From the NCBI RefSeq assembly GCF_007559025.1, contig NZ_CP041765.1, forward strand, positions 306,679-370,678: a stretch of 64,000 nucleotides of DNA, in the 5' to 3' direction. Under the pieces are notes generated by a model. The model searched no databases, was not told the origin of the DNA, and saw nothing but the letters and a program-made list of their open reading frames with translations. The position numbers and the translations under genes are program-made. Positions 1-64,000 of the stretch are shown piece after piece (positions within the stretch are counted from its first letter, which is position 1; every line of letters starts with the position of its first letter). This DNA comes from Tomitella fengzijianii. Its GTDB lineage: Bacteria; Actinomycetota; Actinomycetes; Mycobacteriales; Mycobacteriaceae.

Positions 1-215
1 GTATCGGGTGGTGATGCCGCGTTGGGCCCGTACCGTTCTGGCACGTCGCGCCAGGGGCAGCCGACGCGGACACGGTGGCGTACCCCGTCGACCAGTTGGC
101 GCACCGGCTACACACGCGGTCGGCCCACACGCGCCGGTGCAGGTAGGAGCGGTTCGAGTACCTTCCACTGCGCGTCGTTCAGATCGTGACGGGCGGCAGC
201 ATTTACCGTGGACAT
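1..215 (-). pseudogene. IS5-type transposase N-terminal remnant
   Basis: Read on the minus strand from the ATG at 215-213, the translation has the DDE-transposase N-terminal (DUF4096-type) pattern: DAQWKVLEPLLP, then GRPR, QLVDGVRHRVR and PWRDVPERYGP, the classic start of IS5/IS4-like transposases. An in-frame TAG lies at 110-108, and after the PERYGP motif the sequence no longer follows the family. It is therefore interrupted, and may also be cut or rearranged at the window edge. No terminal inverted repeat could be assigned with confidence. It marks this end of the window as a place where mobile DNA has inserted. Confidence 0.8.
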
Positions 216-218
216 GAT

Positions 219-270
219 GCCTCCGGCAGTGTCGTTGTTGCTTTGACACCACCTGCGATACGCCGGAGGC
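219..270. repeat. 9-bp inverted repeat beside transposase remnant
   Basis: GCCTCCGGC (219-227) and GCCGGAGGC (262-270) form a perfect 9-bp inverted repeat separated by 34 bases. It sits just 5' of the transposase remnant. It could be part of an old insertion end or simply a stem-loop; no flanking target duplication was found. Confidence 0.4.
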
Positions 271-316
271 CTCACCTGTCACCAGCCGCCCCGCCGCTCA
301 CAGTCTTCACTGTTCG

Positions 317-485
317 CAACAGGCCCCGCAGTACGCGCCGCCGCAGCGGCCTCCGCCTCCTGCGCCGCCGCAGCGGCCTCCGGCCGACGACCTATCGCCG
401 CATCCAGCAGCTGCAGCAGCTGCACGAGTCGGGGGCGCTGACCGACGACGAGTTCGCCGCGGCGAAGGCCAAGCTCCTCGCTTGA
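317..485 (+). pseudogene. SHOCT-domain protein remnant
   Basis: The last ~28 codons before the TGA at 483-485 read IQQLQQLHESGALTDDEF followed by AAAKAKLLA, which is a SHOCT (short C-terminal) domain. The proline/glutamine-rich linker that usually precedes it (QQAPQYAPPQRPP...) is present at 317-~390 but in a different frame, so a one-base frameshift near 390-400 separates linker and domain. No N-terminal domain is visible. SHOCT tails occur on many actinobacterial membrane or oligomerising proteins; the parent gene cannot be identified. Lying next to a broken transposase, this is best read as a decayed gene end. Confidence 0.6.
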
Positions 486-803
486 CCGTAATGAGCGCGG
501 ACGCCGCACACCGGCGTAGCGCCGTTCGGGAGATCGGTGGTCTTCCGGCTGCTCGCTCGCGACTTCACCCTGAGTTCCGCACTCGGTCTTCGCTTCCCTG
601 CGCATGTCAAAGAGTTCAATTGCGAATGGACAATTCGTCGATGGCGGGTCGAATCAAATCGGTGAGCAAACTCTGCGAATGGTCTAGCGTGGGCGATAGG
701 GCGGGTCGTCGTGCGCCCCCCCGAATCGCGCATCCGACCCGTGGGGTCGTGGCCGTCTCCTGGAGGGGAGGCGCCGGTCGCGCGGACGCGAGAGGGAAAG
801 CAA
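486..803. other. Intergenic leader of the polysaccharide operon
   Basis: No convincing coding sequence here. The stretch at about 605-700 is notably more A+T-rich than its surroundings and precedes the operon starting at 804, so it probably holds the promoter. A purine-rich GAGAGGGAAAG lies just ahead of the ATG at 804 and serves as ribosome binding site. No clear operator was found. Confidence 0.4.
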
Positions 804-1997
804 ATGCGTACATTCGTCCTCGGCGGTGACGGGTTCTGCGGTTGGCCCACGGCACTGCACCTGTCGGCGCATGGCCATGACGTGACCATCGTCGACAGCC
901 TCGTCCGGCGACGCATCGACGAGGAGCTGGGCGTGCAGTCGCTCACCCCCATCCGTCCGCTCGCGGAGCGCGTCGAGGCGTGGCGCGAGGCGACGGGCCT
1001 GCGGATCGGGGTCGTCACCTGCGATCTCGCCATCGAACCCGACGCACTGGTGCGGCTGCTCACGGAGGGACGGCCGGACGCCGTCGTGCATCTCGCGGAG
1101 CAGCGCTCGGCGCCGCTGTCGATGAAGTCCCCGCACTACAAGCGCTTCACGGTGGATAACAACGTCCGGGCCACGCACAGTCTGCTGGCGGCGCTGGTGC
1201 AGACGGGCTCCGACGCACACCTGGTGCACCTGGGGTCGATGGGCGTCTACGGGTATGAGACGGTGCCGCTGGACCTGCCCGAGGGGTACCTCACCGTCAG
1301 CTACCCCGATGACAACGGCGTCGAACGCGCCCGGGAGATTCTTTATCCGACCCAGCCCGGGAGCGTCTACCACCTGACCAAGTCCCTCGATCAGCTGATG
1401 TTCCAGTTCTACGCCGCCAACGACGGGGTGCGGATCACCGACCTGCACCAGGGCATCGTGTGGGGCACCCAGACGGACGAGACAGCGCTCGACCATCGCC
1501 TGATCAATCGCTTTGACTACGACGGCGACTACGGCACGGTGCTGAACCGCTTCCTGGTGGAGGCGGCGGTGGGCCACCCGCTCACGGTGCACGGGTCGGG
1601 CGGGCAGACCCGCGCGTTCATCAACATCCGCGACAGCGTGCGGTGCATCCGCCTGGCGGTCGAGTCGGGCGACGAGGTCGCCGGCCGGGTGCGCGTGATG
1701 AACCAGGTCACCGAGACGCACTGTGTGTCCGATCTGGCGCGGATCGTGGCCGGGGCTTCCGGTGGCGTTGTCAGCAATGTCGCCAACCCGCGGCGCGAGG
1801 CCGACGCGAACACGCTCGGCGTGCGCAACGACCACCTGCTGGGTCTGGGCCTCGAGCCCACGCTGCTCGAGTCGGACCTGCTGGTCGAGTCGATCGAGGT
1901 CGCGCAGAAGTACGCCGACCGGGTCGACCCGCACCGGATCCCCTGCACGTCGTACTGGAACCGTGAGCGTGAGGCGATGGCGGGGGTGCCGTCGTGA
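804..1997 (+). CDS. UDP-sulfoquinovose synthase-like NAD-dependent epimerase/dehydratase
   Basis: A 397-residue extended SDR that follows the plant/cyanobacterial SQD1 family end to end: GGDGFCGW dinucleotide-binding loop at residues 7-14, VDSLVRR, EQRSAP (99-104), YHLTK catalytic Tyr189/Lys193, TDLHQGIVWG, and AAVGHPLTV...GGQTR. SQD1 enzymes add sulfite to a UDP-glucose-derived 4-keto intermediate, making UDP-sulfoquinovose. The SQD1 active-site Thr (LGTMG) is Ser145 here (LGSMG). The start at 804 is chosen over an in-frame codon at 711 because it has a purine-rich ribosome site and begins exactly at the Rossmann strand. It overlaps the next gene by GTGA, so the three genes 804-5751 are translationally coupled. 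Making UDP-sulfoquinovose itself is an inference; a different UDP-hexose product is possible. Confidence 0.85.
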   Translation: MRTFVLGGDGFCGWPTALHLSAHGHDVTIVDSLVRRRIDEELGVQSLTPIRPLAERVEAWREATGLRIGVVTCDLAIEPDALVRLLTEGRPDAVVHLAEQRSAPLSMKSPHYKRFTVDNNVRATHSLLAALVQTGSDAHLVHLGSMGVYGYETVPLDLPEGYLTVSYPDDNGVERAREILYPTQPGSVYHLTKSLDQLMFQFYAANDGVRITDLHQGIVWGTQTDETALDHRLINRFDYDGDYGTVLNRFLVEAAVGHPLTVHGSGGQTRAFINIRDSVRCIRLAVESGDEVAGRVRVMNQVTETHCVSDLARIVAGASGGVVSNVANPRREADANTLGVRNDHLLGLGLEPTLLESDLLVESIEVAQKYADRVDPHRIPCTSYWNREREAMAGVPS

Positions 1998-3913
1998 CAG
2001 AGGGCCCCGACGACCCAGAGCCCTCGGGCGACCCTGATCATTCGGACAGGCCACCGGAAGAGCAGGAGCCGCGCTACCACGCCGGCGAGAACGGCCGGCG
2101 GGTGCCGCGCTCGGCATGGCTGGTGCTGGGGGTCGCCGTGGTCGTGCTGGCGGCGTTCCTCATCGCCCGGCCGTACTGGTTCGGTGGCGACACGGACTCC
2201 CTGCACGTGCCCGCCGACCGCCACTACAGCAAGTCCCTCGCGGCGATGGGGTATCCTGACGGCATCCGGCTGAGCGACGACACGCCGACGGCCACGTTCA
2301 CGGCGACGCTGCCGGTCGACGCCGGGCCGGGGAAGACGCGGGTGCAGCTGCGCGGGTCGACCCAGGTGGCCGAGAACAGCACCGTGTTCCTCACCATCGC
2401 CGTCGACGGCACGCCGTTGCTGCGGCGCTCGCTCCCCACCGGCGTCAACGAACTGCGCGAGACGATCTCCGTCCCGGCGGGCGCCGTCGAAGACGGCCAG
2501 GTCCGCGTGCGGGCGTCGGTGGACGGAACGCTGCACGACGGCATCTGCATGCCCGACCATTCGGCCGGCATGCTGGTCACGCTGACTCCCGACACGCTCG
2601 TCGAGTCGGCCCTGGCACGGCCGGTGCGCACGGTTCGTGATGCCGTCGCCGTGTGGGACGAGGACATGACGATCGTGCTGGCCGACCACGGCGACGAGTG
2701 GCGCACCGCGGCCATGCAGCTCGGCGTCGCGCTGACGCAGCAGGGCCACGCCGTCTCCTACGCCGGCACGGTGCCCCGGTCCGGCGTGGGCGACGCGGTG
2801 ATCGTCGGGCCGCCGGGCGCCCTCGGCAGGCTCGGCTGGAATGGTCCCGGCGCGGGGGACGACGCGATCGTCGTCGGCACCGTCGGCGATACGGCCGTCG
2901 TCGCGATGGTCGCACCGCAGGCCGGGGCCATCGCGCGCCTGGTGACCACGCCCGCGCAAGCCTCCGCCGACGCGGTATCGAGCGACCCTCGCGCGGTGAC
3001 GAGCACGGGCATCGCGGACTTGGCCAACGGCGAGGTGGGGCTGGCGTCCCTCGGCGCCGACACGACCGAACAGCAGATCGCGATGGTCCGCCGGTGGCGG
3101 GTCTCCTATTCCACTGCCGACCTGCCGGGTGGGCGGGCACCCGACGCCCTTCGGGTCGCGATCCAGCTGCCCGCGTCACCGCCCGACCTGACCTGGGTGA
3201 TGAACATCCAGCTCAACGGCAAGTTCATCGACAGCCGCACGCTCGAGCACACCGCCGATCCGGTCTCCATCGACCTGCCGGTGGCGGAGCAGCGCCTGTC
3301 CAACAGCCTCGTGATCGAAGTGCAGCGCGACCGCGACCTCGCCGGGTGCGATGTGCGCGTCACCGGCTACCCGATCCAGCTCCTCGACACGTCGTCGCTC
3401 GTCATGGGCGATTCCGCCGCGGCCGGCTTAGCGGGCGTCCCGGCCGCGCTGGCATCCGGATTCGCCGTGTACGTGCCCGACACCGAACCCGAGCAGACCG
3501 ACGCGCTGCTCACCGCGGCCGTACCCACACTCGCGGCGTTCACGCCGGCGATGTACACGCCCGACGTCCACTGGGGCGCCGCCCCTGCCCCGGACCGGCC
3601 GTTCGTGCTGCTCGGTGCCGCGCGGGACGTCGGCACCCTCGCCCATGTGCAGGATGGGCGCCTGGTCGCGGGGGCCGGGGAGGCCGCGCTCGACGTGACA
3701 TCGTTCGCCGCGGGCGTGCTCACGCAGTGCGCCACCGGTCCCGCCGGCGCTGCGGGGCTCGCCGTCCAGACGGTCGGCGAACCCGGCAGGTTGCCGCTGC
3801 CCGATTTCGGCCGGGAATGCGCCCAGGTGGCCGTCACTGGTGGGGCCTTCGCCCTCGACCGATCCGGCGCGGTGGTCGGCACCGGCACACCCCGGACGGC
3901 GGCACCGCGGTGA
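1994..3913 (+). CDS. BcsB-like exported polysaccharide synthase subunit
   Basis: 639 residues, GTG start overlapping the previous stop (GTGA). An acidic cytoplasmic tail (1-37) is followed by one membrane segment (~41-58), then a large extracellular beta-rich part resembling the cellulose synthase regulatory subunit BcsB, with two repeated carbohydrate-binding-like segments (LPVDAGPGKTRVQLRGS and LPASPPDLTWVMNIQLNGK). In cellulose synthases BcsB sits outside the membrane and guides the growing chain from BcsA. Here the membrane anchor is at the N terminus; no C-terminal BcsB helix is evident. The next gene is a BcsA-like glycosyltransferase, which fits a synthase complex. The match is by overall pattern, so the exact polymer is unknown. 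Confidence 0.65.
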   Translation: MTEGPDDPEPSGDPDHSDRPPEEQEPRYHAGENGRRVPRSAWLVLGVAVVVLAAFLIARPYWFGGDTDSLHVPADRHYSKSLAAMGYPDGIRLSDDTPTATFTATLPVDAGPGKTRVQLRGSTQVAENSTVFLTIAVDGTPLLRRSLPTGVNELRETISVPAGAVEDGQVRVRASVDGTLHDGICMPDHSAGMLVTLTPDTLVESALARPVRTVRDAVAVWDEDMTIVLADHGDEWRTAAMQLGVALTQQGHAVSYAGTVPRSGVGDAVIVGPPGALGRLGWNGPGAGDDAIVVGTVGDTAVVAMVAPQAGAIARLVTTPAQASADAVSSDPRAVTSTGIADLANGEVGLASLGADTTEQQIAMVRRWRVSYSTADLPGGRAPDALRVAIQLPASPPDLTWVMNIQLNGKFIDSRTLEHTADPVSIDLPVAEQRLSNSLVIEVQRDRDLAGCDVRVTGYPIQLLDTSSLVMGDSAAAGLAGVPAALASGFAVYVPDTEPEQTDALLTAAVPTLAAFTPAMYTPDVHWGAAPAPDRPFVLLGAARDVGTLAHVQDGRLVAGAGEAALDVTSFAAGVLTQCATGPAGAAGLAVQTVGEPGRLPLPDFGRECAQVAVTGGAFALDRSGAVVGTGTPRTAAPR

Positions 3914-5751
3914 CCAGTGCACCGCATATCGCCCGGCACCGCGCAGACGCCGCCGTCCCCGTGCCGGTCGACCAGCACTTCCGCTCGGTCGACAGTGCGC
4001 CCGCCGGCATCTCGGTGGACCGTCCGGCCAGCGCGTCCAACGGCTTCCTGCTGGCGTTCGCGGGACTCTCCCTGCTCGCGCTGCTGGTCACCATGATGAC
4101 TGCCCACAACGGCATCACGGGGCTCTACCCACTGGTCCTGCTCCCGGACAGCCGCGGCAACGGCGGACTGCCCACCCGGGTCTTCGTCGTCGTGTTCTTC
4201 GTGACCTACGCCGCCTACGCCTACACCAACATCTGGCGGCGGATCGCGCTGGGCGCTGCGATGCTGGCCAGGTTCGCGGCGGTGTGCGTGGCGATCGACC
4301 TGATCGGCTGGAGCCTGGCCAGGGCCGACGTGGCGAGCCTGCCGGTGGGGTTCCAGGCCGCGTCGTCGGCCGTCATCGCGCTCGCGGTCTTCCCGTACAC
4401 CATCCTGCGCCAGGCCGCGTTGCCCGACCGCTCCGGCAGGGCGCTCCGACCGCGCGTGCCGGCCCGGGCATACGTCGTGCTGGCGGTGAGCATCCTCATC
4501 GCCGCGGTGGTCGCGATCGCGGTGGCGCGCGTGTTCTTCGAGACGGTGTTCGATCTCAAGCGGATCGCCCTGCTCGGCGGACTGGGTCCGGGCATCTTCC
4601 TGGTGCAGCAGGTGTTCGCCGTACTGACGGCCTCGGCGGGATGGGTGCGCCTGCGGCGCTCGCGCCGGGCGGTGTTCGCTCCACCGCTCGCCGTGCTGGT
4701 CCCCGCGCACAACGAGGCGCACGGCATCGCGGCGACCATCTGCGCAGTGGACCGTGCCGCCCTCAGCTACCCCGGCCTGATCCACCTCTGCGTCGTGGAC
4801 AACGCGTCCGCCGACGCGACCACCGCCGTCGCGGAGCGGGCCATCATCAGTTGCACCAACATCACCGGCGAGGTGCTCCAGTGCCCTACGCCGGGCAAGG
4901 CGTACGCGCTGAACATGGGGCTCGGGCATCTGCAGCAGGATTTCGTGGTGCGCATCGACGCGGACACGGTGATCGGCGAGGGCTGCCTGAAGACGGCGAT
5001 GAGCCACTTCGCCGACCCGCGCGTCGGATCGGTCGGAGGCATGCCGTTGCCCGCCGAGGAGAAGACGTGGATCGACAAAGTCCGGCTGGTCGAGGTGTAC
5101 CTGCGGCACGGCTTGTACCAGTACTCGTTGATGGGCTACCAGGGGGTGCTGGGTGTGCCCGGCATGTTCGCGATCTATCGGCGCAGCGTGGTGCTGGAGG
5201 TGGGCGGCATCGTAGAGGGCATGAACGGCGAAGACACCGACATCTGCCTGCGGCTCGACAGCGCCGGCTACCACACGGTGGCCGACCCGCAGGCCGTCTA
5301 CTACAGCGAGACGCCGGCATCGTTCGCGCACCTGCGCGAACAGCGCACCCGCTGGTTCCGCAGCATCTACCACATCGTCGCGCACAACCGCGGCACGCTC
5401 CTGCATCCCCGGTCGATGACGGGCATGTTCGTCATGCCGTTCCAGCTGGGCAACGCCGCCCGGCGGGCGATGCACGTGCCGATCCTCATCTTCGCCGGGC
5501 TCGCTGTGATCGGATTCCAGTCGGTGTATTCCGGTCTGCGCTGGCAGCCCGAGGTCGCCACCGTCCTAGGCATGCCCCTGCTGATGACGGTGTTCGCGTG
5601 CCTGCTGTACCGCCCCAGCGCGCTGCGGTACGTGCCCGCCTACGTGTGGTTCCGGCTGGTGCGCAATTACTTCACGCTGGGCTCCGTGCTGAGCCTGCGG
5701 TTCCCTCCGCTGCACCCCGGGCGACCTCGCGCTCTCACCCCCCACGGGTGA
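3910..5751 (+). CDS. membrane family-2 glycosyltransferase, BcsA/hyaluronan-synthase type
   Basis: 613 residues, GTG start in a GTGA overlap with the BcsB-like gene. Several hydrophobic helices in residues ~45-260, then a GT2 catalytic domain: VPAHNE, Asp297 (VVDNAS), DAD at 350-352, Glu441-Asp442 (GEDTDICLRL) and QRTRW at 478-482, the full D/DxD/ED/QxxRW set of processive beta-glycosyltransferases. More membrane helices follow (~510-590). No PilZ domain is present, unlike c-di-GMP-activated BcsA. With the two upstream genes it likely polymerises and exports a UDP-sugar-derived polymer across the membrane. Confidence 0.85.
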   Translation: MTSAPHIARHRADAAVPVPVDQHFRSVDSAPAGISVDRPASASNGFLLAFAGLSLLALLVTMMTAHNGITGLYPLVLLPDSRGNGGLPTRVFVVVFFVTYAAYAYTNIWRRIALGAAMLARFAAVCVAIDLIGWSLARADVASLPVGFQAASSAVIALAVFPYTILRQAALPDRSGRALRPRVPARAYVVLAVSILIAAVVAIAVARVFFETVFDLKRIALLGGLGPGIFLVQQVFAVLTASAGWVRLRRSRRAVFAPPLAVLVPAHNEAHGIAATICAVDRAALSYPGLIHLCVVDNASADATTAVAERAIISCTNITGEVLQCPTPGKAYALNMGLGHLQQDFVVRIDADTVIGEGCLKTAMSHFADPRVGSVGGMPLPAEEKTWIDKVRLVEVYLRHGLYQYSLMGYQGVLGVPGMFAIYRRSVVLEVGGIVEGMNGEDTDICLRLDSAGYHTVADPQAVYYSETPASFAHLREQRTRWFRSIYHIVAHNRGTLLHPRSMTGMFVMPFQLGNAARRAMHVPILIFAGLAVIGFQSVYSGLRWQPEVATVLGMPLLMTVFACLLYRPSALRYVPAYVWFRLVRNYFTLGSVLSLRFPPLHPGRPRALTPHG

Positions 5752-5809
5752 TTCGGCGCTGATCGGGGACCCGCCGGCCGCCTGCTTGTGGCCCCGGCGC
5801 ACTGCTGTG

Positions 5810-6250
5810 CGATGGGGCGGTTTTCCTGCGAATTCACGGCACCGACGACGTGCGCGACGAAGGCGAGCTGGCGGCGCTGTTCGAGGTGGGCCACGAGCGC
5901 ACCTGCGGACAAAATCCGGCCTTCGCCTTCCGGTTGCTCAACGACCTCGCCCTGCGAGCACTGCCCACCTCGATCAACGACCCGTACACGGCGATCCAGG
6001 CGATCGCGAGATCGAATCGCTGCTGAGCGTGCTGCTGGACCGCGATCTCGGCATCGGCGTGCTCCAGGACGACGACCTGACGACGCGGCTCGTGTACACC
6101 CCGCCCACCTGGGACGACCACCTGCTCGAGGCGGCACCGCCGGCGCGCCGCGCGCCGATCGAGCGGCGTCGTGCGGAACTGGCGCGGATGGAGCAGGCCT
6201 GGTTCGGCCGTCCGTGGCCGCCCATCGCCGCGCCCGGCCCGCAGCGGTAG
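5810..6250 (+). pseudogene. DUF2254 membrane protein, C-terminal remnant
   Basis: From ~5810 the third-frame translation reads ...LRIHGTDDVRDEGELAAL, then NPAFAFRLLNDLALRALPTS and INDPYTAIQAI, the signature of the soluble C-terminal part of DUF2254 membrane proteins. That frame stops at TGA 6024-6026, but homology continues in another frame (EIESLLSVLLDRDLGIGVL to the TAG at 6248-6250). Restoring one base at ~6001-6008 joins them. The N-terminal membrane half is absent. A 5'-truncated, frameshifted relic directly behind the polysaccharide operon. Confidence 0.65.
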
Positions 6251-6251
6251 G

Positions 6252-6749
6252 TCAGTGGACGTCGGTGACCGCCGCGTCGCTGAGCGGGCGCGTGATCGTC
6301 CACAGGATCCTCGACCGGCATGCCGACATCTTCCATTCGCCGTCTTCGACCGCGTACTCGTCGTCGTACTCGATGGCGCTCACCGATTCGGTCCCGGCCC
6401 GCCTGTCGACCTGCCGGAAGCGCAGCGTCCACTGCCCGGTGGCGGAGTCCGGCCCGGTGAGCCGGATATCCGGATGCAATCCGTGATGCATGTCCAGCAC
6501 CACGTACGCCTCGTCCACCTTCTCGAGTGCGATGGTCCGGTAGACGGCGGCGATGCCGTCGGCGTCCTCGAAACGCCCGAGCGGCCCGTAGTCGATCACT
6601 GCGCCCTTTGCGATGAACGCCGCGCGGAACCCTTCGGGGTCCTTGGCGTCGCAGGCGCGCAGGTAACGGTGCTTCAACGCGACGATCGCGTCGCGGGCCT
6701 CGAGCTTCGCGACCCGCTCCTCGAGCGCCCGCAGGCGGTCTTCCGTCAT
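6252..6749 (-). CDS. NTF2/SnoaL-like protein
   Basis: 165 residues; an N-terminal coiled stretch (RLRALEERVAKLEARDAIV) leads into a SnoaL/NTF2-like alpha+beta cone (LKHRYLRACDAKDPEGFRAAF, then W/F-rich strands ending in GEWKMSACRSRILW). Such proteins are small isomerases, cyclases or hydratases of polyketide, steroid or aromatic pathways; this subfamily (SnoaL_4-like) is often found beside catabolic dehydrogenases and its reaction is usually unknown. AAAGGA precedes the ATG at the right distance. It is separated from the FAD gene at 7451 by gene debris. Substrate unknown. Confidence 0.75.
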   Translation of the reverse strand: MTEDRLRALEERVAKLEARDAIVALKHRYLRACDAKDPEGFRAAFIAKGAVIDYGPLGRFEDADGIAAVYRTIALEKVDEAYVVLDMHHGLHPDIRLTGPDSATGQWTLRFRQVDRRAGTESVSAIEYDDEYAVEDGEWKMSACRSRILWTITRPLSDAAVTDVH

Positions 6750-6832
6750 GCCACGTCCTTTCGGTGTCAGTACCGGGCCCCGGGTTCCTTCCGTCGCTAC
6801 GCCCCGGCGGTCCGGTCAGTGCATGGCCAGTT

Positions 6833-7083
6833 TCATGCGCCGATGCTCCTCGGCGGAAACGTCCGTGCCTGGTCCTTCAGCGTCGACGTCCGGGGGTCCA
6901 CCCGCACACTGTGTAGCACGCCGGTGAAGTCGAAGGGGCCGCACTGCGCGTAGTCGTCCGAGACGGGGCTGCCTCTGTTCACGCCCGCGTCGAACTGCTC
7001 GTTCAGGCTGAACGCACCGGGAGTGGTGCGTTCGATACGGGCGGAGCCCATGGTCTCGCCGTCGATGGGCAGCGTCACGGTGC
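6833..7083 (-). pseudogene. arylsulfatase C-terminal remnant
   Basis: Minus-strand translation ending at the TGA beside 6833 reads GTVTLPIDGETMGSARIERT, then FSLNEQFDAGVNRGSPVSDD and PFDFTGVLHSVRVD, the C-terminal domain of class I sulfatases (the part with the 'fD.G.d.G.pVs..Y' pattern). The catalytic CxPSR region and all of the N-terminal ~450 residues are missing. Homology ends abruptly at ~7083-7088, where a solute-binding-protein remnant on the other strand begins, so this is a rearrangement scar rather than a start of a short gene. Confidence 0.65.
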
Positions 7084-7087
7084 CGCA

Positions 7088-7375
7088 GTGCCGTACCTGC
7101 CGCTGTTCAAGGCGTTCGACAGCGAGTCGTCGAACAACATGGGCGGCTTCGCGGACGGTCAGGTGGACGCGATCCTCGCGGAGCTCGGCGCGGCGCCCGA
7201 CGCGGAAGCGCAGCGCGCCGCGATCGACAAGCTGCAGAAGCGGTTCAACGAGACGGCGCCGCTGGTGAACTTCGGGGCGCGGCCGAACATGCTCGCCTGG
7301 AACCCCGCGGTGCAGGACATCAAGTACAGCTACAGCGGCATCATGCTCTTCGACGACGCGTGGCTGAACCGCTGA
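7088..7375 (+). pseudogene. ABC transporter solute-binding protein (family 5) C-terminal remnant
   Basis: 95 codons whose translation (LFKAFDSESSNNMGGFADGQ, VDAILAELGAA, LQKRFNETAPLVNFG, WNPAVQDIKYSYSGIMLFDDAW) matches the last ~95 residues of peptide/nickel-type (SBP_bac_5) binding proteins. The other ~400 residues, including the lipoprotein signal, are missing, and upstream sequence belongs to an arylsulfatase remnant on the opposite strand. Probably non-functional. Confidence 0.65.
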
Positions 7376-7450
7376 CCCGGCCGGCGGCGCGGCTCCCGGT
7401 CGCCGGGAAGAGGTGTTCCCGGCGGGACGTGGCTGGGTGACTCTAGGGTC

Positions 7451-8980
7451 ATGGTGAGTCACACGTCACAATTCACGCATAGCGTCAAACCCGTTCCGGC
7501 GGAGGCCGTCCAGGCCTACGACCATGAGACCGACGTGCTGGTGGTCGGCTTCGGGTGCGCGGGCGCCGCGGTGGCCCTGGAGGCGTCCGGAGCGGGCGCT
7601 GCGGTCACGATCCTCGAGCGTGCCAGCGGGCCCGGCGGCTCATCGGCGCTTTCCGGCGGGGAGATCTACCTGGGCGGCGGCACCCCGGTGCAGGCGGCGT
7701 GCGGGTTCACCGACACCGCCCGCGACATGGCGGCCTATCTCATCGGTGCGCTGGGGCCGGACGCGGACGAGGAGAAGATCCACGTCTACAGCGAGCACAG
7801 CCTGGAACATTTCGGTTGGCTTGCCGGGCAGGGCGTCCCGTTTAAGGAATCGCTGTGGGACAGTCCCACCTGGGTGCCGCCCACCGACGACGGGCTGATG
7901 TGGATGGGCGAGGCGGCCTGGCCGTACAACCAACAGGCCGCGCCGGCGGCTCGTGGCCACCGGGTGCAGTCCGAGGGCTTCGGCGGCAAGGTGCTGATGG
8001 ACCGGCTAGTCGAGGCCGTATCGACGCGCACCGATGCCGAGGTGCATGCGGACACCCGCGCACTGCGTCTCATCGTCGACGAGCAGGGGCGCGCGTGCGG
8101 CGTGATCGCCCGCCGGTTCGGCACCGACTACGCGTACCGGGCCCGGCGCGGGGTGGTGCTCACCACCGGCGGCTTCGTCGACAACGAGGCGATGCTCGCC
8201 GAGCACGCGCCGGAGCTGGTCGGCAGCGCCAAGGTCTCCGACAGCGGCGACGACGGACTGGGCATCGTCATGGCGCAGGCGGCCGGCGCCGCGGTGCGCC
8301 GGATGTCTACCGGCCAGGTGGGCATCCAGACCATCCCCGGCTACATGACCCGCGGGATCGTGGTCAACGGGCACGGCCAGCGGTTCATCAACGAGGACGT
8401 CTATCCCGGGCTGGTCGGCATCGAGGCGCTGTACCGCCAGGGGATGAACGTGTGGGTGGTGCTCGACGAGGAGGCTTTCGAGGACGTGCCGGAGGAGGAA
8501 CGCTGGGGCCTGCAGCCCACGCACGTGGCGGAGACCGTCGCCGAGCTGGAGAAGGAGATGGGGCTGCCGGAGAACGCCCTGCAGCACACCGTGGCCGAGT
8601 ACAACCGGCATGCGGAGAACGCCGAGGACCCGTGGTTCCGCAAGTCGGCCCGGTGGCTGCGCCCGTTGCGGGCGCCGTTCGCCGCCATCGACGTGCGCCT
8701 GGGCATGGCGCCGCCGGAGGGCGGCTCCGCCGGCGGCAACGGTGCCGCGGTCTTCACGCTCGGCGGGCTCGTTACCGACACCGACGGGCGCGTCCACGAC
8801 CTCGACGGCGGGCCGATCGCCGGCCTCTACGCCGCGGGCCGGGCATCCTCGGGGCTGCACGGCGGCGGCTACATCAGCGGCACCTCGCTGGGGCCCGGAA
8901 CGTTCTTCGGCCGCAGGGCCGGGCTCGCGGCGGCCGGGTCTGCGACTGCGGGTGCTGAGGCGACGGGGGTGCAGGAATGA
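7451..8980 (+). CDS. FAD-dependent oxidoreductase, 3-ketosteroid dehydrogenase/fumarate reductase family
   Basis: 509 residues. FAD-binding Rossmann motif VLVVGFGCAGAAVALEASG near residues 30-48, GGSSALSGGEIYLGGG around 61-76, a second flavin-contact region GLYAAGRASSGLHGGGYISG near 458-477 and GRRAG. This is the FAD_binding_2 family that includes KstD and fumarate/urocanate reductases; the reaction is a 1,2-dehydrogenation or its reverse on a ring ketone or enoate. The stop overlaps the next start (ATGA), so it is co-translated with an NTF2-like protein, a partner commonly seen for such flavoproteins. Substrate not determinable. Confidence 0.85.
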   Translation: MVSHTSQFTHSVKPVPAEAVQAYDHETDVLVVGFGCAGAAVALEASGAGAAVTILERASGPGGSSALSGGEIYLGGGTPVQAACGFTDTARDMAAYLIGALGPDADEEKIHVYSEHSLEHFGWLAGQGVPFKESLWDSPTWVPPTDDGLMWMGEAAWPYNQQAAPAARGHRVQSEGFGGKVLMDRLVEAVSTRTDAEVHADTRALRLIVDEQGRACGVIARRFGTDYAYRARRGVVLTTGGFVDNEAMLAEHAPELVGSAKVSDSGDDGLGIVMAQAAGAAVRRMSTGQVGIQTIPGYMTRGIVVNGHGQRFINEDVYPGLVGIEALYRQGMNVWVVLDEEAFEDVPEEERWGLQPTHVAETVAELEKEMGLPENALQHTVAEYNRHAENAEDPWFRKSARWLRPLRAPFAAIDVRLGMAPPEGGSAGGNGAAVFTLGGLVTDTDGRVHDLDGGPIAGLYAAGRASSGLHGGGYISGTSLGPGTFFGRRAGLAAAGSATAGAEATGVQE

Positions 8981-9405
8981 GCGGGGCGTGCGACTCGGAG
9001 CGGATCCGCTCGCTCATCGCCCGCATCGCGCACCTCGCGGACGACGGCACGGTGGAGGAGTACTGCGCGCAGTTCGCGCCCGACGCGGAGTGGGAGATGC
9101 CGGAGGATCCGCGGACCTCGATGGCGGCCCGCACCGCGCGCGGCGTCGACGAGATCGCCCGGGGTGCGCGGGAACGGCGCGCTGCGGGGACGGTGGGCGA
9201 AGGCAGCCACACGCGGCACGTCGTCAATTGCAGCGCGATCGATGTGGCGGACGACGGAGAATCGGCGACGGCGGTCTCGCTGTGGCAGTTCTACGTCCGC
9301 ACCGACGAGGCTCCGCGCGTGGTCAACATGGGGCGCTACCTGGACGAGTTCACCCGGGTCGGCGGACGCTGGGTGCTGGCCAAGCGCACGATCCGGCTGG
9401 GGTGA
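8977..9405 (+). CDS. NTF2/SnoaL-like protein
   Basis: 142 residues, ATGA overlap with the preceding flavoprotein. Helical N-terminus (ERIRSLIARIAHLADDGTVE), YCAQFAPDAEW, then beta strands ending GGRWVLAKRTIRLG: the SnoaL-like/ketosteroid-isomerase cone fold. Translational coupling suggests it acts on the substrate or product of the 7451-8980 enzyme, possibly as an isomerase or hydratase. No catalytic residues can be assigned from sequence alone. Confidence 0.75.
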   Translation: MSGACDSERIRSLIARIAHLADDGTVEEYCAQFAPDAEWEMPEDPRTSMAARTARGVDEIARGARERRAAGTVGEGSHTRHVVNCSAIDVADDGESATAVSLWQFYVRTDEAPRVVNMGRYLDEFTRVGGRWVLAKRTIRLG

Positions 9406-9465
9406 CCGCGGCGGAGAGGATCCCGGCGGGTGGAAGCGCGGCGGGGCCTGCGTTCCTCGCGCCGT

Positions 9466-9471
9466 TAGGTT
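9466..9471 (+). promoter_or_regulatory. -10 element of a leaderless promoter
   Basis: TAGGTT ends 7 bases before the ATG at 9479, the spacing that puts the transcription start on the start codon. No ribosome binding site precedes the gene. Confidence 0.5.
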
Positions 9472-9478
9472 GGTGACC

Positions 9479-10387
9479 ATGATCACGTCACACGAGGATG
9501 AGCGCGCCATCTACCGCGGGATCGTCGGCTTCGCGCGGGCCATGGATGCCAGGGACTGGGCGGCGATCGAGCGGATCGCGACTCCGGACGCGACCGCGGA
9601 GCTCGGTACCGGCACGCTGCGCAGCCGCGACGAGATGATCGCGCTGATGCGCAGCTTCCTCGATGAGTGCGGGCCCACCCAGCACCTCGTGTCCAACGTG
9701 CTCATCGACCTGGGCGCCGACGGTGACACCGCGCAGAGCCGCGCCTACGTCTCCGACCTGCACCTGGGCACCGGGGCGCTGCGCGGGTTGTCCTTCCAGA
9801 CCCTCGGCGACTACCACGACGAGTGGGCGCGGATCGACGGCGAATGGAAGATGACCCACCGAACCAAGCGGATGAGCGGCACGCTCGGCACGCAGGCGGT
9901 CCTGGGGGGCGGGCCGGAGGGGTACGACGCATCCGGGCCGGCCGCGGCCGGCGGGTCCGCCGCCACCGAGATCACCAACCTGCTCTATCTCTACGCGGAG
10001 TGCATGGACTCGGGGCGGCTCGACGACGCGGCGGAGTTGTTCCGACACGCTACGATCCACGCCGGCAAGCGCGAGCTGGACGCCGCGGGGATCCTCGCCG
10101 TCTGGCGCGGCACCGTCCGGTTGCACGAGGACGGCACGCCGCGCACCAAGCACGTGATCACCAATCCGATCCTCGAGATCGACGAGGAGGCGGGCCGCGC
10201 CCGCGCCCGGTCGTACTACACGGTGCTGCAGGCGACGGCCGGCCTGCCGCTGCAAGTGATCGCCGCGGGCCGGTACCACGACGAGTTCGAGCGGTCCGGC
10301 GGCGCGTGGCGCTTCAGCTCACGCGACTACTCGATGCTGGACCTCTCCGGCGACATGCACGATCACCTGCGGTCCAGCACATCCTGA
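9479..10387 (+). CDS. tandem NTF2/SnoaL-like protein (two domains fused)
   Basis: 302 residues with two successive SnoaL-like cones: first ~5-140 (IYRGIVGFARAMDARDW ... GEWKMTHRTKRMSG), second ~160-295 (ITNLLYLYAECMDSGRLDDA ... GAWRFSSRDYSML). Each half ends in the family's W-x-x-x-R strand. Internal duplication makes an intramolecular version of the usual NTF2 homodimer. The ATG at 9479 is chosen because a TAGGTT -10 lies 7 nt upstream; a GTG two codons earlier is possible. It converges with and overlaps the next minus-strand gene by 25 bp. Probably works with the neighbouring flavoprotein. Confidence 0.75.
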   Translation: MITSHEDERAIYRGIVGFARAMDARDWAAIERIATPDATAELGTGTLRSRDEMIALMRSFLDECGPTQHLVSNVLIDLGADGDTAQSRAYVSDLHLGTGALRGLSFQTLGDYHDEWARIDGEWKMTHRTKRMSGTLGTQAVLGGGPEGYDASGPAAAGGSAATEITNLLYLYAECMDSGRLDDAAELFRHATIHAGKRELDAAGILAVWRGTVRLHEDGTPRTKHVITNPILEIDEEAGRARARSYYTVLQATAGLPLQVIAAGRYHDEFERSGGAWRFSSRDYSMLDLSGDMHDHLRSSTS

Positions 10388-11022
10388 CCGGCCGCGCAGA
10401 ACGCGTGGCAGACCCGGTCGCGGATGATCGACTCGGGGCATTCGGGGTCGAACCACTTGTCGACGACGGCCCAGTGCACAGGGTGGTCCAGGTACTGGCC
10501 TGTGACGTCTTCGGGCGAGGCGAACCGCTGCTCCCACACGTGGGTCCACGTGGTCGGCCCGCACGCGGAGTCGACGCGGCTGAGGTGCCACGAGCGCATG
10601 GAGGACATGTGCCGCGGCATCGTGAGGAGATCATGCTCGAATCGTGCGACCTCCCCGGGGACGGCGAGTGGGGCGACGCGCAACAGTAGCGCCCGGTAGC
10701 AGGTGGCATCGGCGGCGCCGGTACGGCTTCCGGACGTGCCCGCGCCGAACTCGGCTCCGTGGAAGCGGTCGACGCCCGGCCCGGCGAGCGCCGCGTCGAG
10801 GGCGCCGCGTCCTGCAGTCCAGGCGGCACGGTCGGCGTAACGCAATCGCACGATGAGGTCGCCGGCGGCGATCGACCCGGGCAGCGGCGCACCGACGACG
10901 TGGCAGAGGGCGCCGGAATCGGACGCGGCAGTCCGGATCGTTTTCTCCACCACGCCGTCCCGCGGTGTGCCATGGCGCAGGTGGACGTTGCGGATCACGT
11001 CATACGTCGTTCTTCTCTTCAT
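10363..11022 (-). CDS. Dabb (stress-responsive A/B barrel)-like protein
   Basis: 219 residues. The C-terminal half has the Dabb/EthD-type ferredoxin fold pattern (SWHLSRVD, TTWTHVWEQRFASPEDVTGQ, YLDHPVHWAVVDKWFDPECP), including the Y-x-x-H-P-x-H element. The N-terminal ~90 residues are a more diverged copy of a similar fold. Its ATG overlaps the stop of the upstream minus-strand gene (ATGA), so the two are coupled. Such proteins are small, often oligomeric, sometimes olivetolic-acid-cyclase-like. Role here likely accessory to the surrounding catabolic enzymes. Confidence 0.65.
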   Translation of the reverse strand: MKRRTTYDVIRNVHLRHGTPRDGVVEKTIRTAASDSGALCHVVGAPLPGSIAAGDLIVRLRYADRAAWTAGRGALDAALAGPGVDRFHGAEFGAGTSGSRTGAADATCYRALLLRVAPLAVPGEVARFEHDLLTMPRHMSSMRSWHLSRVDSACGPTTWTHVWEQRFASPEDVTGQYLDHPVHWAVVDKWFDPECPESIIRDRVCHAFCAAGQDVLDRR

Positions 11023-11363
11023 AGGTCGCAGAGCCCGTCCACATCCGCCGCGGCCGCGGCCATCGACCGCGAGCGTTCCGCGATCATCGGTGCGACGCCG
11101 TCCCACCAGTCCCGCAATGCCGGGTCGCCGCGCCCGGCACGCGTCATGTCCCACCAGGCGGAGACGCCGTCGAGCCGCCATGTGGCCGTCACGGTGTTGC
11201 CCTCATCGTCGCGCCAGATGGGCGGGCTCACCAGTATCCGGTCCAGGACCATCCCGCGCGAGCGGGCGCCGGGTGCGTATCCGGCCAGGTAGGCGCCGAC
11301 GAACGCCCTTCCCTTGCCGGGGGAGGTCACCACCCTGTCGACGACGAACACTTCGGTTTGCAT
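11019..11363 (-). CDS. small Dabb/NIPSNAP-like ferredoxin-fold protein
   Basis: 114 residues: FVVDRVVTSPGKGRAFVGAY, MVLDRILVSPPIWRDDEG, TVTATWRLDGVSAWW, then a helical tail. The pattern resembles the dimeric alpha/beta-barrel (NIPSNAP/Dabb) superfamily, with the GKG..F helix and a W-rich last strand. The ATG at 11363 is chosen because an upstream in-frame start would add a basic, low-complexity segment. First of a two-gene coupled minus-strand unit with the Dabb gene at 10363. No reaction can be assigned. Confidence 0.6.
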   Translation of the reverse strand: MQTEVFVVDRVVTSPGKGRAFVGAYLAGYAPGARSRGMVLDRILVSPPIWRDDEGNTVTATWRLDGVSAWWDMTRAGRGDPALRDWWDGVAPMIAERSRSMAAAAADVDGLCDL

Positions 11364-11503
11364 GCCCGCATGCTGCCGCCCCGTGGTCGCCGCCGGAACG
11401 GACTTGTCCGGGCAGCGGGAGAGCGCGATGTGGCGCAGTCTGCCGCCTGGAAAAGTGAGGTGGACAACATCTCCAACGACCACGATGCAGAGGGAGTACG
11501 AGG

Positions 11504-12322
11504 ATGAGCGGTAGCGGGCGGTTCAGCGGGCAGGTCGCATTCATCACCGGGGCGGCACGCGGCCAGGGCCGCGCCGAGGCGGTGAAGTTCGCCTCCGAGG
11601 GCGCGGACATCATCGCGGTGGACGTGTGCGCGGAGTTCGACTCGACGTCCTACCCGGGCGCCACCCGGGCCGACCTCGACGAGACGGTACGCCTGGTGGA
11701 GGAGGCGGGAAGGAAGATCGTCGCCTCCGTCGCCGACACCCGCGACTTCGAGGGGCTCTCGGCGGCACTCAAGGCGGGCACCGACGCGTTCGGCCGGCTC
11801 GACGCGGTGATCGCCAACGCCGGTATCTGCACGGGCCGCATGTCCTGGGAGATCACGTCGGCCGAGTGGCAGGAGATGATCGACGTCAACCTCACCGGCA
11901 CCTTCAACACGGCGAAGGCCGCGATCCCGTACCTGATCGAGCAGGGCGAGGGCGGTGCGATGGTGTTCACCAGCTCAGAGTCCGGGCTGAAGGGCACGCC
12001 GTTCACCGCGCACTACAGCGCCACCAAGTTCGGGATCGTGGGCCTGGCCAAGACCATGGCCAACGAGCTGGGCGAGCACAAGATCCGGGTGAACACCGTG
12101 CACCCGGCGGGGGTGCGCACGGGCATGGACATGTCCGCCGACATGAACCCGCTGATGGACAAGTACGCGCACACGCTGTCGCCGATCTTCATGAACTCGC
12201 TGCCCTACGAGATCCTCGAGGCGGAGGACGTCGCCGACGTCGTGGCGTGGCTGTGTTCCGACGAGGCCAAGTACATGACCGGGGTGCGCCTGCCGGTGGA
12301 CTTCGGCAACTCCAACCGCTGA
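11504..12322 (+). CDS. SDR family oxidoreductase, mycofactocin-dependent type
   Basis: 272 residues. TGAARGQG at 15-22, NAGI, Ser in VFTSSES, YSATK at 171-175: a complete classical SDR. After the second strand (IIAVDVCAEF) it carries a ~25-residue insertion (DSTSYPGATRADLDETVRLV) that characterises carveol-dehydrogenase-like, mycofactocin-coupled SDRs with non-exchangeable NAD. That class oxidises secondary alcohols of terpenoids or steroids using mycofactocin as electron acceptor. GAGGATGAG supplies a weak ribosome site. Located centrally in the catabolic block; no mycofactocin biosynthesis gene lies in the window. Confidence 0.8.
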   Translation: MSGSGRFSGQVAFITGAARGQGRAEAVKFASEGADIIAVDVCAEFDSTSYPGATRADLDETVRLVEEAGRKIVASVADTRDFEGLSAALKAGTDAFGRLDAVIANAGICTGRMSWEITSAEWQEMIDVNLTGTFNTAKAAIPYLIEQGEGGAMVFTSSESGLKGTPFTAHYSATKFGIVGLAKTMANELGEHKIRVNTVHPAGVRTGMDMSADMNPLMDKYAHTLSPIFMNSLPYEILEAEDVADVVAWLCSDEAKYMTGVRLPVDFGNSNR

Positions 12323-12332
12323 GCGCGGACTG

Positions 12333-12363
12333 CGGGCCGGGCGGATCGTCTCCGCCCGGCCCG
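12333..12363. terminator. GC-rich hairpin between convergent genes
   Basis: A perfect 13-bp stem (12333-12345 pairing with 12351-12363) with a 5-base loop lies 10 bases after the SDR stop. No T run follows, but its place between convergent units suggests transcription termination. Confidence 0.55.
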
Positions 12364-12376
12364 TGCACGTCCGCGG

Positions 12377-12935
12377 TCAACCGATCCAGGTCTTCCCCAG
12401 CAGCACGATCGAGTCGTTGCTGGTCAGCACGCCGTGGACGTCGTCCGACCAGGCGACGAAGTTCTCGCCCGACGCGACCGAGAGGATCGGAACGTCGTCG
12501 TGGATCTTCTGCTCGATCGCGGCGAGGGCGGTGCTTCGCGCATCGTCGGTGGTCGCTGACCTGGCCTCCGCCAGCAGGCGGTCCATCTCCGGGTCGTCGT
12601 ATCCGGCGATGTTGTTCGCCGAGTCGCTTCCCAACGCGGCGGGGAAGCGGAGCGTGGCCAACGGGTCCGTCATGCTGTTGGACGCCGAGGCCAGGTCGAA
12701 GTCGTAGTCCACGTACAGCCGCTTGACCATGTCCGTGACGGTTGCGGTGTACTGCACGTCCACGTTGATCCCGACGGCGCCCAGCATCGCCTGCGCCGCG
12801 GTGGCGATCGACCGTTGTTCCGGCGCGTTGACGGCGACGTACACGAGGTTACCGTCGAACCCGTCCGCTTTGGCCTCGTCCACCAGCCGCCGGCGAACGC
12901 CCTCTGGTTGATCACCTCGGGGGCGATGCCCGGGC
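12377..12935 (-). pseudogene. ABC solute-binding protein (family 5) C-terminal remnant
   Basis: An open frame 12883-12377 (168 codons) encodes the C-terminal third of an SBP_bac_5 protein (AAQAMLGAVGINVDVQYTAT, YDDPEMDRLLAEARS, ending LLGKTWIG). Family-like sequence continues upstream in another frame (GIAPEVINQRAF, ~12935-12900) and rejoins at RLVDEAKADGF, showing a frameshift near 12890-12900. The N-terminal two thirds and signal peptide are missing. It is a second, different relic from the one at 7088-7375. Confidence 0.65.
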
Positions 12936-13004
12936 TGTTTTGCCTGGTCCTCCCGCTGGGCGGACGGGTGGGTGAATCGCTGAAGCGCTTTGGGGGCAAG
13001 GGAA

Positions 13005-13048
13005 ACGCGTCGCGCCCCGCAGCAACGCGGCTGCGGGGCGCGACGCGT
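13005..13048 (-). terminator. strong intrinsic terminator after the kstD-SDR unit
   Basis: 19-bp perfect inverted repeat (13005-13023 with 13030-13048) around a 6-base loop, starting 4 bases beyond the SDR stop at 13053. On the minus strand the stem is followed by TTTCCCTT. One of the longest perfect stems in the window. Confidence 0.8.
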
Positions 13049-13052
13049 GGCG

Positions 13053-13847
13053 TCAGCCGCGCGGCATCAATGCATCCGGAGTCCCGGGCAGGCCCGGATA
13101 GTAGGTGCCCGCCGACCAGCCGCCGTCCACGGCGAGCTCCGCGCCGGTCATGTAGGCGGCGTCATCGCTCGCGGCGAACAGCGTCACACGCGCGATGTCG
13201 TCGGGCTCACCGATCCGCTGCAGCGGCACGCCGGTGTAGCTCGACTGCAGGTCGGATCCGGTGCGCCCGGTGGGATTGCCGAGCGTCGTGTCCACCCCGC
13301 CGGGGTGCACCGACACGACCCGGACGCCCGCCGGCCCCAGCTCGAAGGCCAGCGCCTTGGTCAGCCCGCGCACCGCCCACTTGCTGGCGGTGTACGCGGA
13401 CAGCCCGTTGACGCCGCGCAGGCCGTCGACCGACGAGATGTTGACGATCACGCCGCCGCCCGCGCTCCGCATGTGCGGCACCACGGCCTTGGCGCCCAGC
13501 AGCGCGCCTATGACGTTGACGTCGAGCAGCCGGCGCGTCTTCTCCGCCGACAGCTCTTCGATCCCCGCCCAGTGCATTACGCCGGCGTTGTTGACGAGGA
13601 TGTCGAGGCCGCCGAGCGTGTCCTGGGCGGTCCCGGCCACCGCGGCCCAGCCGTCCTCGTCCGCGACGTCGTGGTGCACATACGCCGCGGCGTCGCCCAG
13701 CGATGCCGCCACCGCAGCGCCGGCGTCGTCGAGCACGTCCGTGAGCACCACGCGCGCGCCCTCCGCCACGAACAGCCGGGCAGTCGCGGCGCCCATGCCC
13801 TGCGCAGCGCCGGTGACGATGGCGACCTTGCCATCGAGCCGACCCAT
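13053..13847 (-). CDS. SDR family oxidoreductase, 3-alpha/20-beta-hydroxysteroid dehydrogenase-like
   Basis: 264 residues. TGAAQGMG at 13-20, NNAGVMHW, ISSVDG with the catalytic Ser, YTASK, then VSVHPGGVDT and a C-terminal DGGWSAG. The pattern is close to the FabG3/BdcA-like NAD-dependent hydroxysteroid dehydrogenases of actinobacteria, which interconvert ring hydroxyl and keto groups. ATG at 13847 lies 5 bases after the stop of the KstD gene, so both are one transcription unit ending at the strong hairpin 13005-13048. A steroid substrate is inferred from the neighbour, not shown. Confidence 0.85.
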   Translation of the reverse strand: MGRLDGKVAIVTGAAQGMGAATARLFVAEGARVVLTDVLDDAGAAVAASLGDAAAYVHHDVADEDGWAAVAGTAQDTLGGLDILVNNAGVMHWAGIEELSAEKTRRLLDVNVIGALLGAKAVVPHMRSAGGGVIVNISSVDGLRGVNGLSAYTASKWAVRGLTKALAFELGPAGVRVVSVHPGGVDTTLGNPTGRTGSDLQSSYTGVPLQRIGEPDDIARVTLFAASDDAAYMTGAELAVDGGWSAGTYYPGLPGTPDALMPRG

Positions 13848-13852
13848 GGGGC

Positions 13853-15556
13853 CTATTTCCCGGCTGCGTCGCGCGCGGCGATGTAGCCGTAGACGATGCC
13901 CTGGCCGATGGTCGCGCCGGCGCCGGGGTACGAGTGACCGAAGGCATTGGCGGCGGTGTTTCCGATGGCGTAGAGGCCGTCGATGGCGGTGCCGTCTTCG
14001 CCCAGCGCCCGGCCCTTGTCGTCGGCCAGCACGCCGCCGCAGGTGCCGAGGTCGCTCAGCGTCATCTTGACCGCGTAGTACGGCCCGTGGTCCAGCGGAC
14101 GCAGGTTGGGGTTGGGGGAGACGGTGGGATCGCCGTAGTAGCGGTCGTAGGCGCTGCGGCCGCGGCCGAAGTCCTCGTCGCTGCCGGCCGCCGCGGACAC
14201 GTTGAACCGCTTGAACGCCTCGGTGAACGACTCCCGCGGCAGGCCCACGGAGTCGGCCAGCGCCGCGGGGCTGTCGGCGCGATGGGCCGTGCCCGCCTTG
14301 TACCAGGACTCGGGGATGGCCATGCGCGGGAAGAGCATCCCCGCGAAGACGTAGCTGTTGCGGTACTTCTGGTCGAAGACGATCCACATGGACTCGACCG
14401 GGTCGCCCTCACGCTCGCGCTGCAGCACCGTCTGGCCGAACGACATGTAGTCCTTGGCCTCGTTGGCGAACCGCTGACCGGTCTGATCCACGATGAACGA
14501 GCCGGGGAGGGCACGCTCGGCGAGCATCACCATGGGCGGGTTTCCGCTGCGGGAGGGCGCCACGGCAGGGAACCACCATGCCTGGTCCATCAGGCCGATT
14601 CCCGCGCCCACGTCCTGGGCGGCGCGGATCGCGTCGCCCGTGTTGCCCTCGGCGCCCATCGATTCGTTGTCGCGCAGCCGCTCCGACTGGAACTTGCGGC
14701 GCATCGCCATGTCGTGGTCGAACCCGCCCGCGGCGAGTACCACGCCGCGCCGCGTGGTGATCGTGTACTCGGAGCCGGCCTGCTCGACGACGGCGCCGGT
14801 GACGCGCCCGTCCTCCTTCACGAGCCGCACCAGCGAAGTCTCGGTCCACACCGGGATCCCCGCGTGCAGCACGCCTGCGAAGAGGCCGGCGGCCAGCGCC
14901 TGGCCGCCCGCCATGTACTCGCGCTTGAGGGCCTTGCCGCCCACACCCTGGGACAGGCGCTGGAAGATGCGCGGGAACGCCTTGCCCGGCTTGCGCACCA
15001 TCAGGTTCATCCACCGGTAGTCGACGCCGGTGATGGGCATCGGCATCGGCGCCTCCATCTGGCCGGGGCGCAGACGCGGGCGCTCCTCGCCCAGCACGGA
15101 GGCGTCGAACGGCTTGCTCTCACACGTGCGCCCCGCGGCGTTGCCGCCCGGCTTCTCGGGGTGGTAATCGGAGTAGCCCTTGGACCAGAAGAGGTTGAGG
15201 GGGGTGGTCCGCTGCAGCATCTCGACGGCGGCGGTCCCATGGTCGAGGAACGACTGCCCGCGCTCCGCGGGGGCGGTGCCGTCCACCACCGAGCTGACGT
15301 ACTCCTCGGCGCGCTCGAGGGAGTCGCCGGCGCCGGCCTTCCTCAGGATCGGGTTGGCCGGCACCCAGAACGCGCCGCCGGAGCGTGCCGTGGAACCGCC
15401 CACGTACGGGGTCTTCTCCACGATCAGCGTCGACAGGCCCTCCTCGTGCGCCGTCAGCGCGGCGGCCATGCCGGTGCCGGATCCGATCACCAGCAGGTCG
15501 ACGGTGATGTCCTTCGCGGGGACGGGGGGAAGCGCGGCGCGTGCTGCTTTTGCCAT
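13853..15556 (-). CDS. 3-ketosteroid delta-1-dehydrogenase (KstD) family flavoprotein
   Basis: 567 residues. LLVIGSGTGMAAALTAHEEG FAD motif (~residues 22-41), GGSTARSGGAFWVP (the KstD-type loop), TTRRGVVLAAGGFDHD, and a C-terminal GNTAANAFGHSYPGAGATIG that matches the KstD flavin-closing segment. KstD enzymes introduce the 1,2 double bond in ring A of 3-ketosteroids using FAD. The ATG at 15556 follows AAAGAGGAC, preferred over a start 23 codons upstream. First gene of a unit with the SDR at 13053 and divergent from the PadR regulator. The natural substrate could be a non-steroidal cyclic ketone. Confidence 0.88.
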   Translation of the reverse strand: MAKAARAALPPVPAKDITVDLLVIGSGTGMAAALTAHEEGLSTLIVEKTPYVGGSTARSGGAFWVPANPILRKAGAGDSLERAEEYVSSVVDGTAPAERGQSFLDHGTAAVEMLQRTTPLNLFWSKGYSDYHPEKPGGNAAGRTCESKPFDASVLGEERPRLRPGQMEAPMPMPITGVDYRWMNLMVRKPGKAFPRIFQRLSQGVGGKALKREYMAGGQALAAGLFAGVLHAGIPVWTETSLVRLVKEDGRVTGAVVEQAGSEYTITTRRGVVLAAGGFDHDMAMRRKFQSERLRDNESMGAEGNTGDAIRAAQDVGAGIGLMDQAWWFPAVAPSRSGNPPMVMLAERALPGSFIVDQTGQRFANEAKDYMSFGQTVLQREREGDPVESMWIVFDQKYRNSYVFAGMLFPRMAIPESWYKAGTAHRADSPAALADSVGLPRESFTEAFKRFNVSAAAGSDEDFGRGRSAYDRYYGDPTVSPNPNLRPLDHGPYYAVKMTLSDLGTCGGVLADDKGRALGEDGTAIDGLYAIGNTAANAFGHSYPGAGATIGQGIVYGYIAARDAAGK

Positions 15557-15631
15557 GAAGTCCTCTTTCGGCGCCGGCGCATCTCGGCGGCGCGGTGACA
15601 GGGTGCACAGGTATGTGGGCGTCACGGTAGA

Positions 15632-15677
15632 CCTGCGCAGGGCAACCCGACATCGGAGCTCCCATGTGGCGGCATGG
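15632..15677. promoter_or_regulatory. palindromes in the kstD/padR intergenic region
   Basis: Two symmetric elements lie in this 169-bp divergent region: CCTGCGCAGG (15632-15641, perfect 10-bp palindrome) and CCATG-N6-CATGG (15662-15677). Either could be the binding site of the adjacent PadR regulator; the second sits ~50 bp ahead of its start. Confidence 0.4.
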
Positions 15678-15713
15678 AGTCTGCACAGGCCCCGGATGTG
15701 GCGTACAGACTGT

Positions 15714-15719
15714 TAGCGT
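15714..15719 (+). promoter_or_regulatory. -10 element of leaderless padR-type gene
   Basis: TAGCGT followed by exactly 6 bases and then GTG (15726). No Shine-Dalgarno sequence is present, so the transcript probably starts at the GTG. Confidence 0.6.
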
Positions 15720-15725
15720 TCACCC

Positions 15726-16409
15726 GTGTCCACCTCTGCCGATGCCCCGCCCGAAGACGCCGACGACGAGCCGTCTGATCAGGCGTTGCCGTCGATGCCG
15801 GCCACGGCCTGGGCGGTGCTGGGGACGTTGTCCTTCGGCGAGGGGCTCTCCGGCTACGACATCAAGACCTGGGCAGACTGGTCGCTCAACTACTTTTACT
15901 GGTCACCGTCGTTCAGCCAGGTGTACTCCGAGCTCAAACGCCTGGAGAAGCACGGATTCGTCGAGTCCGCCGCGGGCGAGACGGGGACGCGGAACCGGCG
16001 GGTCTACACCATCACCCCTGGAGGCATAGCCGCCCTGCGCCGGTGGGCGCGTGAGTCCGCGGTGGATCGGCCGGTGCTCAAGCATTCGACGATGCTGCAC
16101 CTGTGGTTGGGGCATCTGAGCGATCCGGCGCGGCTCAAGGAGATGGTGCGGGAACACATCGCGCAGATGACGGAGTTGCGTGACGGCGCGGCTGCGCGTG
16201 CGGAGAGTGCGCGCAGGGAGCCGTCGTGGGCCTACACGCAGATAGTCATGGCATGGTCGCGTCGCCATTACCAGAGCGAGATCGATCTGGCGGAGGAGCT
16301 TCTCGAGCAGATCGACGCGGCGGGTGCCCGGTTCGACTCCGTGGCCAAGCAGGAGGGCACGGGTCTCCCCATCCCCCTTCAGCCGGGGTATTGGAAGAAC
16401 CGGGCCTGA
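15726..16409 (+). CDS. PadR family transcriptional regulator
   Basis: 227 residues. Winged helix-turn-helix at ~26-110 (AWAVLGTLSFGEGLSGYDIK, YWSPSFSQVYSELKRLEKHG, RRVYTITPGGIAALRRW), then an all-helical Vir_Rep/PadR C-terminal dimerisation part (~125-205: VREHIAQMTELRDGAAARAE, YQSEIDLAEELLEQI). PadR proteins are usually repressors released by phenolic or hydrophobic ligands. It is transcribed away from kstD across a shared region with palindromes, so it likely controls the kstD-SDR unit and itself. Confidence 0.88.
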   Translation: MSTSADAPPEDADDEPSDQALPSMPATAWAVLGTLSFGEGLSGYDIKTWADWSLNYFYWSPSFSQVYSELKRLEKHGFVESAAGETGTRNRRVYTITPGGIAALRRWARESAVDRPVLKHSTMLHLWLGHLSDPARLKEMVREHIAQMTELRDGAAARAESARREPSWAYTQIVMAWSRRHYQSEIDLAEELLEQIDAAGARFDSVAKQEGTGLPIPLQPGYWKNRA

Positions 16410-16470
16410 TCACAGGATCCCCCCTCGCGGTGTGAGGTGCACTACACAACCGCCGACATTTATATTACTG

Positions 16471-16480
16471 TTAGGCATAT
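16471..16480 (+). promoter_or_regulatory. shared motif TTAGGCATAT upstream of the IclR gene
   Basis: TTAGGCATAT lies 67-76 bases before the IclR start and is followed by ACCG, giving GGCATATACC, a near-palindrome. The same 10-mer, in the same orientation relative to its gene, lies upstream of the Baeyer-Villiger monooxygenase (21297-21306). Candidate IclR operator or shared promoter element. Confidence 0.45.
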
Positions 16481-16546
16481 ACCGATCAGGAATACCGCTC
16501 GCAGATGCCGGGGGCAGCGAGCCGCCGTCGAGACTCGGGAGATGCG

Positions 16547-17344
16547 ATGACAGACCTCACGACGAATGTGGCATTGAAGGACCGTCCGAACACCGTCCGG
16601 CCGGGCGACGGGGCGCAACGCGGCGACACACCCACCGCGCTCCTCGAACGCGTGTCGGTGGTCCTCGACGCGTTCGAGGACGGCGAGGCGGCGTCCGGCC
16701 TCACCCTGGCCGACGTCGTGCGCCGCACGGAGCTGCCGAGGTCGTCGGTGCACCGCATGCTCGAGCAGCTGGTGCGCATGCGGTGGATGCACCGCTCGGG
16801 CCGTCGCTACCGCCTGGGGTTCCGCCTCCTGGAGCTCGGCGCGCTCGCCGTCAACCAGGATGCGCTGCACGCCGCCGCGCTGCCAGTGATGTACGAGCTG
16901 CACGCGGCGACGCGGCTCGTCGTGCACCTGGGGATGCTGGAAGGGTCGGGCGGCGACGACATCCTCTATCTGGACAAGATCGGCGGCAGGCTGGTGCAGG
17001 CGGTGCCGACGCAGGTGGGCGGGCGTCGTCCGGCCGTCGGCACGGCCCTGGGCGCGGTACTGCTGGCCGGGCGCGGCGACCCGCGCATGGATCCCGCCGC
17101 CGACGCCCGGATCGTGCAGGAAGGGGTGGCCCGCGTGGCGTCGTCGGCCCCGCACGGCCACACCTGCGTGGCCGCACCGATCGGACGGATCGGCGAGGCC
17201 ACGGCCGCGATCTCGCTGTGCGCGCCCAACCGTCATGCCCGTCTGGACCCGCGGGTCGTCTCGCCGCTGCGGGTCGCGGCGGGGACGATCTCGCGCACGC
17301 TCGAAGGCGTGGTCACCCCGGCCCACGCGCGCCTGAGCGCATAG
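16547..17344 (+). CDS. IclR family transcriptional regulator
   Basis: 265 residues. N-terminal winged helix (~36-100: LLERVSVVLDAFEDGEAASG, LTLADVVRRTELPRSSVHRM) and C-terminal ligand-binding domain (~115-260: YLDKIGGRLVQ, GRRPAVGTALGAVLLAG, TCVAAPIGRIGEATAAISLC). Start chosen at the ATG with GGGAGA upstream. The C-terminal domain is a little shorter than usual between the TALGAVLLAG helix and the VASSAPHGHTC segment. IclR proteins sense small catabolic intermediates; neighbours suggest control of the BVMO/amidohydrolase or kstD genes. Confidence 0.88.
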   Translation: MTDLTTNVALKDRPNTVRPGDGAQRGDTPTALLERVSVVLDAFEDGEAASGLTLADVVRRTELPRSSVHRMLEQLVRMRWMHRSGRRYRLGFRLLELGALAVNQDALHAAALPVMYELHAATRLVVHLGMLEGSGGDDILYLDKIGGRLVQAVPTQVGGRRPAVGTALGAVLLAGRGDPRMDPAADARIVQEGVARVASSAPHGHTCVAAPIGRIGEATAAISLCAPNRHARLDPRVVSPLRVAAGTISRTLEGVVTPAHARLSA

Positions 17345-17371
17345 GAGCAGGCCGGGGCGGGCGACGCCGCA

Positions 17372-18160
17372 CTACCCGGCGACCGGGGCGGCCGCCGCCG
17401 GCACGCCGTTCCACTCGGTGATGGACCAATCGCCGGGGGAGCCCGTGACGCGCACCTCGTCGGTGTTGTCCAGCGGGTGTTCGATCACCATGTTCCGGTC
17501 GAAGTTGTCCGTCCCGTTCGCGGCCCACGCCATGATCATGCCGCCGTGCGCGAAGGCCACGGACTTCTCGCAGCCCGAGTCGTAGATGGTCTGGACCGCG
17601 GCGCCGGTCCGGTCCATGAACTCGTGGCCGCTCTCGCCACCCGGGACGGCCGCGTCCAGGTCGCCGGCCATGATCCACGCCATGAGCACGTCGACATAGT
17701 GGTTTTCGGGATCCTCCATCGCCATCGACTCGTACGCGCCGCCCTCGATCTCGCGCAGCCCCGGCAGCACTCGCACTGGCAGGTCGAGCAGCTCGGCGGT
17801 CGGTTCGGCGGTCTGCTGAGTCCGCGCCAGGTTGGACGAGAACACGCAGTCGTACCCCTCCGCCGCCAGCTTCTGCGCCGCGGCCTGCGCCTGCTCCACG
17901 CCCTTGTCCGTCAGGTAGGGGCCGGGCGCGTCGGTGTGGAGGTAGCCGGAGACGTTGCCGTAGGACTCGCCGTGGCGGACGAACGTGATCGACTTTTCGC
18001 CGCTCCCGCCCGGCGCGAGACTGCCGAAGCCCGGGATATCCGCGATCGAACCGAGTGAGCCTGATGAGCCGTGCGGCGCGGCGGCCGCCGGCGCGGCGAG
18101 CGTGCAGGCCGCAGCGACGGCGGCGGCGCCAGTGAGTGCGAATGAAATGGATTTGCGCAT
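17372..18160 (-). CDS. secreted histidine phosphatase family protein
   Basis: 262 residues. Signal peptide 1-~28 (basic MRKS, then an Ala-rich hydrophobic core ending APAAAAP). Phosphohistidine site FVRHGES near residue 61-67, SNLARTQQTAEP, GLREIEGG and second histidine AFAHGGM. This is the RHG/phosphoglycerate-mutase-like fold; the exported version may be an acid phosphatase or phosphoesterase on the cell surface. AGGGGA precedes the ATG. Located between the IclR gene and the amidohydrolase; no clear link to the catabolic genes. Confidence 0.85.
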   Translation of the reverse strand: MRKSISFALTGAAAVAAACTLAAPAAAAPHGSSGSLGSIADIPGFGSLAPGGSGEKSITFVRHGESYGNVSGYLHTDAPGPYLTDKGVEQAQAAAQKLAAEGYDCVFSSNLARTQQTAEPTAELLDLPVRVLPGLREIEGGAYESMAMEDPENHYVDVLMAWIMAGDLDAAVPGGESGHEFMDRTGAAVQTIYDSGCEKSVAFAHGGMIMAWAANGTDNFDRNMVIEHPLDNTDEVRVTGSPGDWSITEWNGVPAAAAPVAG

Positions 18161-18227
18161 GAAGAATCCCCTGATCGCGTGTGATTGACGTCACTGGAAC
18201 ATATTCCATCGCCAGGTGACCGGGCAG

Positions 18228-18255
18228 CATTTCTTCCCGTTCGACGGGAGAAATG
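18228..18255 (-). terminator. hairpin downstream of the amidohydrolase gene
   Basis: CATTTCTTCCCG (18228-18239) pairs with CGGGAGAAATG (18245-18255), with one bulged T, 18 bases beyond the amidohydrolase stop. There is no following T run, so termination activity is uncertain. Confidence 0.4.
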
Positions 18256-18272
18256 GATCTGCGGGAGTGATA

Positions 18273-19505
18273 TCAGAGCGCGAATCCGCCGCGGTTGCTC
18301 TTGGCCTTGCCTTCCTTGAGCACCAGCAGGATGTTCTCGTTGTCGCCGACAAGATTCGCGTCGATGCTCGGGTCGCCCTTCACCACGACGACGTCGGCGG
18401 TCTTGCCGGCCTCGAGGGTGCCGAGGGTGTCGTCGACGCCGCAGAGTTCGGCCGACGTGCGCGTGCCGGCGACGATCGCCTGCATCGGGGTCATCCCGCC
18501 GTGCTTCACCAGCAGCCCGATCTCCTGCAGGTTGGTGCCGTGGTCCGGCACCAGGCCCGCGTCGGTGCCGACGGCGATCTTGATGCCGGCCTCGACCGAC
18601 GCGCGGATCGACGCCTGCGCGATCTCGTGCCACTTCGTGCTCTTGGCGACGGCCTGCGGTGTGGCGGTGTCCGGGTGGAGGGTCTCCAACAGCGTCGGTA
18701 CCAGGAACTGGCCGCGCTCCACCATCTCCTTGCGCAGCTCGTCCGTCAGCGCGTAACCGTGCTCGATGCTGCGCACGCCCGCCTTCACCGCCGCGGTGAT
18801 GCCCGCCAGCCCGATCGCGTGCGCGGCCACCGGGCGGCCGCCGTAGTTCGCGGCCTCCTCGACCAGCGCGGAGACCAGCTCCTCGCGGGCGCCCAGCCAG
18901 TCCGGGTCGTCGCTCGGCGAGCTGACTCCGCCGCTGGAGGCGACCTTGATGACGTCGACGCCTTCGCGCAGCAGCTCGCGCGCCCGCACGCGCGCCTCGT
19001 CGGGGGTGTCGACGAGGCTGCCGCCGATGATCCCGGTGCCGTCGACTCCGGACGGGGCGTGGAAATCGGCGTGCCCGCCGGTCTGACTGAGCATCCGGTC
19101 CGCCACCAGCAGGCGCGGCCCCTCGACCAGCCCGTGCGCCACGGCATCCCGCACGCCGACGTCCACGCCCATAAGGTCGCGCACGGTGGTGACGCCGGCC
19201 TCCAGCGTGGCCTTGAGTCGGTCGATGAGCTGGAAGTAGCGGTATGACGGCGGCACCATGGCCGCCATGATCGGCGATCCCTTGGTGCCGGGCAGCGACA
19301 AGTGCACGTGGACGTCGAAGAAACCGGGGCAGACGGTGTCGCCTTGCAGGTCCACGGCGACGGCGTCCTGTGCGTCGTCCACCTTCGGCGCGCCGGAAGC
19401 CGGTCCCGCGTAGGCGATCTTGCCGTCGGCGATCTGCACCGTGGCATCGGGAACCGGCTCGCCGCCGTTGCCGTCGATGAGGCGAGCGTTGCGCAGAACG
19501 ATCAT
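18273..19505 (-). CDS. metal-dependent amidohydrolase family protein
   Basis: 410 residues. FDVHVHLSLPG gives the HxH metal pair, VIKVASSGG a candidate bridging Lys, AHAIG and IEHGYAL the two further His ligands, and VGTDAGLVPDHG the catalytic Asp: a complete TIM-barrel amidohydrolase of the imidazolonepropionase/prolidase-like group. N- and C-terminal beta sandwich (RNARLIDGNG; AGKTADVVVVKGDPS) present. It hydrolyses a cyclic amide, lactone-like or peptide-type bond in the cytosol. GGTGGTCCGG precedes the ATG. The next gene upstream is a Baeyer-Villiger monooxygenase, so hydrolysis of a ring-expanded product is an attractive but untested idea. Confidence 0.85.
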   Translation of the reverse strand: MIVLRNARLIDGNGGEPVPDATVQIADGKIAYAGPASGAPKVDDAQDAVAVDLQGDTVCPGFFDVHVHLSLPGTKGSPIMAAMVPPSYRYFQLIDRLKATLEAGVTTVRDLMGVDVGVRDAVAHGLVEGPRLLVADRMLSQTGGHADFHAPSGVDGTGIIGGSLVDTPDEARVRARELLREGVDVIKVASSGGVSSPSDDPDWLGAREELVSALVEEAANYGGRPVAAHAIGLAGITAAVKAGVRSIEHGYALTDELRKEMVERGQFLVPTLLETLHPDTATPQAVAKSTKWHEIAQASIRASVEAGIKIAVGTDAGLVPDHGTNLQEIGLLVKHGGMTPMQAIVAGTRTSAELCGVDDTLGTLEAGKTADVVVVKGDPSIDANLVGDNENILLVLKEGKAKSNRGGFAL

Positions 19506-19610
19506 TCCGGACCACCTTGAATGCAAGCGATTTGGCAGGTTCCTCACGCTAACACCGTCTCTGCGGCCGGAAATGGAATCCGTGAAACCGCTACCGGGCG
19601 GGCGGCCGGC

Positions 19611-21260
19611 TCACTTGATCTCGAATCCCTTGTAGCCCGCATCGGTGATCTCCGCCAGCTCCTCGCGGTACTTGCCGAACCCGGCGCTGTAGAGCATGAA
19701 CACCCGGGGCTTCCCGGGGATGTTGGCGCCCATGTACCAGGAGTCCGCGCGGGGGAACAGCGTCTGCTCCGCCAGCTGTCCGCACCGCTGCATCCACGCC
19801 TGCTCGGCCGCGGCGTCCGGTTCGATCGAGTCCAGGCGCCGGCTGCGCAGGTGCCCGATGGTGCCGGCTATCCAGTCGACGTGGTCCTCGGAGGTGAGCA
19901 CCATGTTGGCGAGCACTCCGGGGCTGCCGGGCCCGTTGACGGTGAACAGGTTCGGGAATCCCGCCACCTGCAGCCCCAGGTAGCTCCGCACTCCGTCGGC
20001 CCACGCGTCGTGGATGGTCCGGTCGCCGCGGCCGCGGATGTCGATGCGGTCCATGGCGCCGGTGACGGCATCGAAGCCGGTGGCGAAGATGAGCACGTCC
20101 AGGTCGTGGAAGTCGGTGCCGCCGTTGCCGTCCGCCGTGCCGATGCCGGTCGGGGTGACCCGCTCGATCGGCGTGCGGCGCAGGTTCACCAGCTCGACGT
20201 TGTCGCGGTTGTAGGACTGGAAGTAGCCGGAGTCGGTGACGATCCGCTTGGTGCCGATCGGATGGTCGGTGGGGACCAGGTCGTCGGCCACGGACTGGTC
20301 GTCGATGACGTCGCGGATCTTGCGTTCGGCGAAGTCGCGGGCCAGGGCGTTGGCGTCCTCGTTGCGCATCTGGTCGGGGAACGCCTTGGAGAACAGCACG
20401 CCGCCGAGGTCCCAGTAGTGCTCGTAGACCCGTTCCCGCTCGGCGTCGTCGACCTCCAGGGTGTTCTTCGCGTGCGGGACGAACGGCGAGCCGCCGCCGC
20501 TGAGCCGCGATTTGCGGCGGCGCTCCGCGTAACCGGCCTTCTGCTCGCGGCGTTCGCCGTCGCCGGTGGGCCTGTTGGCGGCGGGGATCGAGTAGTTGGG
20601 CGTGCGCTGGAAGACGGTCAGGTGCGCGGCCTCGCGCGCCACCTCGGGGACCAGCTGGATGCCCGACGAGCCGGTGCCGATGACGCCGACGCGCTTGTCG
20701 GCGAGGTCGGCGCCCCCGTGCGGCCAGGCGGCGGTGTGCAGGACGGTGCCTGCGAAGCCCTCGCGCCCGGGGATGTCCGGATAGTTGACCGCGGACAGCG
20801 AGCCGCTGGCGAAGACGCAGAACCGGCAGGTGAGGGACGTGCCCGTGTCTGTGGTGACCGTCCACGTGTTGTCGGTTTCGTCGTAGTGCGCCGCGGTGAC
20901 GCGGGTGTTGAACACGATGTTGCGCCGCAGGTCGAAGCGGTCGGCCACGTGGTGCAGGTAGCGCAGGATCTCCGGTTGGGTGGCGTAGCGCTCGGACCAG
21001 TCCCACTCCTGCTGCAGTGCGTCGGAGAACGAGTAGGAGTAGTCGACGCTCTCGACGTCGCAGCGCGCACCGGGGTAGCGGTTGTGGTGCCAGGTGCCGC
21101 CCACGTCGGACCCGGCCTCGAAGGCCTGCACGGTGAGGCCGTCGCCGCGCAGGCGGTGGACCGCGTACATGCCCGCTACTCCGGCGCCGACGACCACGAC
21201 GTCCACGTCGGTGTCCTCGCCCGCGGCGGCATGGGGACTGGAAGCTGCCGGTCCGGTCAT
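19611..21260 (-). CDS. Baeyer-Villiger flavin monooxygenase (cyclohexanone monooxygenase-like)
   Basis: 549 residues. FAD Rossmann GAGVAG at 25-30, BVMO fingerprint F169-A-G-x3-H175-x3-W179, second dinucleotide site VIGTGSSGIQL, ATGFD near 410, C-terminal NGPGSP and YMGANIPGKP. These enzymes use NADPH, FAD and O2 to insert oxygen next to a ketone, giving an ester or lactone. The ATG at 21260 has GAGGAA six bases upstream; an earlier TTG is less likely. The promoter region contains the TTAGGCATAT motif shared with the IclR gene. Confidence 0.9.
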   Translation of the reverse strand: MTGPAASSPHAAAGEDTDVDVVVVGAGVAGMYAVHRLRGDGLTVQAFEAGSDVGGTWHHNRYPGARCDVESVDYSYSFSDALQQEWDWSERYATQPEILRYLHHVADRFDLRRNIVFNTRVTAAHYDETDNTWTVTTDTGTSLTCRFCVFASGSLSAVNYPDIPGREGFAGTVLHTAAWPHGGADLADKRVGVIGTGSSGIQLVPEVAREAAHLTVFQRTPNYSIPAANRPTGDGERREQKAGYAERRRKSRLSGGGSPFVPHAKNTLEVDDAERERVYEHYWDLGGVLFSKAFPDQMRNEDANALARDFAERKIRDVIDDQSVADDLVPTDHPIGTKRIVTDSGYFQSYNRDNVELVNLRRTPIERVTPTGIGTADGNGGTDFHDLDVLIFATGFDAVTGAMDRIDIRGRGDRTIHDAWADGVRSYLGLQVAGFPNLFTVNGPGSPGVLANMVLTSEDHVDWIAGTIGHLRSRRLDSIEPDAAAEQAWMQRCGQLAEQTLFPRADSWYMGANIPGKPRVFMLYSAGFGKYREELAEITDAGYKGFEIK

Positions 21261-21296
21261 GATGATTCCTCGCAATCGAGACGTACGCCACAGTCA

Positions 21297-21306
21297 ATAT
21301 GCCTAA
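21297..21306 (-). promoter_or_regulatory. shared motif TTAGGCATAT upstream of the BVMO gene
   Basis: On the minus strand TTAGGCATAT lies 37-46 bases before the monooxygenase start, preceded by ATACCG, so that TATACC-N5-GGCATA forms an imperfect palindrome. Same motif and orientation as upstream of the IclR gene at 16547. Confidence 0.45.
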
Positions 21307-21393
21307 ACGGTATATCGATGCTCGTCGTCGCGGAACGATTCCTCCCACCATGTGGCACGCGCGCCGTCGACCGGAACATGGACAATGGTCGGC

Positions 21394-21912
21394 ATGAGCG
21401 ATATCGGAACGCCGACGATTCAGCAGTACCTCGAGGGCGCGGGCATCGGGTTCCGTCCCGCCGATGCCGCCCTCCCCGCGGCCGCGGTGCCGGCACCCGA
21501 GGGCTGGACCGTGCTGGGCCATGACGTCCTTCCCGGCGCCAGGCAGGTCCTCGCCGCCGTCGACCGCTCCCGCGACGGCTGGTCGCCGAACGCGGTGCTG
21601 GTCGACAACACGCTGGTCGGGTCCATGGACGCCGCCGGATTCATGGAGTGCGCAGTGGGGGATGCGCGCCGGATGCCGGGGTGGCGTGAGGCGATCGCGC
21701 GCGTCGAGCCGGTGGAGGCGGGCACCCGGGCACTCATCCGCGGGACGTACGAAGCCGACGGCCGGACGGTGTGCGTCACCACCGTCTACCTGCTCACCGA
21801 GCGTGCGGCCGGGCAGCACCTGGCCCAGCTCACCGCGACCATCGAGGCCGCCGCCGTCGACATGCTCGACGGGGTCGACGAGATGGTGGCGGGCCTGCAC
21901 GTGGAGGACTGA
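21394..21912 (+). CDS. LpqN/LpqT-like protein without signal peptide
   Basis: 172 residues. TIQQYLEGAGIGFRPAD, then PAPEGWTVLG, WSPNAVLVDNTLVGSMD and RALIRGTYEADGRTVCVTTV follow the order of conserved blocks of mycobacterial LpqN-type proteins (TI..Y...NGI, P.GW, PNA/VV, G.y...G......), a family found almost only in mycolata. Unlike true LpqN lipoproteins it lacks a signal peptide and lipobox. ATG at 21394 chosen; a possible GACAAT -10 lies 7 nt upstream, so it may be leaderless. Function unknown; LpqN relatives are cell-envelope proteins. Confidence 0.6.
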   Translation: MSDIGTPTIQQYLEGAGIGFRPADAALPAAAVPAPEGWTVLGHDVLPGARQVLAAVDRSRDGWSPNAVLVDNTLVGSMDAAGFMECAVGDARRMPGWREAIARVEPVEAGTRALIRGTYEADGRTVCVTTVYLLTERAAGQHLAQLTATIEAAAVDMLDGVDEMVAGLHVED

Positions 21913-21969
21913 CCTGCTCATCGCTCCGCTGCGCGCCCATACTGGGGGTGACGGCTGAGGGAGCGGCGT

Positions 21970-24954
21970 ATGACGCACGCGGATGAGACGATCGGACTGG
22001 CCCGGCGCTGGGCGGAGGAGGCCGCGCACATCCGCCCGGATCCGTCGGCCTCCCGTCTCGCCGCAATGCTTGCGGACCCCGACGGGCTGCGGTTTGCGGT
22101 CCGCTTCATCGACGAGGTGATCCGTCCCGAGGACGAGGCCACCGCGGCGCACGCGTTCGCCGGGGTCGCGCGCCGGCCTCCCGAGTTCCCGCCCGGGCGG
22201 TTGCGCGTCGCGATGAGGGTCGGTGGACTGCTCGCGCCGAGGATGCCGCGCCTGGTGGTTCCGGCGGTGCGGCGGGTGCTGCGCACGATGGTGGCGCATC
22301 TCGTCGTCGATGCGACGGACCGGCGCCTCGGCGCGGAGATCGCGCGGATCCGGCGCGGCGGTTTCGACCTGAACCTCAACCTGCTCGGCGAGGAGGTGCT
22401 GGGCGGGCGCGAGGCGGACCGGCGGCTGGCGGGGGTCGGTCGGCTGCTCGCGCGCGACGACGTGGACTACGTCTCGGTCAAGGTGTCCTCCGCGGTCGCG
22501 CCGCACGCGCCGTGGGCGTTCGACGAGGAGGTAGCCACCGTCGTCGACCGGCTGACGCCGCTGTTCCTCCAGGCGGCGCGGGCGCCTGCGCGCAAGTTCA
22601 TCAACCTCGACATGGAGGAGTACCGCGATCTGGATCTGACCGTCGCGGTGTTCACCCGGATCCTCGACGATCCGCGGCTTTCCGGGCTGGAGGCGGGGAT
22701 CGCGCTGCAGGCCTACCTCCCGGATTCGCGGGATGCCTTGCGCCGCATCCACGCATGGGCCGCGAAGCGGCGGTCTGGCGGAGGCGCGCCGGTGAAGGTG
22801 CGCCTGGTCAAGGGCGCGAACCTGCCGATGGAGAAGGTCGAGGCCGAGCTGCGTGGGTGGCCGCAGGCACCGTGGGGGACCAAGCTGCAGACCGATGCGC
22901 ACTACAAGCGGCTGCTCGACGACGCGCTGCGCCCCGAGCGGACGGATGCGGTGCGCATCGGCGTGGCCGGGCACAACCTGTTCGACGTCGCGCACGCCTG
23001 GCTGCTGGCGGGCGAGCGCGGCGTGCGGCCCGCGGTGGACATCGAGATGCTGCTGGGGATGGCCCCCGGCCAGGCGGAGGTGGTGCGCGGGGACGTCGGC
23101 CGGCTGCTGCTGTACACGCCGGTGGTGCATCCGGGGGAGTTCGACGTGGCGATCTCGTACTTGGTGCGCCGGCTGGAGGAGGGCGCGAGCCCCGACAACT
23201 TCATGCCGGCGGTCGGCCGGCTGACGGAGGACGCGGTGTTCGCCCGCGAGCGCGACAGGTTCCTCGCCGCGCTGACGGCGTCCGCCGACCCCGCGCCGCG
23301 AACCCGGCGCACCCAGGACCGCGCGACGGAGCACGCGCCGGAAAAGCCGGCCGGGTTCGCCAACACGCCCGACACCGACCCGGCGCTCGCCGTCAACCGC
23401 CGGTGGATGCGCGGGATCCTCGCGCGCGTACCGACGTCCGATATCGGGGTGTGCGGCGTGGCCGAGCACAGCGTGACGGGTCCGGCCGAGCTCGACGCGC
23501 TGCTCGCCGCCGCCGAGGACGCCGGCCGCGCGTGGGGCGGGCGGACGGTGTCGGAGCGCGCCGCACTGCTCCGCGGAGCAGCCGACGCGCTCGAAGCGGC
23601 ACGTGCCCGGCTGATCGAGGTGATGGCGTCGGAAGCGGGCAAGACGCCGGCCGAGGCCGACCCGGAGGTGTCCGAGGCGGTGGACTTCGCCCGCTACTAC
23701 GCCGACCGGTGCGAAGAGCTCGACGCGATACCGGGGGCACGGTTCCGCCCGGTGCCGCTGACGGTCGTGCTGCCGCCGTGGAACTTCCCCGTCGCGATCC
23801 CGGCGGGCGGCGCGCTGGCGGCCCTGGCCGCCGGTTCCGCGGCGATCCTCAAGCCGGCCCCGCAGACACCCCGTTGCGGCGAGGTGCTGGCGGAGGCGCT
23901 GTGGAGTGCGGGGATCCCCCGGGAGGCGCTGCGGGTGGCGCACGTCGACGAGGACACGCTGGGGCCGTCCCTGGTGACGGACGCGCGCGTGCGCCGGGTG
24001 ATCCTCACCGGCGCCTACGAGACCGCGGCGCGGCTGCGATCGCTGCGTCCGGACCTGCCGTTGCTGGCGGAGACGAGCGGCAAGAACGCCATCGTCGTCA
24101 CGCCGTCGGCCGACATGGATCTGGCGGTGCGCGACGTCGTCCACTCGGCATTCTCGCACGCCGGCCAGAAGTGTTCGGCGGCGTCGATCGTGATCCTCGT
24201 CGGGGCGGCGGCGCGGTCGCGCCGATTCCGCGCGCAGCTCGTCGACGCGGTCCACTCGCTGCGGGTGGGCCCTCCCGAGGATCCGCGGACGCAGGTGGGG
24301 CCCCTGATCGCGCCCGCCGGCGGCAAGCTGCTGGACGCCCTGACGACGCTGGACGCGGGCGAGACGTGGCTGGTGCCTCCCCGCCGGCTCGACGAGGACG
24401 GCAGGCTGTGGAACCCGGGGATCAAGGAGGGGGTGCGGCCCGGGTCGGCGGCGCACAGGGTCGAGTTCTTCGGTCCCGTGCTCGCGGTGATGACGGCGCC
24501 CACGCTGGCGGAGGCCGTGCGGATCCAGAGTGGCGTCGACTACGGGCTCACGGCCGGGGTGCATTCGCTGGACCGCGGCGAGATCGCGCGGTGGCTGGAC
24601 ACGGTGGAGGCCGGAAACCTGTACGTCAATCGCGGCATCACCGGGGCGATCGTGCGCCGTCAGCCGTTCGGCGGGTGGAAGAGTTCGACCGTGGGGCCGG
24701 GCTGCAAGACCGGCGGGCCGAACTATCTGTCGGCATTGGGCGAGTGGGAGGGGGCGCCCGGCACCGGCCGGTGGCAGGACGTCGGCGGGTGGGTGCGCGA
24801 CGAGCACGGCAGCGACGTCACCGGGCTGGCCTGCGAGAGCAACATCCTCCGCTATCTGCCCGCGCCGGTGCACGTGCGCCTGGCCGAGGGCGCCGCGGAG
24901 CGCGACCTCGACCGTGTGCTCGCGCCGTCGCCAAGCGGGCCGGTGCCGAGGTGA
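21970..24954 (+). CDS. putA: bifunctional proline dehydrogenase / glutamate-semialdehyde dehydrogenase
   Basis: 994 residues. Proline dehydrogenase TIM barrel ~100-440 (VSVKVSSAVAPH, FINLDMEEYRDLDLT, GIALQAYLPDS, VRLVKGANLPMEK, HNLFDVAHAWLL), then aldehyde dehydrogenase ~475-940 (PPWNFPVAIP, Glu701 in LLAETSGKNA, nucleophile Cys735 in HAGQKCSA, EFFGPVLAVM, QPFGGWKSS). It oxidises proline to glutamate with FAD and NAD+. No N-terminal DNA-binding domain. The frame ends at a TGA where homologous proteins continue: the next short frame (24951-25226) carries the missing C-terminal piece. GGGAG ribosome site. Confidence 0.92.
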   Translation: MTHADETIGLARRWAEEAAHIRPDPSASRLAAMLADPDGLRFAVRFIDEVIRPEDEATAAHAFAGVARRPPEFPPGRLRVAMRVGGLLAPRMPRLVVPAVRRVLRTMVAHLVVDATDRRLGAEIARIRRGGFDLNLNLLGEEVLGGREADRRLAGVGRLLARDDVDYVSVKVSSAVAPHAPWAFDEEVATVVDRLTPLFLQAARAPARKFINLDMEEYRDLDLTVAVFTRILDDPRLSGLEAGIALQAYLPDSRDALRRIHAWAAKRRSGGGAPVKVRLVKGANLPMEKVEAELRGWPQAPWGTKLQTDAHYKRLLDDALRPERTDAVRIGVAGHNLFDVAHAWLLAGERGVRPAVDIEMLLGMAPGQAEVVRGDVGRLLLYTPVVHPGEFDVAISYLVRRLEEGASPDNFMPAVGRLTEDAVFARERDRFLAALTASADPAPRTRRTQDRATEHAPEKPAGFANTPDTDPALAVNRRWMRGILARVPTSDIGVCGVAEHSVTGPAELDALLAAAEDAGRAWGGRTVSERAALLRGAADALEAARARLIEVMASEAGKTPAEADPEVSEAVDFARYYADRCEELDAIPGARFRPVPLTVVLPPWNFPVAIPAGGALAALAAGSAAILKPAPQTPRCGEVLAEALWSAGIPREALRVAHVDEDTLGPSLVTDARVRRVILTGAYETAARLRSLRPDLPLLAETSGKNAIVVTPSADMDLAVRDVVHSAFSHAGQKCSAASIVILVGAAARSRRFRAQLVDAVHSLRVGPPEDPRTQVGPLIAPAGGKLLDALTTLDAGETWLVPPRRLDEDGRLWNPGIKEGVRPGSAAHRVEFFGPVLAVMTAPTLAEAVRIQSGVDYGLTAGVHSLDRGEIARWLDTVEAGNLYVNRGITGAIVRRQPFGGWKSSTVGPGCKTGGPNYLSALGEWEGAPGTGRWQDVGGWVRDEHGSDVTGLACESNILRYLPAPVHVRLAEGAAERDLDRVLAPSPSGPVPR

Positions 24955-25226
24955 CGGTGTCGTCGGCGCGCTTCGAGACCGATGCCGACTGGCTCGAGGC
25001 GGTGGTGCGGGACCGTCCGGAACGCATCCGGCTCATCGGCGGGGATCCGCACGCGCTGGCGCGGGCCCTCGGCGGCGACCCGGCCGTCGCGGTGCACCAC
25101 CGCCCCGTCACCGGTTCGGATCGCTTGGAGATGCTGCCGTTCCTGCGGGAACAGGCGGTGAGCATGACCGCGCACCGTTTCGGGACCGTCGACGGGGAAC
25201 ACGGAGTGCCCGCCCGCCGTTGGTGA
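24951..25226 (+). CDS. PutA C-terminal segment, split off by a frame change
   Basis: 91 codons from GTG 24951, overlapping the putA stop as GTGA. The translation (FETDADWLEAVVRDRPERIR, LIGGDPHALARALGG, SDRLEMLPFLREQAVSMTAH) is the conserved tail of long PutA proteins, which end in LREQAVSxTxHRxGN. In this frame the tail-like residues start before the GTG (AVAKRAGAEVTV), and adding one base near 24925 fuses both frames smoothly. So this is either a real split gene, a recent frameshift, or a sequencing error. The tail caps the PutA oligomer or channel, so separate translation could still complement. Confidence 0.6.
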   Translation: MTVSSARFETDADWLEAVVRDRPERIRLIGGDPHALARALGGDPAVAVHHRPVTGSDRLEMLPFLREQAVSMTAHRFGTVDGEHGVPARRW

Positions 25227-25230
25227 CGGT

Positions 25231-25935
25231 GTGACCTCCGCGCAGACCGACCATCCGAGCCCCGGCGCCGACGACCGCATCGTCGAACTCGAAGTCTGGT
25301 CCGACGTGGCCTGCCCGTGGTGCTATATCGGCGCCACCCGGCTGGCGGCCGCGCTCGACGGGTTCGACCGCCGCGACCGGGTGCGCGTCACCTGGCGGGC
25401 CTACGAGCTGGCCCCCGACGCCGAGGCGGGGGCGGGGAGGCGCGCGGTCGACGCGCTCGTCGAGTCCAAGGGCATGACCACCGAGCAGGCGCGGCACATG
25501 TTCGGCCAGGTCTCCCAGGTCGCGTCGGGGGACGGCCTGCACCTGGATTTCGACGCGACGATCGCCGCCAACACCTTCGACGCGCACCGGCTCGTGCACC
25601 TGGCCGGGGCCGGCACCGCACGGGGCGGGCGCGTGCTGCGGGCGCTCTACCGCGCGTATTTCACCGACGGCGTGGCCGTGGACGACGTCGACGCTCTGGT
25701 GCGCATCGCGGAGGCGGAGGGGCTCGACGCGGGCCAGGTGCGGGCCGGGCTCGCCGATCCGGATTCCGCTGCGGCGGTCACGGTCCGCGAGGACGAGCTG
25801 CTCGCGGCGCGCTTCGGCATCACCGGCGTGCCGTTCTTCATCGCGGACCGCAAGTACGCGGTGTCGGGCGCCCAGCCCGTCGGGGTGCTCACCGAGCTGC
25901 TGCGGAGGGCTTTCGACGGGCCGGAGGATCACTGA
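25231..25935 (+). CDS. FrnE-like DsbA family thiol oxidoreductase
   Basis: 234 residues, GTG start 4 bases after the PutA tail. WSDVACPWCYIG carries the CPWC redox motif (~residues 28-31), followed by the helical insertion (FDAHRLVHLAGAGTA ... LYRAYFTDG) and the cis-Pro loop GITGVPFFIAD, then YAVSGAQP. This is the cytoplasmic FrnE/2-hydroxychromene-isomerase-like branch of the DsbA fold: no signal peptide. Likely a disulfide oxidoreductase or GSH-independent isomerase. Tightly packed between putA and eis, suggesting one transcript. Confidence 0.88.
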   Translation: MTSAQTDHPSPGADDRIVELEVWSDVACPWCYIGATRLAAALDGFDRRDRVRVTWRAYELAPDAEAGAGRRAVDALVESKGMTTEQARHMFGQVSQVASGDGLHLDFDATIAANTFDAHRLVHLAGAGTARGGRVLRALYRAYFTDGVAVDDVDALVRIAEAEGLDAGQVRAGLADPDSAAAVTVREDELLAARFGITGVPFFIADRKYAVSGAQPVGVLTELLRRAFDGPEDH

Positions 25936-27150
25936 ATGGCCGCCGTGACGATCAGGACGCTCACCACCGCAAGCGAACTGGCGGAGTCGGACGCGGTCTT
26001 CCACACCTCCATGGTGGGGCTGCCGGCGCCCGCCGCGGACGAGGACGTCGCGTCGGTACGCGAACCGGGCCGCACGTTCGGCGCTTACGCCGACGACGGC
26101 CTGCTGGTGGGCGCGACGGACTCGACGTCGGGCATGTTGACCGTCCCGGGCGGTGCGCGGGTGCCGCACGCGGCGGTGACCCATGTGGGCGTGCTGCCCA
26201 CCCATACCCGGCGCGGCGTGCTCACCGCGCTCATGCGACACCAACTGGAGGACTGCCGCACCCACGGCGAAACCGTGGCATCGCTGCGCGCCTCGGAGGC
26301 GGTGATCTACGGGCGCTACGGCTACGGCATCGCCAGCGTCACCCACGGGGTGTCGCTGGACCTGCGGGACGCCGAGCTGCGTGCCGGTGCGGTCTCCGGC
26401 GCGCTTCCGGTGCGCCTGGTGGATCCGGACGGGGCGTGGGATCTCCTGCGGCGCATGGTCGACGAGTACCCGTCGGGCCGGGCCGGGACGATCAGCCGCA
26501 GCGAATGCTGGTGGCGGGCGCGGCGGGCGCGGACACAGCCCGCGCCGCGCTACGTGGCGGTGTGCGGAGACGAGGGATTCGTCTGCTACCGACCGCTGGA
26601 CACGGCGTCCTGGTTCACCAGTCGCGATCGCACGATCGTCGTCACCGATCTGCACGCCCGAACCCCGGAGGTCCACCGCGCGCTCGTCGCGTTCCTCCTG
26701 CGCCTGGACCTGGTGCACACCGTGCGGTTCCCGTGGCTGCCGGCGGACGACCCGTTGCCGTGGATGCTCACCGACCACCGGGCAGCGCGGGTGACGGGTG
26801 CAGGGGACGAGACGTGGCTGCGCCTGGTCGACGTCCCGGCCGCGCTGGCGGCCCGCTCGTACGGCCCGGGGGGTTCCGTGACGGTGCGGGTCGACGACGG
26901 GCTGCTCCCCGCGAACTCCGGAAGCTACCGGATCGGCACGGACGGGGCCGAGCACGTCGGCGACGTGGCGGCGCCCGCGCCGGATGCGCAGGTGGACGTC
27001 GCCGACCTGGGCGCGGCCTATCTGGGCGGCGTCCGGTGGCATCAGCTGCGTGACGCCGGGCGGCTGCGCGAGTTCTCGCCGGGCGTGGCCGACCGGCTCG
27101 ACACGCTGTTCGCGACTGCGAGGGCCCCGTTCGCGGGCGTGATGTTCTAG
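25936..27150 (+). CDS. eis: Eis-family GNAT N-acetyltransferase
   Basis: 404 residues starting immediately after the FrnE-like stop. N-terminal GNAT domain with the acetyl-CoA loop THVGVLPTHTRRGVLTALM (~87-105), ASEAVIYGRYGYG, a second GNAT-like domain, and a C-terminal SCP-like domain (~300-404: VTVRVDDG ... VDVADLGAAYLGG) ending in a free Phe carboxylate as in Eis. Eis acetylates lysine and aminoglycoside amines as a hexamer. Drug modification by this homologue is not implied. Its stop overlaps a convergent small gene. Confidence 0.88.
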   Translation: MAAVTIRTLTTASELAESDAVFHTSMVGLPAPAADEDVASVREPGRTFGAYADDGLLVGATDSTSGMLTVPGGARVPHAAVTHVGVLPTHTRRGVLTALMRHQLEDCRTHGETVASLRASEAVIYGRYGYGIASVTHGVSLDLRDAELRAGAVSGALPVRLVDPDGAWDLLRRMVDEYPSGRAGTISRSECWWRARRARTQPAPRYVAVCGDEGFVCYRPLDTASWFTSRDRTIVVTDLHARTPEVHRALVAFLLRLDLVHTVRFPWLPADDPLPWMLTDHRAARVTGAGDETWLRLVDVPAALAARSYGPGGSVTVRVDDGLLPANSGSYRIGTDGAEHVGDVAAPAPDAQVDVADLGAAYLGGVRWHQLRDAGRLREFSPGVADRLDTLFATARAPFAGVMF

Positions 27151-27224
27151 TAGTAGACGACGCTGCCGAGTGCGACGAGCAGCGCGATCAACCACTCCGG
27201 CATGTCCGGTTTGCGGATCATCAT
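27147..27224 (-). CDS. small single-pass membrane protein, 25 residues
   Basis: A 25-codon frame starting ATGATGATC behind a textbook CAGGAG ribosome site (4 bases before the ATG). The peptide has a short charged head (IRKPDMPE) and one hydrophobic segment (WLIALLVALGSVVYY). It ends in TAG overlapping the eis stop on the other strand. Too short for standard gene finding. The strong ribosome site and membrane-helix-like composition support a real small protein; function unknown. Confidence 0.55.
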   Translation of the reverse strand: MMIRKPDMPEWLIALLVALGSVVYY

Positions 27225-27317
27225 CCAACTCCTGTATCTCGCGGGTCGTGCGTGTAGACAGTGCAGTAATGGAATCGGACGCGGGCGCCGCCGCGTTAGG
27301 GATCGGAGGTCAGGGCG

Positions 27318-27860
27318 ATGAGCCGCACTCGGTACTACACCGCGTCGAGCCTGGACGGATACATAGCGACCGACGACCATTCGCTTGCGTGGCTGCTCAG
27401 CCGGGACATCGACGACGACGGCCCCATGAACCACGGTGAGTTCATGGCGGGCATCGGCGCGGTGGCGATGGGCGCCTCCAGCTTCAACTGGATCCGCGGC
27501 CAGCTGGGGCAGGACGAGTGGCCCTATGCGGTGCCGTGCTGGATCTTCACCCACGGTTCCGCGGAACCGCCCGCGCCCGGTTCGCTGCCGGACGCCGACC
27601 TGCGCTTCGTGCAGGGGGATGTGGCCGCGGTGCACGCCGAGATGGTGACGGCCGCGGGGGACGCGGACGTGTGGATCGTCGGCGGCGGGGACCTGGCGGG
27701 GCAGTTCGCGGATGCGGGACTCCTCGACGAGGTGAATGTGCAGATCGCGCCGGTGACCCTCGGCTCGGGCGCACCGCTGCTGCCGCGGCACCTGGAGCTG
27801 CGGCTGGCCGCGCAGGACCGCAACGGCGAGTTCGCGTGCCTGCGGTTCGACGTGGTCTGA
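27318..27860 (+). CDS. dihydrofolate reductase / RibD C-terminal domain family protein
   Basis: 180 residues with the RibD_C fold: RYYTASSLDGYIA start strand, AVAMGASSFNWI, PCWIFTHG, and the NADPH-binding GDADVWIVGGGDLAGQF, ending PLLPRHLELRLAAQ. Stand-alone members reduce pterin- or pyrimidine-like substrates, most uncharacterised. GGAGG lies ahead of the ATG. Followed by a 240-bp non-coding stretch with the 11-bp repeat array. Confidence 0.85.
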   Translation: MSRTRYYTASSLDGYIATDDHSLAWLLSRDIDDDGPMNHGEFMAGIGAVAMGASSFNWIRGQLGQDEWPYAVPCWIFTHGSAEPPAPGSLPDADLRFVQGDVAAVHAEMVTAAGDADVWIVGGGDLAGQFADAGLLDEVNVQIAPVTLGSGAPLLPRHLELRLAAQDRNGEFACLRFDVV

Positions 27861-27956
27861 GCCGGTCCCGCGGAACCGCGCGCAATCCGGCCACGTCGAA
27901 TCTGTCGGTGGCGCGATCTACGGTGGGCACAGTTGTTCGATCGCGTTCGGTGAGTG

Positions 27957-28049
27957 CAGTTGTAGTCCAGTTGTAGTCCAGTTGTAGTGCAGTATTAGCG
28001 CAGTTGTAGTGCAGTATTAGTGCAGTAATCGTGCAGTGCAGTTGCAGCG
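27957..28049 (+). repeat. array of 11-bp direct repeats
   Basis: Seven contiguous 11-bp units, 27957-28033: CAGTTGTAGTC (x2), CAGTTGTAGTG, CAGTATTAGCG, CAGTTGTAGTG, CAGTATTAGTG, CAGTAATCGTG; then a partial CAGTG and a degenerate unit CAGTTGCAGCG (28039-28049). The period is about one helical turn, so all units face the same side of the DNA. This is the layout of iterons or of OmpR/PhoP- or SARP-type direct-repeat operators. It lies 55-150 bp ahead of a leader ORF and a DnaB-N-terminal-like gene. The rest of the 27861-28103 gap shows no gene. Confidence 0.9.
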
Positions 28050-28103
28050 TGGTCGCCCATTGGCGCGGGGGCTGGGCAAGGGGAAGCGACGGTGGGGGAG
28101 GCA

Positions 28104-28190
28104 ATGACGGGGGAGTCCACGACGCGGGTTGCGGGCGTGTGGGGACGTCATCGCCATCGGGCCGCGCAGGAAGGGCGACATGATTGCTGA
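28104..28190 (+). CDS. possible leader ORF overlapping the DnaB-N-like gene
   Basis: 28 codons from an ATG with a strong GGGGGAG ribosome site; the frame is Arg/His-rich near its end and stops at TGA 28188-28190, 8 bases inside the next gene, whose own ATG is at 28180. The arrangement would couple translation of the two. No homology recognised; it may be a leader peptide or an artefact. Confidence 0.35.
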   Translation: MTGESTTRVAGVWGRHRHRAAQEGRHDC

Positions 28191-28692
28191 TGCCCCGGAG
28201 CTGGACGCGGAGGCGATGTTCCTGTGTGCGGCGATGTGGGCGCGGGACGTCGAACGCATCGCCACGGTGGCGGAGCTCGTGCTCCCTGACGACTTCGAAA
28301 GGCCGTCCCACGCGATCATCTACGCGACGTGGTGTGAGCAGGCCCGGGCCGGCCGTCCGCACGACGCCGCCAGCATCGCGGCCCGCCTCGCCGACGCGGG
28401 CGAGGAGCGGGCGCCGCGCACCGTGCATTCCGCGCTGCGGGGCATCACCACGCTCGGGGCAGAGCCCGTGGCGCTGGGCTGGTATGCGATCGACGTCGCC
28501 ACCGCGGCGTACCGGCGGTCGTTCCTCGCGGTCGCGGAGGCGGTGGCACACGCCGCGGCCGCCGCGCCCACCGGCGAGCTCTTCCCGATCCTCGTGCAGT
28601 ACGGCACCCGGCAGCGGAAGGAATCCCGGCGGCTCGCCGAGCTGCGGCGGCGGCTCGGAGCGGACCCGGAGGACGGTTCCGCGGAATCGTGA
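28180..28692 (+). CDS. DnaB N-terminal-domain-like protein
   Basis: 170 residues. Residues ~5-95 follow the DnaB helicase N-terminal helical domain: PELDAEAMFLCAAMWA, VAELVLPDDFERPSHAIIYA, TWCEQARAGRPHDAASIAARLADAG. The second half is helical and Ala/Arg-rich. There is no RecA-like ATPase domain, so it is not a helicase. Stand-alone DnaB-N proteins could compete with or bind the replicative helicase or primase. ATG at 28180 with AGGAAGG is preferred to TTG 28129. Downstream of an iteron-like 11-bp array, which makes a replication-linked role worth testing. Confidence 0.65.
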   Translation: MIADAPELDAEAMFLCAAMWARDVERIATVAELVLPDDFERPSHAIIYATWCEQARAGRPHDAASIAARLADAGEERAPRTVHSALRGITTLGAEPVALGWYAIDVATAAYRRSFLAVAEAVAHAAAAAPTGELFPILVQYGTRQRKESRRLAELRRRLGADPEDGSAES

Positions 28693-28704
28693 GCGACGCG
28701 CTTC

Positions 28705-29601
28705 CTAGCCGAGGCCGGCGGGGAACCCTACGCCCGTCAGCTCCTCGGACGCCGCCCACAGCCGGCGGGCCAGGTCCGGGTCGGAGGCCTCCGCGCTGCG
28801 TCCCGCCAGTGCGGGACCGCCGCGGGCGCCGAGCATCCTGTCCGGCCCGAGGAAACTCCCTCCGGGCAGGTCCTGGCTGGCGGCGTAGAGAGTGGGAAGC
28901 GCGCCCGCCAGGGCGCTCTGCGCGATCGTCGCATTGCCGATGCGCCCCAGCAGGTCTCCGACGGGATTCGCGGTGCGCGTCTGCAGGTTGGTCGAGGCGT
29001 AGCCGGGGTGCGCCGACATGGAGCGCACCCGTGACCCGGCCTCGCGCAGGCGGCGTTCCAAATCGAGGGAGAACAGCAGGTTCGCGAGCTTCGACTGGCC
29101 GTACGCGCGGACGCGGTCGTAGCGGCGGTGCTGCCAGTTGAGGTCGTCAAGGTCGATCGTGCCCATCCGGTGCGCCAGCGACGCCACCGTCACCACGCGG
29201 TCTGTGATGCGCGGCAGCAGCAGGTTCGTCAGCGCGAAGTGACCCAGGTGGTTGACCCCGATCTGAGTTTCGAAACCGTCGACGGTCCGGCCCTCGGGCA
29301 CGTGCATGATGCCCGCGTTGTTGACCAGCAGGTCGATCGCCCCGCCGCCCCAGTCCTCCGCGAAACGGCGCACCGAGGAGAGGTCCGCGAGGTCGAGTGC
29401 GCGCACATCGGTCTCGCCGGCGATTCCCGCCGCGGCCTGCGCTCCCCGGTCGGTGTCGCGGACCGCCAGCACCACCCGTGCGCCGGCCCCGGCCAGGTGA
29501 CGGGCGGTGATCAGCCCGAGCCCGCTGGTGGCGCCGGTGACGACGGCGGTGCGGCCGGTGAGGCTCGGAAGGTTCGCGGCAGTCCAGGTGCTGTGCGGCA
29601 T
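28705..29601 (-). CDS. SDR family oxidoreductase, retinol dehydrogenase-like
   Basis: 298 residues. TGATSGLG cofactor loop, NNAGIMHVPEGRTVDGFE, GVNHLGHFALT (typical of the retinol dehydrogenase/WW-oxidoreductase branch), VASLAHRMG, YGQSKLANLLF catalytic YxxxK, SAHPGYAST. An NADP-dependent ketone/aldehyde reductase of unknown substrate. Convergent with the DnaB-N-like gene (12-bp gap) and downstream of the aldehyde dehydrogenase on the same strand, with which it might be co-transcribed. Confidence 0.88.
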   Translation of the reverse strand: MPHSTWTAANLPSLTGRTAVVTGATSGLGLITARHLAGAGARVVLAVRDTDRGAQAAAGIAGETDVRALDLADLSSVRRFAEDWGGGAIDLLVNNAGIMHVPEGRTVDGFETQIGVNHLGHFALTNLLLPRITDRVVTVASLAHRMGTIDLDDLNWQHRRYDRVRAYGQSKLANLLFSLDLERRLREAGSRVRSMSAHPGYASTNLQTRTANPVGDLLGRIGNATIAQSALAGALPTLYAASQDLPGGSFLGPDRMLGARGGPALAGRSAEASDPDLARRLWAASEELTGVGFPAGLG

Positions 29602-29623
29602 GCCCCTGACGGTACCGGCTCGG

Positions 29624-31075
29624 CTACCGACTGCCGAGTCGCTTGGTGACCGCCTTCCGTTGCTGCCCGGCGTACCGGGCCACGCCCTTGGCCAGGCGCC
29701 GGGAATGCGGGGTCGCGATGATCGACGCGAGTGAGAGCGGGGTGGGTTGGGCGGCGATCGGGCGGTGGTGCGAGAACGTGTCGAACCCGAACTTGCCGTG
29801 GTAATCGCCCATCCCGGAGTGGCCTACGCCCCCGAACGGCAGGTGGTGCATCGCGTTGACCAGCCCGAAGTCGTTGCGGTTGACGCTGCCGGAGCGGGTG
29901 CGCGCGAAGAACCGGCGGAATGCCGCGTCGTCGTCGCCGTACCAGTAGGCGCCCAGCGGGCTGGGGCGCGGCGCCAGGTGGTCGATGACCTCGTCCACCG
30001 AGCCGTAGGTGTGCACGGCCAGCACGGGCCCGAAGATCTCCTCGCGGCTGATCTCCATCGCGTCGTTGACTCCGGTGACGACGGTGGGCGCGATCTGCCT
30101 GCGCACGGGGTCGGCGGGTTCCTCGCCGGCGGGCGTCGCGCTGCGCACCGTCGCGCCCTTCGCCCGCGCGTCGTCGAGGAGTCCCAGGATGCGCCGGTAG
30201 GCGTCGTCGTCGATGATCGAGACGTACTGATCATTGCCGGAGACGGCCGGGTAGCGCTTGCGCCAGCCGTCCAGGAGGGCCTCGACGAACGCGTCCGCCG
30301 ACTCCTCGGGGACGAACGCGTAATCGGGGGACAGGCAGGTCTGTCCGCTGTTGACCATCCTCGCCGCGCCGATCCTGTCCGCAGCTCGGCGCAGGTCGGC
30401 GGTGCGGGAGACGACGGCAGGGTTCTTGCCGCCCAGCTCGAGTGTGACGGGCGTGAGGTTGTCGGCGGCGGCGCGCTGGATCTTGCGGCCGGTCTCGGTG
30501 GAGCCGGTGAAGAACAGGTGGTCGAACGGCAGCGCGGCGAACTGCGCGCCGGAGGCGGTCTCCTTGGTGACCACCACGAGCTCCTCCGGCGCGAAGTACT
30601 GCGGCGCCAGCTCGGCCAGCACCGCGCACATGCGGGGAAGGGCGGATGACGGGCGCAGCATCACGCGGTTGCCGGCGGCGAGCGCGGCGGCCGCCGGCTG
30701 CACGAGCAACTGCAGCGGGAAGTTCCACGGCGCGATGATGCCGACGACGCCGAGCGGCACCGCGTGCGTCTCCATGGTGACGCCGAACAGGCGGGCCAGC
30801 GGCTGCGGGCGCTCCGGGCGCATCCACGCGGTGAGGTTCTTCTGCAGGTAGGTCATCTCGTTCAGGCCGGAGACGACGTCTGCGATCAGCGACAGCGATT
30901 CGGGGCGGGTGCCGTAGTCGTCCCGAATCGCGGCGGTGAGCCTGTCGCCACCGTCCAGGAGCATCGCCTTGAGCCGGTCGATCCGGTCGATGCGGGTCTG
31001 CGCCGGGGCGGGCCCGTCGGCGAGGAATGCGGTGCGCTGGCTGTCGAACAGGTCCTGAAGTGTCTGGGTGGTCAC
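29624..31075 (-). CDS. aldehyde dehydrogenase, coniferyl-aldehyde-dehydrogenase-like
   Basis: 483 residues. APWNFPLQLLVQPAAAALAAGN, FTGSTETGRKIQ, catalytic Glu in TLELGGKNPA, nucleophile Cys in NSGQTCLSPDY, EEIFGPVLAV and C-terminal MHHLPFGGVGHSGMGDYHGK: the short class-3/coniferyl-type ALDH with a hydrophobic tail typical of membrane-associated members. Oxidises an aromatic or fatty aldehyde with NAD(P)+. GTG start without ribosome site, 6 bases after a TAGCCT -10, so leaderless. Confidence 0.9.
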   Translation of the reverse strand: MTTQTLQDLFDSQRTAFLADGPAPAQTRIDRIDRLKAMLLDGGDRLTAAIRDDYGTRPESLSLIADVVSGLNEMTYLQKNLTAWMRPERPQPLARLFGVTMETHAVPLGVVGIIAPWNFPLQLLVQPAAAALAAGNRVMLRPSSALPRMCAVLAELAPQYFAPEELVVVTKETASGAQFAALPFDHLFFTGSTETGRKIQRAAADNLTPVTLELGGKNPAVVSRTADLRRAADRIGAARMVNSGQTCLSPDYAFVPEESADAFVEALLDGWRKRYPAVSGNDQYVSIIDDDAYRRILGLLDDARAKGATVRSATPAGEEPADPVRRQIAPTVVTGVNDAMEISREEIFGPVLAVHTYGSVDEVIDHLAPRPSPLGAYWYGDDDAAFRRFFARTRSGSVNRNDFGLVNAMHHLPFGGVGHSGMGDYHGKFGFDTFSHHRPIAAQPTPLSLASIIATPHSRRLAKGVARYAGQQRKAVTKRLGSR

Positions 31076-31081
31076 CTGTCC

Positions 31082-31087
31082 AGGCTA
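31082..31087 (-). promoter_or_regulatory. -10 element of leaderless aldehyde dehydrogenase gene
   Basis: TAGCCT on the minus strand, 6 bases before GTG 31075. Same geometry as at 36725-36730. Confidence 0.6.
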
Positions 31088-31108
31088 GGTCAGACGGATC
31101 CCGTCCCG

Positions 31109-31825
31109 TCAGTCCAGCTCGTCCTCGGACGTCAGCCGCATGCCGGTGACCCCGTCGATTCCGCCGAGCCGGGCCAGCAGATCGTCCGGCGTGCCGCCGC
31201 CGCGCAGGCTGAGAGCCACGGACACGTGCCCGTCCTCTTCCTTCCGCGGCGAGACGCGAATGACCTGCCAGCGGGCGGCGGTGGCGGCGGCCAACAGCTC
31301 CCGCAATGTGCCGCCGCCCGTGCGATAGTCCACGTCGATGTCCACGAGCGTGTCCACGCCCGGCAGGCGGCGCGTGATCACCGGGTAGCCGAAGGCGATG
31401 ACGAAATGCAGCGCGGTCACGACGATGGCGAGCAGCCACAGCCCGGCGCCGGCGGCCATACCGATGCCGGTGGTCTCCCACACCGCCGCGGCAGTGGTCA
31501 GCCCGCGCACCGCGCCGCGGCGGGTGATGATCAGCCCGGCGCCGATGAAGCCGACGCCGGAGAGGATCTGCGCGGCGACGCGCGAAGGGTCCAGCGAGAC
31601 GCCCTCGCCGAGCACGTCGAAGAATCCGTATTTGCTGATCTGCACCATGAGCGCGGCCGCGGTGCCGACGATCGCCTGGGTCTTGAGCCCGGCGCTCTTG
31701 CCGCGGAACCTGCGCTCCAGGCCGATCATCGACGCAAGCACGAACGCCAGGATCAGCTCGCCGATCTGCAGCAGACCCTGGCCCTCAGCGTTGCCGAGCC
31801 CCGCGGCAACCTCCGACGCGACCAT
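31109..31825 (-). CDS. MgtC/SapB family membrane protein
   Basis: 238 residues. Hydrophobic N-terminal half with ILAFVLASMIGLERRFRGKSAGLKTQAIVG, the MgtC signature, then QILSGVGFIGAGLII and RGLTTAAAVWETTGIGMAAG; C-terminal ACT-like cytosolic domain (~160-238: GTLRELLAAATAARWQV ... VSVALSLRGGGTPDD). MgtC proteins act in Mg2+-limited growth and acid/host stress; the mechanism is partly unknown. The ATG at 31825 is preferred to GTG 31834, because TACCGT (31838-31833, minus strand) lies 7 bases upstream of it and would overlap the GTG. Confidence 0.88.
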   Translation of the reverse strand: MVASEVAAGLGNAEGQGLLQIGELILAFVLASMIGLERRFRGKSAGLKTQAIVGTAAALMVQISKYGFFDVLGEGVSLDPSRVAAQILSGVGFIGAGLIITRRGAVRGLTTAAAVWETTGIGMAAGAGLWLLAIVVTALHFVIAFGYPVITRRLPGVDTLVDIDVDYRTGGGTLRELLAAATAARWQVIRVSPRKEEDGHVSVALSLRGGGTPDDLLARLGGIDGVTGMRLTSEDELD

Positions 31826-31865
31826 CGGCTCCACGGTAGGCCGGTGGGGCCGACTGCGCGACGGA

Positions 31866-32360
31866 TCAACCCCAGGGCGGAGCGGCGGCGGCTCCGGCCG
31901 ACGCGCGCTCGCACACCCAGCCGTCGGGGCGCTCGCCGTCCTCCAGGAACGCCAGGTACTGCTCGGCGGCGGAGTCGGAGAGGATCCCGCGCAGCTCCGG
32001 ATAGAGGATCGGCTCCTCCTTGGAGTTGTGGGCGTCCAGCCGCGTGAGCAGGTCCCGGCAGAGCTCCGCCGCTGATGAGGACGGTGCCGGGTTGACGGCG
32101 AGCGCGGCGTCGATCTCGTCGAGCACCTGCCACATCTCGCCGTGTTCGCGCAGCATGACGAACACGGGGGCCATCATCCCGGCCTCGCGCAGCGGCGGGA
32201 ACAGGTAGACCTCTTCGAGATAGATGTGGCGCCGCAGTTCCGCGAACACCGCGTGCAGCCGTTCGAGTCCGTCGGCGTCGCCATTGAGGAACGCGTAGAT
32301 CCCCTGGTCGATCTCGTGATGCTCCGCTTCCAGGGCCTCCGCGAGCGTCGTTTCCGTCAT
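31866..32360 (-). CDS. hemerythrin HHE-domain protein
   Basis: 164 residues. LEAEHHEIDQGIYAFL, LRRHIYLEEVYLFPPL, MLREHGEMWQVL and LDAHNSKEEPILYPEL supply the H/HxxxE...HxxxE ligands of a four-helix di-iron hemerythrin bundle. GGAGA precedes the ATG. Bacterial HHE proteins bind O2 or NO or serve as iron/redox sensors. Followed by a Gly/Ala tail without features. Upstream of the MgtC-like gene on the same strand. Confidence 0.85.
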   Translation of the reverse strand: MTETTLAEALEAEHHEIDQGIYAFLNGDADGLERLHAVFAELRRHIYLEEVYLFPPLREAGMMAPVFVMLREHGEMWQVLDEIDAALAVNPAPSSSAAELCRDLLTRLDAHNSKEEPILYPELRGILSDSAAEQYLAFLEDGERPDGWVCERASAGAAAAPPWG

Positions 32361-32437
32361 GCCGGGTCTCCGTCCGTGCCGGTGTCCGTCGTCGCCAGAA
32401 TTATAGGACGAAATTGCCGCAAAAGGTGGGGGCAGCG

Positions 32438-33052
32438 TCAGAAATCCACGTCCAGGCAGGCCAGGCGCGCGCCGGCGTCACCCGCGTCCTGCGAGCCGGT
32501 CGACGTGAGGTGGTCGAGGAACACCAGCGAGCGGGCCTCGCCGGGGCGGAAGGTCCAGCCCAGCGTGCGGGTGCCGTAGGCGGTGTCTGCCGCGGTGGTC
32601 GTGAAGTCCAGCCACAGCTCGTTCGACGGGTTCGCATATTCCGGATCGGTGGACGGTTGTCCCGTGGACGAGGCCGGGTCCGGGCGGTTCTGATACCGGG
32701 CGCCGGCGGATCCCGGTTCCTTCCCGCACGGCTGCGTCGTGGCGTGCACGCCGTACTCCGTGGACGGTTGCAGCCCGGAGACGTTGAGGGTCACCACGGT
32801 CTGCGAGCCGTGCACCGACTCGGTGACCGTCGCCGTCGAATTGAGCGGGACCTTCGCGGGGTCGTAGGTGACGGCGTTGGAGGCGATCTCCGGGGTGAGG
32901 AAGGCGCCCGCGGTGACGTGGGACGTGGGCGGCGCGGCGTCGGCGGGAGGGGGCGCGGCGGCATCGGATCCACACGCGGCAGTGGTGGCCGCCGCCGCGA
33001 GCGCGACCGCTGCGGCGGCGCACTTCGCGGATGTTGCACGACGTGCGTCCAT
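32438..33052 (-). CDS. Cu/Zn-SOD-like lipoprotein lacking metal ligands
   Basis: 204 residues. Lipoprotein signal with lipobox around ATTAACG (Cys27). The remainder aligns with the sodC-like gene at 35034: SGLQPSTEYGVHATTQPCG, GARYQNRPDP, ASSTGQPSTDPEYANPSNE, GDAGARLACLDVDF. The two-His HxH of the partner is reduced to one His (VHATT), the His of PHYQN is Arg (ARYQN), and the last HAKH is absent. Copper and zinc binding are therefore likely lost, while the disulfide cysteines (QPCG, LACLDV) remain. Probably a structural or binding protein derived from SOD. Confidence 0.75.
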   Translation of the reverse strand: MDARRATSAKCAAAAVALAAAATTAACGSDAAAPPPADAAPPTSHVTAGAFLTPEIASNAVTYDPAKVPLNSTATVTESVHGSQTVVTLNVSGLQPSTEYGVHATTQPCGKEPGSAGARYQNRPDPASSTGQPSTDPEYANPSNELWLDFTTTAADTAYGTRTLGWTFRPGEARSLVFLDHLTSTGSQDAGDAGARLACLDVDF

Positions 33053-33092
33053 ATGTCCAGAACTACTCCGTGAACACGTTCGGGGCCAGGGA

Positions 33093-34901
33093 TTACGCGA
33101 CGGGCAGTGTGAGACCCTGGCCCGCGCCGCTCTGCGGGATCGTCACTCTGTGCGCGGTTATACCGCCGCGGTAGTTGACGTCGCCGCCCGCCACGACCAG
33201 CCGTAGCCGGTGGCCGGTGTCGATCCGGTGCACGATCGCCCGCATGTCCACCGTCACCGGCTGCGACGGGTCCAGCACCCGCACCGGCGAGACGAGACCG
33301 TCGATCAACGTGGCGGTGCCGTCGGGCGCCACGTCGTACAACTTGGCGAACACCACCGCGGAGTCTTCGACGCTGCCGTTCAGCGGACGCTCGGTGGCCA
33401 TGGTCAAGCGGAGCGTCGGTCCTCCGACGACGTCGATGGGCGCTTGCACGGGGGCCGTCGTCCACGCGACGGAGCTGCCGGGAAGCTCGGCCGTCGGCAC
33501 GTCCATGGCCGGCGCTAACGCGGGGGCGGAGACGCCGGTGGGCAGCCCGCCGGGCAGCGTGTAGAGCGTCTGTGCGCCGTCCGCCACCTCGCCGCCGGCG
33601 GGTACGAGGCCGCCGTCGCCGGAGAGCTTGAGGGTGTGCGGCGTGCCGACATCGATGGTGGGGGATTCCGCGTAGGCGGGGGCGGCGTTGCCGGTGTAGT
33701 CGACCCACGGGCGGAAGTACGCGAACTCGGGCCCGGTGGGGGTGGGCGCGTCCTTGAGGTAGTGGTCGAGCCAGTCGGTGCGTCGACGGACCATGTACTG
33801 GGTGCGAGGATCCCACGCCTCGCCCGCGCCCGGGTTCTCGCCCGCGACCGGGCCGCCGCTGGAATGCCCGAACCGCTGCCACACCATCTTCGCCTCGGTG
33901 CCCTGCGCCTGGAGGGCCCGGTAGGTGGCGGTGGCCTCGCGCAGGTCGAACAGCGTGTCCTGCTCGCCCTGGAACAGCAGGGTGGGGATGGTGACGTCGG
34001 TGATGTACGAGGACACGGAGGTGGCGCGGAAGGTGTCGATGACGTGCTGGTCGACGGTGCCGGTACTGATGCCCTGCGCCAACCCCTGGCAGACCTCCGG
34101 CATGAAGTTGGGGCAACCGGCCAGCCGGGACGGGTCCTGCCGGTAGCTCTCGTACTGGACGGGGGTGAGGAATCCCGCGGCGGCGAGCGCTGCGGTCCAG
34201 GTGAGTTTGCTGACCCCCGGGATCGGTCCGCCCACGCCCGGCCCCTGGTCGAGGGTGTTCGGCACGAGCGAGTACGACAGGTCGTTCCAGGTGATCGACG
34301 GGGTGATCGTGTCCAGCCGCGGGTCCACGGCGGCGGTGGCGAACTGGATCTGCCCGCCGTACGACCCCCCGATCATGCCCACGCGGGGATCGTGGTCGCG
34401 GGCCGTGCCGCTGTGGTCCACGGCGTCGCGTGCGACGAAGTCCGGCGCGGGGACGGGGCGGGTGTGGGCGGCGTCGTCGAAGGCGACCCCCGCACGCCCG
34501 CCGAGGAATCCGATGAGTTGCGACGCCGCGCGGCCGTCCGGCGTGCGGCCGTCCATGCCGATGCGGCACCCGGATCCGCCGAACCCGAGCCCCGAGTACG
34601 TCAGCACCACGTATCCGTGGTCTACGAAATACTCTGCGGCGGTGGTCATGTCGTCTTTGGATCCGCCGAAGCCGTTGGTGGCGAGGATCGCGGGGGCCGG
34701 GGAGTCGGCCGTCGCCCCTGGGGGGCGATAGAGGTCGCCGATGATGTCGCAGTCCTTCTCGCCCGGTCCCACGGTGACGGCGAAGTGCATGGTGCTGACG
34801 TCCACGGACGGCGGGGTCGCGGCGGCGATGGCGGGCGCGGTTCCGAGTACCGCCGTGATCGCGGCGGCCAGCGTTACCACCCGTGCGGACAGCCTGCGCA
34901 T
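33093..34901 (-). CDS. secreted CocE/NonD (S15)-type alpha/beta hydrolase
   Basis: 602 residues. Signal peptide 1-~27 (MRRLSARVVTLAAAITAVLG ... APAIAAA). Hydrolase core with oxyanion region LATNGFGGSKDD, nucleophile in MIGGSYGGQIQF, acid Asp in FQGEQDTLFDL and His in RFGHSSGG; C-terminal jelly-roll (~430-602) as in X-prolyl dipeptidyl peptidase/CocE. Cleaves an ester, amide or acyl bond outside the membrane; substrate unknown. ATG 34901 (GGGGAT upstream) is chosen over ATG 34916. Lies between the two SOD-like lipoprotein genes. Confidence 0.85.
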   Translation of the reverse strand: MRRLSARVVTLAAAITAVLGTAPAIAAATPPSVDVSTMHFAVTVGPGEKDCDIIGDLYRPPGATADSPAPAILATNGFGGSKDDMTTAAEYFVDHGYVVLTYSGLGFGGSGCRIGMDGRTPDGRAASQLIGFLGGRAGVAFDDAAHTRPVPAPDFVARDAVDHSGTARDHDPRVGMIGGSYGGQIQFATAAVDPRLDTITPSITWNDLSYSLVPNTLDQGPGVGGPIPGVSKLTWTAALAAAGFLTPVQYESYRQDPSRLAGCPNFMPEVCQGLAQGISTGTVDQHVIDTFRATSVSSYITDVTIPTLLFQGEQDTLFDLREATATYRALQAQGTEAKMVWQRFGHSSGGPVAGENPGAGEAWDPRTQYMVRRRTDWLDHYLKDAPTPTGPEFAYFRPWVDYTGNAAPAYAESPTIDVGTPHTLKLSGDGGLVPAGGEVADGAQTLYTLPGGLPTGVSAPALAPAMDVPTAELPGSSVAWTTAPVQAPIDVVGGPTLRLTMATERPLNGSVEDSAVVFAKLYDVAPDGTATLIDGLVSPVRVLDPSQPVTVDMRAIVHRIDTGHRLRLVVAGGDVNYRGGITAHRVTIPQSGAGQGLTLPVA

Positions 34902-35033
34902 GGCCCGATCCCCCATCCCATTGCCCGTTATCGCAGAGATCGTACGGCGGAAGTCGCCGGGCCCGGGCTGAATTCAACGAAAAAGGTTCACATGCCCTGT
35001 TTCAGCCCGCGTCTCCCCGGGGTATACAGAGTC

Positions 35034-35702
35034 ATGTTCGTTCGACGAGACAACACGCTTGCCCGACGCCTCACGCTGACCGCGGGGGCGGCCGCGATCG
35101 CCCTGGTGGCGGCCGGTTGCGGTTCCGACGGTTCCAGCGACACGGCTACGGAGACCGCCTCCCCGACGGCCGCGTCTTCCCCGGTCACGTCCCCGGCCGC
35201 AGAGTCCGGGGGCGCCGACGCCACTGGAACCTTCCGCGCTCCCGGATCCGGTGGCGGACAGGCCGCCTTCACTTACGACGAGGCCGCCGTCCCCGCCGGG
35301 GCGACCATCGCGGTGGACACCGAGGACGAGGGCGGAAGCACCACGGTGACGATCGATGCCGAGGGCCTGCAGCCGGATCGCGATTTCGGCGCCCACGTCC
35401 ACACGAAGCCGTGCGGGCCGCAGCCGTCGGACTCCGGGCCGCACTACCAGAACGAACAGGACCCGGCCGCCACCCCGGACGCGGCGTCCACCGACCCCGC
35501 CTATGCGAATCCGGAAAACGAGGTCTGGCTGGACTTCACCACCGACGGCAGCGGCGCAGGCCATGCATCGTCGACCGTCGACTGGGAGTTCCGCGATGGC
35601 GGGGCGCAATCGCTGGTGCTGCACGCGAAGCACACCATGACGGGGCCCGGGGAGGCCGGCTCGGCAGGCGACCGCCTGGCCTGCATCGACGTGGACTTCT
35701 GA
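35034..35702 (+). CDS. Cu/Zn superoxide dismutase-like lipoprotein
   Basis: 222 residues. Lipobox VAAGCGSDG (Cys29), Ser/Thr-rich linker, then a Cu/Zn-SOD-like beta barrel: GLQPDRDFGAHVHTKPCG (HxH copper ligands and first Cys), GPHYQN (bridging His), VLHAKHTMTGPGEAG and DRLACIDVDF (second Cys). Spacing differs from classical SodC (no GGHFNP), so SOD activity is plausible but not certain; copper binding alone is possible. A TATACA -10 lies 5 bases before the ATG, so probably leaderless. Paralogue at 32438-33052 has lost the histidines. Confidence 0.75.
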   Translation: MFVRRDNTLARRLTLTAGAAAIALVAAGCGSDGSSDTATETASPTAASSPVTSPAAESGGADATGTFRAPGSGGGQAAFTYDEAAVPAGATIAVDTEDEGGSTTVTIDAEGLQPDRDFGAHVHTKPCGPQPSDSGPHYQNEQDPAATPDAASTDPAYANPENEVWLDFTTDGSGAGHASSTVDWEFRDGGAQSLVLHAKHTMTGPGEAGSAGDRLACIDVDF

Positions 35703-35715
35703 CCGGGCGGCGCGG

Positions 35716-36630
35716 TCAGCGGGGCAGTACGACGACCTTCCCGTCGGCCCCCGCTTCCGCGCGGGCGTGCGCGTCGGCGGCCTCGTCGAGGGGGGACTCC
35801 GAGTCCACCACCACCTCGAAGCGGCCGTCCGCCGCGAGCTCCGCGACCTGCTGGAGGGCTCCGAACGCCGTGGGCTTACCGGACACGCGCACGCCCTTCT
35901 CCGGTGCGTCGAAGTTCGCGAGGGTGACGACGCGCCCGGGATCGCCGGCGATCGCGATGAGCTCGTCCAGCGAACCCCTGCCTGAGGCGTCGAGTACGGC
36001 GTCCACACTGCCGGGGTCGAGGGCGGCGACCCGCTCCGCGAGGCCGTGGTCGACGGTGCCGACACCCAGTGCGCGCAGCCGCTCCTGCTTGGCGGGCGAC
36101 GCGGTGCCGAGCACTGCGGCGCCGCGCGCCAGCGCCAGCTGTGCTGCGGCGAAGCCGACGCTGCCCGAGGCGCCGTCGATCATCAGGGTCGTGCCCTCTG
36201 CCACGTCGAGCAGGTCCAGTGCGCGCTGGGCGGCCTCCGCCGCGGTGCTGACCGACGCCGCCTGCGCCCACGTCCACGCCGCGGGGCGCGCGGCCCAGTG
36301 CTCCAGGACGGAGTGCTCGGCGAAGGACGCCGGGCCCAGCCCGAAGACCTCGTCGCCCACCGCGGCGCCCGTGGTCCCGGGCCCCACCTCGTCGATCACC
36401 CCGGACGCTTCGACCCCGGGGATCACCGGCCGCTGCGGAGCGTCGGCGCCGGCAGCGAACATCCCCGAACGCTTCTTCAGATCGAACGGGTTGACCGATG
36501 CGGCGCGTACGGCGATGCGCACCTGGCCGGGCCCCGCGTGCGGAACGGGCACGCGGCACGCCGTGAGCACCGAGGGGCCACCGTACGCACTGTAGGAGAT
36601 GGCTCGCATGGTGTCCTGGGAGTCGTTCAT
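35716..36630 (-). CDS. NAD(P)H:quinone oxidoreductase, zinc-free MDR family
   Basis: 304 residues. N-terminal GroES-like part (SVNPFDLKKRSGMF, PVIPGVEASGVIDEVG, VGDEVFGLG), Rossmann loop DGASGSVGFAAAQLALARGA, then DAVLDASG. No zinc-ligand cysteines, which assigns it to the quinone-reductase-like NADP-dependent branch. GGAGGTAACC precedes the ATG at 36630. Reduces quinones or enones to protect against electrophiles. Convergent with the SOD-like gene (13-bp gap). Confidence 0.88.
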   Translation of the reverse strand: MNDSQDTMRAISYSAYGGPSVLTACRVPVPHAGPGQVRIAVRAASVNPFDLKKRSGMFAAGADAPQRPVIPGVEASGVIDEVGPGTTGAAVGDEVFGLGPASFAEHSVLEHWAARPAAWTWAQAASVSTAAEAAQRALDLLDVAEGTTLMIDGASGSVGFAAAQLALARGAAVLGTASPAKQERLRALGVGTVDHGLAERVAALDPGSVDAVLDASGRGSLDELIAIAGDPGRVVTLANFDAPEKGVRVSGKPTAFGALQQVAELAADGRFEVVVDSESPLDEAADAHARAEAGADGKVVVLPR

Positions 36631-36724
36631 GGTTACCTCCGGCTGTTCCTGGGGCTCCTGCCGCCACCTTCCCATGTGGCGCAGACCGCGCCGCCGGTGG
36701 TTTCGGGGACCGGCGGATCATCAG

Positions 36725-36730
36725 TAGCCT
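36725..36730 (+). promoter_or_regulatory. -10 element of leaderless mscS-type gene
   Basis: TAGCCT followed by 6 bases and GTG (36737); no ribosome binding site. Identical hexamer and spacing to the aldehyde dehydrogenase promoter at 31082-31087. Confidence 0.6.
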
Positions 36731-36736
36731 CGTGGC

Positions 36737-37792
36737 GTGAATCAGCTAGCTTTTCGACTGACGGACACCGGCCAGGAATGGCTGATCGACAAGCCCGTGC
36801 ACATCGCGATCTACATCGTTCTCGCGTTGATCGTGCGCTACCTGCTGCACCGGGCGATCGATCACGTGACCCGCCCGGACGCCGACCCCGACTCCCGCAG
36901 GGCGAAGCGGCGCGAGCGGCGGGTGGCCAGACGCGCGGCCGCGGAGCAGGCCGAGGCGAACGGCGGCAACGCCACCGCGGAGCTGCACGTGGAAGAGGGA
37001 AGCGGGATCACCGCCGCGTTCCTGAAGAAGAACTCGCGCAAGCGCAGCGTGGAGGACCTGCGTGCCGAGGAGCAGCGCGACGAGCGCCGCGCCCAGCGGC
37101 TGGCGACCATCGGGTCGGTGCTCAAGTCGCTGGTGTCGTTCCTGGTGCTGCTGTGGGTGATCCTGCAGACGCTCGGCATCCTCGGCGTCAACGTGGCGCC
37201 GTTCATCGCCTCCGCCGGCATCGTGGGCGTCGCCCTGGGCTTCGGCGCGCAGGCTCTGGTGCGGGACTTCCTGTCGGGGCTGTTCATGTTGTTCGAGGAC
37301 CAGTACGGCGTGGGCGACTGGGTGGACCTGGGCGAAGCGTCCGGCACCGTCGAGAGCGTCGGCCTTCGGGTGACGTCGGTGCGTGACCTGCACGGCACCA
37401 TCTGGTACTGCCGCAACGGCGAGATCATGCGCGTGGGCAACTACAGCCAGGACTTCGGCGTCGCGTTCCTGGAATTCCCGGTCTCCTACGGGGCGGATGT
37501 CGACCTCGCGTGCCGCATCGCGCTGGACACCGCCAAGCAGGCCGCGGCCGAGGAGCCCATCAAGTCCAACCTGCTCTCGGCGCCGGAGCTGCAGGGCGTC
37601 AACGCTCTCGACGCGGACTCGTGGACCCTGCGGATGACGGTGGTGACCCGGGCGAACATGCAGTGGGCGACCGAGCGCGAGCTGCGGCGCAGAATCCGCA
37701 TCGCGTTCGACAAGGCCGGCGTGAGCGCGCCTTACCCGGGCGGGCTGCCGGTGACGCCGATCAAGGACATGGCCCCGCAGCCGTCGGAGTGA
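36737..37792 (+). CDS. MscS-family mechanosensitive channel
   Basis: 351 residues. One N-terminal helix (~20-38), a charged cytoplasmic linker (40-125), helix ~128-147, then the pore helix GIVGVALGFGAQALVRDFLS (~160-180), beta domain with FEDQYGVGDWVDLGEASGTV and the alpha-beta C-terminal domain. Opens under membrane tension to release solutes. It lacks the long C-terminal extension of the corynebacterial glutamate exporter MscCG. GTG start, leaderless. Confidence 0.88.
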   Translation: MNQLAFRLTDTGQEWLIDKPVHIAIYIVLALIVRYLLHRAIDHVTRPDADPDSRRAKRRERRVARRAAAEQAEANGGNATAELHVEEGSGITAAFLKKNSRKRSVEDLRAEEQRDERRAQRLATIGSVLKSLVSFLVLLWVILQTLGILGVNVAPFIASAGIVGVALGFGAQALVRDFLSGLFMLFEDQYGVGDWVDLGEASGTVESVGLRVTSVRDLHGTIWYCRNGEIMRVGNYSQDFGVAFLEFPVSYGADVDLACRIALDTAKQAAAEEPIKSNLLSAPELQGVNALDADSWTLRMTVVTRANMQWATERELRRRIRIAFDKAGVSAPYPGGLPVTPIKDMAPQPSE

Positions 37793-37802
37793 CGGGCTCA
37801 GG

Positions 37803-38381
37803 TCAGCGTTCGGCCGGTGCGGTCGCCCACCAGCGGGTGGAGCCCCAGGCGCCGAAGGCCAGCAGCACGAATCCCGGGACCACGCCCGCCACCACGGCGG
37901 TGGCCTCGCCGGACGTGTCCAGACCGGCGAACACGAGCCCGAGGACGCCGCAGGCGCCGATTACGGCTCCGAGGACGTGGAAGAAGCGCAGCCGGAACAG
38001 TCGGCCCATGGGGAAGAAGTGCACCCCTACGACAAGGGACACCCAGGCGACCCCGGCGTGCGGGGCGCCCAGGACACCGTTGATCACGGCGAGGCCGCCG
38101 AACAGCGCGACCACCTCGCCCGCGACGATCAGCCGGTAGCCGCGTGCGAATCCCGGCGGCGGCGAGTCGCCGCGGAGATCGCCGGCGGGGGACGTGGAGC
38201 GCGTCGCGACGGCGCCGGCCGCGATGGAGCCCGCCGTCGCGACGGCGAGGGCGATGGCGGCGATGCGGGCCGTCCACGCGGCCGCGGCCGGCAGAGGCCA
38301 CGAATTGACCAGTACGTAGACGACACCGAATCCGGCGGCGACCAGCGACCCGACCAGCTGTCCGCGAGAGGGCTGATGCAC
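37803..38381 (-). CDS. hypothetical multi-pass membrane protein
   Basis: 192 residues from a GTG with GAAAGGA upstream. Six hydrophobic segments (LVGSLVAAGFGVVYVLVNSW; IAAIALAVATAGSIAAGAVA; LIVAGEVVALFGGLAVING; VAWVSLVVGVHFFPM; FHVLGAVIGACGVLGLVFAG; AVVAGVVPGFVLLAFGAWGS). No recognised family, although HFFPMGRLF recurs in small actinobacterial membrane proteins. Convergent with the MscS gene and divergent from a small ORF at 38484. Confidence 0.7.
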   Translation of the reverse strand: MHQPSRGQLVGSLVAAGFGVVYVLVNSWPLPAAAAWTARIAAIALAVATAGSIAAGAVATRSTSPAGDLRGDSPPPGFARGYRLIVAGEVVALFGGLAVINGVLGAPHAGVAWVSLVVGVHFFPMGRLFRLRFFHVLGAVIGACGVLGLVFAGLDTSGEATAVVAGVVPGFVLLAFGAWGSTRWWATAPAER

Positions 38382-38483
38382 GAGGCGTCCTTTCGTGGGA
38401 TGCGGGGCTGCCCAACCTACGCCCCCGGCGGGTAGTCTCCTGAGGCGTACGGGGCCACGCGTCCCCCGGATCAGGAGGTAGCA

Positions 38484-38579
38484 ATGTCCTACATCATCTA
38501 TGCGGCGTTGAAGGCCGGCGGGTTCTCGGAACCGGACGCGCGGTACTGGGCGACCCTGCTCGCGATCAACCCGGAGTAG
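38484..38579 (+). CDS. small protein of 31 residues with strong ribosome site
   Basis: ATG at 38484 is preceded by AGGAGGTAGCA, the best Shine-Dalgarno sequence in this part of the window. The frame (starting MSYIIYAALKAGGFSEPD, containing ARYWATLLAI) ends with TAG 38577-38579. The composition is protein-like, with an aromatic/hydrophobic start and a mixed amphipathic middle. It has no homologue known to me. The strong ribosome site and isolation between divergent genes argue that it is expressed. Confidence 0.6.
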   Translation: MSYIIYAALKAGGFSEPDARYWATLLAINPE

Positions 38580-38684
38580 ACCCGGCTCCCCGGAACCGCC
38601 CCGCGGCCGCCGCCGGTGTGCCAATCTGGTCCCAGAAGCCGGGGGTCATGTGGTGGCCTCGGTCGGGATGAGGGGTGCCTGGGC

Positions 38685-39266
38685 ATGCAAACGATGTACA
38701 TGGAGGAACGCGGGTTCCCGGAGTCCGCGTCGAAGGCGCGCGCGGCGATCCGGGCTGCCCTGATCACCTCTGCGGTGGCGGCGATCGTCCTCGGCGTCAT
38801 CGCGCTGTTCTGGCCCGGTCCCACGCTGGTCGCCGTAGCGGTGCTGTTCGGGCTCTGGCTGGTGATCGGCGGCGTCATGCGCATCGCCACCGCCATCACG
38901 TCGCACTTCCTGTCCGCCGGCATGCGCTGGACGCTGGGGATCCTCGGCGTCCTCGTCGTCATCGCAGGGATCGTGTGCTTGTTCCACCCCGGCCAGGCGC
39001 TGTGGGTGCTGACCGTCTTCATCGGCATCAGCTGGATCCTCGACGGCGTGATGGCGCTGTTCTCCGGGCGGGACCGGGCCACCGTCGGCCCGCGCTGGCT
39101 GTACATCGCGGGCGCGGTGATCTCGGTGGTCGCCGGCATCATCGTGCTGGCCATGCCCGCCGTCGCAGTGGCGACGTTCGCGATGTTCGGCGGGATCCTG
39201 CTCATCGTCATCGGGATCGTCACGCTGTTCACCCTTCCTCCGTCGGAAGCGCTGAAACGTGCGTGA
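38685..39266 (+). CDS. HdeD-like DUF308 membrane protein
   Basis: 193 residues with six hydrophobic helices arranged as tandem pairs (AALITSAVAAIVLGVIALFW; LVAVAVLFGLWLVIGGVMRI; LGILGVLVVIAGIVCLFHP; VLTVFIGISWILDGVMALFS; YIAGAVISVVAGIIVLAMPA; FAMFGGILLIVIGIVTLF), the pattern of HdeD/DUF308 proteins, which in enterobacteria protect against acid at high density. Function in actinobacteria not established. Start at MQTMYMEE chosen; ribosome site is weak. Confidence 0.8.
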   Translation: MQTMYMEERGFPESASKARAAIRAALITSAVAAIVLGVIALFWPGPTLVAVAVLFGLWLVIGGVMRIATAITSHFLSAGMRWTLGILGVLVVIAGIVCLFHPGQALWVLTVFIGISWILDGVMALFSGRDRATVGPRWLYIAGAVISVVAGIIVLAMPAVAVATFAMFGGILLIVIGIVTLFTLPPSEALKRA

Positions 39267-39274
39267 CCGACGGA

Positions 39275-39280
39275 TATCGT
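39275..39280 (+). promoter_or_regulatory. -10 element of leaderless promoter
   Basis: TATCGT, then 6 bases, then ATG 39287. Begins just 8 bases after the previous stop, so the downstream gene probably has its own leaderless transcript. Confidence 0.55.
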
Positions 39281-39286
39281 GATCGC

Positions 39287-39961
39287 ATGCTCATCCGGCC
39301 CACGCTGCGACTGCAATCCATTGGCTTCTGTATAGGATCGACGTTCTTCTTCATCGGAGCCGTACCCGGGCTGGCTTCCGTGATGGGTGCACTGACCACC
39401 AATATCGTGTTCTTCATCGGGTCGTGGTTCTTCACCGGTGCGGCATTCGTCCAATTATTGCTGGCCGGGCCGCGCTTCGTGGACTACAAGGGGGGCCGGG
39501 CGATCAGCGCCGCCTGGCTGGTGGCATCCTCGCAATTCATCGGCACGCTCCTGTTCAATGTCAGCACGGGCGCGGCGATCACCGCGCACGGCACGCACAG
39601 CGAGCAGGTGAACGTATGGGTGCCGGACGCGGCGGGTTCCGTGGCGTTCCTGGTCAGCGCGTGCTTCGCGATGCTCGGACTGATCCGCTCGCACGAATTG
39701 ATGAAGGTGATCTACCGGGACACGCTCAGCGGCTGGTCGAATTGGATCGGGTGCGTCGCGTTCGGGCTCTCGGCCATCGGAGCATTCGTATACAAGGACG
39801 GCGTCACAGTGGATTCGCACCTGGCGAACCTGGGCACGATGATCGGCGCGCTCTGCTTCTTCATCGCTTCTATCTTCTACGTCGGCCGTGCGGGGGAGAA
39901 GCCCGCCGAGATTCCGTCGGCGGCGGCCGGCGAGGAGGACGGCGGCCTGAGATACGGGTGA
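39287..39961 (+). CDS. hypothetical membrane protein with YrhK-like segments
   Basis: 224 residues with about six membrane helices. Segments such as QSIGFCIGSTFFFIGAVPG, NIVFFIGSWFFTGAAFVQLL and LGTMIGALCFFIASIFYVG resemble the two-helix YrhK unit repeated, in which a GS-WFF element follows a charged turn. Acidic Ala/Glu tail. Function unknown; the neighbour is also a small membrane protein. Followed by 270 bp without a gene apart from the operator at 40189. Confidence 0.65.
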   Translation: MLIRPTLRLQSIGFCIGSTFFFIGAVPGLASVMGALTTNIVFFIGSWFFTGAAFVQLLLAGPRFVDYKGGRAISAAWLVASSQFIGTLLFNVSTGAAITAHGTHSEQVNVWVPDAAGSVAFLVSACFAMLGLIRSHELMKVIYRDTLSGWSNWIGCVAFGLSAIGAFVYKDGVTVDSHLANLGTMIGALCFFIASIFYVGRAGEKPAEIPSAAAGEEDGGLRYG

Positions 39962-40188
39962 TCACGTCGCTCTCCCTATCGCTCTGCCCGGTATAGATGC
40001 CTGCCGCTACCCGCGTCCGGCGGCCCGTCGTCAACCCGCCGCGGATTCCGAAGAGCCGATTCGCTGAAAGCCGATGAAGGCAGCAGGTACGCTAATCAGG
40101 AATTCATCCGATCGGGCAGGTCGAACCAGCTGATCGGACCGTATTCTGGCCTGTAGCGGCCGAAGCATAGCCCAATCGTCACTTATCT

Positions 40189-40212
40189 GTGCGAACAGTG
40201 AGGTGTTCGCAC
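40189..40212. promoter_or_regulatory. palindromic operator upstream of the YhgE/Pip pair
   Basis: GTGCGAAC (40189-40196) and GTTCGCAC (40205-40212) are a perfect 8-bp inverted repeat with an 8-base spacer, ending 22 bases before the start codon. TTATCT (40183-40188) just upstream could be the -10, which would put the operator over the transcription start. This suggests repression by a TetR-like dimer encoded elsewhere. Confidence 0.7.
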
Positions 40213-40234
40213 GAATATCAGCGAGGGAATGTCC

Positions 40235-42811
40235 ATGCGCAACGCCTCCAAGATGCTACGCCGTGACCTCACGCGCATACGTAGGGCGCCGAAGTCGTGG
40301 GCGATCATCATCGGATTGCTGGTGCTTCCTGCTTTGTACGCGTGGGTGAATATCGTGGCGTTCTGGAACCCCTACGGGAATGCAGAGCACATCAAGGTCG
40401 CCGTCGTCAACGAGGACCAAGGGGCCAGTACCGAGCTCACCGGTGAGGTGAACGTCGGCGATCAGGTGGTCGCCCAACTGAAGACCAACCATCAACTCGG
40501 TTGGGAGTTCATGAATCACGACGATGCGATGGACGCGGTCCGCTCGGGCGCGAGCTACGCCGCCATCATCATGCCGCCGGACTTCAGCAAGGATCTCCTG
40601 ACCATCATCACTGGTGACTTCGTGCAGCCGCAGCTCGAGTACTACACCAACGAGAAGGCGAACGCGATCGCCCCCAAGATCACCGAGGTCGGCGCATCGA
40701 CGCTGGACACGCAGATCAACTCGAAGTTCGTCTCAACGGTCGCGCAGACGATCGCCACGCAGGCCCGACAGGCGGGCATCGACACAGGGCAATGGTTGAC
40801 CGGCTCGCGCAGCAACACATTGACCGCGTTGGACCAGGCGCTCACCACCGTTGAGGCCGCACGCGAGAGCCTGGCCGAGTTGCATGACGCGCTCGGCCCC
40901 GGTGCCGCAGCCGTCTCCGATGCCAAGGCCGCACTTGAGCGGGTGGACGCCGGCATCGTTGATGTGACCCACACGGTCTCGGATGCACAGGGACTGGTCA
41001 ACGAGGTGCAGGGGAACCTGTTCGACTTCTCGGAGACCTTGACGGGAGCGTACGTCTCCGGTGCGCCGAACCTCACCGGTGCCACCACGCGCCTGAATCG
41101 GAGCATCCAGCAGGTCGCCGGAGGTGCCGACGCGGCGCGCGCCGCGCTGACCACGGCGAAGCGGGACGTGCAGGGAGTGATAGACGCCAACCAGGGGCTG
41201 CTGGCCACGATGCGCCCGTTGGTCGGCGCACTCCCCGATGCGGTACCGATCAAGGCCCGGATTCAGCAAGTGATCGACGAGGTCTCCGCGCAGACGGCCC
41301 GTGATCAACAGCTCCTGGCCACGCTCGGCGACGCCACCGCCGACGTGTCGACGGTGTCCGATCAGACTGCCGCGGCTTCAGGGGCGATGAGAGCCGTCGA
41401 GCAATCGTCCTCCGCTCTGCACGGCGTACTCGCCGGAACGTTCCCGAGCCTCAACCAGTCCATGTCCTCGTTGTCCACCAGTGTCGGCGCCTTCTCCTCG
41501 GCGCTCGATTCGCAACGTGTGCTTGTGCGCGAGGCCGTGGGGATGCTCTCCGATCTCGAATCACTGCTGGGCAAGACGGATACGGCCGTGACCTCGCTCG
41601 ACGGCAATCTGCAGGATGTGCAGTCGGATCTGACCACGTTGCAGACCGACTTGGACGCGATCACCGCTGCGGACATTTGGAACCAGGTGAACGCGCTGAC
41701 CTCGCTCGACCCCAAGTCGATCGCGGGGTTCATGGCGGGACCGGTGCAGGTCCATGAGAACGACTTGTTCCCGGTGCCGGCGTACGGATCGTCGATGGCA
41801 CCGTTGTTCACCAATCTGTCTCTGTGGATCGCAGGGTTCGTGTTGATGGTGCTGTTCAAGCTGGAGGCTGATGCCGAGGGCATCGAAGGCCTGACGGTGA
41901 AGCAGGGGTACTTCGGTCGTTGGTTGCTGTTCGCGGTGATGAGCGTCATCCAGGGCCTGCTGGTGAGCATAGGAAACGTATTGATCGGTGTGCAGACGGT
42001 GAATCCGGTCGTCTACGTGCTGACATGTGTCTTTATCGGGCTCGTCTACATGTCGATCATCTATGCTCTGTCGGTCTCCTTCGGCTACATCGGGAAGGGG
42101 ATCGCCGTATTGCTGGTGATCATGCAGATTCCCGGCGCCTCGGGCATCTACCCGATTGAGATGATGCCGGACTTCTTCAGGGCGCTTTTCCCCTTCTTCC
42201 CGTTCACCTACGGTATCGATGCGATGCGCGAGACCATCGGCGGCTTCTACGGCTTCCATTATCTCCGGTACATGGCCGTTCTCGCCCTGTTTGCCGTACT
42301 GTCCTTCGTCCTCGGGGTCTTCCTCCGTCAACGGCTCGGAAACTTCGCGCGACTGTTCAACAGGAGATTGGCGGACACCGGTCTGTTCCTGAGCGAGGAA
42401 GTGCAGACATTGGGATCGCGACGGCGTCTCACGCAACTCGTGCGCGCACTGACCAATCGTGACAAGTTCCGTGCAGACAACGATAGGCATCGGAGTTGGT
42501 TCGACATGAACCATAAACTCCTGCAGCGTGCGGCGTTGATCATCGGCCTGATAGGCACCGTGGTGTTGTTGGCGATCGGGACTGCATTCCCGGACGCCAA
42601 GGCCACCGTTCTCGGCCTGTGGGGGGTGCTGTGCCTCCTCGTGATGGCCGGGATCATCCTGATCGAATACATCAGCCAGAACATCATCTACGGAACGGAG
42701 GTGGCCGATCTGCCCGACGACGAGCTGAAGCGCAAGCTGGCCGCCGAAGAGGTTGCGATCCGTTCCGATGCACGCCTTGACCAGCTGGATCTGCGGGGGC
42801 AGAACGCATGA
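40235..42811 (+). CDS. YhgE/Pip family membrane protein (first of pair)
   Basis: 858 residues. Helix near the N terminus (WAIIIGLLVLPALYAWVNIV), the YhgE block VAVVNEDQGAS, AIIMPPDFSKDL and YYTNEKANAIAPKI, a ~350-residue extracytoplasmic coiled-coil region rich in Ala/Thr/Ser, then five to six helices of ABC-2-like type (FTNLSLWIAGFVLMVLFKLE ... VFIGLVYMSIIYALSVSFGY, FPFTYGIDAMRETIGGFYG). The family includes phage-receptor Pip and type VII-linked EsaA-like proteins and may export small molecules or toxins. GAGGGA is 6 bases before the ATG at 40235, so this start is preferred to 40229. Overlaps the next gene by ATGA. Composition is less G+C-rich than neighbours. Confidence 0.88.
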   Translation: MRNASKMLRRDLTRIRRAPKSWAIIIGLLVLPALYAWVNIVAFWNPYGNAEHIKVAVVNEDQGASTELTGEVNVGDQVVAQLKTNHQLGWEFMNHDDAMDAVRSGASYAAIIMPPDFSKDLLTIITGDFVQPQLEYYTNEKANAIAPKITEVGASTLDTQINSKFVSTVAQTIATQARQAGIDTGQWLTGSRSNTLTALDQALTTVEAARESLAELHDALGPGAAAVSDAKAALERVDAGIVDVTHTVSDAQGLVNEVQGNLFDFSETLTGAYVSGAPNLTGATTRLNRSIQQVAGGADAARAALTTAKRDVQGVIDANQGLLATMRPLVGALPDAVPIKARIQQVIDEVSAQTARDQQLLATLGDATADVSTVSDQTAAASGAMRAVEQSSSALHGVLAGTFPSLNQSMSSLSTSVGAFSSALDSQRVLVREAVGMLSDLESLLGKTDTAVTSLDGNLQDVQSDLTTLQTDLDAITAADIWNQVNALTSLDPKSIAGFMAGPVQVHENDLFPVPAYGSSMAPLFTNLSLWIAGFVLMVLFKLEADAEGIEGLTVKQGYFGRWLLFAVMSVIQGLLVSIGNVLIGVQTVNPVVYVLTCVFIGLVYMSIIYALSVSFGYIGKGIAVLLVIMQIPGASGIYPIEMMPDFFRALFPFFPFTYGIDAMRETIGGFYGFHYLRYMAVLALFAVLSFVLGVFLRQRLGNFARLFNRRLADTGLFLSEEVQTLGSRRRLTQLVRALTNRDKFRADNDRHRSWFDMNHKLLQRAALIIGLIGTVVLLAIGTAFPDAKATVLGLWGVLCLLVMAGIILIEYISQNIIYGTEVADLPDDELKRKLAAEEVAIRSDARLDQLDLRGQNA

Positions 42812-45003
42812 ACAACATTGTCACCCTGATCCGCCAGGACTTCAGGCAGGCCACACGTTCTGTGATTCCAGTGATTGTCCTGGTCGGGGTCATACTGATC
42901 CCTTCGTTCTTCGCGTGGTTCAACGTGCTCTCGAGTTGGAAACCATTCGATAACGTGAGCAACCTCAAAATCGCTGTTGCCAGCGCGGATGAGGGTTTTG
43001 AGAGCAGCCTTTTCCCTATGCGACTCAATGTGGGAGAGCAAGTGGTATCGCAGCTACGGGCCAACAGCGATATCGACTGGCAGTTCGTCTCCAAGAGTGA
43101 GGCGATTGACGGCACAAAATCGGAGAAATACTACGCGGCGATCGTGCTGCCCCCGGATTTCAGTAAGAAGATGCTCACTTTTCTTTCGCCCGGCGCGTCT
43201 CCGGTGGATATCGACCTCTATGTGAACGAGAAGAAGAACGCGCTCTCGTCCCTGATCACCGGAGAGGCTGCGACAGAGGTCTCGACGCAGATCAATACGA
43301 GTTTCACGCAGACGCTCGACGAGGTCGGCTTGGCGCTGGTGTCGTCCCTGGCGACCCATCTCGAGGACTCGGACGCGCAGGAGACCTTGGACAGGCTCAA
43401 GTCGGCGGTCGGCAGGATCTCGGTGCAGTTGAACTCCGCGGCCGGCACCGCGGGCATGTTCGCGGGTCTGCTCTCGTCTGCCGACTCTCTTCTGTCGAGC
43501 GCCGGCTCTCTCTCCTCGTCGGCATCGCAAGCGGTCCAGGACACCACCGGCGCGATCGGCCAGGGTGTGGAGTCCGTGGGCTCGGTGCAGGGCGTGCTGA
43601 CGTCGGCCTCTGAGCTGTTGTCCAAAGTCTTCACGGCGAATGCCGACAGCTATGACGCGCTTCGCGCCGAGATCAATCGGACCTTCGGTCAGGCTCCCGC
43701 GGCACAACAGGCTGGAGACGGGCTCGCGCAGGCGTCGGGGATGGTGGATGGGCAGGTCGCGGCATATACGCAACTACGTGATCAGTTGAGAGCCCAGGAA
43801 TCGACGCCCGGACTCGACCCCGTGGCCCGGGGGGCGGTGGGTCTGCTGGCGGACAGTGTCGACGCCGTCATCGACCGTCAGGTGGCACTCAGGCGGGGGC
43901 TCGATGCGGCGTCGTCGCCCGCGTCGCAGGGAATCGTGGATCGTGAGGCGACGCGCAAGGCGATACTCCAGGATGTCGATGGCGCGCAGTCCGCGCTCAC
44001 CGCCGCCCGTGATCAGTACACGAACAGCCTGCAACCGCAGCTCGCCCGTCTCGCAGCCGACTTGCAAGCCGTGCAGGGCAGTTTCGCCGGTATCGGTCGG
44101 GATCTGCGCGCGGCGGATCAATCGCTGGCTGCCGGCGCGGGCTCGCTGAGCGCGAGCCTGTCGGACGGCGAGACTGCGGCTCGGCTGCTGGCGAGCGGCC
44201 TCGGCAAGTCCGCTGATGCCTTCGCCCAGCTCGACGAAGCCCTCCAACAGGCGTCGAAATCGGGTGATCTGAGTGAAGTCTCCCGGATCATCGGCTCCAG
44301 TCCGGCGAAGTTCGCCGCGGAGCTCGCCTCACCGGTCAGCCTGGATACGATTCCAGTGTTCAAGGTCGACAATTTCGGCTCCCAGATGGCGCCGCTGTAC
44401 TCGGTGCTGGGTCTCTGGGTGGGGGCGCTGCTGCTGTCGGTGCTCATTCGCGCCGAGGTCTCTCGGGATGCTCTTCCTCCGCTGAAGCGTCCGCTTCGGC
44501 CGTGGCAGGAGTACTTCGGTCACTATGTGATATTCGGCGGGCTCGCATTCGTGCAGAGCACGCTGCTCTTCGTCGGTCTCATCGGCTTTGTCGGAGTGCG
44601 GCCGGTCCACCCGCTCCTGTTGATTCTCGCGGGCTGGGTCATGGCGTTCGTCTTCTCACTCATCACCTATACGCTCGTGCTGGCGTTCGGGGAGGCGGGT
44701 AAGGCGATAGCAGTCCTCCTGCTGGTCGTACAGATCTCCGCGGGCGGGGGTGCGTATCCGTTGGACGTCTTGCCGCAGTGGTTCCAGAACATCAGTCCCT
44801 TCGTCCCCGTCTCCCACGCGACGAGCGCTGTGCGCTCGGCCATCGCCGGGATCTATCAAGGCGACTACTGGAAGGACCTGGGCTGGCTCCTGCTGTTCAT
44901 CGTGCCGACCCTGTTCATCGGTCTGGTGTTGCGCCTGGCGGTGAGGAAGTTCAACGACGACTTGAACAAGTCGCTCGAGGGGACCAAGCTGATGAGCGTG
45001 TGA
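42808..45003 (+). CDS. YhgE/Pip family membrane protein (second of pair)
   Basis: 731 residues, ATGA overlap with its paralogue. Same plan: N-terminal helix (VIPVIVLVGVILIPSFFAWF), YAAIVLPPDFSKKMLTFLSP, YVNEKKNALSSLITGEAATE, long Ser/Ala-rich coiled middle (~190-500), then C-terminal helices (LYSVLGLWVGALLLSVLIRA; YVIFGGLAFVQSTLLFVGLI; FVPVSHATSAVRSAIAGIYQ). The two proteins probably form a heteromeric membrane complex. DNA at 42901-43020 is only 52% G+C by hand count, pointing to horizontal acquisition. Confidence 0.88.
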   Translation: MNNIVTLIRQDFRQATRSVIPVIVLVGVILIPSFFAWFNVLSSWKPFDNVSNLKIAVASADEGFESSLFPMRLNVGEQVVSQLRANSDIDWQFVSKSEAIDGTKSEKYYAAIVLPPDFSKKMLTFLSPGASPVDIDLYVNEKKNALSSLITGEAATEVSTQINTSFTQTLDEVGLALVSSLATHLEDSDAQETLDRLKSAVGRISVQLNSAAGTAGMFAGLLSSADSLLSSAGSLSSSASQAVQDTTGAIGQGVESVGSVQGVLTSASELLSKVFTANADSYDALRAEINRTFGQAPAAQQAGDGLAQASGMVDGQVAAYTQLRDQLRAQESTPGLDPVARGAVGLLADSVDAVIDRQVALRRGLDAASSPASQGIVDREATRKAILQDVDGAQSALTAARDQYTNSLQPQLARLAADLQAVQGSFAGIGRDLRAADQSLAAGAGSLSASLSDGETAARLLASGLGKSADAFAQLDEALQQASKSGDLSEVSRIIGSSPAKFAAELASPVSLDTIPVFKVDNFGSQMAPLYSVLGLWVGALLLSVLIRAEVSRDALPPLKRPLRPWQEYFGHYVIFGGLAFVQSTLLFVGLIGFVGVRPVHPLLLILAGWVMAFVFSLITYTLVLAFGEAGKAIAVLLLVVQISAGGGAYPLDVLPQWFQNISPFVPVSHATSAVRSAIAGIYQGDYWKDLGWLLLFIVPTLFIGLVLRLAVRKFNDDLNKSLEGTKLMSV

Positions 45004-45768
45004 TCGCTCCCCCGAAGGGGTCTTGCCCCGGGGTGCGTACCATCCAGTCACGTGCGCGGAATCGGAGAATACGATCGCATTTCCGGCCGGCACGAATTGT
45101 GCGGAATGCAGGTCGATGCGCGGGATGTGCAGGAGAAGTCCGTTCGTGCGAATCAGCATCCATTGAATAGGATGCGCTGCACGCGAGCCGAATAGCGGCC
45201 GCGGCCGCCTGCGATTCACGTTCGCTGAGGTCTTGATCGCCACGGCCATGCTCGGTCTCAGTGGCTGCGGGCCTGCTCTTGCCGGCCGCGCATGACCCGC
45301 AGATCAGCCGGAATCGCCGGACTTGCTCGATTTTCCGCATGTGCCGTCCGTCGTGCTGCTAGGTTCGCATCATGGTTGAATTCGGCGGCGCGCAACCGGC
45401 GGCACGCGCCGCGCAGTGTGTGCGAGGTGGGCCGCGGTGAAAGGGTCGTGGGGGCATTCTTTCGGCTCCGTCGATCTCGACGTCGCCGCGGGCCGGGTAA
45501 TGACCAAAACGACACCGTGCGGCTGCGCCGGAAATGCGCTCGTGATGACGCATTGCGGGCGGAAGCATGATTATCACGGCGAGCTGTCGACGCCCGGTTT
45601 CGACAGTCGGCCTCGCAATGCGTTCTCGCGCTCGCCGATCGCCCGGATGGACGCTGTGGACGAATTCGTCGACCTCCCGCCGGTGCCGCCGACCACCCCG
45701 CACCGCCGATCGCCCCGCACCGCCTGCCGCAGACTCCCATGCTCACGACCACGGAGGTATTACCGACC
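45004..45768. other. non-coding stretch before the glutamate decarboxylase gene
   Basis: No convincing long gene on either strand. It contains CCCC-GAA-GGGG just after the second Pip gene (45010-45020), a weak hairpin, and one candidate leaderless micro-ORF (45372-45440). The remainder probably holds gad regulatory sequence; GGAGG lies 11 bases before ATG 45769. Confidence 0.4.
45372..45440 (+). CDS. possible leaderless micro-ORF, 22 residues
   Basis: TAGGTT (45360-45365), 6 bases, then ATG 45372: the same geometry as confirmed-gene leaderless starts in this window. The 22-codon frame (MVEFGGAQPAARAAQCVR then GGPR) stops at TGA 45438-45440. It could be a regulatory leader of the gad unit or mark the start of a longer transcript. 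No homology recognised. Confidence 0.3.
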   Translation: MVEFGGAQPAARAAQCVRGGPR

Positions 45769-47160
45769 ATGACGCTTCCACGCTCCGCCGGCCCCAACCG
45801 CACCGGCACCATCGCCCCCGCGTACACGGGGCGCCTGAGCACCGACCCTGTTCCGCGCCTGCGGATGCCGGACTCGGAGATGGAACCCGGCGCCGCCTAC
45901 CGGTTCATCCACGACGAGCTCATGCTCGACGGCAGCTCGCGGCTCAACCTGGCCACCTTCGTCAGCACGTGGATGGACCCCGAAGCCGACAAGCTGATGG
46001 CCGAATCGTTCGACAAGAACATGATCGACAAGGACGAGTACCCGTCGACCGCAGCGATCGAGGCCCGGTCCGTCGCCATGGTGGCCGACCTCTTCCACGC
46101 CCCGGGCTTGTCGGAGACGGACCCGGCCTCCGCCACCGGCGTGAGCACCATCGGCTCGTCGGAGGCGGTCATGCTGGCGGGTCTGGCGATGAAGTGGCGC
46201 TGGCGCCAGCGCCGGCAGGCCGCCGGCCAGGACGCCACCAAGCCGAACCTCGTCCTCGGCTCCAACGTGCAAGTGGTGTGGGAGAAGTTCTGCCGCTACT
46301 TCGACGTGGAGGCCAAGTACCTTCCGATGGAGCCGGGCCGCTACGTCATCACCCCCGAGCAGGTGCGGGAGGCGGTGGACGAGAACACCATCGGCGTCTG
46401 CGCGATCCTCGGCACCACCTACACCGGCGAGTTCGAGCCCATCGCGGCCATCTCCGAGGTGCTCGACAAGCTGGCGGCGGACGGCGGGCCGGACGTGCCC
46501 ATGCACGTCGACGGCGCGTCCGGCGGCTTCGTCGCCCCGTTCCTGCACCCGGACCTGGAATGGGACTTCCGCAATCCGCGCGTGGTCTCGATCAACGTCA
46601 GCGGGCACAAGTACGGGCTGACCTATCCCGGCATCGGCTTCGTGGTGTGGCGCAGCGCCGACTACCTGCCGGAGGACCTCGTGTTCCGCGTCAATTACCT
46701 GGGCGGCGACATGCCCACGTTCACGCTGAACTTCTCGCGCCCCGGCAACCAGGTGGTGGGCCAGTACTACAACTTCATCCGCCTCGGCCGCGAGGGATAC
46801 CAGGCCATCATGGAGACGCTGCGGGACACCGCCGTGTGGATCGGCAAGCAGGTCGAGCAGATCGACGGGCTGCGCCTGGTCAGCGACGGGACGGCCATCC
46901 CGGTACTGGCGTTCGAACGCGACTCGACCGACGGGTACTCCGTCTTCGACGTCTCGCACGAGCTGCGCTCGCGGGGGTGGCAGGTGCCGGCGTACACGAT
47001 GCCGGAGGGCGCCGAGGACGTCGCGGTGCTGCGCGTGGTGGTCCGCGAGGGCTTCAGCAGGGACCTCGCGGCGCGGATGGTGGACGACCTGAAGACTGTG
47101 TGCAAGCGGCTCGAGGGGGGAGTGGAGATCAAGTCGGCGGCCCGGCACTTCGCCCACTGA
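45769..47160 (+). CDS. gadB: glutamate decarboxylase
   Basis: 463 residues, close to the ~466 of E. coli GadB. APAYTGRL start block, LNLATFVSTWMDPEADKLM, IGSSEAVMLAGLAMKWRW, HVDGASGGFVAPF, PLP lysine K281 in NVSGHKYGL, and RPGNQVVGQYYNFIRLGREG. Converts glutamate to GABA and CO2, consuming a cytosolic proton. ATG 45769 chosen over 45739 because a GGAGG precedes it and the alternative adds ten non-conserved residues. Nine bases separate it from the exporter gene, so they are one operon. Confidence 0.92.
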   Translation: MTLPRSAGPNRTGTIAPAYTGRLSTDPVPRLRMPDSEMEPGAAYRFIHDELMLDGSSRLNLATFVSTWMDPEADKLMAESFDKNMIDKDEYPSTAAIEARSVAMVADLFHAPGLSETDPASATGVSTIGSSEAVMLAGLAMKWRWRQRRQAAGQDATKPNLVLGSNVQVVWEKFCRYFDVEAKYLPMEPGRYVITPEQVREAVDENTIGVCAILGTTYTGEFEPIAAISEVLDKLAADGGPDVPMHVDGASGGFVAPFLHPDLEWDFRNPRVVSINVSGHKYGLTYPGIGFVVWRSADYLPEDLVFRVNYLGGDMPTFTLNFSRPGNQVVGQYYNFIRLGREGYQAIMETLRDTAVWIGKQVEQIDGLRLVSDGTAIPVLAFERDSTDGYSVFDVSHELRSRGWQVPAYTMPEGAEDVAVLRVVVREGFSRDLAARMVDDLKTVCKRLEGGVEIKSAARHFAH

Positions 47161-47169
47161 CCCAAGGCG

Positions 47170-48576
47170 GTGCCTGAACCCTCCCGGCCGAACGGGACGC
47201 ATGACCGCGACTACGTCCACCGGGTTCTCGACGCGGCGTTGCGCATCGGCTCGCTGCTGCTGTCGAGCAATTCGGGCACCGCCGACGTCGCGGCGACGAT
47301 GTCCGCCATCACCGGGACATACGGGCTGCAGAACACCCAACTGGACGTCACCGCGACGACGATCATCCTGTCGGTGCCGCGCGGCGTCGAGGGCGCCCCT
47401 CTGACCGTCATGTGGCACGTCAAGGGGCGTTCCCTCGACTACACCCGGCTGCACACCGTCCTGGACTTCGCGCAGCAGGTGGCCGACGAACGACCGGACC
47501 TGGACTGGGTGCACCGACGGATCGACGAGCTGGACGCCGCGCCGCCCCCCTACAACAGCTGGGTGTCCACAGTGGCGTTCGGGGCGATGGCGGCGAGCTT
47601 CTCGGTGCTGCTCGGGGCAGGGGCGGTCGTCGTGGCGATCGCCGCGGTGACCACGTCCGTGATCGACAGGATCGGCAGGATTCTGGCCGACCGTGGCCTT
47701 CCGATACTGTTCCGGCAGGCCGTGGCCGGGCTCGTCGCGACGGGGGTGACGCTGTCGCTCGACGCCGTCGGCAGGCTCCCCGAGGGGGCGAACCCGTCGC
47801 TGGTGGTGGCGGCGAACATCGTCGCGCTGATGTCGGGCATGGCGATCGTGTCGTCCGTGCAGGACTCGATCACCGGCTACTACCTGACATCCGTCGGCCG
47901 GATCATGGAGATCCTGCTGTCGATGGTCGGGATCTTCGTCGGGGTCGGGGCGGCGCTGCGGATCGGCGACGCGTTCCACGTCGACGCCTCGGTCAGCCCC
48001 GAGTCCGTCGCGGGCTGGCTGAGCGTGCCGGTCATGGTGGCGGCGGGCGCGGTGGGCGCGGCGGCGGCCGCGGTGTCCAGCTACGCCCCGGCGCGCGCGG
48101 CGGGCGCGGCGGGCGCCGCCGGGTCGCTGGGCGCGCTGATCTATTTCGGGATGATGCACCTGCACGCCGGAAATGTGGCCAGCTCGTTCGTCGCCGCCAC
48201 GGCCATCGGCCTGGCGGGCGCGGTGGTGGCGCACCGGTTCTCGGTGCCGCCGCTGGTCATCGTGATGTCGGGAATCGTCCCGCTGGTGCCCGGGGTGACC
48301 ACCTACCGCGGGTTCGTCACGCTCGTCGAGGGCCACTCGGCGCAGGGGGTAGGCACGCTCGTGGTCGCGGCCGGCACCGCGGTGGCGCTGGCCGCGGGCG
48401 TGGTCTTCGGGCCGTTGCTGGCGCCGGTTACGCGCCGGCAGATCCGGCAGATGCGGACGCTCGGAGCCGAACTCGGTCCGCGGTTCGACAGCCGGTGGTC
48501 GCGGACGCCGACGCTGGCGGGCATCGATCTGCGCCGGCGGCACTTCACGCACCACCATCGGCGTCGGCCCCGGTGA
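47170..48576 (+). CDS. ThrE-type threonine/serine exporter family protein
   Basis: 468 residues, GTG start 9 bases after gad. Cytosolic N-terminal domain (~15-125: RVLDAALRIGSLLLSSNSGT, TAVD-like VTATTIILSVPRG), then ten hydrophobic helices covering both ThrE halves (WVSTVAFGAMAASFSVLLGA; LFRQAVAGLVATGVTL; GIVPLVPGVTTYRGFVTLVE), i.e. the YjjP and YjjB parts fused. Known members export Thr/Ser by proton antiport. Here the coupling to glutamate decarboxylase suggests GABA, glutamate or another amino acid as cargo, which is inference. Confidence 0.88.
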   Translation: MPEPSRPNGTHDRDYVHRVLDAALRIGSLLLSSNSGTADVAATMSAITGTYGLQNTQLDVTATTIILSVPRGVEGAPLTVMWHVKGRSLDYTRLHTVLDFAQQVADERPDLDWVHRRIDELDAAPPPYNSWVSTVAFGAMAASFSVLLGAGAVVVAIAAVTTSVIDRIGRILADRGLPILFRQAVAGLVATGVTLSLDAVGRLPEGANPSLVVAANIVALMSGMAIVSSVQDSITGYYLTSVGRIMEILLSMVGIFVGVGAALRIGDAFHVDASVSPESVAGWLSVPVMVAAGAVGAAAAAVSSYAPARAAGAAGAAGSLGALIYFGMMHLHAGNVASSFVAATAIGLAGAVVAHRFSVPPLVIVMSGIVPLVPGVTTYRGFVTLVEGHSAQGVGTLVVAAGTAVALAAGVVFGPLLAPVTRRQIRQMRTLGAELGPRFDSRWSRTPTLAGIDLRRRHFTHHHRRRPR

Positions 48577-48604
48577 CGGCCGGGCGGGTGGCCGGCCGTG
48601 CCGA

Positions 48605-48610
48605 TACGAT
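48605..48610 (+). promoter_or_regulatory. -10 element of leaderless promoter
   Basis: TACGAT followed by 6 bases and ATG 48617; no ribosome binding site. Confidence 0.55.
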
Positions 48611-48616
48611 TCGGGC

Positions 48617-49267
48617 ATGACCGGTAACCAGGCCACGTCTGCACAGCCCGACCCGGACCTCGTCCGCGTCGTCCGCGACACCGTCGCCGTCGTCGACGCG
48701 CCGGGACCGGACGGCGCGGCGGTGGCGGTGTGGCACATCGACGTGGGACCGGACAACGGCCTCGCCCGCCCGTGCGGCGCGTGGCTGCTCGCCGTCGATT
48801 CTGCCGCCCCCGACTGTTCCGGCGACGCGGCCGGCCAGGTGCGGGCGCTGGTCCGCGGCCGCAGGGTCCTCGCGACCGGGGCGGGCGCGCAGGCCCTGGC
48901 GCGGCTGCACCCGGAGATCGACGGCTACCTGGACGGCGACGCGACCGTGCGGGGAGTGGGCGAAGAGATCGAGCTTCTGCAGCGGGCGTTCGAGCAGCAT
49001 CTGGATGAGACGGGCCGCAAGTTCGTCCCGCCGGCGTGGCCGGAAGTCCCTGCGGGGCTGGACCCGGACGCGCAGGGCGGCCGACCGGACGCGTCGCACG
49101 GGGCGGGCGGCGACGACGGGACCGCCACCGCGCTGGAGCTCGGCCGTCGGCTCGCGGATCTTGCCGACACCTGGCAGCAGGTGGAGCGGCAACGCCTGGC
49201 CAGGCGGTTCCTGCGGAAGCTCGGGGGCGACGCGCACCGTTCGCTGCCCGTCGTATTGCGCGGGTGA
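48617..49267 (+). CDS. hypothetical actinobacterial protein
   Basis: 216 residues, no family recognised. N-terminal part has short beta-like strands (DLVRVVRDTVAVVDAPG, AAVAVWHIDVG, CGAWLLAVDS), a middle with RALVRGRRVLATGAGAQAL and LLQRAFEQHLDETGRKFVPP, a disordered Asp/Gly-rich linker (~150-170), and a basic helical tail (WQQVERQRLARRFLRKLGG). Soluble and cytosolic by composition. Leaderless start. Its last codons lie in a 19-bp tandem duplication. No functional hint beyond its position between thrE and cysK. Confidence 0.7.
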   Translation: MTGNQATSAQPDPDLVRVVRDTVAVVDAPGPDGAAVAVWHIDVGPDNGLARPCGAWLLAVDSAAPDCSGDAAGQVRALVRGRRVLATGAGAQALARLHPEIDGYLDGDATVRGVGEEIELLQRAFEQHLDETGRKFVPPAWPEVPAGLDPDAQGGRPDASHGAGGDDGTATALELGRRLADLADTWQQVERQRLARRFLRKLGGDAHRSLPVVLRG

Positions 49268-49298
49268 AACCGAGCCGTGCGGGTGAAACCGAGCCGTG
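49261..49298 (+). repeat. perfect 19-bp tandem duplication
   Basis: Two adjacent identical copies of CGGGTGAAACCGAGCCGTG (49261-49279 and 49280-49298). The first copy contains the stop codon of the upstream gene, the second lies in the cysK leader. Each copy includes a potential GGTGAAACC site. May be a recent replication-slippage event or a doubled regulatory site. Confidence 0.85.
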
Positions 49299-49416
49299 CG
49301 GGAAGGATTGACGGCGCCGGGGGGTTGTCCGAAGAGACGCAGATTTCTCCGGGCACCGGACGGACGCCCGGCCGGAATATCGACCATCGGACGTGCTCCG
49401 CACGAGAGGATTCGAC

Positions 49417-50352
49417 ATGGGCAAGATCTACGGGAACGTCACCGAGCTGGTCGGGGGGACGCCGCTGGTGCGGCTGAACCGGCTCACCGAGGGAGTGGGC
49501 GCCACCGTCGCCGCGAAGCTCGAGTTCTTCGGCCCGGCGAACAGCGTCAAGGACCGCATCGGCGTGTCCATCATCGACGCGGCGGAGAAGGCGGGCGAGC
49601 TGCGGCCCGGCGGCACGATCGTCGAGGGCACCAGTGGCAACACCGGCATCGCGCTGGCCATGGTGGGCGCGGCGCGCGGCTACAAGGTGGTGTTGACGAT
49701 GCCGGACACGATGTCCACGGAGCGCCGGATGATGCTGCGTGCGTTCGGCGCGGAGATCGTGCTCACCCCCGGCTCCGAGGGCATGAGCGGGGCGCTGGAG
49801 AAGGCGGAGCAGATCGTCGATTCCACCGACAACGCCATCCTGGCGCGACAGTTCGAGAACCCCGCCAACCCGGACATCCACGACGAGACCACCGGTGAAG
49901 AGGTGTGGGCGGACACCGACGGCGAGGTTGACATCTTCGTGGCCGGCATCGGCACCGGCGGCACGCTGACCGGCGTGGGCCGCAACCTCAAGCGTCGCAA
50001 GCCGGAGGTCCGCGTGGTGGGCGTGGAGCCCGTCGACTCGGCGATCCTCAACGGCGGCGCGCCCGGCCCGCACAAGATCCAGGGCCTGGGCGCCAACTTC
50101 GTGCCCGACGTGCTCGACCGCGCGGTGTACGACGAGATCATCGACGCCGGTTTCGACGATGCCGTGCGGGTGTCCCGCGAGCTCGCCACCCGGGAGGGGA
50201 TCCTGGGCGGCATCTCGGCGGGGGCCAACGTGTGGGCGGCACTGGAGCTGGCCAAGCGCCCGGAGAACGCCGGCAAGCTCATTGTCGTCATCGTGCCCGA
50301 CTTCGGCGAGCGCTACTTCTCCACGCCGCTGTTCGACCACATCCGGGAGTGA
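49417..50352 (+). CDS. cysK: O-acetylserine sulfhydrylase A (cysteine synthase)
   Basis: 311 residues. PLP lysine K45 in [10 protein letters not shown], phosphate/substrate loop [43 protein letters not shown] and C-terminal [14 protein letters not shown]. Condenses O-acetylserine with sulfide to cysteine. ATG at 49417 has GAGAGG ahead. Its stop overlaps the cysE start (GTGA), forming the usual cysteine operon. Confidence 0.95.
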
Positions 50353-50951
50353 CGGCGGTGGGCTTGTGGGGCCTGTCGGCGGCGGTACGCGAGGACCTGG
50401 CCGCGGCCCGCGCGCACGACCCGGCCGCGCGCGGCGACGTGGAGAATGCGCTGGTCTATTCGGGCCTGCACGCGATCTGGGCGTACCGGGCGGCGCACGC
50501 GATGTGGCGCCGGCCGGTGCTGCGGGCGCCGGCGCGGCTGCTCTCGCAGCTGGTGCGGGGGCTCACCGGCATCGAGATCCATCCGGCGGCGCGGATCGGC
50601 CGCCGCTTCTTCATCGACCACGGCATGGGCGTGGTGATCGGCGAGACGGCGGAGATCGGCGACGACGTGATGATCTACCACGGCGTCACGCTGGGCGGCA
50701 CGTCGCTCGAGCGCGCCAAGCGGCATCCCACGCTGGGCGACAGGGTCACCGTCGGTGCCGGCGCGAAGATCCTGGGCCCGGTGACGATCGGGGCGGACAG
50801 CGCGGTGGGCGCCAACGCGGTGGTCACGCGGGACGCCCCGGCCGACTCCATCGTCGTCGGCATCCCGGCGCAGGCCCGCCCGCGCAAGCCCGCGCAGCAT
50901 GAGCCGCTGGTGGACCCCACGAGCTACATCGACCCGGCGATGTACATCTGA
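50349..50951 (+). CDS. cysE: serine O-acetyltransferase
   Basis: 200 residues, GTG start overlapping the cysK stop. N-terminal helices, then the left-handed beta-helix with hexapeptide repeats: [89 protein letters not shown]. Catalytic His in IDHGMG. Makes O-acetylserine for CysK. The short form is typical of actinobacteria. Confidence 0.95.
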
Positions 50952-50960
50952 GGACGCCGG

Positions 50961-50966
50961 TACATT
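50961..50966 (+). promoter_or_regulatory. -10 element of leaderless flavoprotein gene
   Basis: TACATT, 7 bases, then GTG 50974. This fixes the start of the flavoprotein gene inside an open frame that begins 25 codons earlier within cysE. Confidence 0.55.
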
Positions 50967-50973
50967 CGGGAAC

Positions 50974-52101
50974 GTGGAGATGCATGCCCGGGTGGCCGTC
51001 ATCGGCGCGGGTCAGGCGGGGCTGTCCGCCGCCCACCATCTGCTGCGGCGGGGGCTGGGCCGCGACGCGCTGGTGGTGTGCGACGCGAACCCGGGCCCCG
51101 GCGGGGCCTGGCGGCACCGTTGGCCCACCCTCACTCTGAGCACCGTCAACGGGGTGCACGATCTGCCGGGCATGCCGTTCGCCGAGGTGCTCGGGGCGGG
51201 ACAGGACCCGTTGTCGGTGCCGGCGGCGGAAGCGGTGCCGCGCTACTACTCCGCGTACGAGGAGCGAGAGGGCATAGCGGTGCGGCGGCCAGTGCGCGCC
51301 CACTGCGTCAGCGACGGCGGCGGCGGTGTCGGCGGAGCGTTCCGCGTCGAGGCGACCGGGCCGGACGGACCCCTGGTGATCCACGCCGCCGGGCTGGTCA
51401 ACGCCACCGGAAGCTGGGAGCGGCCGTTCATCCCGCATTACCCCGGGGCGGAGAGGTTCCGCGGGCGGCAGATGCACACCAAGGACTACCGCGGCCCGGA
51501 GGAACTGGCGGGGCGGCGGGTGGTGGTCGTGGGCGGCGGCATCTCCGCGGTGGACATCCTCACCGAGGTGTCGGCGGTGGCGGACACGCTGTGGGTGACG
51601 CGCACTCCGCCGCGGTTCTCCGACGAGCCGTTCACGCCCGAGGTGGGCCGGCGCGCCGTCGCCCGCGTGGAGGACCGGGTGCGGCGGGGCCTGCCTCCCG
51701 GGTCGGTGGTCTCGGTGACGGGCATCCCCTGGAACCCGCGGTACCGCGAGGCCGAGGAGCGCGGGGCGCTGGCCCGGCGGCCGATGTTCACGTCGATCAC
51801 CGAGGACGGGGTGCGGTGGGGCGGGCAGCAGGAAGAGCAGCGCGCCGACGTCATCGTGTGGGCCACGGGTTTCCGCAGTTCGCTCGATCACCTGGCCCCG
51901 CTGCGGTTGCGCGGACCCGGCGGCGGGATCACGATGACCGGCCGCCTGGCCACGCAGGTGCAGGGGCGGCCGCGGCTGCACCTCGTGGGCTACGGGCCGT
52001 CGGCCAGCACCATCGGCGCCAACCGGGCCGGGCGCGCCGTGGCGGCCGAGCTGCTGGACGCGCTGTCGGTCGATACCGGCGGCCGGGGTTCCGGTGAGTA
52101 G
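50974..52101 (+). CDS. FAD-dependent NAD(P)-binding monooxygenase-like protein
   Basis: 375 residues. VAVIGAGQAGLSAAHHLL FAD loop, PGPGGAWRHRW, NATGSWERPFIP, second Rossmann VVVVGGGISAVDIL, VWATGFRSSL, and C-terminal VGYGPSASTIGANRAGR. This is the flavin-containing monooxygenase/thioredoxin-reductase-like superfamily; the trimmed size (375) resembles CzcO-type or hydroxylating FMO-like proteins. Product unknown. Start chosen at the leaderless GTG rather than the upstream in-frame ATG in cysE. Ends in front of a strong terminator. Confidence 0.82.
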   Translation: MEMHARVAVIGAGQAGLSAAHHLLRRGLGRDALVVCDANPGPGGAWRHRWPTLTLSTVNGVHDLPGMPFAEVLGAGQDPLSVPAAEAVPRYYSAYEEREGIAVRRPVRAHCVSDGGGGVGGAFRVEATGPDGPLVIHAAGLVNATGSWERPFIPHYPGAERFRGRQMHTKDYRGPEELAGRRVVVVGGGISAVDILTEVSAVADTLWVTRTPPRFSDEPFTPEVGRRAVARVEDRVRRGLPPGSVVSVTGIPWNPRYREAEERGALARRPMFTSITEDGVRWGGQQEEQRADVIVWATGFRSSLDHLAPLRLRGPGGGITMTGRLATQVQGRPRLHLVGYGPSASTIGANRAGRAVAAELLDALSVDTGGRGSGE

Positions 52102-52190
52102 GAGGGTTCCGCGGCCTGCCGGCGGCGCGCAGTAGGTTGCGTCCTAGGAAATCGGGCCGGGAGGGGCCGGCCGCCGAGGACCGCGCGCAC

Positions 52191-52230
52191 GCTGGCCGTA
52201 GCTGAGTACTCGCTACGGCCAGCTGTTTCT
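52191..52230 (+). terminator. intrinsic terminator
   Basis: GCTGGCCGTAGC (52191-52202) pairs perfectly with GCTACGGCCAGC (52212-52223); the 9-base loop contains the palindrome GAGTACTC; TGTTTCTTCT follows. A classic rho-independent terminator 90 bases after the flavoprotein stop. Confidence 0.88.
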
Positions 52231-52342
52231 TCTCCGGGCCTGCTCATTCCGCGCACCTGTCACGCAGGCCGAGCGCGAGTTCCGGCGGCGTCGTGTGCAA
52301 AGGGTGCTCGGACCGGAGCGGGACGGATCACACCCGCGGAAT

Positions 52343-52373
52343 TTGCGTCGCCGGTCCACGCCACTGCTAAAAT
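52343..52373 (+). promoter_or_regulatory. probable gltB promoter
   Basis: TTGCGT (52343-52348), 19-base spacer, TAAAAT (52368-52373) preceded by TG two bases earlier. Transcription from about 52380 would give a leader of roughly 300 nt before gltB. Confidence 0.5.
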
Positions 52374-52685
52374 GGTCGTGGCCTTCCAGCACGTGTGCCA
52401 TACAGCCTGGATCCGGTGAAGCCAGATGCACTGATCGTATCCGGGTCGGGTGCCGCGGAATGGAACGCCAGCACACTGGTCAACGTCGCCCAGTGGGGTC
52501 GGTGGTCGGCGCGCATCTTGTCCGCGCGCGGCCGGACGAGTGTGCCTTTCTTCATTCCCTCACCGGTTGAGGTTCTCTCGTCCCCGGGTGTTGTGCCCCG
52601 GTGACCAGCCCGCCGGATCTCCGAGATTCCGCGCGTCGTCCACCTGACCTGCTGAAAACCAGTACGCAGCGAGAAGGGAACGACG
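52374..52685 (+). other. long untranslated leader of gltBD
   Basis: About 310 bases with no plausible gene in the gltB direction. GAGAAGGGAACG just before ATG 52686 is the ribosome site. No known riboswitch class was recognised. Length alone suggests room for attenuation or an RNA structure. Confidence 0.4.
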
Positions 52686-57321
<4,636 letters not shown>

Positions 57322-57329
<8 letters not shown>

Positions 57330-58824
57330 TATCCGAGGCTTCATGAAGTACGAGCGGTCCGTGCCCGCGCGTCGCCCCGTACCGCTGCGGCTGATGGACT
57401 GGCGCGAGGTCTACGAGCCGTCCGACCCGGACGAGCTCAAGACGCAGGCGAGCCGGTGCATGGACTGCGGCGTGCCGTTCTGCCACGACGGGTGCCCCCT
57501 GGGCAACCTGATCCCGGAGTGGAACGAACTGGTCACCAAGGGCGACTGGCGCGCGGCCAGCGAGCGTCTGCACGCCACCAACAACTTCCCCGACTTCACG
57601 GGGCGGCTGTGCCCGGCGCCGTGCGAATCGGCGTGCGTGCTCGGCATCAACCGGGACCCGGTGACGATCAAGCAGGTCGAACACGACATCGTCGACACCG
57701 CCTTCGACGAGGGCTGGATCAAGCCGATGCTGCCCGCGAAGTCGACGGGCAAGCGGGTGGCCGTGGTGGGGTCCGGCCCGTCCGGGCTCGCCGCCGCGCA
57801 GCAGCTCACCCGCGCCGGCCACGACGTCACGGTGTTCGAGCGGGCCGACCGCATCGGCGGATTGCTGCGCTACGGCATCCCCGAGTTCAAGATGGAAAAG
57901 CACCACATCGACCGCAGGCTTGCGCAGATGGCCGCGGAGGGTACCCGCTTCGAGACCAACGTGAACGTGGGCGTCGATGAGGACGGCGCGCTGCCGCTGG
58001 AACAGCTCAAGGAGCGTTTCGACGCGGTGGTGCTGGCGGTCGGTTCGACCACCGGCCGCGACCTTCCCGCGCCGGGCCGTGAGCTCGACGGCATCCATCA
58101 GGCGATGGAGTACCTGCCGCACTCCAACCGGGTGCAGGAGGGTGACGTCGCGGTCCCCGCGATCGACGCGAAGGGCAAGAGCGTCGTCATCATCGGCGGC
58201 GGCGACACGGGCGCCGACTGCCTGGGCACCGCACTGCGCCAGGGCGCGGCCTCGGTGCACCAGTTCGAGATCATGCCGCGTCCGCCGGAGACGCGAGCCG
58301 ACTCGACGCCGTGGCCCACCTACCCGCTGATGTATCGCGTGTCCTCGGCCCACGAGGAGGGCGGCGAGCGGGTGTTCTCCGTGAACACCGAGGAGTTCGT
58401 CGGCGAGGACGGCAGGCTCACCGGGCTGCGCTATCACGAGGTGGAGTCGGTGGACGGGAAGTTCCAGCAGGTCGAGGGCACGAACGCGGTGCTCGACTGC
58501 GAGCTCGTCCTGCTGGCGATGGGGTTCACCGGGCCCGAGCGTGAGGGGCTGCTCGACGGGCTCGGCGTGCAGTACACGGCGCGGGGCAACGTGGCGCGCG
58601 GCGCGGAGGCGGGCGAGGACTGGTCCGGCGGCAGCGACTGGGCCACCAGCGCAGACGGCGTCTTCGTGGCCGGCGACGCGGGGCGCGGACAGTCGCTGAT
58701 CGTGTGGGCGATCGCCGAGGGGCGCTCGTGCGCGGCGGCCGTCGACGCGTACCTGACCGGCGCCTCGGACCTGCCCGCACCGGTGCGGACCACGGACGTC
58801 GCGATGCGCGCGCCCGCCGTGTAG
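57322..58824 (+). CDS. gltD: glutamate synthase, small (beta) subunit
   Basis: 500 residues. N-terminal Fe-S cysteines 46, 49, 54, 58 ([18 protein letters not shown]) and [13 protein letters not shown] loop [25 protein letters not shown] loop [20 protein letters not shown]-terminal [18 protein letters not shown]. Passes electrons from NADPH to GltB. The ATG lies inside the gltB end, so expression is coupled. Confidence 0.97.
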
Positions 58825-58870
58825 GCGCGGGCGGTCCGCATCGCATAGCGCATAGTGTCGTCCGAACGGC

Positions 58871-58903
58871 GGAATCAGTGCGGATTCAGTGCGAATTCAG
58901 CGG
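58871..58903 (+). repeat. three 11-bp direct repeats upstream of cutinase
   Basis: GGAATCAGTGC, GGATTCAGTGC, GAATTCAGCGG in direct succession, each an 11-bp unit with an ATTCAG core. The geometry matches direct-repeat sites of OmpR/PhoP-type response regulators. Located 120-150 bp ahead of the cutinase start. Confidence 0.7.
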
Positions 58904-59022
58904 GACACCGTCGCGATTCATCGGTCCTGAGATATATCATGACGATGCTTGGGGCGGGCTGTGACGCGGATCGCATGATGCGTATCGCAAACCGCCGGGT
59001 TCTGGTTTCTGGAGGAGTATCG

Positions 59023-59994
59023 ATGCGGCGATGGCGGCTGGCGAATCCGAGTGGTGCTGTGACACGGAAGCCGCGGGTGCGAACCCTGGCGGGCCGTGCG
59101 GTGGCCCTGGGCGCCGCGGCACTCGGTGCCACTGCGATGGTGGTCGGCACCGGAGGAGTCGCCTCCGCGGCGCCCGCGGGGTGCGTCGCGCTGGACGTCA
59201 TCGCCATCCCCGGCACGTGGGAGACAAGCGACAACGGCAGCCCCGCAGGCTCGCCGGGCATGCTCGGCGCCGTCACCTACAACCTGCCGTCGAACATGCG
59301 GGCGGACTACGTCTCCTATGCCGCGACCGCGTTCCCCTGGGAGGGCAAGGTCTACGGCGCGTCCAAGTACGAGGCGATCACCAACGCGGGAAACCTCATC
59401 GGCGACATCGCCGCGCGCTGCCCCGACACCCGCTTCGCGCTCATCGGCTACAGCCAGGGCGCGGACGCGGCCGGCGACCTGGCCGCGCAGATCGGTCACG
59501 GCAACGGGCCGGTGCCCGCCGACAGGGTCGCCGCGGTCGGTCTCGTCTCGGACCCGCGCCGCTCGGTGTTCGACAACCTGGTGGGTCCGCCGGTGGTGGG
59601 CAACGGCTCCGGCGGCGCACGCATCGGCGGGTTCGGCGCGCTCAGCGACCAGGTGCGCACCTTCTGCTCGCCGGGCGACCTCTACTGCGCGGCGCCCCCC
59701 GGCGACTTCATGGCCAGGATGGCCGGGTACCTGGTGCAGCAGTCCGACCCGCAATCGTCCGAGCCGGACAGGTACAGGCCCGAGGGTGTCGCGCTGTACG
59801 ACGCGATCATGGAGGCCGGCGGCATTCCGACGCTCGGCCAGCAGATCTCCGACGTCACGTTGTGGGCGCACATCGACAAGTACAAGGAGTTCCTGAACTC
59901 CGGGATCCACCAGGACTACACGACGTACCCGGTGACGGCCGACGGCACGTCCGCCACGCAGTGGCTGCGCAACTGGCTGATCAGCAAGGCGTGA
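59023..59994 (+). CDS. secreted cutinase-family esterase
   Basis: 323 residues. Long signal region 1-~48 (twin-Arg-poor, basic start, then ALGAAALGATAMVVGTGGVA and SAAP). Cutinase fold: CVALDVIAIPGTWETS, GKVYGASKYEAI, nucleophile S144 in FALIGYSQGADAAG, acid region FCSPGDLYCAAPPGD with disulfide-type cysteines, His in LWAHIDKYKEF. Hydrolyses lipid or ester polymers outside the cell. GGAGGAG is 5 bases before ATG 59023. Three 11-bp repeats upstream may bind a response regulator. Confidence 0.9.
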   Translation: MRRWRLANPSGAVTRKPRVRTLAGRAVALGAAALGATAMVVGTGGVASAAPAGCVALDVIAIPGTWETSDNGSPAGSPGMLGAVTYNLPSNMRADYVSYAATAFPWEGKVYGASKYEAITNAGNLIGDIAARCPDTRFALIGYSQGADAAGDLAAQIGHGNGPVPADRVAAVGLVSDPRRSVFDNLVGPPVVGNGSGGARIGGFGALSDQVRTFCSPGDLYCAAPPGDFMARMAGYLVQQSDPQSSEPDRYRPEGVALYDAIMEAGGIPTLGQQISDVTLWAHIDKYKEFLNSGIHQDYTTYPVTADGTSATQWLRNWLISKA

Positions 59995-60039
59995 CGGGGT
60001 CCGGCACGCGCGGCCGAACCCGTGCGCGATGATGGTCCC

Positions 60040-60267
60040 GTGAGTGAACCCGATGCACCCGCGGTACCCATCCGCGACGCCGCCATCCGGCTCGGCCAGT
60101 TCTTGAAGCTGGCGAACCTGCTGGACAGCGGAGCCGAAGCCAAGCAGATCATCGCCGAGGGCGAGGTGACGGTGAACGGCCAGGTGGAGACCCGGCGCGG
60201 CCGTCAGCTTCGGGACGGCGACGTGGTGTCGGTGTTCGGCGCCGCGGCGCGCGTGGAGGGGCCCTGA
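60040..60267 (+). CDS. S4-domain RNA-binding protein
   Basis: 75 residues, almost entirely an S4 domain: IRLGQFLKLANLLDSGAEAK, QIIAEGEVTVNGQVETRRGR, QLRDGDVV. The HSP15/YlmH/RqcP-like stand-alone S4 proteins bind rRNA or tRNA; in other bacteria RqcP works in ribosome quality control. GTG at 60040, GATGAT six bases earlier is a weak -10, so possibly leaderless. Its 3' end overlaps the convergent TetR gene by 64 bp. Confidence 0.85.
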   Translation: MSEPDAPAVPIRDAAIRLGQFLKLANLLDSGAEAKQIIAEGEVTVNGQVETRRGRQLRDGDVVSVFGAAARVEGP

Positions 60268-60869
60268 CGCTCCGGCAGCACGGCGGCGGTGAGCAGTTCC
60301 GCGATGCGCTCGAGCAGCTCCGGTGAATCATCCTCCGTCGCGATGGTGCTCGTGAACAGCGCCGCGCCTGCGGCCATGGCGATCAGCGCACGCGCGTCCA
60401 GGTCTGCGTCCGTCCGGCCGGAGTGCGATCGCAGGGTGACCGATGGCGCGTCGTGCGATTGCGCCGGTCCGGTGCGTTGCGCGTAGAGCTCGGCGGCGGG
60501 GCCGCTGAACCCCGCCCACAGAGCAGTCCGCAGCTGCTCGTTCTCGCGCAAGGCGGTGAGCAGGCCCGGCACCGCGGCCCGCACGTCGGGGCGGTGGAAC
60601 AGCTCGTGGCTGCCGCGCACCACCCAGGCGACCCAGCCCGCCATGTCGGTGCCCTCGAACGGGCCCAGGTCCGGCTCGGCGCCCAGCACCGCGTGCAGCA
60701 CCAGCTCGGCCTTGGACGACCAGCGCCGGTTGATGCTGGCGCGGCCCACACCCGCCCGCGCGGCGACGGTGCGGACGCTCAACTCGTCCCAGCCCACCTC
60801 CGCGAGGAGCTCACGCGTGGACTGGAGCACCCGGTCGTCGATCGACGCGTCCCGCGGCCGGCCCGTCAC
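60204..60869 (-). CDS. TetR family transcriptional regulator
   Basis: 221 residues. Helix-turn-helix ~8-55 (SIDDRVLQSTRELLAEVGWD, LSVRTVAARAGVGRASINRR, WSSKAELVLHAVL), then a helical ligand domain. GTG 60869 overlaps the stop of the SDR gene (GTGA). Last gene of the OYE-SDR-TetR unit, so it probably represses that unit through the palindrome at 62969-62997. The last ~20 residues (Ser/Thr/Pro-rich) lie antisense to the S4 gene. Confidence 0.88.
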   Translation of the reverse strand: MTGRPRDASIDDRVLQSTRELLAEVGWDELSVRTVAARAGVGRASINRRWSSKAELVLHAVLGAEPDLGPFEGTDMAGWVAWVVRGSHELFHRPDVRAAVPGLLTALRENEQLRTALWAGFSGPAAELYAQRTGPAQSHDAPSVTLRSHSGRTDADLDARALIAMAAGAALFTSTIATEDDSPELLERIAELLTAAVLPERQGPSTRAAAPNTDTTSPSRS

Positions 60870-61756
60870 CGGGGCCCGCCCCGCAGGAACGTGCGCAGGT
60901 AGCCGGGCAGGCGCCGCGCGGGAACCGAGCGCGGCCACTCATCGGGCCGGATCAGCGCGTCGGTGCCGCCGTCGACGAAGACGATGCTGCCGCACTGGAA
61001 GTCTGCGGCGTCGGTGAGCATGAAGCACGCCCACCGTGCGAGGGCGCCCGGCTCGCCGAAGCCGCCGACGGGGATGGGGAACTTCCGGACCGCCTTGCCC
61101 TCGAGCGGATTGTCGAGCTGCTGCTGCAGCAGCGGGGTGAGCACTGCCCCCGGGGCCACCGCGTTGAGGCGGATGCCCTCGCCCGCCCACAGCGGCAGCA
61201 CCGCGGTGCGGCGCACCCAGCGGCTCAGCGCGATCTTCGAGGCGGCGTACACGATGGCGGGGCGCCCGGGCCCGAACAGGCGGGTGGCGCGCAGGGACTT
61301 CTCCACGTCGCCCGCCAGGAGCGCGCGCACGCTGCGTGCCGGTACCAGCGGCGTCGTCGTCGTGGAGTTGCTGGAGACGACCACGGCCTTGCCGGGGCGG
61401 CCGGCGGCGAGCGCGGGCCGCCATTGCTCGAGCAGCTCCACCGCGCCGCAGTAGTTGACCTCGGCGATCAGACGGGGATGCCCGCCCCCGCCCACGGGGC
61501 CGACGCCCGCGGCGAGGACGGCGCCGTCGAGGTCGCCGCCGGCGCGGTCGAGGACCTGGGCCGCCGCGGCGCTGCGGCCCTCGGCGGTGGCGAGGTCCGC
61601 GATCACCTCGGAGTCCGGGTGTCCCGTGGTGTGCAGGTCCACCCCGATGACGGTGTGCCCGTGCGCGCGGAGCAGTTCGGCCGTCGCCTGCCCGATCCCC
61701 GAGGCGGCGCCGGTGACGGCGTAGGTGCCCGCCCGCGCCGGTACGGCCGCCGTCAC
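60866..61756 (-). CDS. SDR family oxidoreductase
   Basis: 296 residues. TGAASGIGQATAELL cofactor loop, VVSSNSTTTT with catalytic Ser, YAASKIALSRWVRR (YxxxK), RLNAVAPGAVLTPLLQQQL, FVDGGTDAL. An insertion between the Ser and Tyr motifs (LVPARSVRALLAGDVEKSLR) resembles 3-alpha-hydroxysteroid dehydrogenase/carbonyl reductases of the Comamonas type. GTG start overlaps the OYE stop (GTGA). Probably reduces or oxidises the product of the OYE. Confidence 0.85.
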   Translation of the reverse strand: MTAAVPARAGTYAVTGAASGIGQATAELLRAHGHTVIGVDLHTTGHPDSEVIADLATAEGRSAAAAQVLDRAGGDLDGAVLAAGVGPVGGGGHPRLIAEVNYCGAVELLEQWRPALAAGRPGKAVVVSSNSTTTTPLVPARSVRALLAGDVEKSLRATRLFGPGRPAIVYAASKIALSRWVRRTAVLPLWAGEGIRLNAVAPGAVLTPLLQQQLDNPLEGKAVRKFPIPVGGFGEPGALARWACFMLTDAADFQCGSIVFVDGGTDALIRPDEWPRSVPARRLPGYLRTFLRGGPR

Positions 61757-62943
61757 GGCTGCGTCACCAGCACGCAGTGCGTGCGCGAATAGATCGTGGG
61801 CATGCAGCGGTTGCAGTGGATGCACAGGGACTCCGTGCGGTGGTCGGCCTCGACGCGGCGGATCAGATCCGGTTCGCGCAGCAGAGCGCGGCCCATGGCG
61901 ACGAAGTCGAACCCCTCGTCCATCGCCCGGGTCATACCGCCGAAGTCGGTGACGCCGCCGAGCAGGACCAGCGGCATGGTCAGGGCGGCGCGGAATTGCC
62001 GCGCCTGCTCGAGCATGTACAGCGGCTCGTACGGGTAGTACTTGAGGAAGAACCTGCCGACCGCGTGCAGCCCGGCGCGTTGCGGCTGGGGCATCGCGTT
62101 GGCGAAGTCGCGCACCGGGGCGTCCCCGCGGAACAGGTACAGCGGGTTCTTCAGCGAGCTTCCGCAGGTGAGTTCCAGGGCGTCGAGCGTGCCGTCTGAC
62201 TCCAGCCACTGCGCCACCTGCAGCGACTCGTCCAGCCAGAAGCCGCGCGGCACGCCGTCGTCCATGTTGAGCTTGGCGGTCACCGCGATCTCGTCGCCCA
62301 CCTCGTCGCGCACGGCGCGGGCCACCTCCCGGGCCACCCGTGCCCGGTTCTGCAGTGGCCCGCCGTACTCGTCCTTGCGCTTATTGATGGCGGGGCTGAG
62401 GAACGAGCTGGTGAAGTAGTTGTGGCCGAAGTGGATCTCCACTGCGTCGAAGCCCGACTCGATGGCGATGCGCGCGGCGCGCGCGTGGTCGGCGGTGATG
62501 CGGCGGATGTCGGCCTTGGTGGCGGCGCGCGTCAGTTTGAGGCTCAGCGGGCTGAGCTGGTTGCTGGGCGCGAGCGCCTTGGCGCGGTTGGACTTGGCGT
62601 TGGCGACGGGGCCGGCGTGCCCGATCTGCGCGGAGGCCTTGGCACCCTCGGCGTGCACGGCGTCGGTCAGGCGGCGCAGGCCGGGGACCGCCTCGGGGCG
62701 CATGTGGATCTGGTGGCGGTCGGTGCGGCCCTCGGGCGACGCGGCGCAGTAGGCGACGGTGGTCATTCCCACGCCGCCGGCCGCGACCGCGCGGTGGAAC
62801 TCGATCAGATCGTCGGTGACCAGGGCGTCCGGCGTCATCCCCTCGAAGGTCGCCGCCTTGATGGTGCGGTTGCGCAGCGTGAGCGGGCCCAGGCGGGCGG
62901 GCGCGAATACGTCGGCCGCGTTGCCGGGTTTCGGTTCAGTCAC
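61753..62943 (-). CDS. NADH:flavin oxidoreductase, Old Yellow Enzyme family
   Basis: 396 residues. LRNRTIKAATFEGMTPDA, AVAAGGVGMTTVAYCAASPEG, QIGHAGPVAN, DAVEIHFGHNYFTSSFLSP, INKRKDEYGGPLQNRAR, and a C-terminal CIHCNRCM ... HC cysteine set like the Fe-S site of 2,4-dienoyl-CoA reductase-type OYEs, though the third and fourth cysteines are more widely spaced. The usual HxxN substrate pair reads HFGHN. Reduces activated C=C bonds. GTG with AGGAGGAACCCC upstream. First gene of the coupled operon with SDR and TetR. Confidence 0.88.
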   Translation of the reverse strand: MTEPKPGNAADVFAPARLGPLTLRNRTIKAATFEGMTPDALVTDDLIEFHRAVAAGGVGMTTVAYCAASPEGRTDRHQIHMRPEAVPGLRRLTDAVHAEGAKASAQIGHAGPVANAKSNRAKALAPSNQLSPLSLKLTRAATKADIRRITADHARAARIAIESGFDAVEIHFGHNYFTSSFLSPAINKRKDEYGGPLQNRARVAREVARAVRDEVGDEIAVTAKLNMDDGVPRGFWLDESLQVAQWLESDGTLDALELTCGSSLKNPLYLFRGDAPVRDFANAMPQPQRAGLHAVGRFFLKYYPYEPLYMLEQARQFRAALTMPLVLLGGVTDFGGMTRAMDEGFDFVAMGRALLREPDLIRRVEADHRTESLCIHCNRCMPTIYSRTHCVLVTQP

Positions 62944-62968
62944 GGGGTTCCTCCTGGGCGGGCATGCT

Positions 62969-62997
62969 AGATTACGGTGCCAGTGGGTTCGTAATCT
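62969..62997. promoter_or_regulatory. palindromic operator of the OYE/epimerase divergent promoter
   Basis: AGATTACG (62969-62976) and CGTAATCT (62990-62997), a perfect 8-bp inverted repeat with a 13-base spacer, lies 26 bp from the OYE start and 43 bp from the divergent gene start. Expected site for the operon's own TetR regulator. Confidence 0.7.
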
Positions 62998-63039
62998 CGG
63001 TGAATCCGAAACTTAGCACGGACGGGGCGGAGGCGGAAG

Positions 63040-64000
63040 ATGCTCATCGCGGTGACCGGAGGGACCGGCTACCTGGGCGCGCACACGGTGCGCGCGCTGC
63101 TGGCCGCAGGGCACGGTGTGCGGCTGCTGCGCGCGCCGGGTGAGTCCTGCGACGACCTGCTCGGCAGGTTCCGCGAGGCCGGACCCGTGGAGGTGATCGA
63201 GGGCGACGTGCGCTCGGATGCGGTGACCGACAGGTTGCTGAACGGGGCCGACGCCCTGTTCCACGCGGCGGGCGTGGTGGGCACCAGCGAGCGGCACGAG
63301 CAGCTGATGTGGGACATCAACGCCTACGCCACGGAGCGGATCCTCACCCGCGCCGTCGCGCGCGGGCTGGACCCCGTCGTGAACGTCAGCAGCTACAGCG
63401 CCCTGTTCCCGGCGCCGGACGGCGTGATCTCGCCGGACACGCCCACGGCCGACGGGCGCAGCAGCTACGCCCGGACCAAGGGGTATGCGGACAGAGCCGC
63501 GCGGCGGCTGCAGGACGACGGCGCGCCCGTGGTGGTGACCTACCCGTCGAGCGTGGTGGGGCCCGCGTTCCACACCGCGCCCGGGGTCACGCAGAAGGGG
63601 TGGGCGCCGATCGTCCGCTGGCGCTACGGGCCGTCGGTGCCCGGCGGGATGCAGATGGTGGACGTGCGCGACATCGGGGAGGTGCACGCGCGGGTCATGG
63701 CGCCCGGGCGTGGGCCGCACCGATACGTGTGCGGCGGCGTGATGCTCACCTTCGACGAGATGGTGGACGCCCTGGCGGACGGCCTGGGCCGGAGGGTGCG
63801 GCGCGTGCCGCTGTCCGCCGCCATGATGCGGGGGCTGGGGCGGGTCTCCGACGTGGCGGGCAAGCGTTTCGAGATCGCCGACGGCCTCAGCTACGAGGCG
63901 GCGCTGCTGCTCACCGCCGCTACGCCCACCGACGACACCGCCACTCTGCGTGACCTGAGTCTGGCCTGGCGCGATCCCCGCGAGGCCATCGCCGCGTCCG
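63040..64000 (+). CDS. NAD-dependent epimerase / 3-beta-HSD-like protein (truncated by window end)
   Basis: Open from ATG 63040 (GGAGGCGG upstream) to the window edge, 320 codons. Starts MLIAVTGGTGYLGAHTVRAL, the extended-SDR cofactor loop, then HAAGVVGTS, NVSSYSAL and catalytic YARTK; YPSSVVGPAFH. Similar to 3-beta-hydroxysteroid dehydrogenase/isomerase-like and dihydroflavonol-reductase-like proteins. The C terminus is outside the window. Divergent from and probably co-regulated with the OYE-SDR-TetR operon through the shared palindrome. Confidence 0.85.
   Translation, partial: MLIAVTGGTGYLGAHTVRALLAAGHGVRLLRAPGESCDDLLGRFREAGPVEVIEGDVRSDAVTDRLLNGADALFHAAGVVGTSERHEQLMWDINAYATERILTRAVARGLDPVVNVSSYSALFPAPDGVISPDTPTADGRSSYARTKGYADRAARRLQDDGAPVVVTYPSSVVGPAFHTAPGVTQKGWAPIVRWRYGPSVPGGMQMVDVRDIGEVHARVMAPGRGPHRYVCGGVMLTFDEMVDALADGLGRRVRRVPLSAAMMRGLGRVSDVAGKRFEIADGLSYEAALLLTAATPTDDTATLRDLSLAWRDPREAIAAS

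Follow-up and report, generated by a model that had tools for sequence, protein, structure and literature searches.

A linked operon of an SQD1-like enzyme, a BcsB-like protein and a membrane GT2 in Tomitella fengzijianii, with a putative role in making a sulfonated exopolysaccharide

Introduction

Can a bacterium build sulfoquinovose into an exported polysaccharide? The question is raised by a three-gene operon of Tomitella fengzijianii (GTDB lineage Bacteria; Actinomycetota; Actinomycetes; Mycobacteriales; Mycobacteriaceae), in which a relative of the UDP-sulfoquinovose synthase SQD1 is encoded next to a BcsB-like protein and a membrane GT2. According to the available text of PMC12890257 and PMC8987622, sulfoquinovose occurs in sulfolipids and archaeal N-glycans. 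In the open-access literature, none of the matches listed names this gene set, and nothing was found for sulfoquinovose together with Nocardia.

We propose, with middling confidence, that the operon directs the making of a synthase-dependent exopolysaccharide in which sulfoquinovose, or a sugar closely related to it, is a putative component. Starting from UDP-glucose or a UDP-hexose close to it, the first enzyme would oxidize and dehydrate the sugar at C6 and add sulfite; the expected product is UDP-sulfoquinovose or a similar sugar sulfonated at C6. Judging from its motifs and its partner, the membrane GT2 may polymerize the sulfonated sugar, either by itself or together with another UDP-sugar, and export the chain by way of a channel of its own in the membrane. 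The fold of the BcsB-like protein suggests that, held by an N-terminal helix, it would receive the chain on the outer side of the plasma membrane. In mycolic-acid bacteria the product would be a sulfonated and anionic polymer at the cell surface, with a putative sugar, and would represent a hitherto undescribed type of negatively charged polysaccharide. If this is true, a bacterial polymerizing machine for sulfoquinovose would be both a new source of organosulfonate and a new anionic envelope polymer in these bacteria.

The operon and its distribution

The window, that is, the whole stretch of 64,000 nt that was analyzed, spans positions 306,679-370,678 of the forward strand of NZ_CP041765.1 (assembly GCF_007559025.1), and all coordinates are given within it. 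The three genes and the GTGA at both joints are present as the initial annotation had described them:

804..1997, + strand: gene 1, SQD1-like NAD-dependent nucleotide-sugar enzyme of the V-type lineage (see below), 397 aa, ATG start (sequence searches, alignment, tree)
1994..1997, + strand: GTGA overlap, gene 2 start inside gene 1 end (sequence)
1994..3913, + strand: gene 2, BcsB-like membrane-anchored periplasmic protein, 639 aa, GTG start (Pfam in homologues, predicted fold)
3910..3913, + strand: GTGA overlap, gene 3 start inside gene 2 end (sequence)
3910..5751, + strand: gene 3, multi-pass membrane GT2, polysaccharide-synthase-like, without PilZ, 613 aa, GTG start (motifs, domain searches, hydropathy)

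The trait is sparse yet tightly linked in the host's family. We found 25 BcsB-like genes in 23 of the 401 genomes surveyed, distributed over 9 of 30 genera; all 25 adjoin a GT2 and 24 adjoin an SQD1-like gene, so that the three-gene order is conserved in 24 of the 25 copies, though in only 23 of the 401 genomes. The genome of the window itself carries a second, divergent copy, which the initial annotation had not mentioned. The identities between the two copies (73 percent for the SQD1-like, 51 percent for the BcsB-like and 66 percent for the GT2 protein) led us to reject a recent duplication as their source. Two copies in one genome, together with the 24 linkages in the family, indicate that the gene set is not a product of chance.

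Gene neighbourhood

New in this analysis is the linkage of the operon to genes for an alkyl sulfatase, a SulP permease and a DUF389 protein. An alkyl sulfatase lies within 10 kb of 16 of the 25 operon copies, against 0.16 expected if placement is random and the genomes are independent of one another, with genome sizes rounded and kinship of the genomes ignored. In one of the genomes (G645), a sulfatase had been missed by the crude gene caller and was recovered by search; the counts do not rest on that caller. SulP and DUF389 are likewise enriched; for SulP, the test used 33 typed rows chosen by eye to include places near operons, with per-genome totals that count fragments. None of the three families occurs at the 18 SQD1-like loci outside the operon, which represent 18 of the 40 non-operon genomes and cover stretches of 12.6-17.1 kb, compared with 16-20.8 kb for the operon loci. 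The operon is often placed in an island with genes for an alkyl sulfatase and a SulP permease, which could supply sulfate to the sulfite pool; the linkage is observed and the flux putative. Within 10 kb of the window copy, and likewise of eight others, there is no alkyl sulfatase, which counts against the sulfonated-polymer reading.

There is a real, if tentative, chance that the sulfatase, SulP and DUF389 genes form a stress or detergent-response island rather than a sulfur supply, in which case their linkage would be uninformative about the sugar. Some of the islands with the operon also hold DUF6325, SHOCT, DUF1269, DUF2254, AI-2E and LuxR/MalT-type genes, and sulfatase-SulP pairs are found away from the operon in two genomes (G227 and G894). 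Of the three neighbour families that were counted, the sulfatase is the most frequent, and it accompanies the operon in varied gene orientation and in eight of the nine genera, which fits less well with this explanation.

The SQD1-like enzyme

Two sites of the gene 1 protein are central to its putative chemistry:

1236..1250, + strand: codons 145-149, S-M-G-V-Y, active-site loop, with Val148 at 1245-1247 (alignment)
1368..1382, + strand: codons 189-193, Y-H-L-T-K, catalytic YxxxK (alignment)

The patterns GGDGFCGW, EQRSAP, YHLTK and AVGHPLTV, from which an SQD1-like enzyme had been recognized at the outset, are all present in the protein. Its nearest solved structure is SQD1, with 318 bits versus 40 for the next kind, which upholds SQD1, and not an epimerase, as its closest kin. 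The curated UDP-sulfoquinovose synthase model NF041015 gives 300 bits (next model 39) and the second-copy enzyme gives 336, both below the cut-off of 575. Across 246 genomes of the phylum, no match reached this value. The shortfall counts against a sulfonated polymer, though the cut-off is strict: of the two control genomes that matched, Synechococcus elongatus and Sulfolobus acidocaldarius, one passed and the other fell short, and we therefore rejected the cut-off as a decisive disproof.

The synthase fingerprint [ST]MG plus YxxxK, as given in the available text of PMC8987622, is found at S145-M146-G147 and Y189-x3-K193; a divergent operon copy (L118) has TTG instead of [ST]MG. In the archaeal enzyme's available description, alanine mutants of Agl3 at His95, Arg101, Met145, Tyr182 and Lys186 were inactive (PMC4388408), and all five are matched in the gene 1 protein by H96, R101, M146, Y189 and K193. 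These positions were placed by motif from that source, Agl3 and the cyanobacterial SqdB not being among the alignment rows. Like SQD1, SqdB and Agl3, the enzyme is of the extended SDR type in length and sequence and carries the [ST]MG and YxxxK fingerprint. It differs from them in its NF041015 score, in having a GT2-BcsB pair as operon partner, and in belonging to a separate lineage marked by Val148.

The initial annotation had suggested that Ser145 in place of Thr might signal a changed reaction. Although the window enzyme has Ser, Thr stands there in 6 of the 11 operon rows of the alignment, and the equivalent Agl3 mutant, T144A, retained full activity (PMC4388408, section 6); on both grounds we rejected Ser145 as the key change. 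Val148, on the other hand, which the initial annotation had not mentioned, stands at the Glu of the MGEYG motif of SQD1 and Agl3 (E147 in Agl3). In our alignment of 68 rows (identical rows entered once, loci L001-L004 and L014-L018 left out as repeats, rows drawn from survey matches that had been assigned a locus), this position is Val in 22 of 22 lineage rows and Glu in 46 of 46 others; it is also Val in all 24 operon copies of the family survey. Another 27 lineage-specific columns in the alignment and, in the tree, a branch 1.46 changes per column long also set the operon enzymes apart from the lineage of the proven synthases. Val throughout this lineage counts against a sulfonated product, given that Agl3 E147A kept only 12.4 percent activity in the available text of PMC4388408.

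The same features would suit an enzyme that stops at a 4-keto, 5,6-ene or 4-epimerised UDP-sugar, the operon then making an ordinary non-sulfonated exopolysaccharide, which we consider rather doubtful. The letters VYG resemble the generic SDR pattern of GalE and RmlB. Moreover, when the tree was rooted with distant SDRs, support was weak (V clade 75/86, E clade 85/55) and the outgroup branches were very long; the rooting is unsure, the Glu could have been either gained or lost, and it may never have been present in V-type enzymes. Nevertheless, the window enzyme keeps [ST]MG instead of the acid/base pairs of 4,6-dehydratases, and it retains Arg101 and Met146. In another family, the gene clusters that hold E-type and V-type enzymes are homologous, an argument for a common product, and the sulfatase neighbourhood accompanies the operon form and is absent at the 18 other loci. 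The Val148 lineage offers a natural test of the role of the Glu in sulfoquinovose synthesis, a reaction for which PMC8987622, in its available text, lists acid and base as unknown.

The BcsB-like protein and the GT2

The features of the two membrane proteins are as follows:

2111..2167, + strand: N-terminal membrane helix of gene 2, residues 40-58 (hydropathy; helix 40-57 in the predicted structure)
2204..3868, + strand: BcsB fold of gene 2, residues 71-625 (fold search with the predicted structure)
4681..5361, + strand: GT2 catalytic domain of gene 3, residues 258-484 (domain search)

Known examples of BcsB serve polymer translocation and are anchored in the membrane by the C terminus. Single-sequence searches with the gene 2 protein returned no BcsB, including no Pfam BcsB match, and a profile of its alignment against PDB sequences gave nothing credible. 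Clear identification came from the fold search alone, in which the predicted structure matched the BcsB fold (best PDB match E 6.6e-24), confirming by structure prediction, as had been advised, a resemblance first noticed in the sequence. The weak Pfam matches came only from homologues: at a threshold of E<=1, PF03170 matched five of nine aligned proteins, the strongest with 2.3e-5 and the window protein not among them. Unlike BcsB, the protein has an N-terminal anchor and no C-terminal membrane helix by hydropathy, a weaker hydrophobic stretch (476-494) falling inside the fold; identity to BcsB is 10-15 percent.

The gene 3 motifs RIDADT, GEDTD and QRTRW make up the D/DxD/ED/QxxRW set of PgaC/IcaA and other processive GT2 enzymes (BcsA, HAS), the first D being replaced by Asn in four of nine aligned proteins. 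As had been reported for the window, PilZ is missing, with no match at E<=0.01 in any of the nine. This separates gene 3 from BcsA, with its C-terminal PilZ domain, and is shared with PgaC/IcaA-type enzymes, as are predicted membrane helices on either side of the GT domain. The best NCBIfam model is PgaC_IcaA (100.5 bits, below its cut-off of 422), whereas CelA gives 38 bits (cut-off 699); on the latter score and the lack of PilZ, we rejected cellulose synthase proper. Gene 3 differs from PgaC/IcaA in its low score, in having six hydrophobic stretches ahead of the GT domain, and in its BcsB-like and SQD1-like partners. Of the BcsA/BcsB-like machine that had been suggested, the BcsB half therefore stands, and the GT2 is nearer to PgaC than to CelA. 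The AlphaFold model of gene 3 is poor (pLDDT 50.7), so no channel is visible in it. An antisense frame over the window's GT2 hid this gene from the crude gene caller.

Elsewhere in the order, related enzymes are encoded next to GT4 or polyprenyl-phosphate-type GT2 transferases, and gene 3 is also similar to MftF (92 bits), to our knowledge not a polysaccharide exporter. A non-processive GT2 might add just one sulfonated sugar to an acceptor, be it lipid, polyprenol or glycan, with the BcsB-like protein as acceptor-binding partner. We find this unlikely in view of QxxRW and the multi-pass topology, the PgaC/IcaA model as best match, and the full-length BcsB fold predicted for gene 2.

Very improbable, finally, is a dedicated sulfonated-homopolymer machine in which a re-tooled V-type site would sulfonate a non-glucose UDP-hexose (UDP-GlcNAc would suit a PgaC-like synthase) and sulfate from the alkyl sulfatase would feed the polymer, although, if true, it would turn environmental alkyl sulfates into the cell's own sulfonated capsule.

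For the sulfonated exopolysaccharide that we prefer, the question is directly testable, since the operon is short and is also found in Rhodococcus erythropolis, a soil bacterium that can be worked with.

Operon Organization and Distribution

The window begins at base 306679 of contig 1 in a genome of 4.01 Mb, and the three genes of the operon overlap by GTGA at the gene 1/gene 2 and gene 2/gene 3 joints. The coordinates, starts and motifs that the initial annotation assigned to them were correct:

804-1997, + strand, gene 1, SQD1-like enzyme
1994-3913, + strand, gene 2, BcsB-like protein
3910-5751, + strand, gene 3, membrane GT2

A search of genome contigs with the gene 3 protein returned eight loci, from Speluncibacter, three Nocardia, Rhodococcus erythropolis, Williamsia and two Gordonia (the order Mycobacteriales was confirmed for two of these organism names). 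The initial annotation had proposed looking for the three-gene order in relatives, and it was kept in all eight loci. A gene 2 profile found 25 copies in 401 genomes of the same family. These copies lie in 23 genomes and 9 of 30 genera; gene 2 is adjoined by gene 3 in every copy and by gene 1 in 24, the exception (L108/L132) being the second copy of a genome, G684, that carries the full operon at another place (L119/L134). When 347 genomes were sampled across the order, three had gene 3 (E<=1e-60) and 43 had homologues of gene 1 (E<=1e-40). Within the genus of the window, one of five genomes has gene 3, and has it twice; between its two operon copies, gene 1 differs by 27 percent, gene 2 by 49 and gene 3 by 34. 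The operon is an accessory trait.

The second, divergent copy of the window's genome lies at G000:C1:3566604-3571574 (L013 5572-10575), with AI-2E, DUF6325, SHOCT and DUF2254 genes downstream. Its SHOCT protein is resembled by a short frame at window 186-485 (+ strand), whose tail is SHOCT-like by eye. The stop-broken start of a presumably transposase-like frame (window 3-215, - strand; DLNDAQWKVLEPLLP) may be what is left of an insertion sequence directly upstream of the operon. In L132, the BcsB-like and GT2 pair (8949-10988 and 7087-8952) has no SQD1-like gene and stands beside genes that we take to be Mce/YrbE-like. The BcsB-like gene of a divergent copy in another genome (G599, L142) is in two pieces in different frames, either a sequencing error or a real split.

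The SQD1-like Enzyme

Arabidopsis SQD1 is the closest solved structure to gene 1 (three distinct chains, 318 bits, E ~1e-93), and UDP-glucuronate decarboxylase, the runner-up among enzyme kinds, scored 40 bits. Against NF041015, the NCBIfam model of UDP-sulfoquinovose synthase, gene 1 reached 300 bits, below the cut-off of 575. This cut-off is strict, because none of 246 phylum genomes passed it (59 of them matched at E<=1e-40) and only one of the two matching control genomes, Synechococcus elongatus and Sulfolobus acidocaldarius, did so. By the membership tests, the enzyme is like a UDP-sulfoquinovose synthase and is not filed as one. Annotation-based lists of such synthases include actinobacterial genes of Mycobacterium vanbaalenii, Propionibacterium freudenreichii and Saccharopolyspora erythraea (PMC4388408). 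The five highest NF041015 scores in the phylum sample belong to a deep SQD1-like branch (L066-L070) with motifs GVDGYLGW and ECPSAP.

We aligned the window enzyme with SQD1 and 66 homologues (68 rows). Two forms of the loop occur: [ST]MGVYG in 22 rows, each 57 percent or more identical to the window enzyme (V-type), and TMGEYG in the remaining 46, SQD1 included (E-type). The split is also found in the tree (SH-aLRT 100, branch of 1.46 changes per column), where the 11 operon enzymes form one clade (support 98). The groups differ at 28 columns, two of them insertions, counting those where a single residue occupies 90 percent or more of the V rows but no more than one E row. The rooted tree is too weak to tell loss of Glu in the V-type lineage from gain in the E-type lineage.

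In the archaeal synthase Agl3, alanine at His95, Arg101, Met145, Tyr182 or Lys186 abolished activity, E147A, at the site equivalent to Val148, retained 12.4 percent, so that Glu147 is important, not essential, and T144A was still strongly active (PMC4388408). Matched by motif, the counterparts of the first five residues are all kept in the window enzyme. Ser145, which had been read as a possible sign of a changed reaction, is unimportant judging from the Agl3 mutants and from Thr at this position in 6 of the 11 operon rows. From the alignment and the mutants, therefore, Val148 is the feature to study. It is present in all 24 operon copies of gene 1 in the family survey, one of which (L118) also has Thr in place of Met146.

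The Membrane GT2

The GT2 domain of gene 3 spans residues 258-484, with six hydrophobic stretches N-terminal and two C-terminal to it by hydropathy. The protein had been credited with the full D/DxD/ED/QxxRW set: the last three motifs (D350, D352, E441, D442, Q478, R481, W482) are invariant in nine aligned proteins, and the first Asp, in VVDNAS, is Asn in four of them. PilZ is absent from all nine, as had been noted. NCBIfam scores, including PgaC/IcaA (100.5 bits), MftF (92), NodC (58) and CelA (38), were all far below cut-offs, and genes 2 and 3 are like a cellulose synthase, not filed as one. The predicted gene 3 structure (pLDDT 50.7) was too poor for use.

Genomic Neighborhood

In the window's genome, the second operon copy is preceded by an alkyl sulfatase, marked by PF14863 at 3572030; Lactamase_B, Alkyl_sulf_dimr and Alkyl_sulf_C domains were identified in its homologue L005:4877-6772. 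PF14863, with 43 matches in all over the 23 operon-bearing genomes, falls within 10 kb of 16 of the 25 copies, in 8 of 9 genera (0.16 expected from random placement); SulP does so at 12 (0.43 expected) and DUF389 at 11 (0.13). By tblastn, 25 fetched operon loci (the survey copies minus the window's own, plus L011) contained the sulfatase in 16, SulP in 13 and DUF389 in 13, and none of the three was found in 18 fetched loci that have an SQD1-like gene but no operon. The sulfatase lies upstream in line (L013, L127, L133, L134, L137), divergently (L122, L135) or downstream (L123, L125, L130, L131), and this variation in position and orientation speaks for a repeated association, not one frozen arrangement. 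Eight of 26 islands contain a protein family whose single scanned member, L011:5098-5748, belongs to SfLAP, the family of sulfolipid-1-addressing proteins.

A pure sulfur reading of the islands is weakened because other neighbors also occur (DUF6325, SHOCT, DUF1269, DUF2254 and LuxR/MalT genes in some islands), sulfatase and SulP form pairs at sites apart from the operon in G227 and G894, and nine copies, the window's among them, have no sulfatase within 10 kb.

V-type and E-type Enzymes in Other Clusters

In another family of the order, f12, V-type and E-type genes sit in homologous clusters: V-type L050 shares 65 percent (SDR), 49 percent (GT2) and 30 percent (GtrA) identity with E-type L061, and 62 percent (SDR) and 31 percent (GtrA) with E-type L063. 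The SDR and GT2 were labeled by scanning L048 and the GtrA by scanning L050; the L048 GT2 part is closest to polyprenyl- or dolichyl-phosphate sugar transferases and its SDR is of the GalE/dehydratase sort. This shared setting argues, indirectly, that the V-type enzyme may make the same product as the E-type. GT4 transferases adjoin the V-type genes of L054, L056, L057 and L058 and the E-type gene of L060 (the L054 transferase is 45 percent identical to that of L058 and 33 percent to that of L060). The plant sulfolipid transferase SQD2 is a GT4; no NCBIfam model of it matched. Given the GT2-type, GT4 and operon settings, the V-type lineage seems to provide three or more kinds of transferase with a donor sugar.

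The SQD1-like genes of L054, L056 and L057 (genus g7) and of L048-L053 and L059-L065 (mostly f12; L060 is f7) thus stand beside transferases of two further kinds, GT4 or GtrA with a polyprenyl-phosphate-type GT2, and suggest that further sulfonated glycoconjugates may exist in Actinomycetota.

Proposed Function

The analysis itself shows gene order, overlaps, the predicted gene 2 fold, motifs, lineage and neighbors. We propose that gene 1 would oxidize and dehydrate a UDP-sugar, that sulfite would then be added, that the GT2 would use the resulting donor and that the chain would pass to the BcsB-like protein. A synthase-dependent polymer of some kind is very probable and a sulfonated donor sugar fairly probable; for the whole mechanism, from sulfonated donor through GT2 polymer to BcsB-like uptake, we see an even chance. 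Among the matches listed in open-access literature, we found no description of such a three-gene system, nor of the combination, the Val148 lineage or the sulfatase island; the component parts are of known kinds.

Other Genes in the Window

A run of what we take to be FAD-dependent dehydrogenase, short-chain dehydrogenase and small SnoaL-like genes (window 6252-15625) looks like a cluster for breaking down steroids or terpenoids. Window 40229-45003 encodes two large membrane proteins side by side, presumably YhgE-like and each with a long central region, in and beside the stretch of lowest GC (0.618 at 40001-44000). At window 45739-48576, a presumed glutamate-decarboxylase-like gene adjoins a ThrE-like exporter.
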